Shown: in pieces, positions 1-64,000 of the stretch | Layout of the letters: the number at the start of each line of letters is the position of its first letter | Position numbering within the stretch: the stretch's first letter is position 1 | IMG/VR virus record: IMGVR_UViG_3300020442_003756 | Span: 1 to 64,000 of that record | Direction: 5' to 3' (one strand) | Source: a virus | DNA length: 64,000 nt | Notes under the pieces: generated by a model | Seen by the model: only the letters and a program-made list of their open reading frames with translations | The model's database searches: none | Told to the model about the DNA's origin: nothing | Program-made: the position numbers and the translations under genes

Positions 1-813
1 TACATTAGTTGTGGTTTTTAATGTTTTAGCTAAATTTAAAGCTTTAAGATATTTTTTATTTTTTTCACTAGGATTTTTCATTTTTTTAATTCGTGAAATT
101 TCCTTTTTAATTTTTGTTAGTGGAATTTTTTCTCCTTTAGGGATATTTAATCTTTTTCTTACTGTACCTTGTTTTAAATTACCTGCTTTTTTACCCTTAG
201 CAGCCATTTTTTCATATGTGTCTCCTTCATTTACATTATCTCTATTTAAGATATTGTAAACTTCATCTTTATCAGCTTGACTTAATTTTTTAGGTAATAA
301 TTTTTCTAATTTTTCCTGAGATACTTTAGCTGCATTTCTAGCAGCAGTACCTGATGCACCTGAATCTGTAACGGTAGGTCTTAAAGTAATATTAGGATAA
401 TTATCAGCTGCTTTAGTTCTTTTTGCTATATCAGTAAAATCTTCTTCATTACCTTCTCTAGCACCTAAAACCCAATCTACTTCTACTTCGGGATTTTCTT
501 TAGCAAAATCATAAACAGCTCTTATTGGGGGTTTTGAAGTTGGTTCTAATGTAACTTTAATAGGTAAATATTGTTTGTAAATATCCCAAATCATTAATGA
601 TTGAGATTGATCAATACCATCTCTTGTTTTATCACCAATATAAATTTTTAATTCATCTAAATCTGGGTTATCAGCTAAAGCTTGAGTAACTACTTTATAA
701 TGACCATTAGTTGGAGGTTTAAATCCACCAGCATAAAGTCCTACTTTTTTAGGTCTTTTTGTTCGTTGATCAGGTGATAATTCACTAATTAAAAATTCAG
801 TTAACTTATTCAT
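1..813 (-). CDS. Nucleotidyltransferase (HxGH family), 3' end outside window
   Basis: The reading frame is open from an ATG at 813 to the window edge (271 residues visible, no stop), so the C-terminus is missing. Residues 25-38 carry a cytidylyl/adenylyl-transferase signature (YAGGFKPPTNGH; T-N-G-H at 35-38), and S-G-T-A-A-R at 154-159 matches the second nucleotide-binding motif (S-x-T-x-x-R) of this Rossmann-like family. The part after about residue 170 is Lys-rich and not recognised. The start overlaps the stop of the upstream kinase gene by one base (TAATG), so the two are translationally coupled and probably act on one substrate. The substrate cannot be told from sequence; NMN, FMN, pantetheine phosphate and sugar phosphates are all used in this family. 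Confidence 0.7.
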   Translation of the reverse strand, partial: MNKLTEFLISELSPDQRTKRPKKVGLYAGGFKPPTNGHYKVVTQALADNPDLDELKIYIGDKTRDGIDQSQSLMIWDIYKQYLPIKVTLEPTSKPPIRAVYDFAKENPEVEVDWVLGAREGNEEDFTDIAKRTKAADNYPNITLRPTVTDSGASGTAARNAAKVSQEKLEKLLPKKLSQADKDEVYNILNRDNVNEGDTYEKMAAKGKKAGNLKQGTVRKRLNIPKGEKIPLTKIKKEISRIKKMKNPSEKNKKYLKALNLAKTLKTTTNV

Positions 814-1607
814 TACTTTAAAAAAGCATTTATTGTAGCTCTTGCTTCATCAGCCGAAACAGAAGTATTAATAATTTCTTCTGCACCACCATCTAATAAA
901 TCTTTAATTTCTTTATTTAATTTTTCTTTTTGTTTATCTGCATATCTTTGCCTAGCAGCTGTTTTAGGTTTAGTGTTTTTAGGTTTAAAAGGAGTTAAAT
1001 ATTTAGCAATTATATCCTCGACATTATCTAATTTTTCATCCTCTAAAGTATTAGCAACAGAAACAAAATTATCTTTAAATAATTCTCTATACGGTTTATG
1101 GTTTTGAGTTACACTATTCCATGTTTTTAAAACAATTGCTGGCATTAAACTTCTATCTTTACCCCCTGATTTTTCAAATCTATCTTGGTTTTGTTTTAGT
1201 GATCTTTCTAAATCAGTATAAACATAAAGCATAAATACTTCATACCCCGCTTCTTCTAATTCATTTTTTAACTCTACTGTTTTTTTAAATGATGCTGCAG
1301 TACCATCTAAAATAAAAGATTCTTTAGCTTTGATAGTATCTTCTACATCTTTATCAAAATCTTTATTAGCTTGTGCCATAGCAATAGCTTGTTTACTTCT
1401 ATCTTCTGGGGATGAATTTTTAAGATCTAAAGACACATTAGCTTTTTTAAGATTATCAATGTATCTATTATCAACATTTAAAACTTTAATATTATCTAAA
1501 TTTAAACCTTTTAAAACATAACCTTTACCAGCGCCTGGAGCACCAGCTAAAATTATAGCTTTCGGTTGACCTACTTGCTCTTTTAAAAGTTCATAGAGTT
1601 TTATCAT
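813..1607 (-). CDS. P-loop kinase (zeta-toxin / AAA_33-like)
   Basis: A 264-residue protein with a Walker A of the nucleotide-kinase type near residues 21-28 (GAPGAGKG) and an F-I-L-D-G-T stretch that fits a Walker B or lid element. The middle is like zeta-toxin or polynucleotide-kinase style P-loop ATPases; the last 60 residues are Lys-rich. It is followed with one-base overlap by an HxGH nucleotidyltransferase, and the same kinase-plus-transferase order recurs at 4023-4816, which suggests two-step activation of a small molecule rather than a toxin. The ATG lies six bases after a TATATTTA promoter box, so the transcript should be leaderless. Toxin activity is possible but no antitoxin is adjacent. 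Confidence 0.65.
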   Translation of the reverse strand: MIKLYELLKEQVGQPKAIILAGAPGAGKGYVLKGLNLDNIKVLNVDNRYIDNLKKANVSLDLKNSSPEDRSKQAIAMAQANKDFDKDVEDTIKAKESFILDGTAASFKKTVELKNELEEAGYEVFMLYVYTDLERSLKQNQDRFEKSGGKDRSLMPAIVLKTWNSVTQNHKPYRELFKDNFVSVANTLEDEKLDNVEDIIAKYLTPFKPKNTKPKTAARQRYADKQKEKLNKEIKDLLDGGAEEIINTSVSADEARATINAFLK

Positions 1608-1613
1608 ATGTTA

Positions 1614-1645
1614 TAAATATACGAAAAATTCCTGGGGTATCCTAA
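1614..1645 (-). promoter_or_regulatory. Host-type (class A) promoter of the kinase operon
   Basis: On the minus strand TTAGG (1645-1641), 19-nt spacer, TATATTTA (1621-1614). The ATG of the kinase follows at 1607, about where transcription should start, so a leaderless mRNA is predicted. The spacer shares GATACCCCAGGA- and TTCG-type sequence with the other class A promoters. Confidence 0.65.
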
Positions 1646-1656
1646 ATTATTAATGG

Positions 1657-1684
1657 AAAAAGACAAAAGCCCCTTTAGGGGGCT
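1657..1684 (-). terminator. Intrinsic terminator
   Basis: On the minus strand AGCCCC-CTAAA-GGGGCT forms a six-base-pair GC-rich stem (1684-1679 with 1673-1668), followed at once by TTTTGTCTTTTT. This is the best rho-independent terminator in the window. It separates the upstream transcripts from the kinase promoter. Confidence 0.8.
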
Positions 1685-1739
1685 AGGCTTTTTACGTGGT
1701 TTTGTGTCGTCCACGGAGTGCTTTAGAGCTACTCACAAC
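1657..1739 (-). ncRNA. Candidate small RNA between promoter and terminator
   Basis: A complete class A promoter (1745-1776) points at this segment and a strong terminator closes it about 80 bases later. No ATG-started frame of useful length lies between. The predicted RNA contains a hairpin (CGTGG pairing with CCACG around an 11-base loop, about 1694-1714) and then the terminator stem. Function is unknown. The alternative is that the promoter is only a relic of a promoter that once served the kinase gene, since the kinase now has its own copy 130 bases downstream. Confidence 0.5.
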
Positions 1740-1744
1740 TGGGG

Positions 1745-1776
1745 TGAATATACGACTATTTTCTGTGGTAGCCAAA
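1745..1776 (-). promoter_or_regulatory. Class A promoter facing the candidate sRNA
   Basis: TTTGG (1776-1772), spacer of exactly 19 nt, TATATTCA (1752-1745). It is nearly the same as the promoter of the RadA-like gene at 57131-57162 (both TTTGG-M-TACC...AAATAGTCG-TATATT-Y-AC). Its -33 box lies immediately upstream of, and partly at, the 3' end of the nuclease gene. Confidence 0.6.
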
Positions 1777-1778
1777 TT

Positions 1779-2546
1779 TTACACGGTTCTTTTTACAGTT
1801 GTTTTAAATGAAGAAGTTGCTGGTTTATGTTTAGGATTTTCTATATCAAATATTCTTTTTACAGATTTAAATATTTCTAAATTTTCTTCTTGTGTTCTTG
1901 GTGATTCATATAATTCCCATTTTTTTCCTTTAATTTTTTCACCTGATCTATCAACACCCCTTGATTTAGATTTTAACCATAATATACCTATTCTATCAGC
2001 ATCTTTTCCAAAACATTCTTTATACATTTGAGTATAAGCAGCACTTTGTAAATCATAAGTAGTATGTAAATGATTAGATGTTTTAAAATCAATAACCCAT
2101 AACTCACCATTTATTTCACAAATACAATCACAAGTACCTGCTACTTTTAATTCATCACTAAATAAATGTACTTCGGTTTCAATTAAAGTAGGATTATGAG
2201 TTTCCCAAAAATCAACAAATTTTAAAAACATCTGCCAAACTAAAGGATCCATTTTAGGATAACCACTTTCACTTAAATAATTTAACTCTTTACCTTCAAA
2301 ATATTGTTCAATTAATTCGTGTACAGCTGTACCTTCCTCACTTGATTTTTTAACAATCCAATCTGCACTATAACCTACTTTTTTAAGCCAATCTTCAAAA
2401 TGCTTACCTTTAGGATAAGAATTTAAAACATAAGTTACAGATGGGTAATATTCACCATTTCTTCTATAATATCTAGAATCAGGTAAAGTAATTTGTTTAT
2501 GATCTTCAGAGATCTCCAATATACGGTTGTATGTTTTCTTTATCAT
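1779..2546 (-). CDS. PD-(D/E)XK (RecB/Cas4-like) exonuclease
   Basis: 255 residues. The core reads as a RecB-family nuclease: an E-G-T-A-V-H-E helix (about residue 71-77), G-T-C-D-C near 138 for the first acidic ligand, V-I-D-F-K-T-S for the catalytic D-x-K, and Q-S-A-A-Y as the QxxxY motif. Proteins of this family trim DNA ends in recombination, repair or host DNA breakdown. It overlaps the preceding primase gene by four bases (ATGA), so it is probably made from the primase mRNA and works in replication or recombination. It might also be a Cas4-like protein, but no CRISPR genes are near. Confidence 0.75.
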   Translation of the reverse strand: MIKKTYNRILEISEDHKQITLPDSRYYRRNGEYYPSVTYVLNSYPKGKHFEDWLKKVGYSADWIVKKSSEEGTAVHELIEQYFEGKELNYLSESGYPKMDPLVWQMFLKFVDFWETHNPTLIETEVHLFSDELKVAGTCDCICEINGELWVIDFKTSNHLHTTYDLQSAAYTQMYKECFGKDADRIGILWLKSKSRGVDRSGEKIKGKKWELYESPRTQEENLEIFKSVKRIFDIENPKHKPATSSFKTTVKRTV

Positions 2547-3472
2547 ACTGCTAATTTTTGTTCCAATAAGGAAGAATAAGTCATTGGAACTGTTTTTTGA
2601 ATTAGTTTTGTGAAATTTTCAAAACCCATCTCACTTGGGTCCTTATCTTGCATGTCTACAAAATAGACTTCTTTACCTTCCATCATTAAATTTTCACAAA
2701 AGTGCAAAGCTTGTTTTATAGCATCCTTATCTAATGCTATATAAATTTTATTAACAAAAGAACTAACTATTTTTTTCATTAGTTCACTTTGAATATTTTT
2801 ACCTAATAAAGGTATTGCATTTCTTTTTATAGCAATGGCATCAAATAATCCTTCACATAATATAATAGGTAATTTCCAATTAATTAAATGCTCATTAGGA
2901 ATAATGTCTCTACTAGCTGAAGGATTTCTATATTTTACATAAGGATCTTTTTCAAATGAACGAGCTGTAAAATAATTTAATCTACCATCTGCATCATAAG
3001 TTGGTATAATAATCATATTAGCATATAAACCATCTTTACAATAACCAATATTATACTTTAGAATATCGTTTTTACTAATATTTCTTTTCTTTAAATATGC
3101 TAACGCGTGCCTACCAATGATATTGCTGTTATCAACGGTATCCAGGCTAATAAATTCAGGTGGTAATTTAACAACATCATTAGATTTAGTAAATTTAGTA
3201 ACTCTTGAGTTTTTAATTAATGATTTTGCTTCATTTAGTTTAGATGAATCAGCTCCAATAGCTCTAAATAAATTATAAATTGTTTTACCTTTTTTATCAC
3301 ACGCCCAACAATGCCAAGGATTATTACCTTGTTTATTTTCAGTTAAATTAACTTCTAATTTAGGTTTATGGTGATGACAAAAAGGACAATGATACGCGTA
3401 ATTATTACGAGCAGTTGCTTTTCCTGTTCCTAACACGGAATTTACTAAAGTTACCAATAACTGGTTTACCAT
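2543..3472 (-). CDS. DNA primase (CHC2 zinc finger + TOPRIM)
   Basis: 309 residues. N-terminal zinc-binding part with C-P-F-C at about 29-32 and C-W-A-C about 25 residues later, with His residues between; then a DnaG-type catalytic core ending in TOPRIM, where L-C-E-G-L-F-D-A gives the conserved Glu and A-L-D-K-D the Asp pair. T4 gp61 is the functional counterpart. It lacks a C-terminal helicase domain. The gene has its own class A promoter six bases from its ATG and overlaps the nuclease gene downstream, suggesting early expression of replication functions. Confidence 0.85.
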   Translation of the reverse strand: MVNQLLVTLVNSVLGTGKATARNNYAYHCPFCHHHKPKLEVNLTENKQGNNPWHCWACDKKGKTIYNLFRAIGADSSKLNEAKSLIKNSRVTKFTKSNDVVKLPPEFISLDTVDNSNIIGRHALAYLKKRNISKNDILKYNIGYCKDGLYANMIIIPTYDADGRLNYFTARSFEKDPYVKYRNPSASRDIIPNEHLINWKLPIILCEGLFDAIAIKRNAIPLLGKNIQSELMKKIVSSFVNKIYIALDKDAIKQALHFCENLMMEGKEVYFVDMQDKDPSEMGFENFTKLIQKTVPMTYSSLLEQKLAV

Positions 3473-3478
3473 AACGAT

Positions 3479-3510
3479 ATAATATACACTAACAATCTTT
3501 AATTTCCAAG
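3479..3510 (-). promoter_or_regulatory. Class A promoter of the primase operon
   Basis: CTTGG (3510-3506), 19-nt spacer, TATATTAT (3486-3479), then ATCGTT and the primase ATG at 3472. The expected start point is at or next to the ATG. The promoter lies inside the 3' end of the GIY-YIG gene. Confidence 0.6.
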
Positions 3511-3974
3511 GGATCTTCGTACTCTATCTCTTCAAAATCCTTAGTATAAAATTTACCTAATATATTATCATTAAAAAATTCATCAGGTTTTTCTAATACT
3601 TGGTATAAAAATTGGTATTTTGTTTCAAAATAAGTTAATAATTTTTTATTTGGTACAATTTTAAGTATTTCTCTTTTAAAATCTGTAGCTTTACTTTCTA
3701 ACAGTAATTGTTTTAATTGTTTTTGCGAACCATAATAATTTTTCCAATCTGATTCTTTTATAGCCAATTTATAGGCTGGTCTTCTACCTACTAGGCCTTG
3801 CATTTTAGCTAATTCTTTTTTACCTATTTTTACTTTTTTAGAAAAATAAAGTACTTTTTTACCAATATATTTTTTATTAGTAGGTTTATGTGTAATTACA
3901 TAAATAAATCCGTAAGAATTTGGTGGAAAATCTGTTATTTCTTTTTTGGTTTCGCCTTTATAGGTCCAACTCAT
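3489..3974 (-). CDS. GIY-YIG family nuclease-like protein
   Basis: 161 residues with G-F-I-Y-V-I-T and, after a short turn, K-Y-I-G-K-K near residues 22-39, the two halves of the GIY-YIG motif, and a Glu in Y-F-E-T-K late in the domain that could be the metal ligand. Free-standing GIY-YIG enzymes in T4-like phages are homing endonucleases (Seg type) or repair nucleases. No DNA-binding tail is recognisable. It has its own class B promoter, and the gene ends after the start of the primase promoter, so it looks like an insertion-type gene between two operons. Confidence 0.65.
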   Translation of the reverse strand: MSWTYKGETKKEITDFPPNSYGFIYVITHKPTNKKYIGKKVLYFSKKVKIGKKELAKMQGLVGRRPAYKLAIKESDWKNYYGSQKQLKQLLLESKATDFKREILKIVPNKKLLTYFETKYQFLYQVLEKPDEFFNDNILGKFYTKDFEEIEYEDPLEIKDC

Positions 3975-4015
3975 ATTGTGCTATTTAATTAAACTGAAGG
4001 TTTAATGCAACAATG

Positions 4016-4024
4016 ATAAATATT
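4016..4024 (-). promoter_or_regulatory. Class B promoter (AATATTTAT)
   Basis: AATATTTAT on the minus strand, 42 bases before the GIY-YIG start, without a -33 TTGG at the class A distance. It overlaps the stop end of the gene at 4023-4373. Confidence 0.45.
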
Positions 4025-4373
4025 ATAATTTACCTTCATGTCGCATTTTTTCCCTTATTTTAGTAGCTGATATATCATGTATATCAGTTGGGGGAACATG
4101 TTCAATAACTTCATAACCAACTCCTCTTCCATAATTTATGGATTCAATATCAGGGATTATTGTTATTTTTACTCTACCTTCTTCAATTAAATCTTGTAAC
4201 TCATTAGAAATATTCATTAAAATTTCTTGTGCAGACCAAGGTTGTTTCTCGTTAGGTTCAACATCTCTTATGCAAATTAATACGTTTTTACCGTCATTTA
4301 AACGTTGGTCAATTAACCAACGATGACCTTGGTGCCATGGTTGCCACCTACCAATAAACATTGAGTATTTCAT
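4023..4373 (-). CDS. Small HxGH nucleotidyltransferase
   Basis: 116 residues. Starts with F-I-G-R-W-Q-P-W-H-Q-G-H (H-x-x-H variant of the NMN/FMN adenylyltransferase nucleotide-binding loop) and ends with I-S-A-T-K-I-R, the S-x-T-K-I-R motif that contacts the triphosphate. The length is that of a minimal single-domain cytidylyl/adenylyl-transferase and is too short for ATP sulfurylase. It overlaps the APS-kinase-like gene by four bases, so the two products are probably made together and act in sequence. The substrate is unknown. Confidence 0.7.
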   Translation of the reverse strand: MKYSMFIGRWQPWHQGHRWLIDQRLNDGKNVLICIRDVEPNEKQPWSAQEILMNISNELQDLIEEGRVKITIIPDIESINYGRGVGYEVIEHVPPTDIHDISATKIREKMRHEGKL

Positions 4374-4816
4374 AAATTTAATTTAGTTGCTATATTAATA
4401 ATAGATTCAATTTCGGTTTGTTTTGTTGTATCCACATCAATAAAATCATTAATTGGTTTACCAAAATTTTGTACATGATATTTTTCTCTACCACGTTGTA
4501 CATAAGAAGTATTATAATGTACAAAAATTTCTCTTATTTGCCAATCTAATAAAGTTTTAAATTCTTCACGTTGATCTAAATAAGGAGACACTAAAGAAAC
4601 TATAACATCTTTACCTTGATTATGTAAATAATGGGATATTTTTTGTGCCGTATCTATATTAGTAACTCTACCTTTTATAGAATAATCCTTATTAGTAAAT
4701 AAATCTCTCATTTCATCTCCATCAATACGAAAAGCATGAGGAAGAAATTTTTCTTTTAATAAATTTGCAAGAACAGTTTTGCCTGAACCTGGTTGTCCTG
4801 TAAACCAATAAATCAT
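4370..4816 (-). CDS. Adenylylsulfate-kinase-like P-loop kinase
   Basis: 148 residues. Walker A G-Q-P-G-S-G-K-T at about 7-14, then R-I-D-G-D-E-M-R, the D-G-D-x-x-R motif typical of APS kinase (CysC), and S-L-V-S-P-Y with a following Arg, which fits the I-S-P-F-x-x-x-R motif. Known members phosphorylate adenylylsulfate to PAPS, the sulfate donor. Here the partner is a nucleotidyltransferase that is not ATP sulfurylase, so a different phosphoryl acceptor is possible. It sits in a sugar-modification operon, so supply of an activated group for glycan decoration is a reasonable guess. Confidence 0.65.
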   Translation of the reverse strand: MIYWFTGQPGSGKTVLANLLKEKFLPHAFRIDGDEMRDLFTNKDYSIKGRVTNIDTAQKISHYLHNQGKDVIVSLVSPYLDQREEFKTLLDWQIREIFVHYNTSYVQRGREKYHVQNFGKPINDFIDVDTTKQTEIESIINIATKLNL

Positions 4817-4821
4817 AATTA

Positions 4822-6087
4822 TTATTTAAACATATAATTTTTAACAGGTAATACTTCTGTTAAGGGTACTTTTATTTTATCAATGATTTTTTCATTAATT
4901 AAATCAGGATGTACCCACCAATCTTCAAATGGACATTCTTCATCCATAGAAATATTACCTGCAATCAAAATATATCCTTGTGATTCAAAAATATTACGTG
5001 ATTCTCTTCTTACTTTTCTTGTAGCATCATTATAATGATCATGTTCAAAAGTAATTACCCCAAATTTAACATCTTCAAAAGGTATTCTTTTTAATACTTC
5101 TAATGATTGATAAGCTGGGTCAATATCTATTGATAGATAATCTATTTCTTTACCTAAATTATATTCATTAATTAAATCTAGGTAATTTAAATGAGTAGCA
5201 TCTTCACGTATAATAGGATTTTCTCTTAAAGATTCATTCCATTTATCAACATAAGGTTGATGTAAATCAATAGATAAACCTTTCCATCTATTCTTTTTTT
5301 CTAGTAAAGCAGTATTATTACCTTCATAAGGTCTACCACCACCTATTTCAAGATAAGTACCATACATTTTATTATCATGGCATCTTAAAACAAATAAATC
5401 TTGTAAAGCTTGAGAATTAGTGTGATCTATTTTACCACAACCAGCATATCTCATTCTACTATGTAATTTTTGAAAATTTTCTCCTACGTAAGTAATTGGT
5501 TCATGTTCAATAGGAAGTAAATCAAAATTTTTAAGATTATTTAAAATAATATTAAAATACTCTTCATTGTCAATATTAGGATCTTTATATAATTCTTTCC
5601 ATAAGTTGTAAGAATGTTCTCTTTGTCCTCTCCACCAGCAAGTAAATGCTTCTTGAAATTTTAAACCCCAATGACCAACATAACCAACATCAGAACCCAA
5701 GGGTTTAGCTTCTAAATCACATATTTTTTGACCTGCAACTGCAAAATAATGGGCTTCTGTCCATTCTTCTCTTGCACTATGCCATTGACTTAATAAAAAA
5801 TAAGCTTCAGGTCTATTTGGCATATGAGTCATAGCTATCATTAATTGTTCTTTTTCCCAAACTGGTCTTCTAGTTTGTTCAGCAACACATCTATAAGTTT
5901 TTAGTAGTGCTTCATAAGCTAATAAATCATCATCAGTTAATTCAGCACACCTTAAATAAAAAGAAAGAGCAGCAGCCGTTTGACCTAATGATTCATAATA
6001 TAAACCTGTATCAAAATTAACTCCAGGATTTAAAGGAGCATCAATGTATTTATATATTTGTTCTTGTAATTGTTTTTGACTAACCAT
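4822..6087 (-). CDS. TPR protein with FkbM-type methyltransferase domain
   Basis: 421 residues. The first half (about 1-190) is helical with repeated A-x-x-x-Y/W patterns like tetratricopeptide repeats (YYESLGQTAAALSFYLRCAEL). The second half contains an S-adenosylmethionine methyltransferase fold: Y-L-E-I-G-G-G as motif I near 244, L-S-I-D-L-H as the acidic strand, then D-Y-L-S-I-D-I-D and a C-terminal V-I-T-F-E-H-D-H typical of FkbM-family O-methyltransferases. Such enzymes methylate sugar hydroxyls in glycans. It lies between the beta-propeller gene and the APS-kinase-like gene with 1-6 base gaps. Likely target: the glycan handled by this operon. Confidence 0.7.
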   Translation of the reverse strand: MVSQKQLQEQIYKYIDAPLNPGVNFDTGLYYESLGQTAAALSFYLRCAELTDDDLLAYEALLKTYRCVAEQTRRPVWEKEQLMIAMTHMPNRPEAYFLLSQWHSAREEWTEAHYFAVAGQKICDLEAKPLGSDVGYVGHWGLKFQEAFTCWWRGQREHSYNLWKELYKDPNIDNEEYFNIILNNLKNFDLLPIEHEPITYVGENFQKLHSRMRYAGCGKIDHTNSQALQDLFVLRCHDNKMYGTYLEIGGGRPYEGNNTALLEKKNRWKGLSIDLHQPYVDKWNESLRENPIIREDATHLNYLDLINEYNLGKEIDYLSIDIDPAYQSLEVLKRIPFEDVKFGVITFEHDHYNDATRKVRRESRNIFESQGYILIAGNISMDEECPFEDWWVHPDLINEKIIDKIKVPLTEVLPVKNYMFK

Positions 6088-6088
6088 A

Positions 6089-7132
6089 TTATTTTAGTTT
6101 TTCTAAATCTTCCCATTCTAACCTATCAAGTAAATGCTTAGGCCACCTTAAAATAAAAGCAGCATTATCTTGATACCCAAATGTGATTAATAAATCATCT
6201 CCATCAAGTGCTAATCCACAAGTAAATTCAATTCTAGTACCCATGTATTGGAATTGTTTTGATACTTTTACTAAATTCCAATCTTCATCCCACATAACAA
6301 ATCTGTGGTAATAAAAAGCATCTTTATATTTACCTTCATGATGGAAGAAATCTACTTCATGGGTAATACAAGTATATAAACCGTCTACTTTTATAACTTG
6401 AGAACCACCCCTTAAATCCCAAGGTAATTTTACATAATTATCTTTAGTAATTACAGTTTCACATTCGACAGTATTTAAAATACCTTCTTGTACTTTTTCT
6501 TTTCCTTTTTTATCTAGATTAACTTTAACTATTTCTAAAGGATTAGTCCATTTTAAAAAGTGATAAGGCATATCCAATACTGGCATCCAATTTTTTTCTA
6601 GATAGTTTTGAGAAGGGTGTTGAATTCTTTCTCTTGTTTTTTCAATAATAGCATCTTCAGTCCAATCAACTTCACATAATTCCATTCTACCTTGTCCATT
6701 ATCATAAACATCTCTTCTAACACCACAAATATATAACTTACCTTCCCATCTAAAAACTCTAGCATCTTCAAGGCCTACAAAAGACCAAATTGGTTTAATG
6801 TCATGTTTTGAAGTATCTACATTTCTAAATTCAAGTATTTCATGTGTTTCTCTATCTAATTTACAAAGATAATTACCTGTAGTAAGGGTTAAATCATCTT
6901 CAGGATTTAAATAAGCTAAAGCACCCCATTTACAATAAAATTTCTGATTATATTCAGAATGATATAAGGTATAATGTACGTGTCTAATATTTGCTAATAA
7001 ATCTCCATTTTCATCTAAATAAACAGAAACATTACATAAACCTGTACCTCCAGTTAATTCAGAAGGTATAATTAATGGTGTTAAACTTCCACCATTATGG
7101 ATTGCTATTTGCGATATATTGTCTAAAATCAT
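6089..7132 (-). CDS. Five-bladed beta-propeller glycosidase/phosphorylase-like protein
   Basis: 347 residues without signal peptide or membrane segment. Repeating strand-rich units and a G-L-E-D-A-R-V-F-R-W segment (about residue 120) recall the E-D-x-R signature of GH130/GH43-type five-bladed propellers that cleave or phosphorolyse glycosides. The catalytic assignment is not certain, because I cannot align the whole family by eye. It is placed between a 2OG-Fe(II) oxygenase and an FkbM methyltransferase with gaps of a few bases, which supports a role in building or trimming a glycan. It might also be a carbohydrate-binding propeller with no catalysis. Confidence 0.5.
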   Translation of the reverse strand: MILDNISQIAIHNGGSLTPLIIPSELTGGTGLCNVSVYLDENGDLLANIRHVHYTLYHSEYNQKFYCKWGALAYLNPEDDLTLTTGNYLCKLDRETHEILEFRNVDTSKHDIKPIWSFVGLEDARVFRWEGKLYICGVRRDVYDNGQGRMELCEVDWTEDAIIEKTRERIQHPSQNYLEKNWMPVLDMPYHFLKWTNPLEIVKVNLDKKGKEKVQEGILNTVECETVITKDNYVKLPWDLRGGSQVIKVDGLYTCITHEVDFFHHEGKYKDAFYYHRFVMWDEDWNLVKVSKQFQYMGTRIEFTCGLALDGDDLLITFGYQDNAAFILRWPKHLLDRLEWEDLEKLK

Positions 7133-7135
7133 ATT

Positions 7136-7762
7136 TTATATATAATGTCCACCACCTAACCATAAAACAAAAGATTTCCTAGTTCCTGATAACACAGGAG
7201 CTACTCTGTGCATCATAAAAGAAGGAAAAATAAAAACACAACCTCTTTTTCTTGGTGCTTTAATAATGTGAGAATGATTTGAATCTTTTGCATCCTCAGG
7301 AAAAGGACCTCCTTTAAATAATTCTAAATCTCCTCCTTCATAATCATCAGCTTCTGAAAGTTGGACTGTTATTGAAATTTTTCTTTGTGAACCATGAGAA
7401 GGTCCAATATCTTGATGCCATTCATATTTTCCTCCTTTACTACCTACATATTCTGTATATTGAATTTGTTCAGGCATTGTATGTAAACTAAAATTCCATA
7501 AATTACTATTAGCTTCTATAGCCATATGATTTAATTTTTCATATAACCACCACCATTGAGTATTTTGTGGTACCCATTTTACTCTAGATACTCTAGTTCT
7601 ACCATCATTCTCCCCTCCAAAAGTTGAAGCAGTATGTAAAGGTAATTTTATAACATCTTTTTCTATTTTTTTTAATTCTTCTTCGCTAAAACCTTGTTCA
7701 AAATAATAATAATTAGTTTGATCAAGTGAATCAGGTTGAGTCATTTGTAGTACTCTATTCAT
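7136..7762 (-). CDS. 2OG-Fe(II) oxygenase (prolyl-hydroxylase / PKHD-like)
   Basis: 208 residues. Y-E-W-H-Q-D-I-G gives the H-x-D iron ligands at about 115-117, M-M-H-R-V-A-P-V the distal His, and R-K-S-F-V-L-W-L-G-G the Arg for 2-oxoglutarate. G-G-D-L-E-L-F between them is typical of the prolyl-4-hydroxylase fold (D-Y-E-G-G-D-L). Family members hydroxylate proline or other side chains, or act on small molecules. It directly overlaps the GT9 gene start by one base. Protein substrate on the virion is one possibility, since this genome carries Pro-containing collagen repeats. Confidence 0.75.
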   Translation of the reverse strand: MNRVLQMTQPDSLDQTNYYYFEQGFSEEELKKIEKDVIKLPLHTASTFGGENDGRTRVSRVKWVPQNTQWWWLYEKLNHMAIEANSNLWNFSLHTMPEQIQYTEYVGSKGGKYEWHQDIGPSHGSQRKISITVQLSEADDYEGGDLELFKGGPFPEDAKDSNHSHIIKAPRKRGCVFIFPSFMMHRVAPVLSGTRKSFVLWLGGGHYI

Positions 7763-8661
7763 TAGTCTTTATTAATTGATTGAAATATTTTATTAATATC
7801 AAAAACATCTTCTCCTTTATCCCAAGGAAAATCAAGTATTCCTTCATTTAATTCATATTGAGAATATGTTTTAGAGTTTGTTGTAAATTCTTTTTTATGT
7901 GGTTCAGCCATAATATTATCATGTAAATCATATCCAAACACAATTGGATTAGTAGTAACCCAACAAACAGTAGAAGGTAAATTTAATGCCGCAGCCATAT
8001 GTTGAGCAAAACTATCAATGAAAACTCTTTTTTCTGAAGTTAATAACATATAAGCAACGGATCTAGGGCTATCAACACATTCAAAAGTATCAGGATAACC
8101 TTGTTGATCTGGTCTTTTTATATGAACAATATTATATGAATCTCTATATTCTTCTATTAATTGAATAATAATTTCTTGGGGTAAATCTCTTGCCCAATTA
8201 TAACCAGGATGAACTTGAGGAGATATAACACCTCCGTTAGTATGAATTGCCATAACCGGTTTTTGAACATCTGCTGGGTTAATGTCAAATATTTTACCAT
8301 AATATTCTTTTTCACCTTCAGTAAAAAATATTTCTGGTTGTTCACCATTATATTTAATATCATTTATTTTACACCATGTTTCTATTAGATGAGCTTTTTC
8401 AGTAATAAAATCATTATGATGAAAGGGATCAATAGCAAATACCTTACACTCTTTACCTTTAATATAAAGTTCATAAACAGCATTTCCTAATTCTTCATTT
8501 TTATGCGTAATATCAATATTAGGATTATTTTTAAAAATTTGTGGATATTGAGAAATAACAATAACTGTAGAATCAGGATATTGTGTTTTAATTGCTTTTA
8601 AAACAGCCGTAGCAGCTATACATTTTCCAATTCCACCTATTATGGTAAAGATAATATTCAT
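7762..8661 (-). CDS. GT9-like (heptosyltransferase fold) glycosyltransferase
   Basis: 299 residues, first gene of its operon. N-terminal I-I-F-T-I-I-G-G-I-G-K-C-I-A-A-T-A-V-L matches the GT-B start of the ADP-heptose transferase family (GT9), and the C-terminal half has V-F-I-D-S-F-A-Q-H-M-A-A-A-L, the D-S-x-x-x-H-x-A-A-A-L motif of the donor site. GT9 enzymes add heptose or related sugars to lipopolysaccharide or, in other cases, to proteins. The gene is read from a host-type promoter, so it may be made early. Target could be the host envelope (receptor masking) or a phage protein. Confidence 0.65.
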   Translation of the reverse strand: MNIIFTIIGGIGKCIAATAVLKAIKTQYPDSTVIVISQYPQIFKNNPNIDITHKNEELGNAVYELYIKGKECKVFAIDPFHHNDFITEKAHLIETWCKINDIKYNGEQPEIFFTEGEKEYYGKIFDINPADVQKPVMAIHTNGGVISPQVHPGYNWARDLPQEIIIQLIEEYRDSYNIVHIKRPDQQGYPDTFECVDSPRSVAYMLLTSEKRVFIDSFAQHMAAALNLPSTVCWVTTNPIVFGYDLHDNIMAEPHKKEFTTNSKTYSQYELNEGILDFPWDKGEDVFDINKIFQSINKD

Positions 8662-8680
8662 TTTTAAAACGTTTTATATA

Positions 8681-8712
8681 ACAATGTAAATAACTTTTTT
8701 TAATTTTCCAAA
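8681..8712 (-). promoter_or_regulatory. Class A promoter of the glycan operon
   Basis: TTTGG (8712-8708), 19-nt spacer of almost pure A/T, TACATTGT (8688-8681). ATG of the GT9 gene at 8661 leaves a leader of roughly 13-15 nt. It sits in the 67-base gap after the adhesin gene, and separates early-type expression from the fibre genes upstream. Confidence 0.5.
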
Positions 8713-8728
8713 TAATTTTATAATTATT

Positions 8729-9625
8729 TTATACTGGTCCTCCAGGTGATCCAGGACAAGAACTAGCAGGGAAAAAATTACTACTAACACTATTCCAATA
8801 ACGATATAAACTACCCTGTGAAATATAACCTGAAGGGTATTTAACAGTACCACCAGAATTTGACCAAACAGGACCAGCTTGGGTCATAATATCTCCTGAA
8901 GTTCCAGGAAGATAAAAAGTATAACCACCAGCTATTTGTTCACAAGCAGTACCAGCAGAAGCTGTACCAAATTTACCTGTTGTTGACCAAATATCAGGTC
9001 CTGAAGCTTGATTTCTTGCAAACCATCTTGCATTATTATAAACATTTGAAAAATTATAATAAGCATTATAACTAGTACTATTTGTAAGTAAACTACCCCC
9101 AGATTTAGCAGTATACCAACCTGTAAAAGAATAACCTGATGATGGTGTTGATGTAATTCTAAAGTATTGAGAAGTAGAAGAATTATTAATAACAGGATGA
9201 CCAATTTTACCAGTATCACCTGAACCTGAGTTAACAGTAGTTGTTGCAGTAGCCCCAGGGAAAAAACCAGGAGAACCATAAGGTGTAGCACCTGGGTTTT
9301 GTATACTTATAGTATTATTAGTTGTATTAATAAATTGAACATAATAAGCATATGCTGTAGCTCCACTCCAATAAGAATTTATGCTATAATCTTCTCCACC
9401 ATCATATCCCTTTTGACCAACTTGATTATTAGTACCAACAACATAAGGCCAAATTTGATAATTTAAAAATTTACATAAACTTAAATTTCTGGGATCACTT
9501 AAGTCATTAGCAGGACCATAATTAAAAGCATTTACTACAGCATTTGTTTGAAGTGATCTCCAACAACCAGCGTAAAGATTATTTTTAAATGAAATATTTG
9601 TATTACCTATTGAATGTCTTCCCAT
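8729..9625 (-). CDS. Putative tail-tip adhesin with B-repeat (InlB-like) motif
   Basis: 298 residues rich in Gly, Ser, Thr, Asn and aromatic residues, no signal peptide. Residues about 168-190 (YSFTGWYTAKSGGSLLTNST) match the Listeria-Bacteroides/InlB B repeat pattern (F-x-G-W-y-t-x-x-x-G-G-s). It resembles the next gene upstream: both begin with a short T-N/S-N-N-L-Y-x-x-C-x-R-x segment and carry the same W-A-N-N-N-type block (N-x-x-x-Y-N-A-Y). I read it as a receptor-binding or tail-tip protein carried at the end of the fibre operon. It could also be a fibre decoration protein. Confidence 0.5.
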   Translation of the reverse strand: MGRHSIGNTNISFKNNLYAGCWRSLQTNAVVNAFNYGPANDLSDPRNLSLCKFLNYQIWPYVVGTNNQVGQKGYDGGEDYSINSYWSGATAYAYYVQFINTTNNTISIQNPGATPYGSPGFFPGATATTTVNSGSGDTGKIGHPVINNSSTSQYFRITSTPSSGYSFTGWYTAKSGGSLLTNSTSYNAYYNFSNVYNNARWFARNQASGPDIWSTTGKFGTASAGTACEQIAGGYTFYLPGTSGDIMTQAGPVWSNSGGTVKYPSGYISQGSLYRYWNSVSSNFFPASSCPGSPGGPV

Positions 9626-9629
9626 AATA

Positions 9630-9638
9630 ATAAATATC
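9630..9638 (-). promoter_or_regulatory. Class B promoter (GATATTTAT)
   Basis: GATATTTAT ends four bases before the ATG at 9625 and touches the stop region of the preceding gene. If it is a promoter box, the transcript of the adhesin gene is leaderless. Confidence 0.4.
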
Positions 9639-10396
9639 TACATTAAACATAACATTGAACTACCACTCCAACCTGAACTACCATTCCAAAATCTAACAAT
9701 TGTACTATTAGAAACATAGGTAGAAGTACCCCAGTTTGAGGATAAAGTTGAAAATCTAGATAAGGTTGGTGAAGACATTACAGTATAAGAATCGTTGTAA
9801 TAAATGTTAATTGAATTACTGTAAAAACAAGCTCTAAATGATGGAGTACCATATCCAATTATCGCAGATTCGGAACTTGGTCCAGAAGCTTGAGTATAGG
9901 TGTACCAGAAATTTTTATTATATACATTAGCATTAGTATGATAAGCATTATAATTTGTTGAAGTAGTTATTAATGAACCACCACCATTAGCTGCACTTCT
10001 CCAACCATTAAATTGCCCACCAGCAGAAGTAACAAATCTAATATTAATAAAAGAATAATTTGCACTTACAAAACAATTATTTGTATTAGTGCTACCTCCA
10101 TTAGTTGCTGTTGAAGTAACTAAAGTTGTTCCTCTATAAACTTGAATAGTTCCATAAGAAGGTGAATCATTAACTAAACCTAAACTATAAACATACCCTT
10201 TATTGTAAACATAAGTACCATAGTTTGAATTAGTTGAACCACTATTACCAAAATATAAAAAGGGATCAACACTTGATCTAATATAATCAGATTGAGATTG
10301 ATTATATATAGGAATCATACGTATAGCTCTGAAACAGCTATAGTATAAACTATTATTGGATGATAAATTAGTTGTTCCCCAAGTTGCTCTTGCCAT
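9638..10396 (-). CDS. Putative tail-tip adhesin, paralogue of the downstream gene
   Basis: 252 residues, Ser/Asn/Tyr-rich, beta-strand-type composition. The segment F-N-G-W-R-S-A-A-N-G-G-G-S-L-I-T (about 131-146) followed by T-N-Y-N-A-Y lines up with F-T-G-W-Y-T-A-K-S-G-G-S-L-L-T and S-Y-N-A-Y of the 298-residue neighbour, and both have C-F/W-R near residue 21. The two probably arose by duplication and may give two receptor specificities. It starts directly after the 183-residue virion gene (one-base gap). Confidence 0.5.
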   Translation of the reverse strand: MARATWGTTNLSSNNSLYYSCFRAIRMIPIYNQSQSDYIRSSVDPFLYFGNSGSTNSNYGTYVYNKGYVYSLGLVNDSPSYGTIQVYRGTTLVTSTATNGGSTNTNNCFVSANYSFINIRFVTSAGGQFNGWRSAANGGGSLITTSTNYNAYHTNANVYNKNFWYTYTQASGPSSESAIIGYGTPSFRACFYSNSINIYYNDSYTVMSSPTLSRFSTLSSNWGTSTYVSNSTIVRFWNGSSGWSGSSMLCLM

Positions 10397-10948
10397 TTAT
10401 ATTAAATCTTTTACGTTCTCAGAACCAAATGTTTTATTATAAATATTCTTAACTCCATTATAAGCAAACTCAATTAAATTATCTTTTTTAAAATCATGAT
10501 CATAAGTTTTAGTTTTTTCTTCTATTCTACTACTAGAAACTAAAACTCTAATTTTTTTAGTATCAAAAGTTTTTATTTCATTACCATCATCATCATAATC
10601 AATTACTTCTTCTTCAACAACTTTCCAATCTTGTTCATAATCCCAAACTTCAACTGGTTGAGCAGAAGAAGCAGTTAAAGAAAGAGAAATAATTCTTGGA
10701 ACAGAAACAATACCTTCACCTTCAACTGTTAATTCATAAGGTAAAGTTGCTGAAGCATCATTTTTAGCTACATCTTCCCAATAAGGTGGTAAAGCTTTAT
10801 CTGCACCTTCTTTATCTACATAATGTCCAACAATTAAATCTAATTGTCCTACACTTTTATGAAATTGATAAGATTCAATTCGAGCGTAAAAACTATCAAT
10901 ATTTAAACCCCCTGGGAAGTTAATTTTTTTGTTTATAATAAGACCCAT
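10397..10948 (-). CDS. Virion-associated protein of unknown function
   Basis: 183 residues, acidic, no membrane segment. I do not recognise the family. The composition (S-L-T-A-S-S-A-Q, Y-D-D-D-G-N-E) and the place between the giant collagen fibre and the two adhesin genes suggest a tail-fibre accessory or connector. It is 12 bases downstream of the giant fibre gene and one base before the adhesin gene, so is co-transcribed with both. Confidence 0.5.
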   Translation of the reverse strand: MGLIINKKINFPGGLNIDSFYARIESYQFHKSVGQLDLIVGHYVDKEGADKALPPYWEDVAKNDASATLPYELTVEGEGIVSVPRIISLSLTASSAQPVEVWDYEQDWKVVEEEVIDYDDDGNEIKTFDTKKIRVLVSSSRIEEKTKTYDHDFKKDNLIEFAYNGVKNIYNKTFGSENVKDLI

Positions 10949-10960
10949 AACTTTTCATTT

Positions 10961-13900
10961 TTATTTATTATCAATATATTCTTTTAATTCTTTGATTGCT
11001 TGAATTAATACTGCAATTAATCTATCATATTTAACAGCTTTGTATCCATTTACTCTTGTTTCAACAATTTCTGGGAATATTTCTTCAACTTCTTGGGCAA
11101 TAACTCCAATATCTGCTCCTTCATTTTCATGTATTCCTGGTTTTGCAATCCAATCAAAATGTATACCACTTAATGCCATTATTTTATCTAAAGCATTTTC
11201 AATAATTTTTCTATTATCTTTTAATCTAATATCTGATGAATAATAAGCTGTAATATCATTAGTAGCTCTTATTGTTCCACCTGTACCACTTGCAGAAACA
11301 CCAACACCTAAACTATTAATTTGTGTATCTGAACCAGTACTTACACCTGGTCCAGTTGGTCCTACGTTACCTTGAGCTCCAATTGATCCTTTATTACCTT
11401 GAGGACCTTGTGATCCTACTTCACCTTTTTGTCCTTTAGCACCAGTTGGTCCAACGTTACCCTGAGGTCCAACATTACCTTGAGCACCTATTGCACCTTT
11501 AGCACCTTGAGGTCCCACATTACCTTGAGCACCAATAGCACCTTTTGAACCTTGAGCACCAACATTACCTTGAGGTCCTACTGGTCCTATAGGTCCTATT
11601 GAACCGATTGCACCTTTTGCACCTGTAGGTCCTACATTACCTTGAGGTCCTACATTACCTTGAGCACCAATATTACCCTGAGGTCCTGTTGTACCAGTTA
11701 TACCTTGAAGACCAGTATCACCTTTACCACCTTTAGCACCTTGAGCACCAACGTTACCTTGAGGTCCTACGTTACCTTGAGCACCTGGTGCACCTTTTTG
11801 TCCTTTAGGTCCTGTTGGTCCAACGTTACCTTGAGGTCCTACGTTACCTTGAGCACCTATTGCACCTTTAGCACCTTGAGGTCCAGTAGTACCTTGTGTA
11901 CCAACATTACCTTGAGGTCCTGTTGCTCCAATTGCACCTTTTGGTCCGGTAGGTCCTACATTACCTTGAGGTCCTGTATCACCTTGTGCACCAATTGCCC
12001 CTTTTGCACCTTGAGGTCCTACGTTACCTTGAGAACCAATTGCACCTTTTGCACCTTGTGCACCTGTTGTACCAGTAATACCTTGAGCACCAACGTTACC
12101 TTGAGGTCCTGTTGCTCCAATTGCACCTTTTGAACCTTGAGCACCAACATTACCTTGAGGTCCTGTTGTACCAGTTATACCTTGAAGACCAGTATCACCT
12201 TTACCACCTTTTGCTCCTTGAGGTCCTACATTACCTTGAGCACCAATATTACCTTGAGGTCCCGTTGAACCAGTAGTACCTTGGATACCTTGAACACCCT
12301 GAGCTCCAATATTACCTTGAGGTCCTGTAGCTCCAATTGCACCTTTATCTCCTTGTGGTCCTACATTTCCTTGTGGACCAGTTGTACCAGTAATACCTTG
12401 TGCACCTGTTGCACCTTTATTACCTTGAGCTCCTACTTCTCCTTTTTGTCCTTTAGGTCCAGTTGGTCCTACAGGTCCTGTTGTACCTTGAATACCTTGA
12501 GCACCTGTTGCACCTTTATTACCTTGAGGCCCTGTTGTACCTTGTGTACCAGTAGTTCCTTGAGAACCAGTTGTTCCTTGAGCTCCTGTAGCACCTTTTT
12601 GTCCTTTTGAACCAGTAGTACCTTGAATACCCTGAGCACCAGTATCACCTTTATCACCAGTTGTAACAAAAGAACAAATTATATCTTCTGAATTACTAAA
12701 TGGTGAAGTAGCTGAACTTGCTTCATTTGTTATATTTAATGTCCACCAAGTTCCATTATCTGTTAGATCAGTAATTGCAAATGTTAAGAATTGTGTTGCA
12801 TCTGTTCTATTTGAAATTCTTATATGTCCCTTAACTGCTGAAGTAACACTATCAATTGTTGATAATGTAGAAGCAATACTTGTTCCATTATCATCAGTTT
12901 CATCAATGTATGAAAGTGTTGCAGAATTTTGAGTTGAATTATTTAATCTTATTTTTCCAGTTCCTGGGTCAGCAGATGATGTAGATGAATCAAATGTAAA
13001 ATCAAATGAATTACCACCAAAGTTACCATCTGTACCTTGTATACCTTGTGTACCTTGGGTACCTTGTATTCCTTGTGTTCCTTGAACTCCCTGAGCACCT
13101 GTAGCACCTTTTTGTCCTTTTGAACCTGTTGTACCCTGAATACCTTGTGTACCCTGAATACCTTGTGTTCCTTGAATTCCTTGAGCTCCAGTAGCACCTT
13201 TTTGTCCTTTTTGTCCTTTTGTACCTGTTATACCTTGAATACCTTGTGTACCTTGTGTTCCTTGGATACCTTGAGTACCTTGAGTACCAGTATCACCTGT
13301 AGTTCCTTGGGCTCCTGTAGCACCTTTTTGTCCTTTTGTACCTGTAATACCTTGAGCACCTGTAGTACCTTGAGCACCTGTTATACCCTGTATACCTTGT
13401 ATTCCTTGAGTACCTTGTGTTCCTTGAGAACCAGTATTACCTGTAGTACCTTGAATACCTTGAGCACCAACTTCTCCTTTTTGTCCTTTTGTACCTGTTA
13501 TACCCTGAGCTCCAGTTGCACCTTTTTGTCCTGTAGTACCTTGAGCTCCAGTTTCACCTTGTGTACCAGTTGTACCTTGGGCACCTGTTGCACCTTTTTG
13601 ACCTGTTGTACCTTGAGCTCCAGTAATACCTTGAATACCTTGAATTCCTTGGGTTCCTTGAGTACCTTGTGTACCAGTTGTTCCTTGAGAACCAGTTGTA
13701 CCAGTTGTTCCTTGAATACCTTGTGAACCAGTTATACCTTGAGCACCAGTGTTACCTGTAGTTCCTTGAGCACCTGTAACTCCTTTTTGTCCTTTTTGTC
13801 CTTTTGTACCTGTTATACCTTGAATTCCTTGAGTACCTTGAATACCTTGAGTTCCTTGTATACCCTGAGTACCTTGTATACCCTGAGTACCTTGTGTACC

Positions 13901-16900
13901 AGTAGTACCTTGAGCTCCTGTAATACCTTGAATACCCTGTATTCCTTGTATTCCTTGAGTACCTTGAGTTCCTTGTGTTCCCTGAGCTCCAATTTCTCCT
14001 TTTTGTCCTTTTTCTCCTGTCTCACCTTGAGCACCAGTTGCACCTTTTTGTCCTTTTGTACCTGTAATACCTTGTGTACCCTGTGTTCCTTGAGCACCTG
14101 TTATACCTTGAATACCTTGAATACCTTGAGCACCAGTAGTACCTTGAGTTCCAGTTGCTCCTTGTGCACCAGTATCACCTTTTTGTCCAGTTATACCTTG
14201 AGTACCTTGAGTACCAACTGCTCCTTTTTGTCCTTTTTGTCCAGTTTCACCTTGAGCTCCAGTTGTACCTTGTGAACCAGTTGTTCCTTGAGTACCCTGG
14301 ATTCCTTGTGCCCCAGTTATACCTTGTATTCCTTGAGTTCCCTGAATACCTTGTGCACCTACTTCACCTTCAGCACCTTGTACTCCTAAAGGTCCTGTTG
14401 TACCTTGAATACCTTGAGTACCAGTTTCACCTTGAGTTCCAACCGCACCTTGTGCACCTGTTAAACCTGCTGTACCTTGAATTCCTTGTACACCCTGTAT
14501 ACCCTGTATACCTTGAACACCTTGTGTTCCTTGAATACCTTGAGCCCCAGTTGTCCCTTGAGCACCAGTATCTCCTTTATCACCTGTACTTACAAATGAA
14601 CAAATAATATCTTCTGCATTACTAAAAGGAGATGTTGCAGAACCTGCTTCATTTGTTATGTTAAGAGTCCACCAACCAGTATTATCAGTTAAATCGGAAA
14701 TTGCAAATGTTAAGAATTGAGTTGCATCCGTTCTATTTGAGATTCTAATATGTCCTTTTACAGCTGATGTTACACTATCTATTGTTTGTAGTGTTGAAGC
14801 AATACTATTACCATCATCATCAGTTTGATCAATATAAGCAGCTGTAGCACTATTTTGTGTTGAATTATTTAATCTTATTTTTCCAGTACCAGGATCTGAA
14901 GCTCCTGTACCTGTATCAAAAGTATAATCAAATGAATTACCTCCAAAGTTACCATCAGTACCTTGAACACCTTGTGTTCCTTGAACACCTTGTGTTCCTT
15001 GTACTCCTTGTGTTCCCTGAATACCTTGAATTCCTTGAGTACCCTGTGTTCCTTGTATCCCTTGAATACCTTGAGCACCTAATTGTCCTAAAGTTCCTTG
15101 AATACCTTGTGTTCCTTGAACACCTTGTGCACCAGTTGTACCTTGTGTACCAGTTGTTCCTTGTGAACCAGTTGTTCCTTGTGTACCGGTTGTTCCTTGA
15201 GTACCTTGTGTACCAGTTATACCTTGTATACCTTGAATACCTTGAGTTCCTTGTGTTCCTGTAGCACCTTGAATTCCTTGAGTACCTTGTGTTCCAGTTT
15301 CTCCTTGAGTACCTGTTTCTCCTTGAGCACCAGTTACACCTACTTCTCCTTTTTGTCCTTTTGTACCTGTAATACCTTGAGTACCTTGTGTACCTTGAGT
15401 TCCAGTTATACCCTGTATGCCTTGTGTTCCTTGTGTTCCTTGTGTACCAGTTTCACCTTGAGTACCAGTTGAACCAGTAGTACCTTGAGTACCTTGAATA
15501 CCTTGTGTACCAGTAGTACCCTGAGTTCCTGTTATACCTTGTATACCTTGTGTACCCTGTGTTCCTTGTATTCCTTGAGTTCCCTGAGTTCCTTGTGCTC
15601 CTGTTATACCCTGTATTCCTTGAGTACCTTGTGTACCTTGAATACCTTGAATACCTTGTACTCCCTGAGTGCCTTGTGTTCCTTGAATTCCTTGTGTGCC
15701 TTGTGTTCCTTGTGCACCAGTTATACCTTGTATACCTTGAGTACCTTGTGTTCCAGTTTCTCCTTGTGCCCCAGTAATACCTTGAATACCCTGAATACCT
15801 TGAGTTCCTGTTTGACCTTGAGCACCTGTAGCACCTTTTTGTCCAGTTGTACCTTGAATACCTTGAGCACCGGTTGTACCTTGAGTTCCAGTTGCTCCTT
15901 GTGCACCTGTTATACCTTGTATACCTTGTGTTCCTTGTGTACCTTGAGTTCCTTGAGAACCAATAGTACCCTGAATTCCTTGAATACCTTGTGTACCTTG
16001 AATACCTTGTGTTCCTTGAGTACCTTGAGTACCTTGAGCACCATCTGATAAAGTTTCAATATCAAGTTGACCACCCATTCCTGAGTGATTCTGGCAATAA
16101 TAATATAATGTATTTGGCGCATCTTGTGGTACTTTAAATGTAGAAATTAAATCAGTACCAGCTGTTCCGCCATTTGTACTCCAACCATCTGTATATTGAG
16201 ATCCACCGTTATGAGTACCATCATTAGTTGTTGAAATAGCTATTGGGTGAGTACTGTTTGTTCCAGCTGATTGATCAAATGTATAAGTAAATCCTCTTAA
16301 TAATTCTAATGTTGGTTGTGATGATCCATCTATAATATAAACACCACCTCCTACTGTAACAATAAATGCATCAGTAATTGGTTCACTACCTGTTATACCT
16401 TGAACACCCTGTGTACCTTGAATTCCTTGTGTTCCTTGAGTACCTTGAGCTCCAGTTATACCTTGAATTCCTTGTGTACCTTGTGCACCTGTAATACCTT
16501 GGATACCTTGAGTTCCTTGAATTCCTTGTGTGCCCTGTGTTCCTTGTGCTCCTGTTATACCTTGTATACCTTGTATTCCTTGAGTACCTTGAGTACCAAT
16601 TTCTCCTTTTTGTCCTTTTGAACCTTGATCACCAGTATTACCTTGTGTACCTGTAGATCCTTGAGTACCAGTAGTACCTTGAGTACCAGTTGTTCCTTGA
16701 ATACCTTGAGTTCCTTGAATACCCTGAACACCTTGTGTTCCTTGAGTACCTTGAGCTCCAGTTATACCTTGAATTCCTTGTGTACCTTGAGGACCTGTAG
16801 TTCCTTGATTACCTGTTGTACCTTGTATTCCTGTAGCACCTTGAGTACCTGTTATACCTTGTATACCTTGAATACCTTGTGCACCTGTTGTACCTTGTGT

Positions 16901-19075
16901 ACCTTGAGCACCAGTATCTCCTTTGTCTCCAACTGCAACAAAAGAACAAATTATATCTTCAGCATTTGAAAATGGTGAAGCAGCTGAACTTGCTTCATTA
17001 GAAATATCTAAAGTCCACCAAGAACCATTATCTGTTAAATCTGTTATAGCAAATGTTAAGAATTGGGTGGCATCAGTTCTATTAGAAATTCTAATATGTC
17101 CTTTAATTGCGGAAGTTACTGAATCTAAAGTTTGTAAAGTTGATTCAATACTTGCTCCACCTCCATCATTTTGAGAAATATAAGCAGCTGTAGAGCTATT
17201 TTGTGTTGAATTATTTAATCTTATATCACCTGAACCTGGGTCTGCTGCACTTGTAGAAGAATCAAATGAATAATCAAAAGAGTTACCTCCAAAATTACCA
17301 TCTGTACCTTGAATACCTTGAGTACCTTGTGTACCAGTTTCTCCTTGTGCCCCAGTAATACCTTGTATTCCTTGAGTACCTTGTGTTCCTGTTGTTCCTT
17401 GAATACCCTGAGCTCCAGTTGTTCCTTGTGTTCCAGTTGTTCCTTGTGCACCAGTAATACCTTGAATACCTTGAGTTCCTTGAGTTCCTGTTTCACCTTG
17501 AGTTCCATCTGTACCTTGTGTACCAGTATTACCTTGTGTACCAGTAGCACCTTGCGTTCCAGTTGTTCCCTGAGAACCAGTAATACCTTGAGCTCCAGTT
17601 GCTCCTTGAGTTCCTAACTCACCTTTTTGTCCTTTTACACCATCAGTAGAAGAACCAGAAATACCTTGAATACCTTGTATTCCTTGTGTACCTGTTGTAC
17701 CCTGAATACCTTGAGTACCTGTTGTACCTTGTGTTCCAGCTCCTGTTATACCTTGAATACCTTGAGTACCCTGAGTTCCAGTTTCTCCTTGAGCACCTTT
17801 TGATCCAGTAATACCTTGAATACCTTGAATACCTTGTGTTCCTTGAATACCTTGAATACCTTGGTTACCTGTTTCACCCTGTGCACCAGTTGTACCTTGA
17901 ATACCTTGAGTTCCCTGAATACCTTGAGTTCCTTGAATACCTTGTGTACCTTGAGTTCCTTGAGCACCTGTAATACCCTGAATACCTTGAATACCTTGAA
18001 TACCTTGTGTACCAGTTGTACCTTGTGTTCCTGTTTCACCTTGTGTACCAGTTGTACCTTGTGTTCCTGTTTCACCTTGTACCCCAGTATCTCCTTTTTG
18101 ACCAGTTGCTCCTTGTGAACCTGTTATACCCTGAGTACCTTGAGCTCCTGTTATACCTTGTATACCTTGTATACCTTGAATTCCTTGTGTGCCCTGTGTA
18201 CCTTGTGTTCCTTGTGCTCCAGTTATACCTTGTATACCCTGAGTTCCGGTTTCACCTTGAGCACCTACTTCTCCTTTTTGACCTTTTGTACCAGTAATAC
18301 CTTGAGTACCTTGTACACCTTGAGTACCCTGAGTACCAGTAACACCTTGAATACCTTGTATACCTTGGGTACCTTGAGTACCTTGTGTTCCTTGTGTACC
18401 AGTAGCTCCCTGTGTACCAGTTGCACCTTGTGTTCCAGTTATACCTTGAATACCTTGTATACCTTGTATACCTTGAGCACCTTGATCACCTTCAGCTCCT
18501 TTTTGTCCTTTTGTACCTGTTATACCTTGAGCACCTTGAGTTCCAGTTTCTCCTTGAGCACCCTTTTCTCCTTTTTGACCTTTTTCACCTGTTTCACCTT
18601 GTATACCCTGTATACCTTGGGTACCTTGAGTACCTTGTGTTCCTTGTGTACCAGTCTCACCTTGTGTACCTGTTGTTCCTTGGGTACCTTGAGTTCCAGT
18701 TGCACCTTGTGCACCAGTAATACCTTGAATTCCCTGAATACCTTGTGTGCCTTGAGTACCTTGAGTACCTTGAGCACCTGTAATACCTTGACTACCAATT
18801 GGACCAGTTTCACCTTGAGTACCTGTTGTACCAGTTGCTCCTTGAGCACCTTTTGCACCTTTTTGACCAGTAGTACCTTGGGCACCTGTTGTACCTTGAG
18901 AACCTACACCTGAGGCAAATGATAAGTTACCGGATCCATCTGTTTTTATTACTTGGTCTGCTGAACCATCTGAGGTTGGATAGATAAGTCCACTAGCGGT
19001 AAGTGCTGTGGATACATTTAATTTGTTTAATTCTGCGTTAGAACCACTAACGACAACTTTTTTCCAATTGGGCAT
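10961..19075 (-). CDS. Giant collagen-like tail fibre with S74 chaperone (2704 aa)
   Basis: After a short head (about 1-55) most of the protein is Gly-X-Y triplets with Gln, Thr, Ile, Ala in X/Y (GTQG, GIQG, GITG, GAQG). Breaks: three near-identical globular modules at about 590-718, 1372-1498 and 2013-2140 (start D-G-N-F-G-G, end S-F-V-x-x-G-D-K-G-D-T-G), and a cupredoxin-like insert at about 895-1012 with C-Q-N-H-S-G-M. Triplets from about 2150 to 2590 switch to Pro in X and Lys in Y ([12 protein letters not shown]). The end is an intramolecular chaperone (peptidase S74): S-D-I-R-L-K gives the Ser/Lys pair (Lys at +5), followed by [14 protein letters not shown]. After trimerisation this domain should cut itself off. 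Role: long trimeric fibre. Lys occurs in X-Lys-Gly, the sequence modified by collagen lysyl hydroxylases. Confidence 0.85.
12660..13030 (-). repeat. NFGG globular module, copy 3 of the giant fibre
   Basis: About 125 codons starting [10 protein letters not shown] and ending G-D-K-G-D-T-G; contains [24 protein letters not shown] and P-F-S-N-x-E-D-I-I-C-S-F. Two sister copies lie in the same gene and one in the second fibre. Boundaries are approximate. Confidence 0.75.
14583..14956 (-). repeat. NFGG globular module, copy 2 of the giant fibre
   Basis: Same block as copies 1 and 3, with [11 protein letters not shown] in the variable part. Flanked on both sides by collagen triplets. Boundaries are approximate. 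Confidence 0.75.
16040..16395 (-). other. Cupredoxin-like domain inside the giant fibre
   Basis: About 118 codons between two collagen runs. Strand pattern and the motif T-F-K-V-P[19 protein letters not shown] follow the copper-binding end of blue-copper proteins; an upstream T-H-P-I could give the first His ligand. All four type 1 copper ligand residues (His, Cys, His, Met) are therefore present, with the C-x2-H-x2-M spacing seen in pseudoazurin-type sites. Confidence 0.6.
16925..17302 (-). repeat. NFGG globular module, copy 1 of the giant fibre
   Basis: First of the three modules, with [18 protein letters not shown] in the variable start and [10 protein letters not shown] in the middle. 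Boundaries are approximate. Confidence 0.75.
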
Positions 19076-19145
19076 ATATCTAAATTAATTATGGTTGGTA
19101 ACTCAAAATGAGCCCACTTCCGTTAGGCCTATAATTTATTTTGTT

Positions 19146-19154
19146 ATAAATATA
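19146..19154 (-). promoter_or_regulatory. Class B promoter of the giant fibre (TATATTTAT)
   Basis: TATATTTAT on the minus strand, 70 bases before the ATG, the longest leader found after a class B box. The leader contains TAGGCCTA and a GC-richer stretch, but no clear hairpin with a T-tract. Confidence 0.5.
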
Positions 19155-19171
19155 TAAGATGGAATTAAATA

Positions 19172-22100
19172 TTACTTTTTATCCCTAAGATTGTTGATTT
19201 GTTTTTGTTGTTCTTTAATCGCTTCAATTAATAAAGGAACTATTTTGTCATAGTTAACAGCTTTATATCCATTTTCTCTAGTTTGAACAACTTCTGGTAA
19301 TACTTCTTCAATTTCTTGTGCTATAACACCAATATCAGATCCTTTATTTCCATGAATATATTTAATACCTTCTTCATCTAATTTTTTCCAATCAAAGTTA
19401 ACACCACTTATTTGAAGAACTTTTTCAATTGGATTATCAATTGGTAAAATATTTTCTTTTAATCTTTTATCTGAAGTAGAGTAAGCAACAATATCATTAG
19501 TAGCTTCAATTTTACCTATTGTTGTAGTAGCAGTAATATTTCCAACAGTAAGACCATTACTTACAGTTAAAGAACCACTTACTTCTAAAGCTTGAGAAGG
19601 AGAACTATCATGAATACCAATATAACCAGAACTTCCATCTACAAAGAATGCGTGTGTTGGTGTTGTACCAGTATCTGATTCAACCCTAAAATCAACATTT
19701 ACACTATTATCATTAATAATAACTTCTCCTAATCCTGGTGTTGAACCTGGATTAAGAGCAGAAAATAATCTTCTTGTTCCTACTACTACATCAAATCTAT
19801 CAACAGTACCAACTCTTGAAGCACTAATATTAGTATCACTATCAGGTCCAAATACTATACTTGTTTCATTTGCTGATAATTTTAATTGATCACTATCCTC
19901 ATGCCATTTAATATCGGAAGAACCAGTTATACCACCATTACCACCTAATATTGCAAAAGCTCTATTAGCATCATTAGTAATATCAGCAGCAGCTCCTTTT
20001 TGTCCTTTAGTACCAGTAATACCTTGAGCACCATTTGAACCATTAGATCCATTTTTAACATATTGAACAAGTACATCTTCACTATTAGAAAAAGTACCAT
20101 TTTGTTCTACGTCTGCAGAACTAACATCTAGTAAAGCTCTTGTACCATTAACTGTATTAATAGTATAAGAAGCAACAGTAATTATATCACCAGCTGTTGT
20201 TCCATAAATTATAAATTGAGAATTTTTAGAAAATAAATTATTATGAGTAGCACCATCTGCATCTTCTAAAGCAATTGAAATTTGTGTTGAACTACCTATA
20301 GTTGAATTATTAAATCTAATTTGTCCAGCTGCACCCGCCATATCAGTACTAGTACTATAAGTATAATTTAATCCTGCTGTAGCACCTTTTTGACCAGTTA
20401 TACCTTGAGCTCCAGTAATTCCTTGTGCACCCGTTATACCTTGAGTACCTGTTATACCTTGAGCACCCGTAATACCTTGTACACCTTGTATACCTGTTAT
20501 ACCTTGTGCACCCGTTATACCTTGAGCTCCAGTAATACCTTGAGTACCTGTTATACCTTGAGCACCCGTAATACCTTGTGCACCTGTTATACCTTGTGCA
20601 CCTGTTATACCTTGAGCTCCAGTAATACCTTGGGCTCCAGTAATACCCTGTGCACCTGTTATACCTTGAGCTCCAGTAATTCCTTGTGCACCCGTTATAC
20701 CTTGTGCACCTGTTATACCTTGTGTACCTTGAGAACCTGTAATACCTTGTACACCTTGTATACCTGTTATACCTTGTGCACCCGTTATACCTTGAGCTCC
20801 TGTTTCTCCTGTTATACCTTGAATACCTTGAATACCTTGAGTACCTGTTATACCTTGAATACCTTGTGTACCCTGTGTTCCTTGAGTACCCGTTATACCT
20901 TGGATACCTTGTACGCCTTGAGCTCCAGTAATACCTTGAGCACCTTGAGCACCAGTATCACCTTTATCACCTGTAGTAACAAATGAACATATAATATCTT
21001 CTGAATTACTAAATGGTGAATCTGATGAATAAGCTTCTTGTGAAATATCTATTGTCCACCAACCCGTATTATCAGTTAAATCACTAATAGCAAATAAAAT
21101 AAATTGAGAAGCATCAGTAATATTAGATAACCTAACATGTCCTTTAACGGCTGAACCAACTGAATCTATTGATTGCATGAATGATGAAATATCATTTCCA
21201 TTATCATCAGTATCATCAATATACATTGCGGTAGCACCTTTTTGTCCAGCTGCTGCACCTGAAAGTGAATTTAATCTAACTTTTCCAGTACCTGGATCTG
21301 CTGGTGAAGCCGAAGAACCATCAAAAGTATAATCAAATGTAGCACCCCCAAAATTACCATCAGTACCTTGAGCACCTGTTGTACCTTGGGTACCTGTGGT
21401 ACCTTGAGGACCAACAGTACCAACTCCTGTTGTACCTTGAATACCTTGAGAACCTAAAATACCTTGAATACCTTGAATACCTTGGGCACCAGTTGTTCCT
21501 TGTGTTCCTTCACCTATTTCACCTTTTTGTCCTTTTTCTCCAGTTGCGCCTTGAGCACCGGTAGCACCTTTTTGTCCTTTGGTTCCAGTAATACCTTGAG
21601 TACCTTGGGCACCAACTTCACCTTTTTGTCCTTTTTCTCCTTTTTCTCCTGTTTCACCTTGAGCACCAGTAATACCTTGAATACCTTGAACACCTTGTGC
21701 ACCAACTTCTCCTTTAGCACCTTTTGAACCTTTTTGACCAGTTATACCTTGAATACCTTGAGCACCAGTTGCACCTTTTTCACCTGTTATACCTTGTATC
21801 CCTTGAGCACCTGTTGCACCTTGTGCACCAGTTTCACCTTTTTGTCCTTTTTGTCCTTTTTGACCTGTTATACCTTGAATACCTTGAATTCCTTGTACAC
21901 CTTGTGCACCTGTAGTTCCTTGAATACCCTGAATACCTTGAGTACCTTGTGCTCCAATTTCTCCTTTTTGTCCTTTTTCTCCTGTTTCACCTTGTGTACC
22001 AGTAGCACCTTGTGTACCTGTTTCACCTTGAGCACCCTTTTGTCCTGTAATACCCTGAATACCTTGAGTTCCAGTTGCTCCTTGAGTACCTGTTGCTCCT

Positions 22101-22969
22101 TGAGATCCTGTTATACCTTGAATGCCCTGAGCACCTGTAGTACCTTGAGCACCTTTTGCACCTTCTATTCCTTGTGCACCTGTTATACCTGTAATACCTT
22201 GTGGACCTGTAGCTCCTGTTATACCTTGAACACCTTGAGCTCCTTGTGTACCCGTTGCTCCTTTAGCCCCACTTGAACCAGTAGTACCTTGAATACCCTG
22301 AGGACCTACATTACCTAAATTACCTTGAGGTCCTGTAGCACCTTGTGCACCTGTATTACCAGTTGTTCCTTGTATACCTTGAGCACCTGTAGTACCTTGG
22401 GTACCAGTTTCACCCTGAGTACCAGTAGCACCTTGAGTACCAGTTGTACCTTGTGTACCAAAAGTACCTTGAATACCTTGAGCACCAGTTGTTCCTTGAA
22501 TTCCTTGTTGTCCTGTAGCTCCTTGAGTACCTGTTGTACCCTGTGTACCTGTAGGACCAGTTGTACCACTAATACCTTGAGTACCTGTTGCACCTTGAGC
22601 ACCTGTACTACCTTGAATACCTTGAGCTCCAGTTATACCTTGTGTTCCTTGAATACCTTGAGCACCAGTAGCTCCTTGAGCACCAATAGAAGAATCATAA
22701 TATAAAACACCAGAACCTGTATCAGCTACTAAAACTTGTAATGCATTTGAAGCGGAAGGATTTGATTGAACATTTTCAATTTTAAATTTATCTGCAGAAG
22801 TAGCTAAGTGAAAAGTAGATGAACCAGAAACTGCTAAAGAACCTGAAATGCCAATTTCATATCCAACTGTAGAACTAGGGTTAAATGCATCAAATGATTG
22901 GGATACCTGTAACGCTTCAATAGTTTGTCCCGTTTCTACACCAGTTTTTATTATCTTTTTAAGAGCCAT
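19172..22969 (-). CDS. Collagen-like tail fibre with S74 chaperone (1265 aa)
   Basis: The head (1-50, M-A-L-K-x-x-x-K-T-G-x-x-T-G-Q-T-I-E-A-L-Q) is shared with the 653-residue fibre and probably docks on the same structure. Then Gly-X-Y triplets (about 100-540), one NFGG module (about 540-665), a pure run of G-I-T-G-A-Q units (about 700-860), a beta-rich block, and a C-terminal S74 chaperone with S-D-K-R-L-K (Ser/Lys pair) and I-G-V-I-A-Q-E-I-E-E-V-L-P-E. K-G pairs are common ([10 protein letters not shown]), with Lys in the Y position. Expected to form a trimer and lose the chaperone. It has its own class B promoter 26 bases upstream. Distinct N-terminus from the 2704-residue fibre suggests two different attachment sites. 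Confidence 0.85.
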   Translation of the reverse strand: MALKKIIKTGVETGQTIEALQVSQSFDAFNPSSTVGYEIGISGSLAVSGSSTFHLATSADKFKIENVQSNPSASNALQVLVADTGSGVLYYDSSIGAQGATGAQGIQGTQGITGAQGIQGSTGAQGATGTQGISGTTGPTGTQGTTGTQGATGQQGIQGTTGAQGIQGTFGTQGTTGTQGATGTQGETGTQGTTGAQGIQGTTGNTGAQGATGPQGNLGNVGPQGIQGTTGSSGAKGATGTQGAQGVQGITGATGPQGITGITGAQGIEGAKGAQGTTGAQGIQGITGSQGATGTQGATGTQGIQGITGQKGAQGETGTQGATGTQGETGEKGQKGEIGAQGTQGIQGIQGTTGAQGVQGIQGIQGITGQKGQKGQKGETGAQGATGAQGIQGITGEKGATGAQGIQGITGQKGSKGAKGEVGAQGVQGIQGITGAQGETGEKGEKGQKGEVGAQGTQGITGTKGQKGATGAQGATGEKGQKGEIGEGTQGTTGAQGIQGIQGILGSQGIQGTTGVGTVGPQGTTGTQGTTGAQGTDGNFGGATFDYTFDGSSASPADPGTGKVRLNSLSGAAAGQKGATAMYIDDTDDNGNDISSFMQSIDSVGSAVKGHVRLSNITDASQFILFAISDLTDNTGWWTIDISQEAYSSDSPFSNSEDIICSFVTTGDKGDTGAQGAQGITGAQGVQGIQGITGTQGTQGTQGIQGITGTQGIQGIQGITGETGAQGITGAQGITGIQGVQGITGSQGTQGITGAQGITGAQGITGAQGITGAQGITGAQGITGAQGITGAQGITGAQGITGAQGITGTQGITGAQGITGAQGITGIQGVQGITGAQGITGTQGITGAQGITGAQGITGQKGATAGLNYTYSTSTDMAGAAGQIRFNNSTIGSSTQISIALEDADGATHNNLFSKNSQFIIYGTTAGDIITVASYTINTVNGTRALLDVSSADVEQNGTFSNSEDVLVQYVKNGSNGSNGAQGITGTKGQKGAAADITNDANRAFAILGGNGGITGSSDIKWHEDSDQLKLSANETSIVFGPDSDTNISASRVGTVDRFDVVVGTRRLFSALNPGSTPGLGEVIINDNSVNVDFRVESDTGTTPTHAFFVDGSSGYIGIHDSSPSQALEVSGSLTVSNGLTVGNITATTTIGKIEATNDIVAYSTSDKRLKENILPIDNPIEKVLQISGVNFDWKKLDEEGIKYIHGNKGSDIGVIAQEIEEVLPEVVQTRENGYKAVNYDKIVPLLIEAIKEQQKQINNLRDKK
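20386..20810 (-). repeat. Tandem 18-bp array encoding G-I-T-G-A-Q
   Basis: About two dozen 18-bp units coding mostly for G-I-T-G-A-Q, with a few G-I-T-G-T-Q or G-I-Q-G-V-Q units. Synonymous sites vary between units (GTTATACC, GTAATACC, GTAATTCC on the plus strand), so it is not a very recent expansion. Length change by slippage or recombination would keep the frame. Confidence 0.8.
20975..21362 (-). repeat. NFGG globular module in the second fibre
   Basis: Diverged copy of the module found three times in the giant fibre: D-G-N-F-G-G-A-T-F-D start, G-H-V-R-L-S-N-I-T-D-A-S-Q-F middle, [12 protein letters not shown] end. Boundaries are approximate. Confidence 0.7.
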
Positions 22970-22995
22970 TAGGTAGAATTATATTTTTATTTATT

Positions 22996-23004
22996 ATAAA
23001 TATT
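22996..23004 (-). promoter_or_regulatory. Class B promoter (AATATTTAT) of the 1265-aa fibre
   Basis: AATATTTATAATAAATA on the minus strand, start codon 26 bases downstream. The box plus its right flank forms a palindrome around a central A. Confidence 0.55.
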
Positions 23005-23044
23005 AAACAGAGAAGAATAAGTGTAACCCATTAAAGAAAATAAT

Positions 23045-24985
23045 TTATGAATAAATATAAATATCACCATTTTCGTCTACATACATGTTACCTACTGCTT
23101 GGAATGTTGAAGATCCTGAAATACCATTATTATTAGCAATTGCAGTAACAAAAGATTTTGGTACAAAACCACTTCCAGCACCTGGGTCAAATGATGAAGT
23201 GAATCCCCATCTATTAGCGTTGTAATCAAATCCAAATAATTCTGTATTGGTAGGAGTTGTTTGTTGTATTGCTATACCTCCATCTCCATTTGAAGTAGAA
23301 CCAGAAGCTAATCTAATAAATCTATCAGCTACATTTAAATTACTTTCATGTTGGAAAGAAGCAGTACCTTGAACTGTTAAATCACCTTGTACAACAGCAT
23401 TTCTTGTTACTGTTAAATCTTGATTTATAGTAGCATCTAAACCAACTGTTAAATCTTCCCCAATTGACATTGTAGGAATTGATAAACTATTAGCTAAAGA
23501 AACAGCACCAGAAGAAACTTGAAAATCACTTGAATCAAATGAAGCAATACCTTTATTAGTTGTAGTAGCATCTTCACCTGAAATTGTAATTGTATTATTT
23601 GATCCTGAAGTGTCTAAACCTTCACCAGCTAAAATATTAAATGCTTGAGTTTTTAAATTTACACTTCCAGATCCTAATGACGCAGTATATTGTAAAGTTG
23701 AAGCAATTCCAGTTAAACCTGAACCATCACCTTCAAATGAACCACTAAATGAACCACTTAATTGTCCTGAAGCAGTTACAGCAGTTAAATTTAATTTATT
23801 TAAAGTTGTTTTTGTATCACCTAAGTCAACAACAGTATCACCTAAAGTAAAACTTGATGTTGCTAATGAAGAAGTTGGTAAACCACCTGTTACAACACTT
23901 AATGAACCACCTGAAATTTCAATTGTATTACCATCAACTTGAACACCTAATTTTGTTCCACCACCACCAAATAATGCACCTGAAGACGAAACGGCTGAAG
24001 ATGAAATTTGGAATGAAGTAATACCACTATCAGCAACTCTTACTCCATTTGCTCCTGCTTCTAAAGTGGAACCTGAAACTTGTACAGAAACGGTTGCAGC
24101 ACTACTACCATCAAAACTAAAATCAGTTATACCACTACCATCTGTTAATGCGTTTGTTAATTTTGAAGCTGTAATATCTCCTTTAAATGATCCAGTAAAT
24201 GAACCACTAAATGAACCTGTACCACCTGTTGAAGTACCACTACCAGTAGCAAAAGTATCAAATACGGTATCAACAGCAGTTTGGTAACCAGCTAAAGAAT
24301 AACCAGTACTAATACTAATATCAGCAGCAGAAAATATAGGTGCCATTGATTCAGAAACTGATTGTTCTACAATGGCAAAAGTTGTATTTGTTGTTACTTG
24401 TGTTTTTCCAGTTGGTATACCATTAACACCATCTGAACTTGCAGTTATATAAAAAGAAGCATTAACATTAGAAGTTCTACTTCCAAATTTAGAAATTTTT
24501 AATTGAGCAAAATCACCAACAATAGTTGAACCTGCTGATGAAGTACTAGCTAATGGGAATATCATACCATATGTTCTAGTACCATCTTGATAAGTTGCAT
24601 CATCACTACCAGTAACATCTGTTAATCTAAAAGCTGCATTATTAGGTACAGTTAATGAACCAGATTCAATATAGAATGAATCAGCAGCAGGTGAAATTCT
24701 TGCTAAGGCACCTGAAGTACTTGCAGAAGAATTATCACTAACAGTAATAGTTGAACCAACTATATTTGTAATTGTTGTACCAGAAGGAAAAGCTGAGGAT
24801 TGAACTAATTTTTGTCCAATTAAGGCTTCCGAATAATTAACAGCACCACCAGCATTATTTACTGCATTTGTTATAGTGGGTGAACCACTAGTAAAATCAC
24901 CATTAATTCTTATAAATGAGTTATCACCGTTTTTATAAACGGTAGATGCTATTATTTTTCCAAAGTTAAGTCTATTCGACGCCAT
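23045..24985 (-). CDS. Tail fibre / virion protein, Ser- and Gly-rich (646 aa)
   Basis: No collagen triplets. Composition is beta-rich and dominated by G-S-F-S-G-S-F-T-G-S-F-K-G-type repeats and S-G-S-x-L pairs, as in phage fibre proteins made of repeated short beta turns. Residues about 540-580 (V-x-G-T-A-S-F-Q-H-E-S-N-L-N-V-A-D-R-F-I-R-L) resemble the part of other marine phage fibres that precedes a chaperone, but here the chaperone is missing; the protein ends soon after. It lies between two collagen fibres, with its own class B promoter, so is likely a third fibre component. Confidence 0.65.
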   Translation of the reverse strand: MASNRLNFGKIIASTVYKNGDNSFIRINGDFTSGSPTITNAVNNAGGAVNYSEALIGQKLVQSSAFPSGTTITNIVGSTITVSDNSSASTSGALARISPAADSFYIESGSLTVPNNAAFRLTDVTGSDDATYQDGTRTYGMIFPLASTSSAGSTIVGDFAQLKISKFGSRTSNVNASFYITASSDGVNGIPTGKTQVTTNTTFAIVEQSVSESMAPIFSAADISISTGYSLAGYQTAVDTVFDTFATGSGTSTGGTGSFSGSFTGSFKGDITASKLTNALTDGSGITDFSFDGSSAATVSVQVSGSTLEAGANGVRVADSGITSFQISSSAVSSSGALFGGGGTKLGVQVDGNTIEISGGSLSVVTGGLPTSSLATSSFTLGDTVVDLGDTKTTLNKLNLTAVTASGQLSGSFSGSFEGDGSGLTGIASTLQYTASLGSGSVNLKTQAFNILAGEGLDTSGSNNTITISGEDATTTNKGIASFDSSDFQVSSGAVSLANSLSIPTMSIGEDLTVGLDATINQDLTVTRNAVVQGDLTVQGTASFQHESNLNVADRFIRLASGSTSNGDGGIAIQQTTPTNTELFGFDYNANRWGFTSSFDPGAGSGFVPKSFVTAIANNNGISGSSTFQAVGNMYVDENGDIYIYS

Positions 24986-24999
24986 TTAATTTTTTTATT

Positions 25000-25008
25000 A
25001 TAAATATT
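25000..25008 (-). promoter_or_regulatory. Class B promoter (AATATTTAT) of the 646-aa fibre
   Basis: AATATTTATAATAAAAAAATTAA then ATG; the box ends 14 bases before the start codon. No Shine-Dalgarno. Confidence 0.55.
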
Positions 25009-25044
25009 AAAGCAACTATTAAATGGAACCTTTTTTATCACTTT

Positions 25045-27006
25045 TTAAATAGTGACTTTAAGTATTATTGGACCAAATTGATCAACACTACCTACTTTTA
25101 AAATATTAAAATTAGAACCTAGCGCAAATTGTTGTGATGGTACAAAACTTGTAGAATTACCAGCACCTGTGACACCTAAACCACTCATTACTACTGGATT
25201 AATATTTGACTTACTTCCATATGTACCTGCACCTTCTTGAGTTCCAGCTGGTAATGTTATATTCATTGGTGAAGTTTGTTGATTATTAGCAAATAATCTA
25301 ACACTATTCAATTGACTACTTCCACTTAATCCACCTGGAGCAGTAATTGTTATAGCAGTTACATCACCTGAACTATTAGTTACACTAGCAGAAAAAGCAG
25401 TTATGTAAGCTAATGCATCACCCGAAGAGCCATTACTATTAGCTACTGCACAACTAAAATGATTATCATCAATTCTTGTTATTGCTCTAAGTAAATAATC
25501 TTGACCACCAGCATTTCTTACCATTACAACATCACCATTAGTTAAACCATGATTAGAACTTGTAACATTAAGTGTTGTAGTTACTCTATTCCATGATTTG
25601 CCTCCTAATTGATTTCCTGTTGAAGTTAATTCTAATGTATAATCAGAACCGCCTTGATCAATAATATATCTAATTTGACTATTATAAGAAGTAGAACCAC
25701 CACCTGGTGCAGAACTTCCACTTGCACCTGTAATTCCTTGAATACCTTGAACACCTTGAGCACCAGTTGTTCCCTGAGTACCTTGTGTTCCAGTACCTAT
25801 AATACCTTGTATACCTTGAACACCTTGTATACCTTGAACACCTTGTGTTCCTTGTATACCTTGTGCACCAGTAGTACCTTGTGTTCCAGCACCTGTTATA
25901 CCTTGTATACCTTGTGTTCCTTGTGTTCCTGTAGTACCTTGAATTCCTTGAATACCTTGAATTCCTTGTATACCTTGTGCACCTGTTATACCCTGAATAC
26001 CTTGTGTTCCTTGAGTACCAGTTCCTGTTATACCTTGAATACCTTGAGTTCCTTGAATACCTTGTTGTCCCGTTTGACCTTGTGTACCAGTTTCTCCTTG
26101 AGTACCTGCACCGGTAATACCTTGAATACCTTGAATACCTTGTGTTCCTTGTGTACCAGTAGCACCCTGAGCACCTGTTATACCTTGAGCCCCTGTTGCA
26201 CCTGTAATACCTTGAATACCTTGTGCACCAGTAATACCTTGAGCACCTGTATCACCAGCCGCTCCTTGAACACCTTGGATTCCTTGAATTCCTTGTGTAC
26301 CTGTATCACCTTGAGCTCCAGTAATACCTTGAATACCTTGAATTCCTTGGGTTCCTTGAGCACCAGTAGCTCCTTGAGTTCCAATTGCATCAGCACCTTG
26401 TATACCTTGTATACCTTGTATTCCTTGGGTACCTTGTGTTCCAGTTGAACCACCCGCACCAGTTTCTCCTTGTGTACCTGTTATACCTTGAATACCTTGA
26501 ATACCTTGAGCGCCAGTAGTACCTTGTGAACCACTTATACCAGCAATACCTTGAATACCTTGTGCACCTGTTATACCCTGAATACCTTGAGCACCTGTTG
26601 TTCCTTGAGTACCTCCAGGACCTGAAGGTCCTGTTATACCTTGAATACCTTGAATACCTTGTGTTCCTTGAGTACCTGTAGTACCTTGTGCACCAGTAGT
26701 ACCCTGAGCACTTGCTAAAGAGTTAAAAAATACTTGACCATCAGCTGTATTAATTGCTAAAGCTTCTACTCTACCATCTAAACTACCTGATATATCCGTT
26801 AAACCATGTAAATGGATACCAGAAGTAATTGAACCTGAAGTAAAAGATTGACTAACTTGGAATGAACCAGTTACTAATAATGAGCCTGAAGTTTTAATCT
26901 GGTAATCTTGTATACCCGTAAATGCATCGACAGATTGAGAAACCTGTAGTGCTTCTATGGTTTGCCCAGTTGCGATCCCAGTTTTGGATAATGATTTAAG
27001 AGCCAT
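25045..27006 (-). CDS. Collagen-like tail fibre without chaperone (653 aa)
   Basis: Same docking head as the 1265-residue fibre (M-A-L-K-S-L-S-K-T-G-I-A-T-G-Q-T-I-E-A-L-Q-V-S-Q-S). Gly-X-Y triplets fill about residues 102-430 (GTQG, GIQG, GITG), here with almost no Lys. The C-terminal 220 residues are a beta-rich globular tip (starts S-G-S-S-A-P-G-G-G-S-T, has S-S-N-H-G-L-T-N-G-D-V-V-M-V). There is no S74 motif, so the tip itself must drive trimer formation or a neighbour helps. Likely a shorter fibre anchored at the same site as the longer one. Confidence 0.8.
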   Translation of the reverse strand: MALKSLSKTGIATGQTIEALQVSQSVDAFTGIQDYQIKTSGSLLVTGSFQVSQSFTSGSITSGIHLHGLTDISGSLDGRVEALAINTADGQVFFNSLASAQGTTGAQGTTGTQGTQGIQGIQGITGPSGPGGTQGTTGAQGIQGITGAQGIQGIAGISGSQGTTGAQGIQGIQGITGTQGETGAGGSTGTQGTQGIQGIQGIQGADAIGTQGATGAQGTQGIQGIQGITGAQGDTGTQGIQGIQGVQGAAGDTGAQGITGAQGIQGITGATGAQGITGAQGATGTQGTQGIQGIQGITGAGTQGETGTQGQTGQQGIQGTQGIQGITGTGTQGTQGIQGITGAQGIQGIQGIQGIQGTTGTQGTQGIQGITGAGTQGTTGAQGIQGTQGVQGIQGVQGIQGIIGTGTQGTQGTTGAQGVQGIQGITGASGSSAPGGGSTSYNSQIRYIIDQGGSDYTLELTSTGNQLGGKSWNRVTTTLNVTSSNHGLTNGDVVMVRNAGGQDYLLRAITRIDDNHFSCAVANSNGSSGDALAYITAFSASVTNSSGDVTAITITAPGGLSGSSQLNSVRLFANNQQTSPMNITLPAGTQEGAGTYGSKSNINPVVMSGLGVTGAGNSTSFVPSQQFALGSNFNILKVGSVDQFGPIILKVTI

Positions 27007-27026
27007 GGTTTTATTTTGTATTTATT

Positions 27027-27035
27027 ATAAATATT
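27027..27035 (-). promoter_or_regulatory. Class B promoter (AATATTTAT) of the 653-aa fibre
   Basis: AATATTTATAATAAATA with the ATG 20 bases downstream. The upstream 42-base gap follows the stop of the 369-residue virion gene. Confidence 0.55.
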
Positions 27036-27041
27036 ATTTAA

Positions 27042-28151
27042 TTATTGTCTATCAATGTTTATTAAAATAGTTGTGTCAGTAGTTTGAGAAGTTGGTAATG
27101 GTTGTGCCAATTTCCCAACTGCTAACAATTCATTTGCCTCATTATACATACCAACAGCTGTAACATAAGGACTAAAAAATGAGCTAGTAGCAAAGTTTTT
27201 ATAAACCCCAGTATTAGTCGAACCCGAAATTATTGTTGGGTTTTGTGAATAATTAAATTCATCTTCTGAGATTGTTGCTTTGTACTGCGTTTCATAAATA
27301 GTAAAAGAACTTGAAAATGAAGCAGTTATTTCAGTACATAAAGCAAAATCGGCTATATCATTAGCACCAACTAATCTACCACCATAAGTATCATCACCAT
27401 ATTCTGCTGAATTATATTTTGAAAATTCACCTGTTACTTCTTTTCTGCTACCACCTGTAAGAATAACCATACCATGTTGATAAATAACATTACCAACATA
27501 AATTGAAGATGAATTAAATCTATTTTGTCTTTTTAATCTTCCTTCTCCATCATCAAAATAGCTACCACTTGGGCAAGTTATTCTAAGTGAACCAGGCATA
27601 ATTTGATCTCCATAAAGTTGTTGTGGTATTGACATTATGGCAATTGTTGGTTCAATAACCGAAACACTATATTTATCTATACCATAAATTGCTTTACCAT
27701 AAATTGAACCGTTTTGTGATGGTGTTAATGCATGGTAAGAGCTTGTAGGAAAATATTTAAATGGTTTTAAATCTGACTGTTCATAATTCCAAAAAGCATT
27801 AGAACCAACTCTGCCTTGTATAGTTCCATCTACAGCAAAACTTGCAGTATTCATAGGTTGAACTTCACCGTTACTACTAGAAATATAATTTGTATAATAT
27901 AATTGCTTTACTGAATTATAAGCATCAGAAGAGGTTACTTTAAAATTAAAACCAGTTGAGCCAGATAGGTTAAAAGGATTACCTAAATATCTTTCAATTG
28001 AATAATAATTTGAACCTGTATATTGGTTAGAAGAAGAGATTGATAGCGAAGCAGTAGCTAAAGTGCCACCTCCTTTAAAATGAAACCCTTTAGTTAATTG
28101 TAAGGGAGATATTATTATATCTTGCGAATTGAATTGTTTGTACGCCGCCAT
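27042..28151 (-). CDS. Virion structural protein, paralogue of next gene (369 aa)
   Basis: Beta-rich, Ser/Gly/Tyr-rich protein. Its C-terminal 90 residues (F-N-Y-S-Q-N-P-T-I-I-S-G-S... V-G-M-Y-N-E-A-N-E-L-L-A-V-G-K-L) align with those of the 344-residue neighbour (F-N-Y-S-E-N-P-S-Y-I-S-G-S... V-G-L-Y-N-D-S-N-D-L-L-A-V-A-K-L), so the two are tandem duplicates. The N-termini differ. Position between the giant baseplate/tail proteins and the fibres suggests an adaptor on which fibres sit. Function unknown. Confidence 0.65.
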   Translation of the reverse strand: MAAYKQFNSQDIIISPLQLTKGFHFKGGGTLATASLSISSSNQYTGSNYYSIERYLGNPFNLSGSTGFNFKVTSSDAYNSVKQLYYTNYISSSNGEVQPMNTASFAVDGTIQGRVGSNAFWNYEQSDLKPFKYFPTSSYHALTPSQNGSIYGKAIYGIDKYSVSVIEPTIAIMSIPQQLYGDQIMPGSLRITCPSGSYFDDGEGRLKRQNRFNSSSIYVGNVIYQHGMVILTGGSRKEVTGEFSKYNSAEYGDDTYGGRLVGANDIADFALCTEITASFSSSFTIYETQYKATISEDEFNYSQNPTIISGSTNTGVYKNFATSSFFSPYVTAVGMYNEANELLAVGKLAQPLPTSQTTDTTILINIDRQ

Positions 28152-28157
28152 CCATTC

Positions 28158-29192
28158 TTAAAAATCTAATTTAACTCTAATAAGAGCTTCTTTTGTAAAG
28201 TTTTTGTTTAACGGTTTAGATAATTTTGCAACTGCAAGTAAATCATTTGAATCATTATATAATCCAACTGTAGTCATATATGTTTGTGGATTATTAATAA
28301 AATAATTATAAATTACTTCACCAGTTGATCCTGAAATATATGAAGGATTTTCAGAATAGTTAAACTCACTATTTCTTGCTCTTACAAATACAAAATCTGA
28401 AGTTACAGTTTCTTCAGAATTTAAAGCAAAATTAGAACCTGAAACAATTGCATTAAACATTCTTCGGTTATTATTACCATTTGTATTAGCTGTAGTAACA
28501 GTTCCTAAATTGATACCTTGACCATCATTTGTACCAGTACTACCTGCAGATGAATTATCATCTAAAGCAGCTGCATTTAAAATAATAGTTGAAGTATCAG
28601 GGAAAAATAAACCATAAGAACCACTATAAGAATAACCATTACCACTCCAAGCACTTCCATCTGAACCACTTACAATTTGGTATCCTCTTTGTGTACCATA
28701 ATAAGTTGGTAAAGTTACATCTTTTGAATTATCTGTTAATTGAATTGTTTTAGAACCACTACCAATAGTTAAATTTAAACTACCAGGTAATAAACTTTCT
28801 TTATATCTTGCTCTTTCAACACTTAAAGCATAAATTGAACTTCCAGTAAAGTTACCAAAAATAAAACTTGAATTTTCATCTTCTAACATTAATGTTCTAT
28901 ATTGACCATAAATTGTAGAAGCTGGTGAAACACCTGCTGCAGCTGAGTTGTTATAAGCTAAAGCACCTCCACCATTTGCATTACCATAAGCAATTTGAAA
29001 TTGAGAAGCTCTATCAGCAGAACCTGAATCGGCATTGAATACATTTGTATAATATTTACCTGAAATACTCGCTACTTGATTTGATTGAGTAAAAAAGGTT
29101 GTTAAAGTTGTAGCATTGCCTGACCAACAAGTTGAAGTTATTGATTGAGCACTTACTACAAAATCATCTGGATCTAATCTTTTAAAGCCCAT
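28158..29192 (-). CDS. Virion structural protein, paralogue of previous gene (344 aa)
   Basis: See the matching C-terminal block described for its neighbour. N-terminus M-G-F-K-R-L-D-P-D-D-F-V-V-S recalls the start of the 369-residue protein (K-Q-F-N-S-Q-D-I-I-I-S), which supports duplication along the full length. No enzymatic motif, signal peptide or membrane helix is visible. Six bases separate it from the gene downstream, so they share an mRNA. Confidence 0.65.
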   Translation of the reverse strand: MGFKRLDPDDFVVSAQSITSTCWSGNATTLTTFFTQSNQVASISGKYYTNVFNADSGSADRASQFQIAYGNANGGGALAYNNSAAAGVSPASTIYGQYRTLMLEDENSSFIFGNFTGSSIYALSVERARYKESLLPGSLNLTIGSGSKTIQLTDNSKDVTLPTYYGTQRGYQIVSGSDGSAWSGNGYSYSGSYGLFFPDTSTIILNAAALDDNSSAGSTGTNDGQGINLGTVTTANTNGNNNRRMFNAIVSGSNFALNSEETVTSDFVFVRARNSEFNYSENPSYISGSTGEVIYNYFINNPQTYMTTVGLYNDSNDLLAVAKLSKPLNKNFTKEALIRVKLDF

Positions 29193-29202
29193 TTATTTTA
29201 TT

Positions 29203-29871
29203 TTAAGTTGTTGTTCTTGTTACAGTTAAAGGTACAGTTATTCTAGCACCACTATCTAAACCAGTAACAGTTAATGTTGTTACTATTGATGTTGACCCTG
29301 AACCATATAATGTATTTACTGTAGTTGCTCTTAAATTAATTTGAGTTCCAATTACAGTAGAAGATACATTTGTTCCAATTGTTTGGGTAGATGAAGCATT
29401 AGCTGCGGTAGCAGCACTTGTATTAATACCAGTTGCATCAAATGTATTTAATAATCTTACATCAGCAACAGTACAACTATATCCACTAGTTTCAAAGGTC
29501 TGGTCATTACCTAAATAATTCAGTGTTTGTGGGGTAATAGCTAAACTTGCTCCTTGTTGTAATGTTATTGCAGCAAAACCAATATCAAGTACAGGTAATT
29601 TAGCTGTACCTCTTGGTAAAGTTGCTAATTTATATTTCATTATTTGGTTAGCTTCAGGAAATGCTTCTAATAATGGCATTCCGTCTATTGCTTCACCATA
29701 AAATGCAGAACCTGATGGGTGTTGTGGATTATATAAAGTATAATCAATCTCATCATCTGCAAGAGCGAATTGTGTTATTCTAAAAGAACCGTCATTTTGA
29801 GCTAATAATTGTCTACCTTTTGTAGTCAAGATAGCATCAACTGTTATTACTGAATTATTTAAATATCCCAT
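29203..29871 (-). CDS. Virion structural protein (222 aa)
   Basis: N-terminal segment V-D-A-I-L-T-T-K-G-R-Q-L-L-A-Q-N-D-G-S-F-R-I-T (about 11-33) and A-L-A-D-D-E-I-D-Y are a combination I associate with conserved tail/virion proteins of marine T4-like phages; the exact role is not known to me. The C-terminal third is Thr/Ser-rich and strand-like. Two class B boxes lie directly upstream. It leads the 222/344/369-residue gene set, probably part of the tail-fibre network. Confidence 0.6.
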   Translation of the reverse strand: MGYLNNSVITVDAILTTKGRQLLAQNDGSFRITQFALADDEIDYTLYNPQHPSGSAFYGEAIDGMPLLEAFPEANQIMKYKLATLPRGTAKLPVLDIGFAAITLQQGASLAITPQTLNYLGNDQTFETSGYSCTVADVRLLNTFDATGINTSAATAANASSTQTIGTNVSSTVIGTQINLRATTVNTLYGSGSTSIVTTLTVTGLDSGARITVPLTVTRTTT

Positions 29872-29884
29872 TTTGTTTTTTTAT

Positions 29885-29913
29885 ATAAATATTGTTATAT
29901 GTTCATAAATATT
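29885..29913 (-). promoter_or_regulatory. Two class B boxes in tandem
   Basis: AATATTTAT at 29893-29885 and again at 29913-29905 on the minus strand, 20 bases apart, before the ATG at 29871. The upstream box touches the stop codon of the 1307-residue gene. Confidence 0.5.
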
Positions 29914-29914
29914 A

Positions 29915-32900
29915 TTAATCTATAAGCTTATTATTTCTTAGTGCATCAAGGAGTAAATCAGGCTGATTATTAATATCAGCTGTTGGAAATACTGGAAATA
30001 CAATCGCAGAAGTAGTTAATTGTTTCTTTGATAATGGTTCAGCAGGTAAATTTTGAAATCCTGGAATTGTTGAACCTGATACCTGACGGTTTTTGTTATA
30101 AACTGATCTAAGTCCAGTTGTTCCTGGATAAGGGAATTCATTTTCAATTATTATTGTTGAAGCATCATCAACATATCTTCTTAATAAAAAGAAATCTTTA
30201 TTAACTGAGGCATCAATATCTCTATCAACTTGTAGCCTTAATTCAAATCGAGGGGTACCACCTTGTGACGATAAAGATTCATTATCAGAAGGATTAGTTA
30301 CATTTATAATTTTATAAGCTTGACTTTCAACGTTTTCAAATCTAATTTCATCACCAACTTCAACAGTAAAAGGTAATCTTTGTTGTGGCCAAGTAGTATC
30401 AATTGGTTCTAAGTTACCAGGGAAATAAGTACTTGTACTTCCTGAATATGCTAAAGTTCTTTGAATTGAATTTCCGTAAACTACATTACCATTAGAAGAA
30501 GATAAATGTATTATATCTAAACCAGTATTTCCTGGTTCTCCAAAATCTGTTGATGATGTAATTGATGAACCTGTTACATCAGTAAAAGGAAAATACCAAA
30601 ATGGTGAATTCATTGCATTATCAGTAGAATTTTGTCCAGTCATTAATCCCGCTATTCTTATTAAAGCCGTTGGGAATGGAGGTGGATTAATTGGAGCATT
30701 TTGGTTTGTTGGACTTGCTACGTGAGTTGGGTTCCAGAAATTAAATTTCGTTGAAGCAACGGTTTCTGCATCATAATTACAATTTGTTCTCCATCTATAA
30801 TATCTATTTGTTTTTAAAGTTCCTGTGGTTTTTAAATTAAGAAGGAAATCAACATAAGTACAATCAGCATAATTTCTACCTTTTTGGGTTATTATAGTGC
30901 TTATATTAGAAACATTAACTGTTATTCTATATTTATTCCCATTAAATCCAATATTTCCACCACCTAATACTTCTTGTGTTGGTATTGTGATAAAATCATT
31001 ACCAAAATAAAATTTCATTTGTGGTGGTGCTACTAATTCTAAAGGTTCTTGTACTACAGAACTATTAAAGTTTTGACTTGTAGAAGATTCTAAACCTACT
31101 TCATAAAAACCAACTTCATTATCCCATTGAGATTTTTTCCAAAATGAACCAGCTTTTGTTAAACGAGGCAATGGTTTAGTACTTGGTTGAATATAAGCTA
31201 ATTGTATACTATACGCGTCAGAAAGTGAATTAGGTATATTTGGAGGTGCTAGAGGATCTGGGGCAAATTTAATAACACCAGATAAAGAACTGGTTGGACT
31301 AGTTAGTAAAGCTGGATAACCTACATTACCTGCAGTTGCAATTGTAACACTTTGAGAAGCAGCTAATGGAGTTCTTTGGAATTGTTTACTCATTCTATTA
31401 CCACCCCAAGCAGTACCTCCTGCTGTTAAACTATAATCAGTAAAGTCAGCTTCATAGTTTGAAACAACACCTGCAAAACCACCCATTGGTACAACTCTAG
31501 TATACCCAATTGATGAAGTTTGAGAATAAAGTACCGGTTCAATTCTTTTAGCAACTTTAAGTAATGATTTTACTCCATTTAATGCTAAATATTGTGTTTG
31601 TGAATCTTGTGGGTTTACAGCAATTCTTGCTTTATTTTCATATGCTCCTAAAGCTGTATTATTTGGATTATTATCTGTTTCGCTAACGGCATAAGTTGCT
31701 TGTAAATCAAAAGCACCCCAATCAGATAAGTTTGGTTGTACCGCTTTACCAGTTCCGTCAACTAAATATTTTATATTTGCTTGTGTAGCACCATTAAGTA
31801 ATGGATAAGGATCAGTTACTTCATTTGCGTATCCAAAGTAAGATGTTAAGTAATCAATTGGAGGTAAACCATATCCACCTTCTAAACCATCAATTGAATT
31901 TAAATTAAATGCTGTTGATGTTGAACCAACATATCTTGGTGCAATAATTCTTGTTGTAGTGTAATTTGAATCTTGTACATCTGCTAATTCTGCAGTTCCA
32001 CTAATAATTTGATCAAAGTTAACTGGGGTGTATATTCCATAGGAATAATCAACATCATAAAAATTACTACTATCTCTATCTTTATTAATATTATTTAAAG
32101 TTGGTTGACAATCAGTAGCAAAATCAAAAGGTAAAGTACCAGAAAATGCTCCTTCTAAATTTGTAGGAACTAAACCATCACCTTCAATTAAAGGTAAGTT
32201 TTGAAACTCCATATAATAATCTTTAACAAATAAAGCATTTTGTACTGATGAAGAAGCTGCAGAACCAGAAGAAACTGAAATTGCCATATTAATACAATCT
32301 CTATAATAGATTGATTCAGTAATCATAAAACTCATAGTATGTTGAGTTTCAGTTCCTTGATTTACATGAAATACAGATTCTGTTAAAATTGATTGTGAAA
32401 CAGTACTTATTAAACTACCAGTAATATCAACTGTAGGTACATGGTTGGGAAAGTTTCCTTTAAATAATTTTATTGAACAAGTAGGCCAAGTATCACCATC
32501 ACCTAATTCCCCCGCACCATAACTTGCAGTACCATATAAAGAGCCAGTAGCACCATAAACAGCACCTGCGGAAGGGTCACTACCAGTCCAAGCATCAACT
32601 CTAATACTAGCAGTTATCATTATATTAGTTTGAGGTACTTGATTAAAGATGTATAAACCATCTAAAGAAGAACTTAATGATGAAGAATAAGAAGCATAAA
32701 CTTTATCAATTCTATAAGCATAATAATCAGGAACTGTTACACCTGAAGCTTGAACACTATTAACAGCAAAACCAGAACCACTCGTAACAAGACCAATAAA
32801 ACTAGAAGATGGGGTACCCACTAATGCATCAAAATTTGCTTGTTTTCCTGGTTCAACATCAAAAAACGAACTTGTTAAATTTGAAGCAGTATAAGTAATT

Positions 32901-33838
32901 CTTAAATCCCCTGTTGAAGTAGCATCATTAAATGCTCTATATTCAGCATAATTACCATAATTACAAAATAAACCAAATACTGTACTACCATAAGCTACTG
33001 CATTATTAACCCCAGTGCTATCAAATAAACTACTAGTGTAACTATAAATTCCTCTTGATAGATTAGTTGAATCTAATTTAAATGGTGAAGTATTTGTTAA
33101 TGAATTTTGTGTTTGAGTTAACGTATAAGTAGAACCACTATCAACACCACTTTGTGCTCTAATAGTAAATTGAGCTCCAAAAGCTGGTGGATTATAAGAA
33201 CCCCCAATATATCTTGTCCAAACATAAGGACTTACATTTCTTTGTGGATGATAAACTTCAAAAGAACCACTAACTGAGGCAGTTGTGTAACTTTGAGTAG
33301 TTGGGTTTCCAATTTCAGCTAATGCAGCTGCTTCAATCATATTAAATTGAGTTTGGAAATATTGATTATTTGTTTGTTGTGAACCACCATAACCACCTAA
33401 AATGTTACCTCCTAAAGCACCCAAACTACCTCCACTATTAGCAGGTGAAGTACCTTGGAATAAAACACTACCTGAAGGTAACCATGGGTTTGCAGGCACA
33501 CCAGATTGTGTAGAAACTACAGAATATAATTTATAAGGTCTATGAAAATAAGGATTATAATTGTAAGCATTAGTATCACCAGCTCCAATTCTTTGATAAC
33601 CTCTATAAACCCATAATTCTTCCGATGAAGAAATTGGAATAATTTGACCTTCTCCAGTTTGGTAACTTATTAAATTATTTAAACCAACAATTCTTGCATT
33701 ATAATTAGGATTTATGCTTGCATTAGGCAATTTAATAGCAGAGACATCAGCCGCAATTGAAGCTGATGTTCCTCCAGAACCTGAAATGTAAACTGTTTGA
33801 TCAGTTTCTCTAAATTTATATGATATTATTCTTGCCAT
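29915..33838 (-). CDS. Giant virion protein, likely tail/baseplate (1307 aa)
   Basis: Ser-, Tyr- and Gly-rich, strand-like composition along the full length, no catalytic motif that I recognise, no signal peptide. It follows the 1915-residue protein with a 12-base gap and precedes the fibre adaptor genes, an order in which T4-like phages usually place peripheral baseplate or fibre-base proteins (gp10 to gp12 region), but I see no motif that proves homology. The start is right after a class B box (five bases to ATG). Confidence 0.6.
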   Translation of the reverse strand: MARIISYKFRETDQTVYISGSGGTSASIAADVSAIKLPNASINPNYNARIVGLNNLISYQTGEGQIIPISSSEELWVYRGYQRIGAGDTNAYNYNPYFHRPYKLYSVVSTQSGVPANPWLPSGSVLFQGTSPANSGGSLGALGGNILGGYGGSQQTNNQYFQTQFNMIEAAALAEIGNPTTQSYTTASVSGSFEVYHPQRNVSPYVWTRYIGGSYNPPAFGAQFTIRAQSGVDSGSTYTLTQTQNSLTNTSPFKLDSTNLSRGIYSYTSSLFDSTGVNNAVAYGSTVFGLFCNYGNYAEYRAFNDATSTGDLRITYTASNLTSSFFDVEPGKQANFDALVGTPSSSFIGLVTSGSGFAVNSVQASGVTVPDYYAYRIDKVYASYSSSLSSSLDGLYIFNQVPQTNIMITASIRVDAWTGSDPSAGAVYGATGSLYGTASYGAGELGDGDTWPTCSIKLFKGNFPNHVPTVDITGSLISTVSQSILTESVFHVNQGTETQHTMSFMITESIYYRDCINMAISVSSGSAASSSVQNALFVKDYYMEFQNLPLIEGDGLVPTNLEGAFSGTLPFDFATDCQPTLNNINKDRDSSNFYDVDYSYGIYTPVNFDQIISGTAELADVQDSNYTTTRIIAPRYVGSTSTAFNLNSIDGLEGGYGLPPIDYLTSYFGYANEVTDPYPLLNGATQANIKYLVDGTGKAVQPNLSDWGAFDLQATYAVSETDNNPNNTALGAYENKARIAVNPQDSQTQYLALNGVKSLLKVAKRIEPVLYSQTSSIGYTRVVPMGGFAGVVSNYEADFTDYSLTAGGTAWGGNRMSKQFQRTPLAASQSVTIATAGNVGYPALLTSPTSSLSGVIKFAPDPLAPPNIPNSLSDAYSIQLAYIQPSTKPLPRLTKAGSFWKKSQWDNEVGFYEVGLESSTSQNFNSSVVQEPLELVAPPQMKFYFGNDFITIPTQEVLGGGNIGFNGNKYRITVNVSNISTIITQKGRNYADCTYVDFLLNLKTTGTLKTNRYYRWRTNCNYDAETVASTKFNFWNPTHVASPTNQNAPINPPPFPTALIRIAGLMTGQNSTDNAMNSPFWYFPFTDVTGSSITSSTDFGEPGNTGLDIIHLSSSNGNVVYGNSIQRTLAYSGSTSTYFPGNLEPIDTTWPQQRLPFTVEVGDEIRFENVESQAYKIINVTNPSDNESLSSQGGTPRFELRLQVDRDIDASVNKDFFLLRRYVDDASTIIIENEFPYPGTTGLRSVYNKNRQVSGSTIPGFQNLPAEPLSKKQLTTSAIVFPVFPTADINNQPDLLLDALRNNKLID

Positions 33839-33843
33839 TTAAA

Positions 33844-33852
33844 ATAAATATT
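33844..33852 (-). promoter_or_regulatory. Class B promoter (AATATTTAT) of the 1307-aa gene
   Basis: AATATTTATTTTAAATG: the box ends five bases before the start codon. A promoter here would give a leaderless or nearly leaderless mRNA. It overlaps the last codon of the upstream gene. Confidence 0.45.
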
Positions 33853-36800
33853 ATAATATACCTGAGAGTCCTCCGCCTCCTCCACCTGGTCCTCCACCAC
33901 CACCTGGTCCAGTTTGGAAATGATATGTTTGTGTTACTAAACAAGTACCTGCACTTGTAAATGTTCCTTGTATGTCTTCAAATATATGAATTCTGAGGCT
34001 TCTAGCATAATAAACAAAACTACCCGGTCCTGTATAGCCACCATTATAGTTAATTATTATTGTTGAATTACCTGTTCCTGTTCCACCTGCTGTTACAAAA
34101 GCCCATGGTACTGTAGTTTGGTTATTTGAAACTGATGGTAAAATAAATTCTAAACTAGAAGAATAGTTAGTTGTTGAACTTAAAGGTGTAACAAATATAC
34201 TAAATGAAGAAGCTGGGTTACTTAAATTAGTTAGTAGACCAGGACATGTAAATGTTAAAGTTGGTAATGGTGGTGCAGTTGTAGTAAATAATTGATTTGC
34301 ATTTAATACCGGGGCTGAAGCTGTATAAACTGTATAGCTTGGACCAAAATCAACTGACTCACTTAAAAATCTATTCAATACTGCTGAACTTGTAAAATTA
34401 TTTGTTATTGTAAAAGGTATAAAATTTGATGAAGTTAGCATTGATTGACTAGGTGCTGCATTCATAAACCAAGGATAAGTACTTGCTTGGTATTGATTAT
34501 TTTGAGCACTTAAATAATCAGCATCAAATTCTTTAGAACCGGTATTAAAGTTTTGGTTTTGGTCTGATAAAAATGCTGAACCTGTCCCTACATAAGTTGG
34601 TACACCATTTTGATTTCCATAATAAGTTGCACTACCCCAACCTTTTTGAAATTGTGTTGTTGGGTAAGTATCAACTGGTGGGAAATAACCTTGTGGTGAA
34701 GATTGTGTTAAATTAACAGCAGGTGTTACATTTGGATCAATTCCGGAACCTGTTGCATACCAAATAAATTGCCCACTAGAACTAAATGAGAAATTAGTAA
34801 ATAAAGGATCATTAGAATTAACTGCTAATGATGACCCTTGTGGGTTAATAAATAAAAGTGAACAATCAGCAGTTTGTGGTATTCCATCATCCATTACTGT
34901 TGCATTTCCTATATACCATGTTTGGAAACCACTAACAACATATCCTTGACTACCAGCTGTTCTTGCTTCATTTAATTTAAATGTTATATATTCAGCATAA
35001 GGAATATATTGATTAATTAAAAAGTTATTAGCTGTTTTATTTGATATTTTAATATATTTTACTTTTTGTCCTGCTTGATTAAACGCTGTCCAAAACCAAG
35101 CATAACCATCACCAGGACAATTTGCTTCATCTAAAAACCAAGATTCTGGTTTTTGGAATTGTGGGTCAACTGGGGCAAAAGATGAAGTTGGAATTAATTG
35201 GACATTAATATTTTGATTATCAGTAAATGGTGTGTTTGCTGAAGAACTAGCACTAGTACCTAAATTGATTTGGAACCAATCACCTGAAGCTGTTGGTACA
35301 ATTGACCAATCAACTCTTGTAAAATCTGGGAATGGGGTACCACTACCAGTAATTAATGAACCAAAATTAATTGAAACATAGGCACCAGAAGAATAAGTTA
35401 CACTATTAACTTTCCACCCAACAACTTGACTAGTTGTACCTGTACCAGCTGTATTAGTGAAAATAACATTACCCATATCTTGTCCAGCTGATGAAGAAGC
35501 AACTAAAGAAGCTAATGAAGCAGATTGATCAGGAAAACCAGTAGAAAAATCACTACCAGTAAAACTTACATAAGCAACTGTAGAAGAAGTTACTGCTGCA
35601 TTGTTAAATAAAATCTCCATTCTTTCCGCTGGTGGAAGATATGTTCCTGTTCTATACATGTTTTGGAAAGAAGAAGAAGTATTTGGATTGTAATATTCAA
35701 TTTTTTCAATTGGCCATTCTAAATAATCACTATTATCATCACTAACTAATTTTATACTCCCTAAAGAAGTTTCTTTTGATAAATTATTTAAAATATTATA
35801 AACAGATCCACTAGTATTATCTTGAGCACTAAGTGACATAGTAGAAGAAACATATTGACTTGCATTACTTAATGATAAATCACCTAATAGTTGAAGCCCT
35901 ATATTAGCTGTAGAATTGAAAGTATAAGGTAAAGTTGTTTCATTTACATTTTGACCAAAGAACCATTCTATTCTATAAAAATAATCTTCTAAATTATCAT
36001 TACCAAAATAAGCTTTACAAATTTCAGGATTTTCAAAATCAATAGCTCCTCCATCAGTTTGAAATTCTCCATTATAAAATTCTCTTTGATCATCTCTTAA
36101 AACAGTAACTAAACCTTTAGATGAACTAACTGATTCAGTAAAACTTTGTGTTACTTGAGGATAAACTTTGTAGAATGAAGAAGTAGCAACTTGTTGAGTT
36201 GTTAAAGAACTATAAGGAGTTGTACTTCCAGAATAGTAAACTGGAGCTGCATATAAGTTATTAAATGGTTCAAAAGTTCCCCCAGTACCACCTTGATAAG
36301 TATAAATTGATGAACCACTAACTAAATTATATTGTGGGTAATCATTTGAACCTGTATTATAATCTCTTGAGGTTGGTTTTATCGACCCAGATAATGTTTC
36401 ATCTGTATAAGAAGCAGAAGGTGGGGCATATCTATTTCTTTCTAATAAATTTTGTTTAATTACTACACCTGAACTTAAAGTTGTTCTTGCGGGTGTAAAA
36501 TCTTCTATCATTTTAAATAATGAATTATCGAAGAATTTAATTAACCTTATAAAATCATTAATATCATAACTGTTAATATATTTAAGGAAATAAGCATCTC
36601 TTAAAGAATCTAAAGTTGGATAATTATAAGGATTTAAATCTTTTTCTGGGGTACTAGAAGCTGGTTGGGCATAAGGATAAGAAGAACCTGAAGCATACTC
36701 ACCGGCTAATCTGTTTTGCATTACTTGTCTTGGATCACCAATATAATCTCCTAAATTATAAGCACCAATTTGAGCTATAATATCATCATTAATTTGATCT

Positions 36801-39598
36801 TGTGGTGAAAATGCTACTTCTAAATAATTTATATTAGGTTCACTTCCACTTATGTATGGTGATTGTGAAACTTTTCTAAATGGTGATAATGTTGAACCTG
36901 AAGGTATTACATTATTAGCAATTTGGATTTTATCACTAACTCTATTTTTTATACCTCCGGGTGTTTGATTTAATAATATTTCTTCTTTATTGTTATAAAA
37001 TTTTGTACCATCACTTAAATAATAATCACTTCCTCCAGTCTTAAATGATTGAGTTGTTGCCCATGAACCTGTTACTCTTGGATGTATAGAAGTTCTACTA
37101 CTTGTGTTTAATTCAGAACCTAATGGGGCTCTAAATACCAATGTATTTTCAGCACTATTTACTGTATTACCTTCAGTTGAATAAGGGTTAACAACATAGT
37201 CTAAAAACTTACTTTCACTAATTTCTTGATTCCAATATCTAATTTCTTGTATTGAAGCTGTTAATGGGTTATGATCTTGCCCCCCAATATTAATACCTCT
37301 ACCTTCAACTGATGGAAATGAAGAAGTAACTACACTATTCCATCTTGCACTAACAATACCAGTAACTGAATTGGAAGATGAATATTGTAACTTTCCATTA
37401 AGTTTATTTCCAACAAATAAGGAAGCAGTAGTATCAGTAACAGAAGCTTGAACCGACCACCAATCATTATTAAAGAATGGTACTTGAACACTTGCACTAA
37501 CTGTTAAATCTGAAGTTCCTTCAGGATAGAATCTCATTGTAGCAAATTGATTCGAAGCACTAACAACGGAACCAGAATAAGAACCTGTTGCAAGACCTGA
37601 ACCTGTATATTCTAAAGTAATTAAAGCCGTTGAATTGTTACCAGCCCAAACATTTTGGTATAATGAAGCTGTTGGTACTGAAATTGTTTTAAATCTAAAC
37701 TGTAAAGTTCTTGGTGTTACAATACCTGAAGCAGGTCTAAAACTAGAAGACATTTCAAACGAAGAACTAAAATAAGTACTTCTATCTAATAAATAAGCAT
37801 TATTAAACTGATTTTGTTTTAAATCCCAATCTTTAGTTGAAACTCTATCTTTACCACCAAATTCATTAATTCTTAAAATTGTATCTGGAATACCATAAGA
37901 AGTAATTAAAGCTCTTAAACCAGTAATTGTTCCCTTAGTTTTAAGTAAATAAGGAATATTATGGTAGATACGTTTATATAACTGCTTATTAACATCATCT
38001 AATGGGACTATGTCATCTGAAGCTGATATTTTAGTATCTACGTATTCAAACCCAGAAGCTGCGGGATATGATGATGTGATATTGCTTAGAGGGAATGTAC
38101 TTCCTGATGGGGTTAGTCCTAAAAAGGCTGTATAAAGATCGTCAGTATTAAAGTTATTAGCATATAATTTAACTCCAAAACTTTTAATAGCATCTGCTAC
38201 TAAATCTTTTGAAATACCATAATTTAATCTATTATCGCCATCAAATCTATTAGTTAAATCTTTTGTATAAGTCCAAATGTTATCATAATGTTGACCAACC
38301 ATATCAACAAATAATTCATATCTTGCATTATTAGGATCAGATCTTAAATATTCTGGTATTGCATAATATAATGAATTATTATTTTCATCATCATAATTTG
38401 ATGCTGATATTGCTTGTTGTGTTTCCCAGTCCCTAGCTGTTACACTACTTGTTGGGGCTAAAACATAAGGTGGGGTTGAAGTTATTTTTGGATATGAATG
38501 TTTTGAACCACTATTAAAATATAAGAAATATTCATAACCATCAAAATTAGTTATAATATCATTTATTTTAGCTTCCTCTACAGCCTTACTTGAACTATAA
38601 ACATAAGACCCTGTTGTTGAACCCTCTACTGCCCCAAATGAAGCAGATAAAACAGCACTTGAGGATTGAATTAAACCAACTTTATAAACAAAATTTTCTA
38701 ATCTAGTTTTTGCAGTTGAAAAATTAACAAATTGACTATAATCCTCATAATCAATGTTAATATTAATTTCTTTTCTATCTAATAAACTTTTTATTTGACT
38801 TACAGAACTTGTAACATCAGAATTTATTAAGGTGTTATAGCTAAAAATTTCACTTGATTCACCAGTTTCATTTTTAATATTTAAACTATAATTAGGTCCT
38901 GCTATATAATTTAAATTTTCACTATCAAGATTAATTTGGGGAAATATTACATTATATGCTTGTGGAGTTGATATTTCTTCTACAACCCAAAGTGTTGATT
39001 TAACTTGAAAATTATTAGGAAGTGGTTCATATAATTTAACTAATAATGAAGCATCTTCTTCTGATTGTGTATCAAGTTGTAAATTATTAGCAATAACTTG
39101 TTGATCATTACCAAAATTAAGTAAAAAATCAACAAAATAATCAGCTTCCTCTCTTTGTGTAATAAATTCTAAACTTGAACTTACTACTACATCATTTGGA
39201 ATAGAAGTTGTTTTTAATCTTAATTCAGTTCTATCTGAACTTATTTCACTAATATAATAGTTTATTGTTATTCCTGAACCTAATTTAGTTCTATAAAAAT
39301 TATAAGTTGTGTAATAACTACCTTGTACATAGCCAATTTCTTCTAAATCTTTATCTGGATAAAGTAATGTATCACCCTGAATAACTTTAAAAGATGTTAC
39401 TTCTGCTGCCTTAACTGGTGGGGTTGGGTATAATTGATTTCTATTCTCATCATAAGCATAAAATTCAATATAATCAGTTGAACTTGAAAATACAGTATCA
39501 AGAACGGAAGCAGAAATCAATTGATTATCTTCGGCAGAGTAATTTTGATAATCAAAAGTACCTGGTAATACTGGTAATATTTGTAATTGTTCAGCCAT
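33851..39598 (-). CDS. Giant virion protein with LamG-like domain (1915 aa)
   Basis: No single known family across the length. A central region, about residues 600-790, with F-R-F-K-T-I-S..., W-S-V-Q-A-S-V-T-D-T-T-A-S-L-F-V-G and I-Q-E-I-R-Y-W-N-Q-E-I-S, looks like a concanavalin/laminin-G lectin fold. The extreme C-terminus is Gly-rich (G-P-G-G-G-G-G). A baseplate wedge role similar to T4 gp7 or gp10 would fit its size and its position three genes after gp6, but this is positional inference only. It overlaps the upstream 172-residue gene by one base. Lectin folds in tail proteins often bind host surface sugars. Confidence 0.6.
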   Translation of the reverse strand: MAEQLQILPVLPGTFDYQNYSAEDNQLISASVLDTVFSSSTDYIEFYAYDENRNQLYPTPPVKAAEVTSFKVIQGDTLLYPDKDLEEIGYVQGSYYTTYNFYRTKLGSGITINYYISEISSDRTELRLKTTSIPNDVVVSSSLEFITQREEADYFVDFLLNFGNDQQVIANNLQLDTQSEEDASLLVKLYEPLPNNFQVKSTLWVVEEISTPQAYNVIFPQINLDSENLNYIAGPNYSLNIKNETGESSEIFSYNTLINSDVTSSVSQIKSLLDRKEININIDYEDYSQFVNFSTAKTRLENFVYKVGLIQSSSAVLSASFGAVEGSTTGSYVYSSSKAVEEAKINDIITNFDGYEYFLYFNSGSKHSYPKITSTPPYVLAPTSSVTARDWETQQAISASNYDDENNNSLYYAIPEYLRSDPNNARYELFVDMVGQHYDNIWTYTKDLTNRFDGDNRLNYGISKDLVADAIKSFGVKLYANNFNTDDLYTAFLGLTPSGSTFPLSNITSSYPAASGFEYVDTKISASDDIVPLDDVNKQLYKRIYHNIPYLLKTKGTITGLRALITSYGIPDTILRINEFGGKDRVSTKDWDLKQNQFNNAYLLDRSTYFSSSFEMSSSFRPASGIVTPRTLQFRFKTISVPTASLYQNVWAGNNSTALITLEYTGSGLATGSYSGSVVSASNQFATMRFYPEGTSDLTVSASVQVPFFNNDWWSVQASVTDTTASLFVGNKLNGKLQYSSSNSVTGIVSARWNSVVTSSFPSVEGRGINIGGQDHNPLTASIQEIRYWNQEISESKFLDYVVNPYSTEGNTVNSAENTLVFRAPLGSELNTSSRTSIHPRVTGSWATTQSFKTGGSDYYLSDGTKFYNNKEEILLNQTPGGIKNRVSDKIQIANNVIPSGSTLSPFRKVSQSPYISGSEPNINYLEVAFSPQDQINDDIIAQIGAYNLGDYIGDPRQVMQNRLAGEYASGSSYPYAQPASSTPEKDLNPYNYPTLDSLRDAYFLKYINSYDINDFIRLIKFFDNSLFKMIEDFTPARTTLSSGVVIKQNLLERNRYAPPSASYTDETLSGSIKPTSRDYNTGSNDYPQYNLVSGSSIYTYQGGTGGTFEPFNNLYAAPVYYSGSTTPYSSLTTQQVATSSFYKVYPQVTQSFTESVSSSKGLVTVLRDDQREFYNGEFQTDGGAIDFENPEICKAYFGNDNLEDYFYRIEWFFGQNVNETTLPYTFNSTANIGLQLLGDLSLSNASQYVSSTMSLSAQDNTSGSVYNILNNLSKETSLGSIKLVSDDNSDYLEWPIEKIEYYNPNTSSSFQNMYRTGTYLPPAERMEILFNNAAVTSSTVAYVSFTGSDFSTGFPDQSASLASLVASSSAGQDMGNVIFTNTAGTGTTSQVVGWKVNSVTYSSGAYVSINFGSLITGSGTPFPDFTRVDWSIVPTASGDWFQINLGTSASSSANTPFTDNQNINVQLIPTSSFAPVDPQFQKPESWFLDEANCPGDGYAWFWTAFNQAGQKVKYIKISNKTANNFLINQYIPYAEYITFKLNEARTAGSQGYVVSGFQTWYIGNATVMDDGIPQTADCSLLFINPQGSSLAVNSNDPLFTNFSFSSSGQFIWYATGSGIDPNVTPAVNLTQSSPQGYFPPVDTYPTTQFQKGWGSATYYGNQNGVPTYVGTGSAFLSDQNQNFNTGSKEFDADYLSAQNNQYQASTYPWFMNAAPSQSMLTSSNFIPFTITNNFTSSAVLNRFLSESVDFGPSYTVYTASAPVLNANQLFTTTAPPLPTLTFTCPGLLTNLSNPASSFSIFVTPLSSTTNYSSSLEFILPSVSNNQTTVPWAFVTAGGTGTGNSTIIINYNGGYTGPGSFVYYARSLRIHIFEDIQGTFTSAGTCLVTQTYHFQTGPGGGGGPGGGGGGLSGIL

Positions 39599-40116
39599 TA
39601 GTAACTACCACCTCCTCCTCCGGTTGCCATTGGAGAACTACCTCCTGGTATTATTGTGTTTGTATTATTAGTTGTTGTTCCATCTACTGCTGCTACTTCA
39701 CCATTTTCATTTAATATAAGATTAGCTTCATTTCTAATAGCATCACCAATTTCTTTATTTCCTGTTACCTCATCAGCATCAGATGCAACACTTTCTATTT
39801 GTAATTGTAATAATTCTTCTCTCAATCCTGTTATTTCTTGTCTTAATGCTTCAATTTCCTCATTATCTTGATCAAATCCAACATATTCACCACTTGTTTT
39901 TGCTAAATATTCATGAGAATTTGTTTCACCCTCTACGGGTATATCATAAAAAAGATCATTGTAATATCCAAAGAATTGTTCAACTGTTATTTCATTTTCT
40001 TCTTCTTCAGCAATAGTTGAAACACCTAATTGAGTAAAATTAGTATTGATAATTTTAGTGTATTCTGATTTTGAATATACTTTTCGCAATAAATCTATTC
40101 TTTCTGATTTTGCCAT
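39598..40116 (-). CDS. Small virion protein with coiled coil and Gly-rich tail (172 aa)
   Basis: A heptad-like helix at about 75-105 (D-N-E-E-I-E-A-L-R-Q-E-I-T-G-L-R-E-E-L-L-Q-L-Q) followed by an Asn/Thr linker and a tail G-G-G-G-G-S-Y. The giant neighbour also ends in poly-Gly, so these tails may pack together. The ATG of the next gene lies within its stop (TAATG). Family not recognised; a baseplate trimerising protein is plausible. Confidence 0.55.
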   Translation of the reverse strand: MAKSERIDLLRKVYSKSEYTKIINTNFTQLGVSTIAEEEENEITVEQFFGYYNDLFYDIPVEGETNSHEYLAKTSGEYVGFDQDNEEIEALRQEITGLREELLQLQIESVASDADEVTGNKEIGDAIRNEANLILNENGEVAAVDGTTTNNTNTIIPGGSSPMATGGGGGSY

Positions 40117-40118
40117 AA

Positions 40119-41279
40119 TTATCCGTTTACAACTTTAAAGTAATAATCTTCATCTAAAATAATTGTATTACCAGCAATATTAGTTTTAACTAGTATTTTA
40201 TAATTTCTTTCAGGTTCTAATCCATTCATATATACTTTAAAGTAGCTTCCGGTTGCATCACAACTTATTTGAGTAAAATCGTTATCAAATTCAACAACAT
40301 ATTCATTGGTTGCTAAATCTTTTATAGCGTAATAAGATTCAGATGGTAAAGCATGGTTTGTAGTATATAACGAAGAAGTTTTATATGTTCTTGCTGGAAA
40401 TTCAGGTCTACAATTTAATCTAAAATTATTAATACTTTGACTATAAAAAGTTCCTAAATTATTATCCAAGGAAACATATAAATCTGGGGTATTAATAACT
40501 TCTAGGCTTCCAGTATTATAAACAAAATCTCTCCATTTTATTTCTAAAGCAGGAGGATAAATTGTATTTGTATCAACTGAATAGAATTTTAACCAGGGTT
40601 GAATAGCATCTGAAGAATTAAATTCTTCACTACTACCCCATCTTAATAAGAAACCTTCATTTTCCTGATCTATTAAACCTGAGTTAAGTCCTTTTGAAGA
40701 TGAATACCACATTTTAACAATATTAGTAACATCAGCATTTAAATCTTTAGTACTTCTTAAATTAAAATTTTGTGAACCAGTAATTTCGTTTAAGCCAGCA
40801 TAACCACTAGCGGTTGTAAACCAGTTAGCACCACCAGCATTTGAATTACCAACCCAAGAACCAGTTGAATTAGAAGGAAAACCACCAGTTCTCCATTTTC
40901 TTGAACCAGAATAATTTGCGTAAACCCAACTTGCTCCGTTAGTTACTTGTTCATTATCAAGATATTGACCCGAACCATTATTCCAAGAACCTGAAACAGC
41001 ATAAATTTTTAAATTAGAATCCATTATTATTCCTGTAGCTTTAGCTATATAAGCTTTTAAACTCGCAGAAATATTTAAACTACCAGTAATTTGATTATCA
41101 ACAACATTTTCAATTTCTGATTGATCAAATTTAATAATTGATCTAGCTACTCTTGGAGTATCTCCAGAAGAAGTTACTTCATTTTTAACCTCTAAAATAG
41201 CATCTAATCCTGTATTCATAGCAGGATAAGCACTATAAAGTGTTGCGTCTTGAGAAGGAAATAATTTATATACTGCCAT
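40119..41279 (-). CDS. Virion protein with DNRLRE-like beta-sandwich (386 aa)
   Basis: The pattern F-P-S-Q-D-A-T-L-Y-S... R-S-I-I-K-F-D at the N-terminus, L-K-I-Y-A-V-S-G-S-W, and a later A-D-V-T-N-I-V-K-M-W-Y, G-F-L-L-R-W recall the DNRLRE carbohydrate-binding type module used in surface proteins. The last third is a separate strand-rich domain. It follows gp6 by four bases, so it is baseplate-associated by position. Might contact host glycans or stabilise the wedge. Confidence 0.55.
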   Translation of the reverse strand: MAVYKLFPSQDATLYSAYPAMNTGLDAILEVKNEVTSSGDTPRVARSIIKFDQSEIENVVDNQITGSLNISASLKAYIAKATGIIMDSNLKIYAVSGSWNNGSGQYLDNEQVTNGASWVYANYSGSRKWRTGGFPSNSTGSWVGNSNAGGANWFTTASGYAGLNEITGSQNFNLRSTKDLNADVTNIVKMWYSSSKGLNSGLIDQENEGFLLRWGSSEEFNSSDAIQPWLKFYSVDTNTIYPPALEIKWRDFVYNTGSLEVINTPDLYVSLDNNLGTFYSQSINNFRLNCRPEFPARTYKTSSLYTTNHALPSESYYAIKDLATNEYVVEFDNDFTQISCDATGSYFKVYMNGLEPERNYKILVKTNIAGNTIILDEDYYFKVVNG

Positions 41280-41283
41280 AATT

Positions 41284-43128
41284 TTATATTGCTACTACTT
41301 GTCCTTTAATATCACTATTTGGATATTTTATTTCAAATATACTTGGATCTAATGAAGGAAATATTGTCCCATTTTGGGTTGCACCTTCAATATCATAAGC
41401 ATATTGTGAATATCCTTTTGAAACACCAACTAAATTACTAAATTTAACTTTTTTAACAGTTTGTACACCTTCAATTTCATCTAATAAAACTGAAATAGGA
41501 TTTAATAAAATTGGTTGATTTATTTGCCATCTATCTGTAGCAAAATAATTTTGTAATGCTACAATACATCTTTCAATTACTTGATTATTATTATAATTTG
41601 GTAAAGTAATTATTTGAAAATCAATACCAATATTAATAATAAAAGCATCTTTTATACTTAACGTATCACCAATCATTCTAGATTGATTTAAATAAGTTTT
41701 TAAATTTTCTTTTAAAGCAGTTGAAGCAGGAGATAATTTACCATTAATATCTTGACCTAAAACAAAAATATCTAAAGTTGTATTAGCACTAGTTGCATCA
41801 GGTTTTTGTGTTATTGCCTTTGAAATTGTACCAAATTTAGAAGGCATACTTAATGTTCTAACTAAATAATCATCAGCAGTAACATTTCTTTGTTGAGAAC
41901 CAAAATTTGAAACAATATTATTTCTTATTTCTTCAATAGTATCTCCATCTGAACCACCACTAGCTGCTATTGGGTTATTTGTTGCTATTGAATCAAAAAC
42001 TGTACTTGCAAGTGTTGGATTTAATCCTCCATTAATAAATTGAATTGTATTTGTATTAGGATTAGTTAAAGTATTAGCTAAAATATTTGCACTAACTCCA
42101 CCACCTGTATAGTATCTAACTGTTAATGTAGTATTTGTAGGGGCAACACCATAAGTATTTGTAAATATAAAATTAGTGGGTGAATAAGCCGCCATTAATT
42201 TATTTTGTTGGAAAGGTAAACCTACACCAACATTAAAAGAATTTGGAATAATTTCTTCGGTTGTATCACTAGGATTACCTGAACCAAATTGAATTTGAAG
42301 GGTTGTTTCGTTTAAAAATCTTGTAGCAAATCTATTTTGTACTTGTTTTGTTTTTAAAATATAAGGTGTATCACTTCCACTAACATAATTATTTGGGTCA
42401 TTAATATTAGTATTTTTAATATTATCATAAACTAAATCTTGACCTAAATAATCAACTTCATACCAAATATTACCATCTGAATCAACAATATCTAAAATTC
42501 CAGCAATATTTGTTGCGGAAATGTTTACTGTTGGAAAAGCTTGAGGAGCACCAAAAGTAAATTGAGTTGAATTAATTGTACCAGAAAAACCTCTTGCTGT
42601 TTTCTTTAAAAGATATTGTGAAGGATTTCCACTTGTTATTTGGGCAATTGAAACTGAAGTTGGATTATCAGAACTTGATACTGAAAAGTCTATTGGTTCT
42701 TCAATTGTAAAAGTAGTTGGTGTACCAGCTCTTGTACTTACTTGAGTATTTGCGTTAACATAAAGTGCATAATCGTAATCTGGTACATATTGACTTGCTG
42801 AAACTTTTGAAGGTACAATTTGGTAAAAATCAATGTCTGTAGTAGCTAAAGATGTTACAGTTGGTTTATAACCAAACATGTAAGCCATATCAAATAGGTT
42901 ATTACTTTGTCTTGCAAATTGAACAAAATTTTCTTGAATTTGATTATCTAAATAAAATGATAAAACATCTCCAACATAAGCAGCTTGTTCTATAAACATC
43001 ATACCAGGTGATGTTTCTGTAAAATCAGTGTAAGTTGAAGGGAAATAAGTTTTAGAGTAATTAATTAATTGAGCTCTATACTCACTAAAATCCTTATTAA
43101 TATAATTTATATTTCTTCTAATAGCCAT
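41284..43128 (-). CDS. gp6: Baseplate wedge protein, T4 gp6 type
   Basis: 614 residues against about 660 in T4. N-terminal I-N-Y-I-N-K-D-F-S-E-Y-R-A-Q-L-I-N-Y-S-K-T-Y-F-P and T-E-T-S-P-G-M-M-F-I-E-Q-A-A-Y-V-G-D-V-L-S-F-Y-L-D are the conserved start of the gp6/J-type baseplate family; G-G-S-D-G-D-T-I-E-E-I-R-N-N (near 400) is the second landmark. It forms the wedge framework of the contractile-tail baseplate. The start overlaps the last base of the gp25 gene, as in T4-like phages where these genes are neighbours. Confidence 0.85.
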   Translation of the reverse strand: MAIRRNINYINKDFSEYRAQLINYSKTYFPSTYTDFTETSPGMMFIEQAAYVGDVLSFYLDNQIQENFVQFARQSNNLFDMAYMFGYKPTVTSLATTDIDFYQIVPSKVSASQYVPDYDYALYVNANTQVSTRAGTPTTFTIEEPIDFSVSSSDNPTSVSIAQITSGNPSQYLLKKTARGFSGTINSTQFTFGAPQAFPTVNISATNIAGILDIVDSDGNIWYEVDYLGQDLVYDNIKNTNINDPNNYVSGSDTPYILKTKQVQNRFATRFLNETTLQIQFGSGNPSDTTEEIIPNSFNVGVGLPFQQNKLMAAYSPTNFIFTNTYGVAPTNTTLTVRYYTGGGVSANILANTLTNPNTNTIQFINGGLNPTLASTVFDSIATNNPIAASGGSDGDTIEEIRNNIVSNFGSQQRNVTADDYLVRTLSMPSKFGTISKAITQKPDATSANTTLDIFVLGQDINGKLSPASTALKENLKTYLNQSRMIGDTLSIKDAFIINIGIDFQIITLPNYNNNQVIERCIVALQNYFATDRWQINQPILLNPISVLLDEIEGVQTVKKVKFSNLVGVSKGYSQYAYDIEGATQNGTIFPSLDPSIFEIKYPNSDIKGQVVAI

Positions 43129-43535
43129 TATTGAAAGCTTAAATTTAATTCATCTTCTATACCTGTATTAGCCACAGCATAATTAATATTAACTACAACC
43201 TCATTATAATCTTGGTTACCAACAACACTTACTTTATCTACTATTACATCAGGAAAAAATGTTTGTAATTTTTGTCCTATATCTTCTTTTAAAAAATCTA
43301 AATTTTCTTCCGCTAATTGTTGAAAAATAAATCCTCTTAAACCTCCTCCAAAAGTAGGGTTACCAGGTCTTTCACCTGGATTTGTTAAAAAATAATTGAC
43401 TAGATTATTCTTTATTGCTTCTCTAGTTGAATAATTTGGAGTAAATACCCCACCCGCACTAAACGGAATATCAACACCAACACCAACTCTTGGTCTTGTG
43501 TCATTAGGGAATTTTTTTATTGCTCCAAATGCCAT
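43128..43535 (-). CDS. gp25: Baseplate wedge protein, T4 gp25 type
   Basis: 135 residues against 132 in T4. The conserved block T-N-P-G-E-R-P-G-N-P-T-F-G-G-G-L-R-G-F-I-F (about 50-72) is diagnostic of GPW/gp25 proteins, which link the wedge to the sheath. N-terminal G-V-G-V-D-I-P-F as usual. ATG follows A-A-A-G-G-A-T-A-A-A-A, one of few starts here with an SD-like AGGA. Co-transcribed with gp6 downstream and the 118-residue gene upstream. Confidence 0.9.
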   Translation of the reverse strand: MAFGAIKKFPNDTRPRVGVGVDIPFSAGGVFTPNYSTREAIKNNLVNYFLTNPGERPGNPTFGGGLRGFIFQQLAEENLDFLKEDIGQKLQTFFPDVIVDKVSVVGNQDYNEVVVNINYAVANTGIEDELNLSFQ

Positions 43536-43537
43536 TT

Positions 43538-43894
43538 TTATCCTTTACTATTCATAAAACCCATAATTTGATCCATACTAACATTTCCTTCAGGTAAACT
43601 ACCATTTGGAGAAGTTGTATCTATAGTACCACCTACTTGTAAAGGCATATCTGCCGTTGTAGCTTTAATTGTACCATCTGTACCTGGCATCATCCCATTT
43701 AAAACATTCATATAGTTTTCTCTAATTTCCTGTTTAGATTTTTTATCTAAAGGTTTAGATTCAGGGGTTGAAATTACAGGGGTTTGTTTACTAGATCTGA
43801 CAGCTTCTAAAAGAATATCTTTCATTTCTTCTTGAATTGCTTCTTTTACAGCGTCTTTTACTATGTTTTTTAGTTGACTTAACTTCATTTTCAA
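43538..43894 (-). CDS. Small virion-assembly protein (118 aa)
   Basis: N-terminal amphipathic helix (K-M-K-L-S-Q-L-K-N-I-V-K-D-A-V-K-E-A-I-Q-E) followed by a low-complexity Pro/Thr linker and a short C-terminal motif (D-Q-I-M-G-F-M-N-S-K-G). Not assigned to a family. It leads the gp25-gp6 operon with a class B promoter, so it is made late. It might be a baseplate chaperone or a small connector. Confidence 0.5.
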   Translation of the reverse strand: MKMKLSQLKNIVKDAVKEAIQEEMKDILLEAVRSSKQTPVISTPESKPLDKKSKQEIRENYMNVLNGMMPGTDGTIKATTADMPLQVGGTIDTTSPNGSLPEGNVSMDQIMGFMNSKG

Positions 43895-43908
43895 AAAATT
43901 TGTTTATT

Positions 43909-43917
43909 ATAAATATT
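43909..43917 (-). promoter_or_regulatory. Class B promoter (AATATTTAT) of the baseplate operon
   Basis: TAATATTTATAATAAACAAA; the box ends 14 bases upstream of the ATG at 43894. It drives 118-aa, gp25, gp6 and probably the following virion genes. Confidence 0.55.
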
Positions 43918-43923
43918 ATATAC

Positions 43924-45477
43924 TTAAGCTTTTAAATTATTACTTGTAATATAAAAAGCTAATTCATCAATTAAGATTTGATCCGTTGCACTAAATGAAG
44001 GTTCTCCTCTTAATACAATAATTCCTTTAGAATCTTTAGCAACCGCTCTTCTTCTATCTAATGTACCAACTTTAAATTTTGGATCAGTCATAACATCCAT
44101 TGTAAAACCATTTACAATTTTTATAACTGGTGCTTCATCTTCCTCTGCTTGTTGGTTAGAAAGAGCAACAAGTTCTGCGCTTAAAGCTAATTGGGTTACT
44201 TCAACATCACCTAATTCTTCAAGACATTGTTGTGTTTTTTCATCTGCAATTTTTAATAATGCTAAAACCTGTGTTAGTAAAGCTCTTAATAAAATTAGGG
44301 CTGTTAAAACAATACCACCAATTTTTGCAAATATTTTTAATTTACCTTTTATATTTTCATACTTGTCATCTAATCTAAGTAATCTACCATAGGAAGCAGA
44401 TAAAATAACCCCACCATAAGGTCCTGGTGGTGTACCAATTGTACTAGGTATAGGAAGACGTTTAAATATATTAATAATTAACTGAAATATTTTAAGTAAA
44501 CCAAGTGCAATACCAATAGCTTTTGTTGCTGTATCTATTATTTTAAATAGATTATTTAATTGTTTAACTACCTTATTTCTTTTTCTTACTTGTTGAAGTA
44601 ATTTAGCTCTTGAGGGACAAGTAGTTTTTGTATTTTGAAAATTTTTCTTTCCATTCAACCAATTTTGAACTTGTGCAATACCAAAAACCGCTAATATTCC
44701 AATAACATAAGGAATTAATCTGTTAGAAACAGTATCAACAGCTTTCATAATTGCTTTTTGGGGTGTAGGTAAAGGTCTTGTACCTCCAGCTTGTATTTTT
44801 TTAGCTGTTTTTGTATCTACAGTTCCTGTTTGTGCAACATCTTTTTCTACTGCTTTTTCTATTGTTTCAAGTTTTACAACATTAAGTACTCTTTTTATAG
44901 TATTATCTTGTTTATATGGTGTTCTAGATTGAGGATTATATTTTGGAAAATTATAATCAATATTAGGGAATTCATTAGCTTTATATCCTATAATAGTTTT
45001 TTCTTCAATTACTCCATCATCATAATCAAAAATTTTATCATAAAGTAGGGCAATTGCATTTTCTTTTCTTTCTCTTATTAATAAACCAATACTACTTCTT
45101 AACCTAGTTGTTTTTTTATCTGTAACAACATTAAATACTTGTCCCTTATATTTGTAACTAATGCTATAACCAACTCTTATTTCATCATCAAAAGTTGTAA
45201 CTGTTTCTTTATTTAATAAAATATTATCTCTAATATAATCTTTTGATTCATCCCAATACCAATCAGTTTTAATTATATCAGTTATAGGAACAACCTCAAT
45301 TTTAAAAGTTAAAGTATAACCACCAGAAGGATCTGTTTTAGTACTATAATTTCCTTGTGAAGTATTAATACTAACATCAACGCCTTGTAAAGCATCAGAA
45401 TTACCCTGTTGAGCAACTTTACCCGTAACTGAATACTCTCTTATCTCTGTATTTTCTGATGTTGGGGTTAAAGACAT
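43924..45477 (-). CDS. Virion protein with N-terminal beta-sandwich and hydrophobic segments (517 aa)
   Basis: Residues 12-60 (Y-S-V-T-G-K-V... L-Q-G-V-D-V-S-I-N-T... T-D-P-S-G-G-Y-T-L-T-F) match the carboxypeptidase-regulatory-like fold common in Bacteroidota surface proteins. Three hydrophobic helices lie near 247-267, 312-335 and 378-405. A membrane-spanning protein in the baseplate block is unusual: it may be a hub protein that enters the membrane during infection. I do not recognise the whole. It is two bases from the hub-like gene upstream. Confidence 0.5.
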   Translation of the reverse strand: MSLTPTSENTEIREYSVTGKVAQQGNSDALQGVDVSINTSQGNYSTKTDPSGGYTLTFKIEVVPITDIIKTDWYWDESKDYIRDNILLNKETVTTFDDEIRVGYSISYKYKGQVFNVVTDKKTTRLRSSIGLLIRERKENAIALLYDKIFDYDDGVIEEKTIIGYKANEFPNIDYNFPKYNPQSRTPYKQDNTIKRVLNVVKLETIEKAVEKDVAQTGTVDTKTAKKIQAGGTRPLPTPQKAIMKAVDTVSNRLIPYVIGILAVFGIAQVQNWLNGKKNFQNTKTTCPSRAKLLQQVRKRNKVVKQLNNLFKIIDTATKAIGIALGLLKIFQLIINIFKRLPIPSTIGTPPGPYGGVILSASYGRLLRLDDKYENIKGKLKIFAKIGGIVLTALILLRALLTQVLALLKIADEKTQQCLEELGDVEVTQLALSAELVALSNQQAEEDEAPVIKIVNGFTMDVMTDPKFKVGTLDRRRAVAKDSKGIIVLRGEPSFSATDQILIDELAFYITSNNLKA

Positions 45478-45478
45478 T

Positions 45479-46765
45479 TTATATAGTTTTACTTACTTTA
45501 GATACTAATGATCCTTTTTTTACTACTTGTTGTATTTTAGTTATTTGAGATTGAACAGTTGAAGCAATAGGAGGAATAGATGGACTTGGTACTGGAGCAC
45601 CGCCTGGCCAATCTAAAGAACTTTGTAGTGCAACTGCTAAATTAGAAATATTTTGTAATAAAATATCAAATTGAGTCATAAAATCATCTCCTAAAACTAA
45701 AGATTGTTCTGCTTCTAGATCACCTAAATTAATCTTTGGTGCAACTATTGTAACTGCATTTGTTGCATCTAAACCAATTTCTTCATTTGAATTTAATAAA
45801 ATAGATTTTTGAGAAGATAATAGTATACTATCAATGTTTGTATTAAATACAAGTCTACCTGAATTTAGTATTACTTGGTTTGAAACATATTGTTCAGGCT
45901 CTTCAGGTTTATTTTTTATTGAATCTGTAGTAAATTTTGAAATTTCTATAGGTATTTTTTGATTTGAAGTTAAATAAATTGAACTTAAATCTTTATTTAT
46001 ATCTTCAGTTGTTGGAACCCAACCAGGGGGTTCTAAATCAGGATCTTGTCCATTACGAATAATAGAAATTGGATTTCCATCTTCACCTTCTTCGGACCAA
46101 TTATTTTTAATACTACCATCAATTTTAGAGGTATTACCTAATCTAATTGAATTACCAAATCTTCCTTCTAAAATGTTATCTCCAGCAAAAGGTAATATTG
46201 GGTGAATATTCCCATTTTCAATAAATGTACCACCACTAGCCCCATTTAAATCAATTTCACTTGATTCATCACTAACTTTTCTTGTATTACCTGCTTCAAT
46301 TTGTTGGTAATCTGATTTTTGTGAATCACTATTTTGACTAACTAAAGGATTTGGATAAGCATTTTGTTCTGGGTGGTTCCAAATTGATAAGGGTGTAAAA
46401 TAGTAATAGGTTGTTGCTCCACTTATATTTGCTATTGAAGATTTATTTGGGAGTTTTATTAGTAAAACAATTTCATTTACTAAAGGATAATTTTTTATTT
46501 GAGGAAATAAAGGTTTAGCTAAATTAAGTTTTGAAGAACTTATTGATTCATCAGAAGTAGGACTATCAACAACTTGAAATTGAATAGTTCCTATACCTTG
46601 CCATTCACCTGTTTGACTATATAAAGTTGAATCACTATTTAAGGAAATATCAATAACACGAGCTGCAACAACTTTATCTTTTAAAGAATCAAGTGCTCCA
46701 TCTACACGTCTAATTGATTTTTGTACAAAATTACTAAGAAAGGATAAACCTCTATTTACTGCCAT
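45479..46765 (-). CDS. Baseplate hub/spike-like protein (OB-fold, gp5-like)
   Basis: 428 residues. A strand-rich region about 30-130 (I-G-T-I-Q-F-Q-V-V-D-S... L-V-N-E-I-V-L-L-I-K-L-P-N-K-S) is like the OB-fold at the start of gp5/VgrG-type spike proteins, and the later part (about 300-350: G-R-L-V-F-N-T-N-I-D-S-I-L-L-S-S-Q-K-S-I-L-L) resembles the beta-helix repeats found after it. No lysozyme domain is present. The position before gp25 and gp6 and the overlap with the 121-residue gene support a hub role. Identification is by fold impression only. Confidence 0.45.
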   Translation of the reverse strand: MAVNRGLSFLSNFVQKSIRRVDGALDSLKDKVVAARVIDISLNSDSTLYSQTGEWQGIGTIQFQVVDSPTSDESISSSKLNLAKPLFPQIKNYPLVNEIVLLIKLPNKSSIANISGATTYYYFTPLSIWNHPEQNAYPNPLVSQNSDSQKSDYQQIEAGNTRKVSDESSEIDLNGASGGTFIENGNIHPILPFAGDNILEGRFGNSIRLGNTSKIDGSIKNNWSEEGEDGNPISIIRNGQDPDLEPPGWVPTTEDINKDLSSIYLTSNQKIPIEISKFTTDSIKNKPEEPEQYVSNQVILNSGRLVFNTNIDSILLSSQKSILLNSNEEIGLDATNAVTIVAPKINLGDLEAEQSLVLGDDFMTQFDILLQNISNLAVALQSSLDWPGGAPVPSPSIPPIASTVQSQITKIQQVVKKGSLVSKVSKTI

Positions 46766-47117
46766 CTTTACTTTCTTTGGATTTGAAACTATTGTTTAAT
46801 TCATCCAATTGTGCCATTAATTCCTCTTTTTCAGCTTCTGTAATACCTAATGCATCTTCGCCATTACTACTATTAAGCGCACGTTGTACTATAGTAGCCA
46901 TTTTAATTAATTGTTCATCGTTACGGACACCAATTTCTAAATAATCTTTTATTAATGGGACGATTAAAGTTGCATCACCAATATCAGAAACTAATGGTTT
47001 TAATTCTGAAATTAATCCACTTATTTGTGTTTCTTTTTTCTTTTGGTTTTGGTAAATTTCACCCAAAATATCGGAGAATTTTTTCTTTCCAAATACTATG
47101 TTATCTAAATTTGCCAT
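46752..47117 (-). CDS. Small helical virion or assembly protein (121 aa)
   Basis: Mostly helical and acidic, with heptad-like stretches at 10-45 and 92-115 (E-A-E-K-E-E-L-M-A-Q-L-D-E-L-N-N-S-F). No known motif. It overlaps the hub-like gene by 14 bases and starts after a class B promoter, so it is co-expressed with the baseplate. Could be a chaperone for the hub. Confidence 0.5.
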   Translation of the reverse strand: MANLDNIVFGKKKFSDILGEIYQNQKKKETQISGLISELKPLVSDIGDATLIVPLIKDYLEIGVRNDEQLIKMATIVQRALNSSNGEDALGITEAEKEELMAQLDELNNSFKSKESKDGSK

Positions 47118-47129
47118 AATGTTTTGGTT

Positions 47130-47138
47130 ATAAATATT
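47130..47138 (-). promoter_or_regulatory. Class B promoter (AATATTTAT) of the hub operon
   Basis: TAATATTTATAACCAAAACATT then ATG at 47117; the box ends 12 bases upstream of the start. Located 13 bases after the stop of the sigma factor gene. Confidence 0.55.
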
Positions 47139-47150
47139 ATACCAATAAAT

Positions 47151-47864
47151 TTATTGGAATCTAGTGTAACCGTGTTCTAAGAAATGTATATAATTACTTT
47201 TAAAGATATCATAAAGTTTATCGGCTATCTTAGTAATTTTTGGCGTTTTAACTTCTACCATTTCACGAATGTAAATGTAAAGTGCTTTTTTATTAAATAC
47301 TTCTAATACTTCTCTTTTTCTAAATAATTCTAAAATTGCATCCGCTATTTGAGCATCATTTTTTTTAGGAAATAATTCAAGTATATTTTCTGTAGTATAA
47401 TCAACAAATAAATCAATATATTCACTCAATTCATCTTTTTTCTTATTGTAATTATCTACATTATTCCAAACATATGTTGAATTTTCTTTTAATAAAGTAT
47501 CAGTAGGTACTTTTTTTATTTTTTTATTATAATTTTTAGTATTATATAATATTAACCATCTTTTTACAATTGTACCAAAATAAGAATAAGCTTTAGCTCC
47601 TTTACTCGGATCAAATAAATGCATTTTGGTTAATAGGAAAGTTATAATTTCATGTTGTAAATGTTCTAAATTATTTACCTCAGTATGGTAAAATTTAAAC
47701 GTATGAATTATATTTTCTGTTAACTTAAAAAACGCGTAATGGATTCGCGCTTCATAAATTTTAGATCTTATTTCAGAATCAGAAGTATTATTATATAATA
47801 CAATAGCATCTTCTGTATCTTGAGTAAAATAATTTTTACTCTTTTTTCTTCTTTTTCTTGCCAT
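47151..47864 (-). CDS. gp55: Late-transcription sigma factor, T4 gp55 type
   Basis: 237 residues against 185 in T4. The segment R-I-H-Y-A-F-F-K-L-T-E-N-I-I-H-T-F-K-F-Y (about 44-63) and L-Q-H-E-I-I-T-F-L-L-T-K-M-H-L-F-D-P-S-K-G-A-K-A-Y-S-Y-F-G-T-I-V-K-R-W-L are sigma region 2 (core binding and -10 reading, with F-D-P-x-K-G-x-x-x-x-S-Y), as in gp55 of T4 and cyanophages. There is no region 4, so it should not read a -35 box. It is predicted to direct the host RNA polymerase to late promoters, most likely the AATATTTAT class described here. Gene placed just upstream of the late operons. Confidence 0.8.
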   Translation of the reverse strand: MARKRRKKSKNYFTQDTEDAIVLYNNTSDSEIRSKIYEARIHYAFFKLTENIIHTFKFYHTEVNNLEHLQHEIITFLLTKMHLFDPSKGAKAYSYFGTIVKRWLILYNTKNYNKKIKKVPTDTLLKENSTYVWNNVDNYNKKKDELSEYIDLFVDYTTENILELFPKKNDAQIADAILELFRKREVLEVFNKKALYIYIREMVEVKTPKITKIADKLYDIFKSNYIHFLEHGYTRFQ

Positions 47865-48139
47865 TAGTCGACTTTAAATCTTGATACATCATCTTGTAAC
47901 CTTTTTACTTGTTTAAAAAACCAACCAATTTCATCATCACTCTTAAAAATACCTTTAGCGTCTATTTCTTTTAAACGAGTTTCAGTATTTTCTATCTGTT
48001 TACTATACTCTGATATGAATCTATCATATCTAATGACTACGTCCTCAATCTTTTCTACTTTACGCATTAAATTAAATGTTGTATAAACAAATACAACAAT
48101 AATTAAACTTAAAAAACCAATTATAAATTCTAAAATCAT
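47864..48139 (-). CDS. Small membrane protein with coiled coil (91 aa)
   Basis: N-terminal hydrophobic helix (I-I-G-F-L-S-L-I-I-V-V-F-V-Y-T-T-F, about 6-22), then a charged heptad region to residue 80. One membrane pass with the helix outside or inside cannot be decided. It overlaps the sigma factor start by one base and follows the HD gene by one base, so is in the same operon. Function unknown. Confidence 0.55.
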   Translation of the reverse strand: MILEFIIGFLSLIIVVFVYTTFNLMRKVEKIEDVVIRYDRFISEYSKQIENTETRLKEIDAKGIFKSDDEIGWFFKQVKRLQDDVSRFKVD

Positions 48140-48140
48140 C

Positions 48141-48917
48141 TTATAAATTATCTAACATATTTTTTAAACCTTCACTTTTTACAGTGTTTAACGCTCTATT
48201 TTTAGTAGATGTTTTTTTGTTATTAGATAATGTAGGTACCTTTTTTTGCCCCTCCAAATTATCTTGAGAAAATTTTGGTAACCACTCCATTTCAAATTCT
48301 AATCTAGCAGCCATTAAATCAGCTTGGTGTAAAATAAATGGTAAAGAAGTACGTGGTTTTTGTTCTGGCATGTAGGCAAATAAATATTTTTTATTAGCTT
48401 CATCATATAAACCATCATGTGTTTTAATAGCTAACATTTCATTAAAAGTAACCTGAATGTCGTGTTGTTGTAGTAAAAATAAACTTCTATCTGGGACAGA
48501 ACAGTAAGGTACTTTTTTATTAAACATATAATCCTCACCTAATTTATCTTTTCTCCACTGATCAGTTTGAGGGATATAAGCTTCATTATCTTTATCTCCC
48601 ATTTTACCTAAATCATGGTTTATAGCAGAAAATACTAATTCTTCTTTTGTAAATGTAGTCATATCACAACCTAAATTTTCCCAAATAGGTAATAATTGTA
48701 AAGCAGCATCAACTACTCTATTTACATGATAAACATAACCACCTGGAAAAGCTGAATGGTATTCTTTTTTATGTGCCGCTGGCATTAGAATAATTCTATC
48801 TTCATATCTCTGATAGAATTTATAAAGTTGATCACCTCTATTTCCTGAGATGTGTGTTTTGATGTTGTTAAGGAATACTTCCCAATTTGATTGAATCTGT
48901 TCTGCTGTTAGTTTCAT
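48141..48917 (-). CDS. HD-domain phosphohydrolase
   Basis: 258 residues. G-G-Y-V-Y-H-V-N-R-V-V-D-A-A (first His, about 74) and A-I-N-H-D-L-G-K-M (H-D pair, about 114-119) are the HD metal-binding motif, with H-Q-A-D-L-M-A later. Family members hydrolyse nucleotides or cyclic nucleotides; in phages they may alter nucleotide pools or remove signalling nucleotides used in host defence. Which substrate is not visible. The C-terminal 30 residues are Lys/Ser-rich. It begins the operon that includes gp55. Confidence 0.7.
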   Translation of the reverse strand: MKLTAEQIQSNWEVFLNNIKTHISGNRGDQLYKFYQRYEDRIILMPAAHKKEYHSAFPGGYVYHVNRVVDAALQLLPIWENLGCDMTTFTKEELVFSAINHDLGKMGDKDNEAYIPQTDQWRKDKLGEDYMFNKKVPYCSVPDRSLFLLQQHDIQVTFNEMLAIKTHDGLYDEANKKYLFAYMPEQKPRTSLPFILHQADLMAARLEFEMEWLPKFSQDNLEGQKKVPTLSNNKKTSTKNRALNTVKSEGLKNMLDNL

Positions 48918-49040
48918 AACTTATTTATTTTAATTATTAATGTTTTTCCTTCCCCCCGTGTTACGCCTTGTTTCTCATCCCATTTTTTAAACAACCCGTG
49001 TTTCCAAGGTATATAAAATAGATTGGGGAGGCACGGAATT
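48918..49040 (-). promoter_or_regulatory. 123-base leader of the HD/gp55 operon
   Basis: No gene. On the minus strand it contains the element CACGGG twice, a G-run (CACGGGGGGAAGG) and ends in an A-rich start region (AATAAATAAGTTATG) like the early leaders. A weak TATTTTAT box lies near 49015-49022. There is no class A box with 19-nt spacing, so the promoter of this operon is not settled. It could hold a regulatory leader; no hairpin I can defend. Confidence 0.3.
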
Positions 49041-49475
49041 TTAAACTTCTTTTTTTAAATTGATTATTTTAAGTAAAAACGCACATCTTTCATATTGTTC
49101 AATTTCTGGATCTGAAAAATATTCAAGTGCTGATTCTAATGCTTGTAAGAATGGATCTCTTTTAAATTCAATAATAGCTTTTAAATCATTTTCGTTGTCA
49201 ATATCTATTTTTCTAATATAATGCCAAGCTCTATTGTACACAGTAAAGTCAGAAGCTCTTTTAGTATCTTCAATATCATAGTTAGGTTGTTCTTTTGATA
49301 AGAATTGTTGTAATTTTTGGTGAAATACCCAATTATTTACTATAAGTTTTGTAAACATTCCAATTTTGGCAAATGGTTTTTCTAAAAAATCTTTTTCAAG
49401 ATTAATTAACACCTGAGCATCTTCTTTTTCCTCAGGACTTCCAAAAAGTTGAAATAATTTATTTTTATCTATCAT
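49041..49475 (-). CDS. Hypothetical protein (144 aa)
   Basis: Helix-rich, acidic, no signal peptide or membrane segment and no motif I recognise (starts M-I-D-K-N-K-L-F-Q-L-F-G-S-P-E-E-K; contains R-A-W-H-Y-I-R-K). It overlaps the SNase gene by four bases (ATGA). Probably co-expressed with SNase from the class B box. Confidence 0.6.
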   Translation of the reverse strand: MIDKNKLFQLFGSPEEKEDAQVLINLEKDFLEKPFAKIGMFTKLIVNNWVFHQKLQQFLSKEQPNYDIEDTKRASDFTVYNRAWHYIRKIDIDNENDLKAIIEFKRDPFLQALESALEYFSDPEIEQYERCAFLLKIINLKKEV

Positions 49476-49810
49476 CTTTTACCACCATAATATTTCCAAG
49501 CATGACCTTCTTTTACTAATGTTTTATTAACATTTACATCACCAACATGTAAAGTACCTAAACATCTTCCAAATTTGCCAACTCCATGAGATTCTAAAAT
49601 AAATTTTTCTTCTTCTAGTAATTCTTCTAATCTAATTTTAGCAGCTAATCCTTTAGCTTTTTCTTCTAAATCCCTAGTCCTGGATTCTGGGGCATTAATA
49701 CCCATCATTCTGATTCTTACTTTTTTGAAAGTACTAAATCCTAAATCTACAAGAGCATCAACAGTATCGCCATCAACTACTCTAATTACTTTAGCATTAT
49801 ATTTAAACAT
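49472..49810 (-). CDS. Staphylococcal-nuclease-like (thermonuclease) protein
   Basis: 112 residues, a minimal SNase fold without signal peptide, so it works in the cytoplasm. R-V-V-D-G-D-T-V-D-A supplies the first Asp, R-M-M-G-I-N-A-P-E-S the Arg and Glu, and G-K-F-G-R-C-L-G the second Arg. The Asp that binds calcium in the reference enzyme (V-D-T-P-E) is Asn here (I-N-A-P-E), as in a number of bacterial members. Expected role: nucleic-acid breakdown. Its promoter is class B, suggesting late expression. Confidence 0.75.
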   Translation of the reverse strand: MFKYNAKVIRVVDGDTVDALVDLGFSTFKKVRIRMMGINAPESRTRDLEEKAKGLAAKIRLEELLEEEKFILESHGVGKFGRCLGTLHVGDVNVNKTLVKEGHAWKYYGGKR

Positions 49811-49825
49811 GATGATTATTTAATT

Positions 49826-49834
49826 ATAAATATT
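49826..49834 (-). promoter_or_regulatory. Class B promoter (AATATTTAT) of the SNase operon
   Basis: TTAATATTTATAATTAAATAATC, 15 bases to the ATG at 49810. It separates the SNase/144-aa pair from the bS21-containing early operon directly upstream. Confidence 0.55.
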
Positions 49835-49837
49835 AAA

Positions 49838-50032
49838 TTAATCTTCATTTTTTGCCAAGAATTTGGCCTTGTGTATAGCTTTTAATTTTTCCTTACGTTT
49901 AAGAGCTGAGGGTTTAATAAATTCCTTCCTTTTTCTGATTTCTTTAATAACACCAGTATCTCTAAATTTACGTTTGAAACGTTTTAAAGCTTGGTTAATA
50001 TTTTCGTTTTTCCTTATTTTTACAATTAACAT
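49838..50032 (-). CDS. rpsU: Phage-encoded ribosomal protein bS21
   Basis: 64 residues, full length for bS21. E-N-I-N-Q-A-L-K-R-F-K-R-K-F-R-D-T-G at 10-27 followed by a basic helix and R-K-E-F-I-K-P-S-A at 35-43 are the Bacteroidota-type bS21 sequence. bS21 sits at the 16S rRNA 3' end; in Bacteroidota it takes part in masking the anti-Shine-Dalgarno. Position 54 is His; I recall Tyr there in host bS21, but this is from memory. It is the last gene of the early operon headed by the DUF932 gene. Likely role: swap into the small subunit and change which mRNAs are favoured. Confidence 0.9.
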   Translation of the reverse strand: MLIVKIRKNENINQALKRFKRKFRDTGVIKEIRKRKEFIKPSALKRKEKLKAIHKAKFLAKNED

Positions 50033-50033
50033 A

Positions 50034-50306
50034 TTATTCTGATTCGTTAGCCCATTGATTATCTAATTCAGTAGAATCAGGAACCTCAATATATTCCTTT
50101 AATTTATCTTCTACATCTTCAATTTCTTTCTCAATGTCTACTTTAATCTGTTGTAATTTGTCATATTCTTCCTTAATTGGAAGTCTTTTAGGATTATCTG
50201 GATGGTAACTCCAAAGCTCCTCTGAAATAGTAACAGTAGCCATTAAATCATTTATTAATTCTACTTTTTGTTTTTCTAATTCTATTTTACTCATTATTAT
50301 TATCAA
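50034..50306 (-). CDS. Small coiled-coil protein (90 aa)
   Basis: Two helical charged stretches (M-S-K-I-E-L-E-K-Q-K-V-E-L-I-N-D at 5-20 and Y-D-K-L-Q-Q-I-K-V-D-I-E-K-E-I-E-D-V-E-D-K-L-K at 49-71) suggest a coiled coil. Acidic, no known family. One base before bS21. A second possible start is the Met at residue 5, which would remove M-I-I-I. Confidence 0.5.
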   Translation of the reverse strand: MIIIMSKIELEKQKVELINDLMATVTISEELWSYHPDNPKRLPIKEEYDKLQQIKVDIEKEIEDVEDKLKEYIEVPDSTELDNQWANESE

Positions 50307-50487
50307 TTTTAGTTATACTTAATCTTTTTTTCATATATCTATGGTTTGTTGCTAACTCAATTTCTAAATTAGCATAAGTAGAGGCTTCAATTATAATTTC
50401 TCTTTGAACTATTCTATCCCCTATTTTTTTACCATTTTTACATCTTTTGGCTTCACCAACAAGATATTCAATTTTATATTTTGCCAT
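50287..50487 (-). CDS. Hypothetical small basic protein (66 aa)
   Basis: Compact basic protein (M-A-K-Y-K-I-E-Y-L-V-G-E-A-K-R-C-K-N-G-K-K) with alternating strands; no motif recognised. It overlaps the next gene by 20 bases and the lipoprotein gene by one, so it is coupled within the early operon. Perhaps a host-takeover protein, given its place, but nothing in its sequence shows it. Confidence 0.5.
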   Translation of the reverse strand: MAKYKIEYLVGEAKRCKNGKKIGDRIVQREIIIEASTYANLEIELATNHRYMKKRLSITKIDNNNE

Positions 50488-51134
50488 TAGTGTACTATTA
50501 TATTGAACATTTCTTCAGTTACTACATTTTCACCTACATCTATATTATAAGTGGTTTTAGTAAATATTTTTAATGTATCCCCAACCATAGTATTATCTAA
50601 ATAAAACTGTTGTCTGGGGTTATAATTATATCTACTATTTGTACCTAATAAAGTTATTGCATAAGGACATTCCCAACAAAAATTCTTTTGTATTTGATAT
50701 CCTGCTATATTTAATGGAGGTTGAATCTGGGCTAAATCAGTAAGTGTATATTCTAAATTACCTACAGGTACAGGATTATTATATCCTCCCCCAGTAAACC
50801 AACTTAAAACTGAATAAGTAGGTACAGTAAAAGTAATACTATCAAAAGCAATCCAATAATCAGAATCATATTCAGTCATAATTAAAGGAACATCATTAAT
50901 AACATAATGATCAGCTAATTCATCTAACTCACCTCTAATAGTAAAATATTTTGGCCCATAAAATTCAATATGCCAATAACCGTTTGCATCTTGATATGCA
51001 TTGGGTTGAACTAATTCATCAATATAAAATCTTGAATTACAATCCCCATCTAAACATGGATAGGGAGCGATCTCCTCCTTACTACAACTAGCAAGGAGAA
51101 AACCAAAACCTAATATTAATAAAAACCTATTCAT
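50487..51134 (-). CDS. Phage surface lipoprotein with Bacteroidota export signal
   Basis: 215 residues. Signal peptide M-N-R-F-L-L-I-L-G-F-G-F-L-L-A-S with lipobox L-A-S-C, Cys at 17. The residues after it are S-K-E-E-I: this fits the lipoprotein export signal C-x-K-(D/E)2 that sends lipoproteins to the outside of the outer membrane in Bacteroidota. The remainder is a strand-rich domain without motif, two later Cys residues (C-W-E-C) may form a disulfide. A lipoprotein made early in infection by a phage suggests superinfection exclusion or receptor blocking. It overlaps the DUF932 gene by one base. Confidence 0.75.
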   Translation of the reverse strand: MNRFLLILGFGFLLASCSKEEIAPYPCLDGDCNSRFYIDELVQPNAYQDANGYWHIEFYGPKYFTIRGELDELADHYVINDVPLIMTEYDSDYWIAFDSITFTVPTYSVLSWFTGGGYNNPVPVGNLEYTLTDLAQIQPPLNIAGYQIQKNFCWECPYAITLLGTNSRYNYNPRQQFYLDNTMVGDTLKIFTKTTYNIDVGENVVTEEMFNIIVH

Positions 51135-52018
51135 TATGCTTGTGCATATTCAAGTGCAATATCAAACATTTTACTATTCAGATCCATATCTTGTTTAAAG
51201 TTTTTAATCTGTCTAGCTTTTCTATGCTTAGTACCTATTGTATAATCAAAATCACCTTCAATAATTTTTTCTTGGATTACATTAAATACACTCCATAAAT
51301 CATCACCTTTATCTTCAGGTCTAACTGGAGTAATAAACTCATCCATATCAATAGTAATTCTTTTTAATTCATCCTCTGGGAATCTAACTGCAAGCATATC
51401 CTTAGCAAATTTAAGAATTGACTTTTGCTCCATTTTAGTATCAATCATTTTATTCATTGATTCTACTGTTAATGGTAACCTCTCAGTCATTTCAGTAACT
51501 TGTTTTTGTAATTCTTCAAAATCATATCCCATATGTCTAATTGCTACTTTTTCAAATTCATTAGTAGAAACAACTAAACCATTTTCACAAACCATTCTAA
51601 ATAAACCAGCAGTAAAGGTAAATGCATTTTTACCATCATGTGAATTAGTTAATAATATTTGTGGAAAAACAGTATCAATTGGGTTTTTCTTTGCGAATGT
51701 ACCATCAGTTCTTCTATAACCTGTAGGAGAAGTAATTGATTCTCTAATATCATTAGGCATCTGATTAATTACAATATCTGGATTTCTAAATACTACAAGG
51801 TGTTTTTGGAAACCTCTAGTACCTTTTGTTCTAGCATTAACTTCTTTAGCATCAATAACTTTCCATCCTAATAAATCCATATCATCAATTAATTTATCAG
51901 TTGGAATGTGTGAATATTTCTTTGATACCTCAGGAGAAGGCTTAGTTGAGAAAATACTTGGAGCGATTTCTCTTAACTCATCTTTACTCTTATAATTTGT
52001 ACTTTGTAAATCTAACAT
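51134..52018 (-). CDS. DUF932 family phage protein
   Basis: 294 residues matching the DUF932 / phage-plasmid-like TIGR03299 type: F-Q-K-H-L-V-V-F-R-N-P near 80, then L-L-T-N-S-H-D-G-K-N-A-F-T-F-T-A-G-L-F-R-M-V-C-E-N-G-L-V, the hallmark central motif. The function of this family is unknown. It is the first gene of the class A operon and probably made early in infection; its products lie ahead of lipoprotein and bS21. Confidence 0.75.
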   Translation of the reverse strand: MLDLQSTNYKSKDELREIAPSIFSTKPSPEVSKKYSHIPTDKLIDDMDLLGWKVIDAKEVNARTKGTRGFQKHLVVFRNPDIVINQMPNDIRESITSPTGYRRTDGTFAKKNPIDTVFPQILLTNSHDGKNAFTFTAGLFRMVCENGLVVSTNEFEKVAIRHMGYDFEELQKQVTEMTERLPLTVESMNKMIDTKMEQKSILKFAKDMLAVRFPEDELKRITIDMDEFITPVRPEDKGDDLWSVFNVIQEKIIEGDFDYTIGTKHRKARQIKNFKQDMDLNSKMFDIALEYAQA

Positions 52019-52051
52019 AACTTTTATTTTTTTTTAATTATTAATATACCG

Positions 52052-52083
52052 TAAATATACGAAAGGGAGCCTGTACAGCCAAG
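52052..52083 (-). promoter_or_regulatory. Class A promoter of the DUF932-lipoprotein-bS21 operon
   Basis: CTTGG (52083-52079), 19-nt spacer, TATATTTA (52059-52052). The -33 box lies in the loop of a hairpin made by AGGGAGC and GCTCCCT (about 52064-52090). This stem could also end transcription of the 96-residue gene, as it is followed by TTTCG. Leader about 33 bases, A-rich, ends TAAAAGTTATG. Confidence 0.6.
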
Positions 52084-52101
52084 CTCCCTGCGCATTACTT
52101 T

Positions 52102-52392
52102 TTATTTTCTTACAAGTAAACTTGGTGAAACTGTATATATTCCTCCAACTCTACCATTACCAACATCACTAGCTTGAACTTTAATATTCTTATTATTAAT
52201 TTTAATAACTCTAAAATTTTGATTAGGATCTATTTTCTTATGATCTATACCAACAATATCTCCAATACTAAATGACATTTTAGCAGAATACTGTAATTCT
52301 GATCTACGAATAGAAACAGCATCTCTAATTTTATTAATTTCTGATTGATCTGAATTTTTAATGAATTCTAACACTTGATCTAAATTTGACAT
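52102..52392 (-). CDS. Hypothetical protein (96 aa), early
   Basis: The N-terminal 45 residues are helical (L-D-Q-V-L-E-F-I-K-N-S-D-Q-S-E-I-N-K-I); the rest is strand-like (I-G-D-I-V-G-I-D-H-K-K, V-I-K-I-N-N-K-N-I-K-V), a layout that recalls small SH3/KOW-like domains. I do not assign a family. It is flanked by two related class A promoters and has the same 26-base leader as the RadA-like gene. Confidence 0.6.
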   Translation of the reverse strand: MSNLDQVLEFIKNSDQSEINKIRDAVSIRRSELQYSAKMSFSIGDIVGIDHKKIDPNQNFRVIKINNKNIKVQASDVGNGRVGGIYTVSPSLLVRK

Positions 52393-52422
52393 AACCTTTA
52401 TTATTTTTAATTATTTATGCTA

Positions 52423-52454
52423 TAAATATACGAACAGTATCCTGGGGAGCCAAG
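52423..52454 (-). promoter_or_regulatory. Class A promoter of the 96-aa gene
   Basis: CTTGG (52454-52450), 19-nt spacer, TATATTTA (52430-52423). It shares about 50 bp of sequence with the promoter at 52052-52083, extending upstream to AAAAGTAATGC-R-CAGG. Leader: TAAATAATTA...AATAATAAAGGTTATG. Confidence 0.65.
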
Positions 52455-52495
52455 TTTCCTGTGCATTACTTTTAAAGCGTCATATTAACGTCATA

Positions 52496-52864
52496 TTAAC
52501 TAATCTGAACACCAATATTACCTGTACTTCTTAACATTGAAGAACTTACGGCAACATTTACTGCGGGAGTAAATTTATAGGATACAGCTGTTGGGGAAGT
52601 TTTATGTACAACTATTGATGATTTATAATCATCTTTAATTAACCCATCTGAAGGGATATTAACTAAAGTAGCATACGAACCTGAAGCGTTTTTTTCTTGA
52701 CCAGCATAAGAACCAGTAGCATTTCTAACAGTTTCTACTGTAAAATAACCTGACCCACTTAAACCTGTAGGTACTACCATTACAAAAGTGTATTGTGTGT
52801 TTTTTGTAAGTGCTGGGATTGGTTGCCCTGCTCCTCTTAATTGTGCTCCAGAATAATTAGGCAT
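52496..52864 (-). CDS. Small virion-type protein (122 aa)
   Basis: Strand-rich, Ser/Thr/Gly-rich, no signal peptide. The composition (Y-T-F-V-M-V-V-P-T-G-L-S-G-S-G-Y-F-T-V) resembles the fibre and virion proteins elsewhere in this window; it has a class B promoter like them. Family unknown. Perhaps a head or tail decoration protein. Confidence 0.5.
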   Translation of the reverse strand: MPNYSGAQLRGAGQPIPALTKNTQYTFVMVVPTGLSGSGYFTVETVRNATGSYAGQEKNASGSYATLVNIPSDGLIKDDYKSSIVVHKTSPTAVSYKFTPAVNVAVSSSMLRSTGNIGVQIS

Positions 52865-52877
52865 AAAATATTTTATT

Positions 52878-52886
52878 ATAAATATT
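52878..52886 (-). promoter_or_regulatory. Class B promoter (AATATTTAT) of the 122-aa gene
   Basis: TAATATTTATAATAAAATATTTT then ATG at 52864; the box ends 13 bases upstream of the start. It overlaps the 3' end of the GT25 gene. Confidence 0.55.
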
Positions 52887-53733
52887 ATATATTGTAAGTA
52901 AATTGATAACCAGAAAAAGAAGCATTAAATTTAGGTATTCTATAATTTTTTAATTCGACTTCAGGTTCAGGTAAAGTATTTCCTAATACAAAAGATTTTG
53001 ATGTCCAAATACCATCACCCGCTGTATGGGAAGTATAATCCTCAACATCTTCTTCTGTCATATCAACAAATGGTAAATAATTTTCATTTTGTTTTCTTAC
53101 CCACCTTACTTGTTCAAATTGATTCATTCTAGGTGCGTAAATATCAAAAGGTAAATGTTCAAGATAAACATCTAAAGCTTTACTTACAGGTAATTGATTT
53201 TTATATAACCATTGAGCCCCTTTTCTATTTAAAATATAGGCATGAGCCGCCCATTGATTAGGCATAAAACGTCTATATGCCCCCCAAGTTGAATTTCCAT
53301 GTAATGGTCTATAATCTCTATCATCAACTAATTTGATTCTTTTATTATATTTACCGAGAAAAATACAACCCCAATTTTTTTCTTCAATTCCATCTCTTAT
53401 TTCTTCAATTGTTTCATAATTAAATACTGAGGTTTTAACTATATCATCTTCAAAAAAACAAGCTGTTTCATCTCCACTATCTAAAAATTGTTTCCAAGCC
53501 ATTCTATGAGATAAAGCACAACAAATAATTCCAACAGTCCACCAACCATTAGGATCAACAACAACAGGAGCTAAATTTTCTTTAATAAATTCTTTATCAT
53601 GTTGATATACTTGTCCATCAAGAGCAGTAACAACAGTTGTATTTTCAGTACCTAATAATTCTAAGGTTCTATCTCTTCTATGTTTATGTCTTTCTAAATT
53701 AATGACATAATTTCTTCCAAATCCTAAATTCAT
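52885..53733 (-). CDS. GT25 glycosyltransferase (collagen galactosyltransferase family)
   Basis: 282 residues. N-terminal Y-V-I-N-L-E-R-H-K-H-R-R-D-R-T opens the GT25 fold; V-G-I-I-C-C-A-L-S-H-R-M-A-W (about 67-80) and C-F-F-E-D-D-I-V (about 91-98) are the conserved core with the acidic metal/sugar site. GT25 includes LPS galactosyltransferases of bacteria and the collagen hydroxylysine galactosyltransferases of animals. It is the third gene of an operon with a class B promoter, so should be made late, with the fibres. A role in glycosylating virion fibres is inferred from this timing. Confidence 0.75.
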   Translation of the reverse strand: MNLGFGRNYVINLERHKHRRDRTLELLGTENTTVVTALDGQVYQHDKEFIKENLAPVVVDPNGWWTVGIICCALSHRMAWKQFLDSGDETACFFEDDIVKTSVFNYETIEEIRDGIEEKNWGCIFLGKYNKRIKLVDDRDYRPLHGNSTWGAYRRFMPNQWAAHAYILNRKGAQWLYKNQLPVSKALDVYLEHLPFDIYAPRMNQFEQVRWVRKQNENYLPFVDMTEEDVEDYTSHTAGDGIWTSKSFVLGNTLPEPEVELKNYRIPKFNASFSGYQFTYNI

Positions 53734-54059
53734 ATTGATTTACTTAATTCTTCTTCCATTTCATCATCCATAAAAGCAGCCCATTTACCTTTGGGGCAGG
53801 ATGAAGACATAGATCTTATTTTTAAAGCTAATATACAACCACAATCTGCACAACAAGGAGCTGTACCAGGCATTGCACAATGATCTCCTTTTCTATCTAT
53901 AAATTCACATCTATCACAAATTGACCATCTTATATCAGCAATTTGCTCAACATCATCTTTAGTGAATACTTTATTTTTAATCCCTTCCGCTATCGCAGGT
54001 AGATTACCAAATGCATTTATTAATTTATTTAGTCTACTCATACTATTTTCATTAACCAA
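53730..54059 (-). CDS. Small zinc-binding protein (109 aa)
   Basis: Eight Cys in the middle: C-D-R-C-E, C-A, C-C-A-D-C-G-C, and C-P-K-G-K-W (about 48-92), giving a double zinc-site pattern; the N-terminal helix contains E-G-I-K-N-K-V-F-T-K-D-D-V. Resembles small DUF6171-like zinc proteins that are often encoded near glycosyltransferases in phages. Overlaps its neighbours by 4 and 22 bases, thus co-translated with the GT25 and methyltransferase. Function not known. Confidence 0.6.
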   Translation of the reverse strand: MVNENSMSRLNKLINAFGNLPAIAEGIKNKVFTKDDVEQIADIRWSICDRCEFIDRKGDHCAMPGTAPCCADCGCILALKIRSMSSSCPKGKWAAFMDDEMEEELSKSI

Positions 54060-54655
54060 CTTTCATCTCCAAAATGGAAAACTTCTTTACCATATGATTT
54101 AATTAAACCCTCTACACCTGGCCAATTATAATCATGACCCGCAATAAAAGAACTATCTTTTAATTTAGGTAGATATAAATCTATATCACTCCTTATATCT
54201 TCTATTTTATGACTTCCATCAATGTAAATAAAGTCTATACTTTTATCTTCAAATTTATCAACAACATTATAACTATAATCACTAATTAATTCAACTTCGG
54301 TTTCTCCTAATTCTTTTCCATTACCATTAAACCATTTTGTATTTTGCCAAAAGTCTGCTTGAACATCTGTCCATATTTTATTATTTATTTCATTCATTCC
54401 TTCTTCACCTTCAAAAGGATCAATACAATATATTTTATCAAAGGCTAAAGAAGAGGCAAATAATAAAGTAGATTCACCACTATAAGAACCAATTTCAATC
54501 ATTTTAGTATTTTCTCTATAAGGGAAAGAAAAATGATGAGCAACAGCACCAATCATATCAATTAAACCAAAAAAGTATCTATTAATTCTAGTTTTTTGAT
54601 TATCCATAACAGTAGGATTCCATTCTATTGGAGGATTAAAACGTGTACTTTTCAT
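54038..54655 (-). CDS. Class I SAM-dependent methyltransferase
   Basis: 205 residues. M-I-E-I-G-S-Y-S-G-E-S-T (about 50-61) is motif I, I-Y-C-I-D-P-F the second, D-F-I-Y-I-D-G-S-H (about 147-155) the third, with F-I-A-G-H-D-Y after it, as in the Methyltransf_24 family (sugar or small-molecule O-methyltransferases). Located with a GT25 protein in a late-promoter operon, so glycan methylation is likely. It reads away from the thioredoxin genes. Confidence 0.7.
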   Translation of the reverse strand: MKSTRFNPPIEWNPTVMDNQKTRINRYFFGLIDMIGAVAHHFSFPYRENTKMIEIGSYSGESTLLFASSLAFDKIYCIDPFEGEEGMNEINNKIWTDVQADFWQNTKWFNGNGKELGETEVELISDYSYNVVDKFEDKSIDFIYIDGSHKIEDIRSDIDLYLPKLKDSSFIAGHDYNWPGVEGLIKSYGKEVFHFGDESWLMKIV

Positions 54656-54670
54656 AAACTTAAATTTATC

Positions 54671-54679
54671 ATAAATATT
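54671..54679 (-). promoter_or_regulatory. Class B promoter (AATATTTAT) of the methyltransferase/GT25 operon
   Basis: TAATATTTATGATAAATTTAAG, 15 bases to the ATG at 54655. It lies back to back with the plus-strand class A promoter 90 bases away, in the only divergent junction of the window. Confidence 0.5.
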
Positions 54680-54764
54680 ACTTCAAACCAAACTCTGTCT
54701 CTCTTATACAATACATCATCCAGCTATACATATATACTATATAACCATAAGATACACAAAATTA

Positions 54765-54796
54765 TTTGGATTGGCAAGGGGTCTTTAGTATATTGT
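54765..54796 (+). promoter_or_regulatory. Plus-strand class A promoter of the thioredoxin operon
   Basis: TTTGG (54765-54769), spacer of 19 nt, TATATTGT (54789-54796), CGTT, ATG at 54801. The only class A promoter on the plus strand, and it keeps the 19-nt spacing. The mRNA should start at the ATG. Confidence 0.6.
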
Positions 54797-54800
54797 CGTT

Positions 54801-55142
54801 ATGCAGAATCAGTATATACACTTGAAAACGGACAATCTTGAGACCATCGTTGAAAACGAAAAGAAGGTCATAGTAATGTTTGGTTCAAGATTTTGTGGTT
54901 GGTGTAGAATTATTTTAGAAAAATACCTAAATAGTTTGGCTTCCCAAAATAGTGATAGTATATTTGTGTATATAGAAGCAGAAGATCAAATGGGAAGGTG
55001 GATATATCCAAAGTCCATGGGATTACTACCTAAAGAACCCGATCAATGGCCTTGGTGGGCATGCTTTAAAGATGGTAAATGTATTGATACCATCTCCACA
55101 TCGGCAGTGTGGGATATAAATAAATGGTTAAATAATTTATAA
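54801..55142 (+). CDS. Thioredoxin-like protein (CGWC)
   Basis: 113 residues with a C-G-W-C active site at 32-35 after V-I-V-M-F-G-S-R-F, the strand and turn of thioredoxin. The cis-Pro loop is not clear (P-K-S-M-G... P-D-Q-W-P-W-W-A). Reduces disulfides in the cytoplasm; in phages it can serve ribonucleotide reductase or DNA polymerase. Leaderless mRNA expected. It is one of only two plus-strand genes in the window. Confidence 0.7.
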   Translation: MQNQYIHLKTDNLETIVENEKKVIVMFGSRFCGWCRIILEKYLNSLASQNSDSIFVYIEAEDQMGRWIYPKSMGLLPKEPDQWPWWACFKDGKCIDTISTSAVWDINKWLNNL

Positions 55143-55146
55143 TATT

Positions 55147-55557
55147 ATGGAATTAATTATTTTTTATGGTTTTGGAGTTATCTCCGTTAGTATTGCTTGG
55201 TTGCTATATAAGGGTGATAAAATAAGCAAACAGAATGATCACATGCTGAGTCGGCTACAACATCACCTAAATATTTCATCTCTCCGAGAAGCAGATTATA
55301 AAGAAAAGCTGGAGGGGATAGAGGCGTATATTGGTGATATTAATTCAGATATGAAGAAAGATTCGTATAATTCAGTATCTAAACAGAATAGGAAGCTGAA
55401 TGAATTAAACAAGGAGCTAGACAGGTTAAAGGAAGTGTTTAGTATGGAGCAAGTTAAATGTGATACGCATTTTAAATCGGTGGAAGCTTCTATTAAAAGA
55501 ACTAGTGATACGTTGGATGCTTTGAGGAATGATCCTAACTTGTTATCTAGATATTAG
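55147..55557 (+). CDS. Membrane-anchored coiled-coil protein (136 aa)
   Basis: N-terminal hydrophobic helix (I-I-F-Y-G-F-G-V-I-S-V-S-I-A-W-L-L-Y, about 4-21), then a long charged helix with heptad pattern. No cleavage site, so the N-terminus is a membrane anchor. Four bases after thioredoxin, same mRNA. It ends in a four-base convergent overlap with the 68-aa gene. Function unknown; resembles the minus-strand 91-aa protein in layout only. Confidence 0.6.
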   Translation: MELIIFYGFGVISVSIAWLLYKGDKISKQNDHMLSRLQHHLNISSLREADYKEKLEGIEAYIGDINSDMKKDSYNSVSKQNRKLNELNKELDRLKEVFSMEQVKCDTHFKSVEASIKRTSDTLDALRNDPNLLSRY

Positions 55558-55760
55558 TATATACTTGGTATATCGCAACCTCTTTTTAAAAGCTCTCTTT
55601 TGATGATGTTGCGTTTTCTAGGCAAAGATTTATAAAGTTTCTGTAATTCGTCTGTGGGGGTTCCTGAAACAGTATAATGTTTCCACGTCCACTGATTAGT
55701 CATACGATTATTCCTATCTCTCTTATATTCTTTAGTACTAGGTTTTAACTTGCTTGGCAT
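55554..55760 (-). CDS. Small basic protein (68 aa)
   Basis: Very basic (P-S-K-L-K-P-S-T-K-E-Y-K-R-D-R-N-N-R; S-L-P-R-K-R-N-I-I-K-R-E-L-L-K-R), so it might bind nucleic acid. No family recognised. Its ATG abuts the stop of a 48-aa gene directly upstream. Confidence 0.55.
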   Translation of the reverse strand: MPSKLKPSTKEYKRDRNNRMTNQWTWKHYTVSGTPTDELQKLYKSLPRKRNIIKRELLKRGCDIPSIY

Positions 55761-55907
55761 TTAAATTGTTCTGAAGCGTCTGGATGAATTCCAATAAACA
55801 CGTGGTGTATTTCCTAAGAATTTCTTACGATCTATACGTGTGTTAAAATCATTTCTTATTTGATTTAACTGGGTATTTCCATTGTCTTGGTTAGGTGTTG
55901 AGTTCAT
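55761..55907 (-). CDS. Very small basic protein (48 aa)
   Basis: A 49-codon frame with ATG at 55907, ending TAA exactly next to the start of the 68-aa gene. Sequence begins M-N-S-T-P-N-Q-D-N-G and ends W-N-S-S-R-R-F-R-T-I; basic C-terminal half. It is preceded by a class A promoter and an AT box, which makes the frame credible despite its size. Function unknown. Confidence 0.5.
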   Translation of the reverse strand: MNSTPNQDNGNTQLNQIRNDFNTRIDRKKFLGNTPRVYWNSSRRFRTI

Positions 55908-55934
55908 AAATTATTTATATAAATATATTTACTA

Positions 55935-55966
55935 TACATATATAGTTCCGGATCAAAATCGCCAAA
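55935..55966 (-). promoter_or_regulatory. Class A promoter of the two small basic genes
   Basis: TTTGG (55966-55962), 19-nt spacer, TATATGTA (55942-55935). An additional TATATTTAT box lies at 55927-55919, 11 bases before the ATG at 55907, so either could be used. Confidence 0.5.
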
Positions 55967-56242
55967 TTGTTATATGAAGTTTCCATTACTTACGTATATA
56001 TTTGTATATACCAATCGATGTGTAAGATCGTGTTCGAGTTATAAATGGCCCCCAACCTTTTTAAGACGTATACACGCATATATGGACATTAGTGCGCGTG
56101 GATTATGTACATAATATGGCGTACGGTATATATATAGAATATGGTAGTAAGTAAGCATACAGGTATAGGTTATAAAGGTGTACCGCCCACATATTTATAC
56201 CGGGGGTTATAAAGCATATAGTAATAAGTATAGATAACAGAA

Positions 56243-56258
56243 GGGCGCGGATGCGCCC
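56243..56258 (-). terminator. Hairpin after the RadA-like gene
   Basis: GGGCGC-(GGAT)-GCGCCC, six GC pairs, read on the minus strand about 48 bases after the stop at 56306. The T-tract after it is poor (TTCTGTTATC), so termination efficiency is uncertain. Confidence 0.45.
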
Positions 56259-56305
56259 CTCTAGGTATTCGGTACCAAGTGAGTACCAATGTAAATAATT
56301 AAAGG

Positions 56306-57100
56306 TTATATTGCCATATTCAATGGCTCGGTAAATAACCACCCGACATGATTCGCGGTATCTAAACTGAAGAATTGCTTATTCATTTCACCACCACGTC
56401 TATTCTTACTAAACCATATCGCTCTACCTCCCTCAGCATTAAACTTCATATGCGCCATAGCAGTAATCATATGTTTAAATCTATTTGAACCAGCGAATTC
56501 ACCACCTTTAGTTACCTGTTGAATAATCATAAAACAAGTATTTTTATTTGATTGGTTTTCACCTTTATTATGTTGCTCAAATATATTAAGTAACTTTGTT
56601 TCAGCATTCTTCATTGTACCACCATGAAAATCTACTACCGCAACTGCTAACTCAGCAAATGAATCTACTAATACTGCATCCCAACCTTCATGTAATATAG
56701 ATTTTAATATAACAAGTGGATCATGCTCAATCCAATCACCCATAAATAAAATAGGCAACTGACCGAATTTAGGGAATCGCTTAACCATTCCAACCATATC
56801 AATTTGGTTCATCTCACCTGATATGAATAATGTTTTATTACCGTTGGATTTTAGGTCTGATAGTATATCTAATAATACAGTTGTTTTACCAACTCCAGGA
56901 TCACCAACGAATGCTACGTTAGTACCTTTCATTAATCCACCTTCACTAGATAATAGATTATCAATTTTCTTATTTGTTTTCATTGGAACGAATAATTCTG
57001 GATTGAATTTGAAATCGTCCATTACCATTGTAGTTGGTTTGAAACGTCTTACAACATTACCACCAATACCTTTGTTTAATTTTACTGTTCTATTTAACAT
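56306..57100 (-). CDS. RadA/Sms-like RecA-fold ATPase
   Basis: 264 residues. Walker A G-D-P-G-V-G-K-T near 68-75; F-I-S-G-E-M as in RadA/DnaB-like families; D-A-V-L-V-D-S-F-A as Walker B; I-I-Q-Q-V-T-K-G-G as the sensor strand; and S-K-N-R-R-G-G near 230, like the K-N-R-F-G motif unique to RadA. The RadA zinc finger and C-terminal Lon-like domain are absent, so it is a bare ATPase core. RadA moves branched DNA in recombination. Its class A promoter suggests early expression; a T4 UvsX-like role is possible. Confidence 0.65.
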   Translation of the reverse strand: MLNRTVKLNKGIGGNVVRRFKPTTMVMDDFKFNPELFVPMKTNKKIDNLLSSEGGLMKGTNVAFVGDPGVGKTTVLLDILSDLKSNGNKTLFISGEMNQIDMVGMVKRFPKFGQLPILFMGDWIEHDPLVILKSILHEGWDAVLVDSFAELAVAVVDFHGGTMKNAETKLLNIFEQHNKGENQSNKNTCFMIIQQVTKGGEFAGSNRFKHMITAMAHMKFNAEGGRAIWFSKNRRGGEMNKQFFSLDTANHVGWLFTEPLNMAI

Positions 57101-57130
57101 AACCTTTATTATTATTAATTATTTACGATG

Positions 57131-57162
57131 TAAATATACGACTATTTCTTGCGGTATCCAAA
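57131..57162 (-). promoter_or_regulatory. Class A promoter of the RadA-like gene
   Basis: TTTGG (57162-57158), 19-nt spacer, TATATTTA (57138-57131). About 30-base A-rich leader TAAATAATTAATAATAATAA then AGGTTATG, almost the same as that of the 96-aa gene. Confidence 0.65.
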
Positions 57163-57180
57163 TATTTCCGCGGAAATGTT
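57161..57180. promoter_or_regulatory. Palindrome at the RadA-like promoter
   Basis: AATATTTCCG facing CGGAAATGTT: a 10+10 inverted repeat with one mismatch, centred on CGCG. It touches the upstream edge of the -33 box, a place where an activator or a repressor could act. Confidence 0.4.
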
Positions 57181-57389
57181 ATGAACAATCGCGGTTCACG
57201 TATATACTTTCGTTTTACTCGAAAGGGTTGGCTGCGCGGAATAAAGGGGTTAACACCCACTTCAAATTATCCTCGGCACTATATATCCAACTTTCCATAC
57301 ATAACTATGTTTTTATATTACAATATTCAAATATTAATAACTAAGGACATACGTAGATCTAAATTCCCACACGTTCACGAATGAATTAT

Positions 57390-57413
57390 AAACGCATCGC
57401 TTAACATGCGTTT
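57390..57413 (-). terminator. Hairpin after the GT4 gene (candidate terminator)
   Basis: AAACGCAT-(8 nt)-ATGCGTTT, an eight-base-pair stem 90 bases after the stop of the glycosyltransferase gene at 57502. On the minus strand no T-tract follows; on the plus strand it is followed by TAAAATG. It may be an RNA processing or binding site rather than a terminator. Confidence 0.35.
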
Positions 57414-57501
57414 TAAAATGTATATTACGTTATTTGCTTACAAAGCTTTCCCAAGCCACGTCATCATTTGAATATAAAACCCAGGCTACTACACACGGAT
57501 T

Positions 57502-58632
57502 CTACAGCGTATTCATTAAGTGTAACCATTCCTCTACTCGTTTTTCCCACGACTGTTCTATAACCCATTTCTTATTATCCACCGTTTGCTTATACCACTT
57601 ATAATGAAACTCCTTATCATCATGACACGAACCATTATCCCTGAATATAACATCCATCATCAATTGCCTCACATCCGAATCTATCCTCCCACTATCAATT
57701 ATATTTCCTCTGCCTATCAACAATGAATCTAAATTACCCGTATTTGTAGAACATATTTTAACTCCACCCATCATCATTTCCAAGGCAGTTATACAATACG
57801 TTTCTGGGTACTTACTAGGATATAACCAATATTCTGCTTTACTAATTTCCCTATACAAGTCATCTGGCGCTAAGGCTCCCTTCCAAGTCACACCATCTTG
57901 CTCATCTGGAACATGACCCCACCTCTCACTATAAGGCGGACAACAAACAACCAAAGTAGCATCTGGTAATCCCTGTTTTATTTGAGGCCACATAGCAAGT
58001 AAATTATCTAACCCTCTATCTGTTGCACTACTATAAATAAACCTATTATTGACCTTATCTTCCTCAATGTATTCCCAATCTCTAGGATCAATAGCATTAT
58101 TCACTACTTGTATATACGTATGATCATTTTGGGGTATGTAGCCAAGAGCTTTGTTCACTTCTTTTTTAATTAAAGGTACTTGCCATTCACTCACACATAT
58201 CATTTTAGTTAATCTCTCATCATGTAATGTTGCTTTTACTTCATCATTACTTAATTTCCCACCTTTATAATACTCATGCCAATATTCATTATGAACCCAA
58301 AATAATGATTTTTTAAAATTTATATTACAATCATCTAAGACTTTCATATAATTAATATAGTTGATAGCTATTACCCAATCAAAATCTACAAACGCAATTG
58401 CATTAACTCCTCTATTATTGCCTTGATTTATTATCACATCATGATGAATGTAAGTTACTTTATTTACATAACAACCTTCAACATCACCTACTACATAAAC
58501 GCTATGTCCTTTCTTAGCTAATTCCTCACTTAGTTTAATAACACAATATTCACTTCCACCTATACCTTGATCAACCCAAGTTTGACTATTCCATTTCGGA
58601 TTAGCATAGCCGACATAAAACATTATTTTCAT
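57502..58632 (-). CDS. GT4-type glycosyltransferase
   Basis: 376 residues. N-terminal G-I-G-G-S-E-Y-C-V-I-K-L-S-E-E-L-A-K-K-G-H-S-V-Y-V-V-G-D is the start of the GT-B, family 4 fold; the middle has V-V-N-N-A-I-D-P-R-D-W, a donor-binding loop (N-G-V/I-D), and P-S-K-Y-P-E-T-Y-C-I-T-A-L-E-M-M-M-G-G, the E-x7-E motif with the catalytic-loop Glu residues. Transfers a sugar from a nucleotide donor. Last gene of the modification operon; overlaps the oxygenase by one base. Confidence 0.8.
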   Translation of the reverse strand: MKIMFYVGYANPKWNSQTWVDQGIGGSEYCVIKLSEELAKKGHSVYVVGDVEGCYVNKVTYIHHDVIINQGNNRGVNAIAFVDFDWVIAINYINYMKVLDDCNINFKKSLFWVHNEYWHEYYKGGKLSNDEVKATLHDERLTKMICVSEWQVPLIKKEVNKALGYIPQNDHTYIQVVNNAIDPRDWEYIEEDKVNNRFIYSSATDRGLDNLLAMWPQIKQGLPDATLVVCCPPYSERWGHVPDEQDGVTWKGALAPDDLYREISKAEYWLYPSKYPETYCITALEMMMGGVKICSTNTGNLDSLLIGRGNIIDSGRIDSDVRQLMMDVIFRDNGSCHDDKEFHYKWYKQTVDNKKWVIEQSWEKRVEEWLHLMNTL

Positions 58633-59204
58633 TACTCTATTGTTATTGTTCCTTCTTTAACTGCTACTAATTCACTTTGCCAAATGTTAATTGCAATAGC
58701 ATATCTAACACCTCTGGTCACTTGTGTTACTCTATGTAAGTGATTACCTGCATTAAATATTACTAATCTATTAAATTTAGCTTCAATTCTTTCTGGTGTA
58801 TTTTCTCTACCTCTGGAGTGTATTTCTAAATAACCACCATCTATATCCATTGGTTTAGGATAAAATACTGTTCCAACTAATGGTGTTAATATTTCACCTC
58901 CATTATTACCACCTGTTCTAGCCCAATGTTCTTCATCCTTATCAAAATGTTGCATTAAATCACTTTGTGGATGTCCATCACCATAAACACCTGTCCAATA
59001 TTCAAAACCAATTAGGTTATTAAGTACCAACTGGGAATTATATCTCCAAATGTATTCAATTAATCGTTTTTTAATTGTATTTGCTTCACTATTCCACCAA
59101 CCATTCCACCACATGAAATTTCCATTTGGTCCAAAGAATGATTCATCGTTATCAATTGCTTCTAATAACGGTTTATCTTTTATAAAATCGTCTATTACTA
59201 TCAT
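58632..59204 (-). CDS. 2OG-Fe(II) oxygenase
   Basis: 190 residues. M-Q-H-F-D-K-D-E gives H-x-D, N-H-L-H-R-V-T-Q-V the distal His, and R-Y-A-I-A-I-N-I-W the Arg of the 2-oxoglutarate pocket, with G-G-Y-L-E-I-H between, as in prolyl/other amino-acid hydroxylases. Trp-rich N-terminal part (M-W-W-N-G-W-W-N). Adjacent to the lysyl-hydroxylase-like fusion gene (one-base gap). Substrate unknown. Confidence 0.7.
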   Translation of the reverse strand: MIVIDDFIKDKPLLEAIDNDESFFGPNGNFMWWNGWWNSEANTIKKRLIEYIWRYNSQLVLNNLIGFEYWTGVYGDGHPQSDLMQHFDKDEEHWARTGGNNGGEILTPLVGTVFYPKPMDIDGGYLEIHSRGRENTPERIEAKFNRLVIFNAGNHLHRVTQVTRGVRYAIAINIWQSELVAVKEGTITIE

Positions 59205-59205
59205 A

Positions 59206-60636
59206 TTATTTATGGTCTAAATTTTTAATAAAACTTACTACTACGTATCTTGTTCCTTCAGTTACAGGTCTAGCTCCATGTTTATGAGTTATATTACCTG
59301 GATGAAGTGTACACATTCCAATTTCACTTGGATTAGCTAAATATTTGTATTTAGGGAACCAAGTACCCCCACCTTTAAATTCACCTGGATTTAAATTAAC
59401 TAATGTTGTTATATTACTATAATCATGATGAATATCTAAATGTGGTTGTTCATCTGCTTTATATCTAATAACAAATGATTCATCTCTTAAATGTTTCCAA
59501 CTAGAACCTTCTAATTCGAATCTATCTATAGCTAATGGTTTAATATAATGATTAATTACTTTATTATAAATTTCCTTCATACCTAATGTTTCCATTAGAT
59601 TATCTGTTGTAGGATAAAATTCATGTCTATCAGTAGTCCACTTATGTGCTTCAGCTAAGTTAATTAGTTCCTTACAAAAACGTTTTGTAAATAAAGGAAA
59701 TAAATAAACATGAGTAGCTGGTTCATCAATAATTAAATCATATTTTCTGTCAATTAATTGTTTATTAATGTATTTATAGCTCCATTCTTCCCAATTACTA
59801 GCATCTAATATTTCAAATTTAGTTCTTGGTGATTCAAAATTTTCATCAATTGTTACTGTATTGCCTATATTAATTGAAGGTTTTTCTGCTTCAGCTTTAA
59901 CTTGTTTTACATATTCAGGTGTAAATTCAGTTAATGAATCTTTATCATAATGAGATGATTGATTAATATAATCAACATTAAAAGCATAGGCCCTAAAATC
60001 TGAATTACCTAATACTTCATTACAATCTTGTCTAGGATGTTTACAATGAATAGCAGACATAAATTCATCATATGGTATTAAATTATCTAAGTAACCTGAA
60101 TCTAATATTTCTTTCATACCCTTTCTAGATATCATATAAGCATGAGTATTAAAAGTATAATCACATCTAACTAATGCCTCATTTACTCGTTCTTCCTTAT
60201 CTTTTTCTAAAGCACTTCTACCTAAGTAACAAATACTCCAATCATCATTTAAATGATTAAGTTCAAATTCAGGAAATTTATCAAATTCCTTGTTTAAATA
60301 AAAATCTTCTTCTAATATTAGAACATTATGATGACCAGCATTATAAGCACCTTCAATTACTTGATAATGAGATAAAGCACAGCCTATTTCACCTGGAGTT
60401 AAGTCTCTACTCCACCAATCATTTTGAGGTTCTTTAGGGTTACTAGGTAATTTCCACCAATCAGCTTGTTTAAACCCATAAGGTGAATCAATATTACCCT
60501 TAACTAAATCCCAACCATTAATAGCAGGAAATTCATACCATGGAACTGGGTCTTTGAAATTTAGTTGTTCAAGATTATCATATATTCTAGCCGAGTCTGT
60601 AGCTAAGTTAATAACGTAAGTAAAATCTATTTTCAT
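59206..60636 (-). CDS. GT25 glycosyltransferase fused to a procollagen lysyl hydroxylase-like dioxygenase
   Basis: 476 residues. N-terminal domain (about 1-235): F-T-Y-V-I-N-L-A-T-D-S-A-R-I, L-T-P-G-E-I-G-C-A-L-S-H-Y-Q and V-L-I-L-E-E-D-F, the GT25 fold. C-terminal domain (about 310-476): H403-H-D405 as iron ligands, G-G-G at 422-424, H-P-G-N-I-T-H-K-H453, and Arg463 in G-T-R-Y-V-V-V-S-F-I. The ten-residue distance from the distal His to the Arg, G-G-G and H-P-G are the hallmarks of animal PLOD enzymes. Known members hydroxylate Lys in X-Lys-Gly and add sugar to hydroxylysine; a giant-virus enzyme (mimivirus L230) combines both. The phage has collagen-like fibres with X-Lys-Gly. It is translated from an overlapping operon (four-base overlap upstream). 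Confidence 0.8.
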   Translation of the reverse strand: MKIDFTYVINLATDSARIYDNLEQLNFKDPVPWYEFPAINGWDLVKGNIDSPYGFKQADWWKLPSNPKEPQNDWWSRDLTPGEIGCALSHYQVIEGAYNAGHHNVLILEEDFYLNKEFDKFPEFELNHLNDDWSICYLGRSALEKDKEERVNEALVRCDYTFNTHAYMISRKGMKEILDSGYLDNLIPYDEFMSAIHCKHPRQDCNEVLGNSDFRAYAFNVDYINQSSHYDKDSLTEFTPEYVKQVKAEAEKPSINIGNTVTIDENFESPRTKFEILDASNWEEWSYKYINKQLIDRKYDLIIDEPATHVYLFPLFTKRFCKELINLAEAHKWTTDRHEFYPTTDNLMETLGMKEIYNKVINHYIKPLAIDRFELEGSSWKHLRDESFVIRYKADEQPHLDIHHDYSNITTLVNLNPGEFKGGGTWFPKYKYLANPSEIGMCTLHPGNITHKHGARPVTEGTRYVVVSFIKNLDHK

Positions 60637-60800
60637 AACGTTTCTGTTTTAATTATTTTCCAGTTAAAAGGTTGTCTATTTCTTTGGTATTGATCCATAG
60701 ACCATTCAATTCTATCTGTTTCTAATTCTATATTATATGGTTTAGTAGAACAATACTTAGTTTCAGTTATGTATTGTATTTCTATAGTATATTTTTTCAT
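60633..60800 (-). CDS. Small protein (55 aa) between zinc-ribbon protein and lysyl hydroxylase-like gene
   Basis: A frame with ATG at 60800 and TGA at 60633-60635, starting inside the stop of the upstream gene (ATGA) and ending inside the start of the next (ATGA). Two such couplings make it very probably real. Sequence M-K-K-Y-T-I-E-I-Q-Y-I-T-E-T-K-Y... W-S-M-D-Q-Y-Q-R-N-R-Q; soluble, charged. No family recognised. Confidence 0.65.
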   Translation of the reverse strand: MKKYTIEIQYITETKYCSTKPYNIELETDRIEWSMDQYQRNRQPFNWKIIKTETL

Positions 60801-61141
60801 TGTAACGAATTAATAAAGTGTAACGTCCAAGCAATTAAACCGTTTAATTGCAGCGCAACTAGATTCCATTGTCTTCTTACAGCTACCTGAAATATAACAC
60901 AAATAAATCCAGTCATAAATAATAAAGGTTCTAAAGTCCATTGTCCAGCTATTAAAAAACCAGTACCCATATAACCAATTCGAGATGACATTCTCTCAAT
61001 TGGTGTAAGTTTTCTTTGTCTTACCATCATTCTTAATACTTCTCTCCACCACCTATACTCACATCTACGGCAAGTTTTCTTATCAGATGTTTTATACATC
61101 CAATCAGGTTGTTTTTGATTACATTGATTACATTTCCTCAT
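60797..61141 (-). CDS. Zinc-ribbon membrane protein (114 aa)
   Basis: C-N-Q-C near residue 4-7 and C-R-R-C near 24-27 form a zinc ribbon; then two hydrophobic segments (G-T-G-F-L-I-A-G-Q-W-T-L-E-P-L-L-F-M-T-G-F-I-C-V-I-F, about 58-83, and a second near 92-110). A membrane-bound zinc protein in a glycan operon might anchor enzymes or sense redox; no function can be assigned. Four-base overlap with neighbours on both sides. Confidence 0.6.
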   Translation of the reverse strand: MRKCNQCNQKQPDWMYKTSDKKTCRRCEYRWWREVLRMMVRQRKLTPIERMSSRIGYMGTGFLIAGQWTLEPLLFMTGFICVIFQVAVRRQWNLVALQLNGLIAWTLHFINSLQ

Positions 61142-61497
61142 TCTAACTCATCTATAATTACATCAATATCACCTGGATCATCTATTATATTTTGATAATA
61201 TTTAGTCCACAACTTATGATCTGTAACTAAACATTGTTTACATATTGTTTTTCTAGTCACTGTACTTAATAATTCATCATAAGCTAATAATTCCATTTCA
61301 AAAGCAGGAGGTAAATTTAATTTACCCCAATCTGAATTTTCACCCCAAATTAATTTTCTATTTATTTTTTGAGCTGCAGAAACCATATTAATTTTTTCTT
61401 CCATCCATTCCATTAATGGAGTAGCTGCAGCATATACAGCGGGTAAATTGGTTGGTTTACTACACCAAGCACATGTTTTACTTTTGCCACTCATCAA
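61138..61497 (-). CDS. Zinc-ribbon protein (119 aa)
   Basis: C-A-W-C at 9-12 and C-K-Q-C near 90-93 (T-I-C-K-Q-C-L-V) suggest a zinc site built from distant halves, with helical sequence between. Acidic C-terminus (D-D-P-G-D-I-D-V-I-I-D-E-L-E). No family recognised. It overlaps the upstream oxygenase by 20 bases. Confidence 0.55.
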   Translation of the reverse strand: MMSGKSKTCAWCSKPTNLPAVYAAATPLMEWMEEKINMVSAAQKINRKLIWGENSDWGKLNLPPAFEMELLAYDELLSTVTRKTICKQCLVTDHKLWTKYYQNIIDDPGDIDVIIDELE

Positions 61498-62077
61498 CTA
61501 TATCTTTAGGAACAAAATAACCAAAACTAAGTAATACCCTAGGTTTATCTAAGGCTACTTGGGTAGTATAATGCTCATCAATACCAGCAATACACCTCCA
61601 TATTTCATTTTCTTCTACTTTATATTCTATTTCTTTTATTACTGGATTACCTCCAACTAATGGTTTAGAAATTAATGTATTAAATCTAACATGAACAACA
61701 TCACCTAAATAATCATGAGGTAAATCTTCATTTAATGATTCATCAGGACCTTCAACATTAAAATTAGCATCATTATGTTTATGCACCTGATGTCCTTGAG
61801 TTGAATAACAAATTATAAACCCATAATTAGGTTCAATTTGTAAATCCCAAGGTAATCTATAAAATTCTAATATCTCAGTAGCTATTTTATCTAATTCAGC
61901 ATAAGGAAATTTTGCTTCAGCTAATTCTTCATCTATGATGTGTAAATAATCTCTGGCTCTTACATTACCCCCATGTTCTGGTTCATCAGTAATATATTTA
62001 ATCCTATTTTCTTCAACCAAAATCCAGTCTAAAATAGGTTGTGTTAATTTTTTAGGTAAAATATAATTGCTTTTCAT
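61478..62077 (-). CDS. 2OG-Fe(II) oxygenase-like protein
   Basis: 199 residues. H-K-H-N-D-A-N supplies a H-x-D (H-N-D) at about 109-111, E-H-Y-T-T-Q-V-A-L a distal His (about 170), and R-V-L-L-S-F-G-Y the Arg of the pocket. The overall pattern is that of short dioxygenases found in marine phages. No closer relative can be named. Coupled with its neighbours (1- and 20-base overlaps). Confidence 0.55.
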   Translation of the reverse strand: MKSNYILPKKLTQPILDWILVEENRIKYITDEPEHGGNVRARDYLHIIDEELAEAKFPYAELDKIATEILEFYRLPWDLQIEPNYGFIICYSTQGHQVHKHNDANFNVEGPDESLNEDLPHDYLGDVVHVRFNTLISKPLVGGNPVIKEIEYKVEENEIWRCIAGIDEHYTTQVALDKPRVLLSFGYFVPKDIVDEWQK

Positions 62078-62715
62078 TATTGTACTTGTCTTTCACCATC
62101 TCTACCTACAAAATACCAATAATTATTTGTAAATTGATGGTCATTTCTTAATATATTATCTAATTCAGGTCTAACTACAACATTGCCACTTATAGATATA
62201 CGATTTTCGTTTGAAGAATTTCTAGTAACAAAATGTAAAATGTCTCTAGAAAAAATATAGATTTTACCTGGTGTTGAATTTATTTCCCACATTATTCTTT
62301 TTGTTTCAACTTGACAGTGGAATATTAAATTACCAGCACCCTTAGGCATATGTGGATAATATACCCAAGATAAACCTAAAACCCCTTTCTCATAATGATT
62401 ATGAATCATTGTTTGTTCACCTGGTGGTGTAAAATGACCCCAAATTTCATTTATTGCTGTTGCTTGATCCATATTAAAAATACCATCAAAAATGTTACTT
62501 ACTTTTCCACTTATAGCATCAAAAGTATCATCTTTTAGAGGTACATCTTCATAAAATGTATGTTGCATGTCAACTTCCTTATGAGATGGTCTAGAATCAT
62601 TTAAATTATCACCTGGATTCTCTCTAGTAGTTGTTATTTCTTCAATAAGCGATTCGTTATTTAATTCGAGATCATGCTCGTAATAAAATAAACCGTTAAT
62701 TAATTTTAAACTCAT
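62077..62715 (-). CDS. Putative 2OG-Fe(II) oxygenase (TIGR02466-like)
   Basis: 212 residues. M-I-H-N-H-Y-E-K-G (about 101-109) and I-L-H-F-V-T-R-N-S-S-N-E-N-R-I-S-I-S-G-N (about 166-185), where the last motif is typical of the TIGR02466 dioxygenases, often seen in T4-like marine phages. The HxD is replaced by H-N-H, so metal ligands may differ. Four-base overlap with the 73-aa gene. Substrate unknown. Confidence 0.6.
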   Translation of the reverse strand: MSLKLINGLFYYEHDLELNNESLIEEITTTRENPGDNLNDSRPSHKEVDMQHTFYEDVPLKDDTFDAISGKVSNIFDGIFNMDQATAINEIWGHFTPPGEQTMIHNHYEKGVLGLSWVYYPHMPKGAGNLIFHCQVETKRIMWEINSTPGKIYIFSRDILHFVTRNSSNENRISISGNVVVRPELDNILRNDHQFTNNYWYFVGRDGERQVQ

Positions 62716-62933
62716 TCTATAATTTGGGCGTCTTCTACTTCCCTACAAATTAATAATTTATCACCTTCTCTTAATACATGATTTGCATCATGATAGTTAA
62801 CATATAATCCTAATAATTCTTTATCAATTTTAGAATCATGTTTTTTTGGAATTATCATTTGGCTAACCTTATAGGTTTTAACTACTTGAAATAACCTATC
62901 ATTAACATACTTAAGATAACTCCCATACATCAT
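62712..62933 (-). CDS. Hypothetical small protein (73 aa)
   Basis: Compact alpha/beta protein (Y-L-K-Y-V-N-D-R-L-F-Q-V-V-K-T-Y; G-D-K-L-L-I-C-R-E-V-E-D). Not recognised. It overlaps the Smr gene and the oxygenase gene by four bases each, so is clearly part of the operon. Confidence 0.55.
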   Translation of the reverse strand: MMYGSYLKYVNDRLFQVVKTYKVSQMIIPKKHDSKIDKELLGLYVNYHDANHVLREGDKLLICREVEDAQIIE

Positions 62934-63163
62934 ACTAATTCTGAATCAGAAACTAACATTACACCAGAATTATTAGCGGGAATATAATAATCAAATTTAT
63001 GGGGGCCAAGTATTTCATTAATTATTTTCTCCTGTAATTCAGGTGATTTACCTGTTATAATCTTAACTTCAACTAATTTACATACTGAATTAATCAGTAA
63101 ATATTCCTCAATCTTATTTAAAGCTTTTTCATGGCTTAAACCATGACAATCAATTTCCCACAT
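62930..63163 (-). CDS. Stand-alone Smr-domain protein (77 aa)
   Basis: D-C-H-G-L-S-H-E-K-A-L-N-K-I-E-E-Y-L at 4-21 is the D-x-H-G-x-x-x-x-E-A motif of the Smr domain, and V-E-V-K-I-I-T-G-K-S-P the T-G-x-G/S loop. Smr domains cut branched DNA or RNA. There is no MutS2 part. It starts 14 bases inside the stop of the 42-aa gene. Role in this operon unclear. Confidence 0.7.
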   Translation of the reverse strand: MWEIDCHGLSHEKALNKIEEYLLINSVCKLVEVKIITGKSPELQEKIINEILGPHKFDYYIPANNSGVMLVSDSELV

Positions 63164-63278
63164 CTTTACTTAATAGCTGTTGTAGCTTTTGAATTTTTAA
63201 TTTAATTTCTTGTGTTTGAGGTTTTAATAACTTCAATTTCACAATCTGTTCTATAATGCTTTCTTTAATTTCTTGCAT
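63150..63278 (-). CDS. Very small helical protein (42 aa)
   Basis: A 43-codon frame from ATG at 63278 that starts inside the cupin stop and ends inside the Smr start, overlapping both by 14 bases. Sequence M-Q-E-I-K-E-S-I-I-E-Q-I-V-K-L-K-L-L-K is an amphipathic coiled-coil type helix. It fills an otherwise empty gap in a packed operon, which supports it. Function unknown. Confidence 0.5.
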   Translation of the reverse strand: MQEIKESIIEQIVKLKLLKPQTQEIKLKIQKLQQLLSKDVGN

Positions 63279-63606
63279 AATCGTCTTCAATTCGAACTAT
63301 ATCGTCTTCACCGAAATAAGTTCCTGTTTGTACTTCTATAAATAACACTTCCTCATCGGTTTCATTCCAAGCCCTGTGTTTTGCTCCTAAAGGTATGTGA
63401 ATTGATTCACCTGGACCTCTAAATACTTTTTCATCATCTAAAACTATAGTTAAATTACCTCTAACTACAGTCCATTGTTCTCTTCGTTTATCATGATATT
63501 GATATGATAATCTACTATTAGGGTTAACTAATATTTGTTTTACTTTACAATAAGGGGCATCTAATAATACCTCGTATCTACCCCATGGTCTTATACTACG
63601 TTCCAT
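63265..63606 (-). CDS. Cupin, mannose-6-phosphate isomerase type II-like
   Basis: 113 residues with R-P-W-G-R-Y-E at the start, V-K-Q-I-L-V-N-P-N-S-R-L-S-Y-Q-Y-H (metal-binding His), and I-P-L-G-A-K-H-R-A-W-N: this matches the C-terminal isomerase part of ManC/ManA-type bifunctional proteins. It would convert fructose-6-phosphate to mannose-6-phosphate, a precursor of GDP-mannose type donors. The pyrophosphorylase half is absent. One-base gap to the glycosyltransferase upstream. Confidence 0.7.
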   Translation of the reverse strand: MERSIRPWGRYEVLLDAPYCKVKQILVNPNSRLSYQYHDKRREQWTVVRGNLTIVLDDEKVFRGPGESIHIPLGAKHRAWNETDEEVLFIEVQTGTYFGEDDIVRIEDDYARN

Positions 63607-63607
63607 T

Positions 63608-64000
63608 TTAAAATCCTAAATGTTTATCTCTACAAAATTCTAAATCAACAATACTGCTTCTAATATCCATCCCCTCTATATTAAATGGGTTTTTCCAAGG
63701 ATTAACTGTTCTCCAACCTGGTCCCCATTTTTTAAATAAATACTCAAAATTTTTATCATTTGAGTATGATAATTTTTTGTATAGTTCGGGACTATACTTT
63801 TTAGTGTTCATTCCTGTTTCATAATAATCATGATCAGCTCCATCACTCATTGTACCATTGCCATGATAATATTTAGATTCCAAATTTAACACTGTCTTTA
63901 CCGGTTTTATATGCAGTCTCATTATGTAGTCACTATCTTCGCCGTAGCAAGGATATAGATTTTCATCAAAATAACCATGACTTTGCACTACCCAATCTTT
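63608..64000 (-). CDS. Glycosyltransferase (GT2-like), 5' end outside window
   Basis: The frame is open to the right edge (residues K-D-W-V-V precede the first possible GTG start at 63988), so only the C-terminal 131 residues are seen. Y-G-E-D-S-D-Y-I-M-R-L is the E-D-x-D/E-x-x-x-R motif of GT-A, family 2 enzymes, and W-G-P-G-W follows near the end. A truncated start at 63988 would remove most of the catalytic domain, so I take the gene as continuing outside. First gene visible in the modification operon. Confidence 0.65.
   Translation of the reverse strand, partial: KDWVVQSHGYFDENLYPCYGEDSDYIMRLHIKPVKTVLNLESKYYHGNGTMSDGADHDYYETGMNTKKYSPELYKKLSYSNDKNFEYLFKKWGPGWRTVNPWKNPFNIEGMDIRSSIVDLEFCRDKHLGF

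What the first reader, a model, noticed from the sequence alone, without database searches (positions are those of the whole stretch)
59206..60636. Phage enzyme combining GT25 and procollagen lysyl hydroxylase features next to phage collagen fibres
Seen: H-H-D, G-G-G, H-P-G-x-x-T-H-x-H with Arg ten residues after the distal His, and G-T-R-Y-V-V-V-S-F, all in the order of animal PLOD catalytic domains, fused behind a GT25 domain. Seen: 2704- and 1265-residue Gly-X-Y fibres in the same genome with Lys in Y (GQK, GPK, GAK, GTK, GEK). Established: PLOD enzymes act on X-Lys-Gly and GT25 or PLOD domains glycosylate hydroxylysine. Inference: the phage hydroxylates and glycosylates its own fibres, a collagen-modification pathway in a bacterial virus. 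It would add rigidity, thermal stability or receptor variation.
Basis: partly seen in the sequence, partly recalled or inferred. Interest (0 to 1): 0.93.

Follow-up and report, generated by a model that had tools for sequence, protein, structure and literature searches.

The report
Phage enzyme resembling collagen-lysine modifiers
A virus of bacteria carries a two-domain enzyme built like the animal and giant-virus enzymes that hydroxylate and sugar-coat collagen lysines, together with very long collagen-like tail fibres rich in exactly the lysine sites such enzymes use, and the same pairing recurs in many marine phages, some of them in culture.

Summary
Confirmed. ORF 59206-60636 (minus strand, 476 aa) is a GT25 domain fused to a procollagen-lysyl-hydroxylase (LH) domain. 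Closest solved proteins by sequence: human LH3 and mimivirus L230 (C-terminus), COLGALT1 (N-terminus). An AlphaFold model agrees: Z 24.9 to COLGALT1, 23.6 to L230, at most 14.3 to other oxygenases. The Fe and 2-oxoglutarate ligands align.

Hundreds of phage contigs encode relatives, in three architectures: GT25-LH (window), GT4-GT25-LH, and GT25-GT_PLOD-LH (cultured cyanophages S-PRM1, S-CAM9, S-8S55; roseophage CRP-6). The window's separate GT4 gene, second gene downstream, is the piece fused in the second class.

In LH+ loci, Gly-X-Y fibres carry Lys in Y and almost never in X (1741 v 0), usually as repeated KGQKG. In an unbiased sample of phage collagens, KGQKG repeats marked 3 of 4 LH+ and 1 of 114 LH- contigs (that one truncated). 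KGQKG fibres without a detected LH exist, mostly in fragments.

Best explanation: a phage-encoded lysine hydroxylation and glycosylation pathway for its own fibres, working like mimivirus L230. The modification itself is untested. I found no earlier report in phages. Correction: enzyme and fibres lie 36 kb apart here, not adjacent.

The parts
59206..60636 (-). GT25-LH fusion enzyme, 476 aa
59926..60636 (-). N-terminal GT25 glycosyltransferase domain (residues 1-237), closest to the C-terminal GT domain of COLGALT1; E109-E110-D111 in the place of the COLGALT1 EDD motif
   Evidence: PF01755 57 bits; COLGALT1 E 2.9e-16; VIA Z 24.9, rmsd 2.4, 213 residues
59206..59796 (-). C-terminal lysyl hydroxylase domain (residues 281-476); Fe ligands H403, D405, H453; 2-oxoglutarate R463 and Y392
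   Evidence: LH3 E 7.2e-27, L230 1.5e-23; L230 Z 23.6, rmsd 2.3, 190 residues
58632..59204 (-). small 2OG-Fe(II) oxygenase (190 aa), conserved between the LH gene and the GT4 gene in several relatives; substrate unknown
   Evidence: PF13640 36.8 bits; 56-67% identity in L088, L089, L092, L093, L279
57502..58632 (-). GT4-family glycosyltransferase (376 aa), separate here but fused to the N-terminus of GT25-LH in other phages; candidate second sugar transferase
   Evidence: fused homologues E 1e-33 to 1e-45; domains of the fusions
10961..19075 (-). collagen-like fibre, 2704 aa: 675 Gly-X-Y triplets, 66 Lys all in Y, 20 KGQKG; C-terminal Peptidase_S74 chaperone domain. Presumed substrate
19172..22969 (-). 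collagen-like fibre, 1265 aa: 213 triplets, 23 Lys all in Y, 7 KGQKG; C-terminal Peptidase_S74 domain. Presumed substrate
25045..27006 (-). third Gly-X-Y fibre (653 aa, 54 triplets) without Lys in the repeats; presumably not a substrate

Best explanation
The gene encodes a bifunctional collagen-lysine modifying enzyme. The C-terminal Fe(II)/2-oxoglutarate domain hydroxylates Lys in the Y position of X-Lys-Gly triplets of the phage's own nascent collagen-like fibres, mainly at clustered KGQKG sites. The N-terminal GT25 domain then adds a hexose from a UDP-sugar to the hydroxylysine, and the GT4 enzyme encoded by the second gene downstream probably acts as a partner, most simply adding a second sugar. 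Shown here: domain identity, fold, conserved ligands, substrate-type sequence in the same genome, recurring association across phages, and fusion linkage of GT4 to GT25-LH. Inferred: the reactions, the sugars, the order of steps and the benefit to the virion.
For: Sequence and fold point to LH3/L230 and COLGALT1. LH3 His667, Asp669, His719, Arg729 and Tyr656, shown in PMC6082870 to hold Fe and 2-oxoglutarate, align to H403, D405, H453, R463, Y392. H403, D405 and H453 are invariant in 21 divergent phage LH domains. 72 distinct fibre sets beside LH genes: 1741 Lys in Y, 0 in X, and 63 with two or more KGQKG. Unbiased sample of phage collagens, LH profile run on whole records: two or more KGQKG in 3 of 4 LH+ and 1 of 114 LH- contigs, Fisher p 6e-5. 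Reverse sample chosen on KGQKG: 23 of 74 records LH+, and 17 of 27 where the neighbourhood is more complete, against 4 of 120 in the unbiased sample. The one close relative that covers both ends (G200/L093, 50% identical enzyme) is collinear with the window and has both enzyme and KGQKG fibre. GT4 is fused to GT25-LH in many phages. Precedent: mimivirus L230 has the same GT-then-LH order and does both reactions (PMC9614988).
Against: No chemistry is shown. Ten of 27 KGQKG records with a more complete neighbourhood showed no LH (e.g. L299 in 72 kb, L340 in 35 kb), and some LH+ phages have few Lys (L248) or some Lys in X (G201: 4 of 23; L349: 2 of 23). Lys is favoured in Y in other prophage collagens too (PMC3368898), so Y preference alone is not diagnostic. 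Bacterial chromosomes carry LH and GT4-LH genes with no collagen in the fetched stretch, so related enzymes may have other substrates. The GT25 domain lacks features needed by COLGALT1: the first DXD with its domain, the RMQV sequence, and the second Asp of D461-x-D463 (D132-W-S134 here). The LH3 pocket residue Cys691 is Thr425 here.
Confidence: 0.82

Rival explanations
1. The enzyme hydroxylates and glycosylates lysines of a host protein or another phage protein, and the collagen association is incidental.
For: Bacterial chromosomal LH and GT4-LH homologues lie in stretches without collagen. Five of the closest viral relatives (G195-G199) show no collagen in their records.
Against: Those five records align to the window only at its enzyme end (about 52-64 kb, one also at 0-1.6 kb), so the fibre region lies outside them; the one that covers both regions has the KGQKG fibre. 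Association across unrelated fibres and enzyme architectures.
Confidence: 0.1
2. The LH domain works but GT25 and GT4 modify something else (surface glycans, DNA or other virion parts); fibres carry hydroxylysine only.
For: GT25 lacks some COLGALT1-essential features. Mimivirus particles showed hydroxylysine but not its glucosylation (PMC9614988). The phage has another stand-alone GT25 gene (52885-53733).
Against: GT25 is fused to LH in all three phage architectures, and its fold is nearest COLGALT1; L230 manages with a single GT25-like domain.
Confidence: 0.15
3. KGQKG and Lys-in-Y are shared by descent among fibres or favoured for triple-helix stability, with no role for LH.
For: Lys/Arg preference for Y is known in prophage collagens (PMC3368898). 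KGQKG fibres without detected LH exist.
Against: Among LH- contigs with 5 or more Lys, 21 of 33 have Lys in X, against 0 of 68 LH+ locus sets. KGQKG is nearly absent from LH- collagens of the unbiased sample. Fibre backbones differ strongly (TQ/IQ-rich, PT-rich, AT-rich) while sharing KGQKG.
Confidence: 0.1

Closest known systems
Mimivirus L230 (bifunctional lysyl hydroxylase and glucosyltransferase acting on viral collagen)
   Same: GT25-like domain first, LH domain last; LH fold Z 23.6; viral collagen encoded in the same genome; same Fe and 2OG ligands
   Different: L230 is 895 aa with a long middle region, from an amoeba virus; the phage protein is 476 aa, has Thr instead of the pocket Cys, and has a GT4 partner gene that is fused in relatives
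Human LH3 (PLOD3) and the LH3/COLGALT1 complex
   Same: LH domain by sequence and fold; the phage fuses in one chain the two kinds of domain that the human complex brings together
   Different: Window protein has no PLOD GT domain and no accessory domain; single GT25 domain without the COLGALT1 N-terminal GT domain
Mimivirus R699 (galactosylhydroxylysyl glucosyltransferase)
   Same: The GT_PLOD domain of cyanophage relatives resembles it (E 2.8e-31) and keeps the DxxD and the Trp that R699 needs (PMC9546862)
   Different: Not present in the window protein; GT4 may fill that place
PHROG 61, '2OG-Fe(II) oxygenase', listed as auxiliary metabolic gene
   Same: Best PHROG match of the window LH (5.9e-25)
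   Different: The label gives no substrate and treats it as host metabolism rather than fibre maturation

Membership tests
Procollagen lysyl hydroxylase (LH) catalytic domain | HxD...H iron triad | tested here: met
   H403, D405, H453 align to LH3 His667, Asp669, His719; invariant in 21 phage LH domains
Procollagen lysyl hydroxylase (LH) catalytic domain | Arg ten residues after the distal His that binds 2-oxoglutarate | tested here: met
   R463 aligns to Arg729; cyanophage relatives have Lys here
Procollagen lysyl hydroxylase (LH) catalytic domain | closer to LH3/L230 than to other 2OG oxygenases by sequence and fold | tested here: met
   139.9/138 v 32 bits; Z 23.6 v 14.3 or less
Procollagen lysyl hydroxylase (LH) catalytic domain | hydroxylates Lys of X-Lys-Gly | not testable with these tools
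   needs an assay or mass spectrometry
Animal LH1-3 isoforms (full-length PLOD) | GT - accessory - LH domain order | tested here: not met
   no GT_PLOD match in the window protein; GT25 takes the N-terminal place
Animal LH1-3 isoforms (full-length PLOD) | pocket Cys691 | tested here: not met
   Thr425
L230-type viral GT25-LH enzyme | GT25-like domain N-terminal to LH domain in one chain, with collagen-like proteins in the same virus | tested here: met
   L230 layout from PMC9614988
L230-type viral GT25-LH enzyme | both activities on viral collagen | not testable with these tools
   needs expression and mass spectrometry
Glycosyltransferase family 25 (PF01755) | curated profile score | tested here: met
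   57.1 bits against 24
COLGALT/GLT25D | N-terminal GT domain with DXD 166-168, RMQV sequence, and D461-x-D463 | tested here: not met
   N-terminal GT domain absent; D132-W-S134; LGRSALE in the RMQV region

The most novel reading that the evidence does not exclude
Bacterial viruses run a complete collagen hydroxylysine glycosylation pathway (LH, first transferase, second transferase as GT_PLOD or GT4) in one or a few proteins, dedicated to tail fibres and widespread in marine and freshwater phages. Phages and bacteria may then be an old reservoir of the chemistry that animals use for basement-membrane collagen.
Probability: 0.4. Interest if true: 0.95.

Novelty: new variant of a known kind. 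Interest (0 to 1): 0.87.

Why it matters
Hydroxylysine glycosylation of collagen is known from animals and, among viruses, from giant viruses. Finding the enzyme set beside collagen-like tail fibres in many phages would give a concrete function to an abundant class of phage 2OG-Fe(II) oxygenases now filed as auxiliary metabolic genes, would add a post-translational layer to host-recognition fibres, and can be checked at once in cultured cyanophages (S-PRM1, S-CAM9, S-8S55) and roseophage CRP-6. It would also supply compact enzymes for making modified collagen in bacteria.

Tried and rejected
The first viral scan with the single protein found nothing; alignments were needed. A first KGQKG pattern had a wrong spacing (discarded) and was repeated correctly. 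'Lys only in Y proves LH' was rejected: Lys in Y also occurs without LH and is known from other prophage collagens (PMC3368898). 'Close relatives lack collagen' was rejected after synteny showed that those records do not cover the fibre region. Prolyl hydroxylation of these fibres by the neighbouring small oxygenase was considered and is unlikely: Pro is almost never in Y (1 of 675 and 0 of 213 triplets); its nearest solved relatives are PKHD/PiuC type at weak scores. Host assignment rests only on two homologous contigs binned with Flavobacteriaceae MAGs and is left open. Megablast of a structural stretch against phage records found no near relative.

Full report
What is there. The reading frame at 59206-60636 lies on the minus strand and encodes 476 residues. 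It sits in a tightly packed minus-strand run: 62077-62715 (2OG oxygenase), 61478-62077, 61138-61497, 60797-61141, the finding, 58632-59204 (2OG oxygenase, 190 aa), 57502-58632 (GT4 glycosyltransferase). The window is part of a 66,399-base viral record, and baseplate-wedge matches point to a tailed phage with a contractile tail.

Identity of the protein. Pfam finds glycosyltransferase family 25 in residues 6-193 above its cut-off, an OGFOD2-like match and a sub-threshold 2OG-FeII_Oxy_3 match. Against all PDB sequences, the C-terminal 190 residues match human LH3 (3.6e-26) and mimivirus L230 (1.3e-23), the N-terminal part matches COLGALT1 (7e-16), and nothing else reaches E 1. A profile of 21 phage LH domains scores L230 139.9 and LH3 138 bits, with bacterial prolyl 4-hydroxylase next at 32. 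The AlphaFold model (14 sequences, mean pLDDT 78.6) superposes residues 1-230 on COLGALT1 at Z 24.9 and residues 273-471 on L230 at Z 23.6; other 2OG enzymes stay at 14.3 or lower. The iron ligands His667, Asp669, His719 and the 2-oxoglutarate residues Arg729 and Tyr656 of LH3 (PMC6082870) align to H403, D405, H453, R463 and Y392; Cys691 of LH3 is Thr425. In the GT25 domain, the EDD-type motif is E109-E110-D111, but features that mutagenesis showed to be essential in COLGALT1 (first DXD, RMQV, D461/D463; PMC3244457) are missing or partly replaced, so which sugar it moves cannot be told.

Relatives. Two alignment scans of IMG/VR confirmed 196 and 291 relatives (best 80 of each kept; the sets overlap). 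Cultured phages with the fusion are Synechococcus phages S-8S55, S-8S56, S-8S53, S-PRM1 and S-CAM9 and Roseobacter phage CRP-6. Three architectures appear: GT25-LH of 447-498 aa (the window's type); GT4-GT25-LH of about 746-818 aa; and GT25-GT_PLOD-LH of about 580-640 aa, in which the middle domain is Pfam PF25342 at E 1e-28 to 5e-48 and matches LH3's GT domain and mimivirus R699, keeping the DxxD and Trp that R699 needs (PMC9546862). One contig has 953 aa with two GT25 stretches (L137). The window's separate GT4 gene is homologous to the fused GT4 domain (E 1e-33 to 1e-45) and is a neighbouring gene in the window-type relatives L088-L095 and L279-L280. This fusion pattern ties GT4 to the same pathway. 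In bacteria, GT4-LH fusions without GT25 exist (L288, L289). In the LH tree the window type falls on the LH3/L230 side, apart from the cyanophage type, at 100/99 support; the root is for drawing only.

Substrate. The window fibres have 66 and 23 Lys in their Gly-X-Y triplets, all in Y, none in X; KGQK is 6-8 times above a triplet shuffle. Both fibres end in a Peptidase_S74 chaperone domain, as many phage tail fibres do. Across 72 distinct fibre sets taken from LH+ loci there are 1741 Lys in Y and 0 in X in 9883 triplets, and 63 sets have two or more KGQKG. To test whether this is ordinary for phage collagens I sampled 120 contigs by a bare GGN period-9 pattern and ran the LH profile on the whole records. 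Four have a strong LH match; three of the four have 12-78 KGQKG. Of 114 LH- contigs with fibres, one (L274) has two or more KGQKG, and its fibre is cut off at the contig end on the side where LH normally follows. Lys in X occurs in 21 of 33 LH- contigs with 5 or more Lys. The reverse sample, chosen on KGQKG, is LH+ in 23 of 74 records, 17 of 27 where the neighbourhood is more complete, against 4 of 120 unbiased. So the link is strong but not absolute: some KGQKG fibres lack a visible LH, and a few LH+ phages have some Lys in X (G201, L349) or very little Lys (L248). Contigs are not independent samples, so the p-values are rough.

A check that looked bad and was resolved. The five closest relatives other than L093 have no collagen in their records of 22-62 kb. 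I fetched the records: they align to the window only from about 52 to 64 kb (one also at 0-1.6 kb), so the fibre region is outside them. The one that covers both, G200/L093, is collinear with the window and has the homologous fibre with 106 Lys in Y, 0 in X and 7 KGQKG.

Mechanism. Most likely, LH hydroxylates Lys-Y in unfolded fibre chains, GT25 adds the first hexose and GT4 (or GT_PLOD in cyanophages) a further one. Only the identities, the associations and the fusions are shown. Mimivirus L230 does hydroxylation and glucosylation with the same domain order (PMC9614988), which is the direct precedent.

Known or new. The kind is known from mimivirus and animals. In ten searches of the held literature I found no report of lysyl hydroxylase or GT25-LH enzymes in phages; a 2022 review of prokaryotic collagens did not mention such an enzyme in the passages found (PMC8968730), and a Baltic Sea study noted only prolyl 4-hydroxylase genes (PMC9301287). 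Most subscription papers and preprints could not be searched. I rate it a new variant of a known kind.

Noticed in passing
L282:2855-3568, L283:278-982, L284:3306-4010, L285:5679-6383: Stand-alone LH-domain proteins (234-237 aa) in Thiotrichaceae and one Aquificaceae-binned contig, 41-47% identical to the window LH, with no collagen in the fetched stretch: bacterial lysyl-hydroxylase-like enzymes of unknown substrate.
   Followed up: partly
L288:8903-10582, L289:8885-10582, L287:3-2639: GT4-LH fusions without GT25 on bacterial chromosomes (Chromatiales symbiont of Bugula, Granulosicoccaceae, Rhodobacteraceae MAG).
   Followed up: partly
L003:4693-6537 and other cyanophage relatives: LH domains with Lys instead of Arg as the presumed 2-oxoglutarate ligand (GVKY for GTRY), a deep separate branch from the LH3/L230/window type.
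   Followed up: partly
L137:110-2971: 953-aa protein with two GT25 stretches, GT_PLOD and LH in one chain.
   Followed up: no
L006:3763-4944: Gene directly after the LH gene that looks like GT25 plus a degenerate GT_PLOD-like region, 393 aa.
   Followed up: no
window 52885-53733: Second, stand-alone GT25 gene (282 aa, 57 bits) in the same phage.
   Followed up: partly
window 25045-27006: Third Gly-X-Y fibre with 54 triplets and no Lys in them, while its homologue in G200 has 11 Lys in Y.
   Followed up: no
window 62077-62715 and 58632-59204: Two further small 2OG-Fe(II) oxygenases in the same gene run; cyanophages also have two such genes just before the LH gene. Substrates unknown; Thr is the second commonest Y residue in the fibres.
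   Followed up: partly
window 813-1607: Zeta-toxin/AAA-type kinase domain protein (60 bits).
   Followed up: no
L299 (record of 72 kb), L340, L347, L367: Collagen fibres with KGQKG in records without a detected LH; L299's record has a 225-aa oxygenase weakly matching the LH profile that may be another hydroxylase.
   Followed up: no
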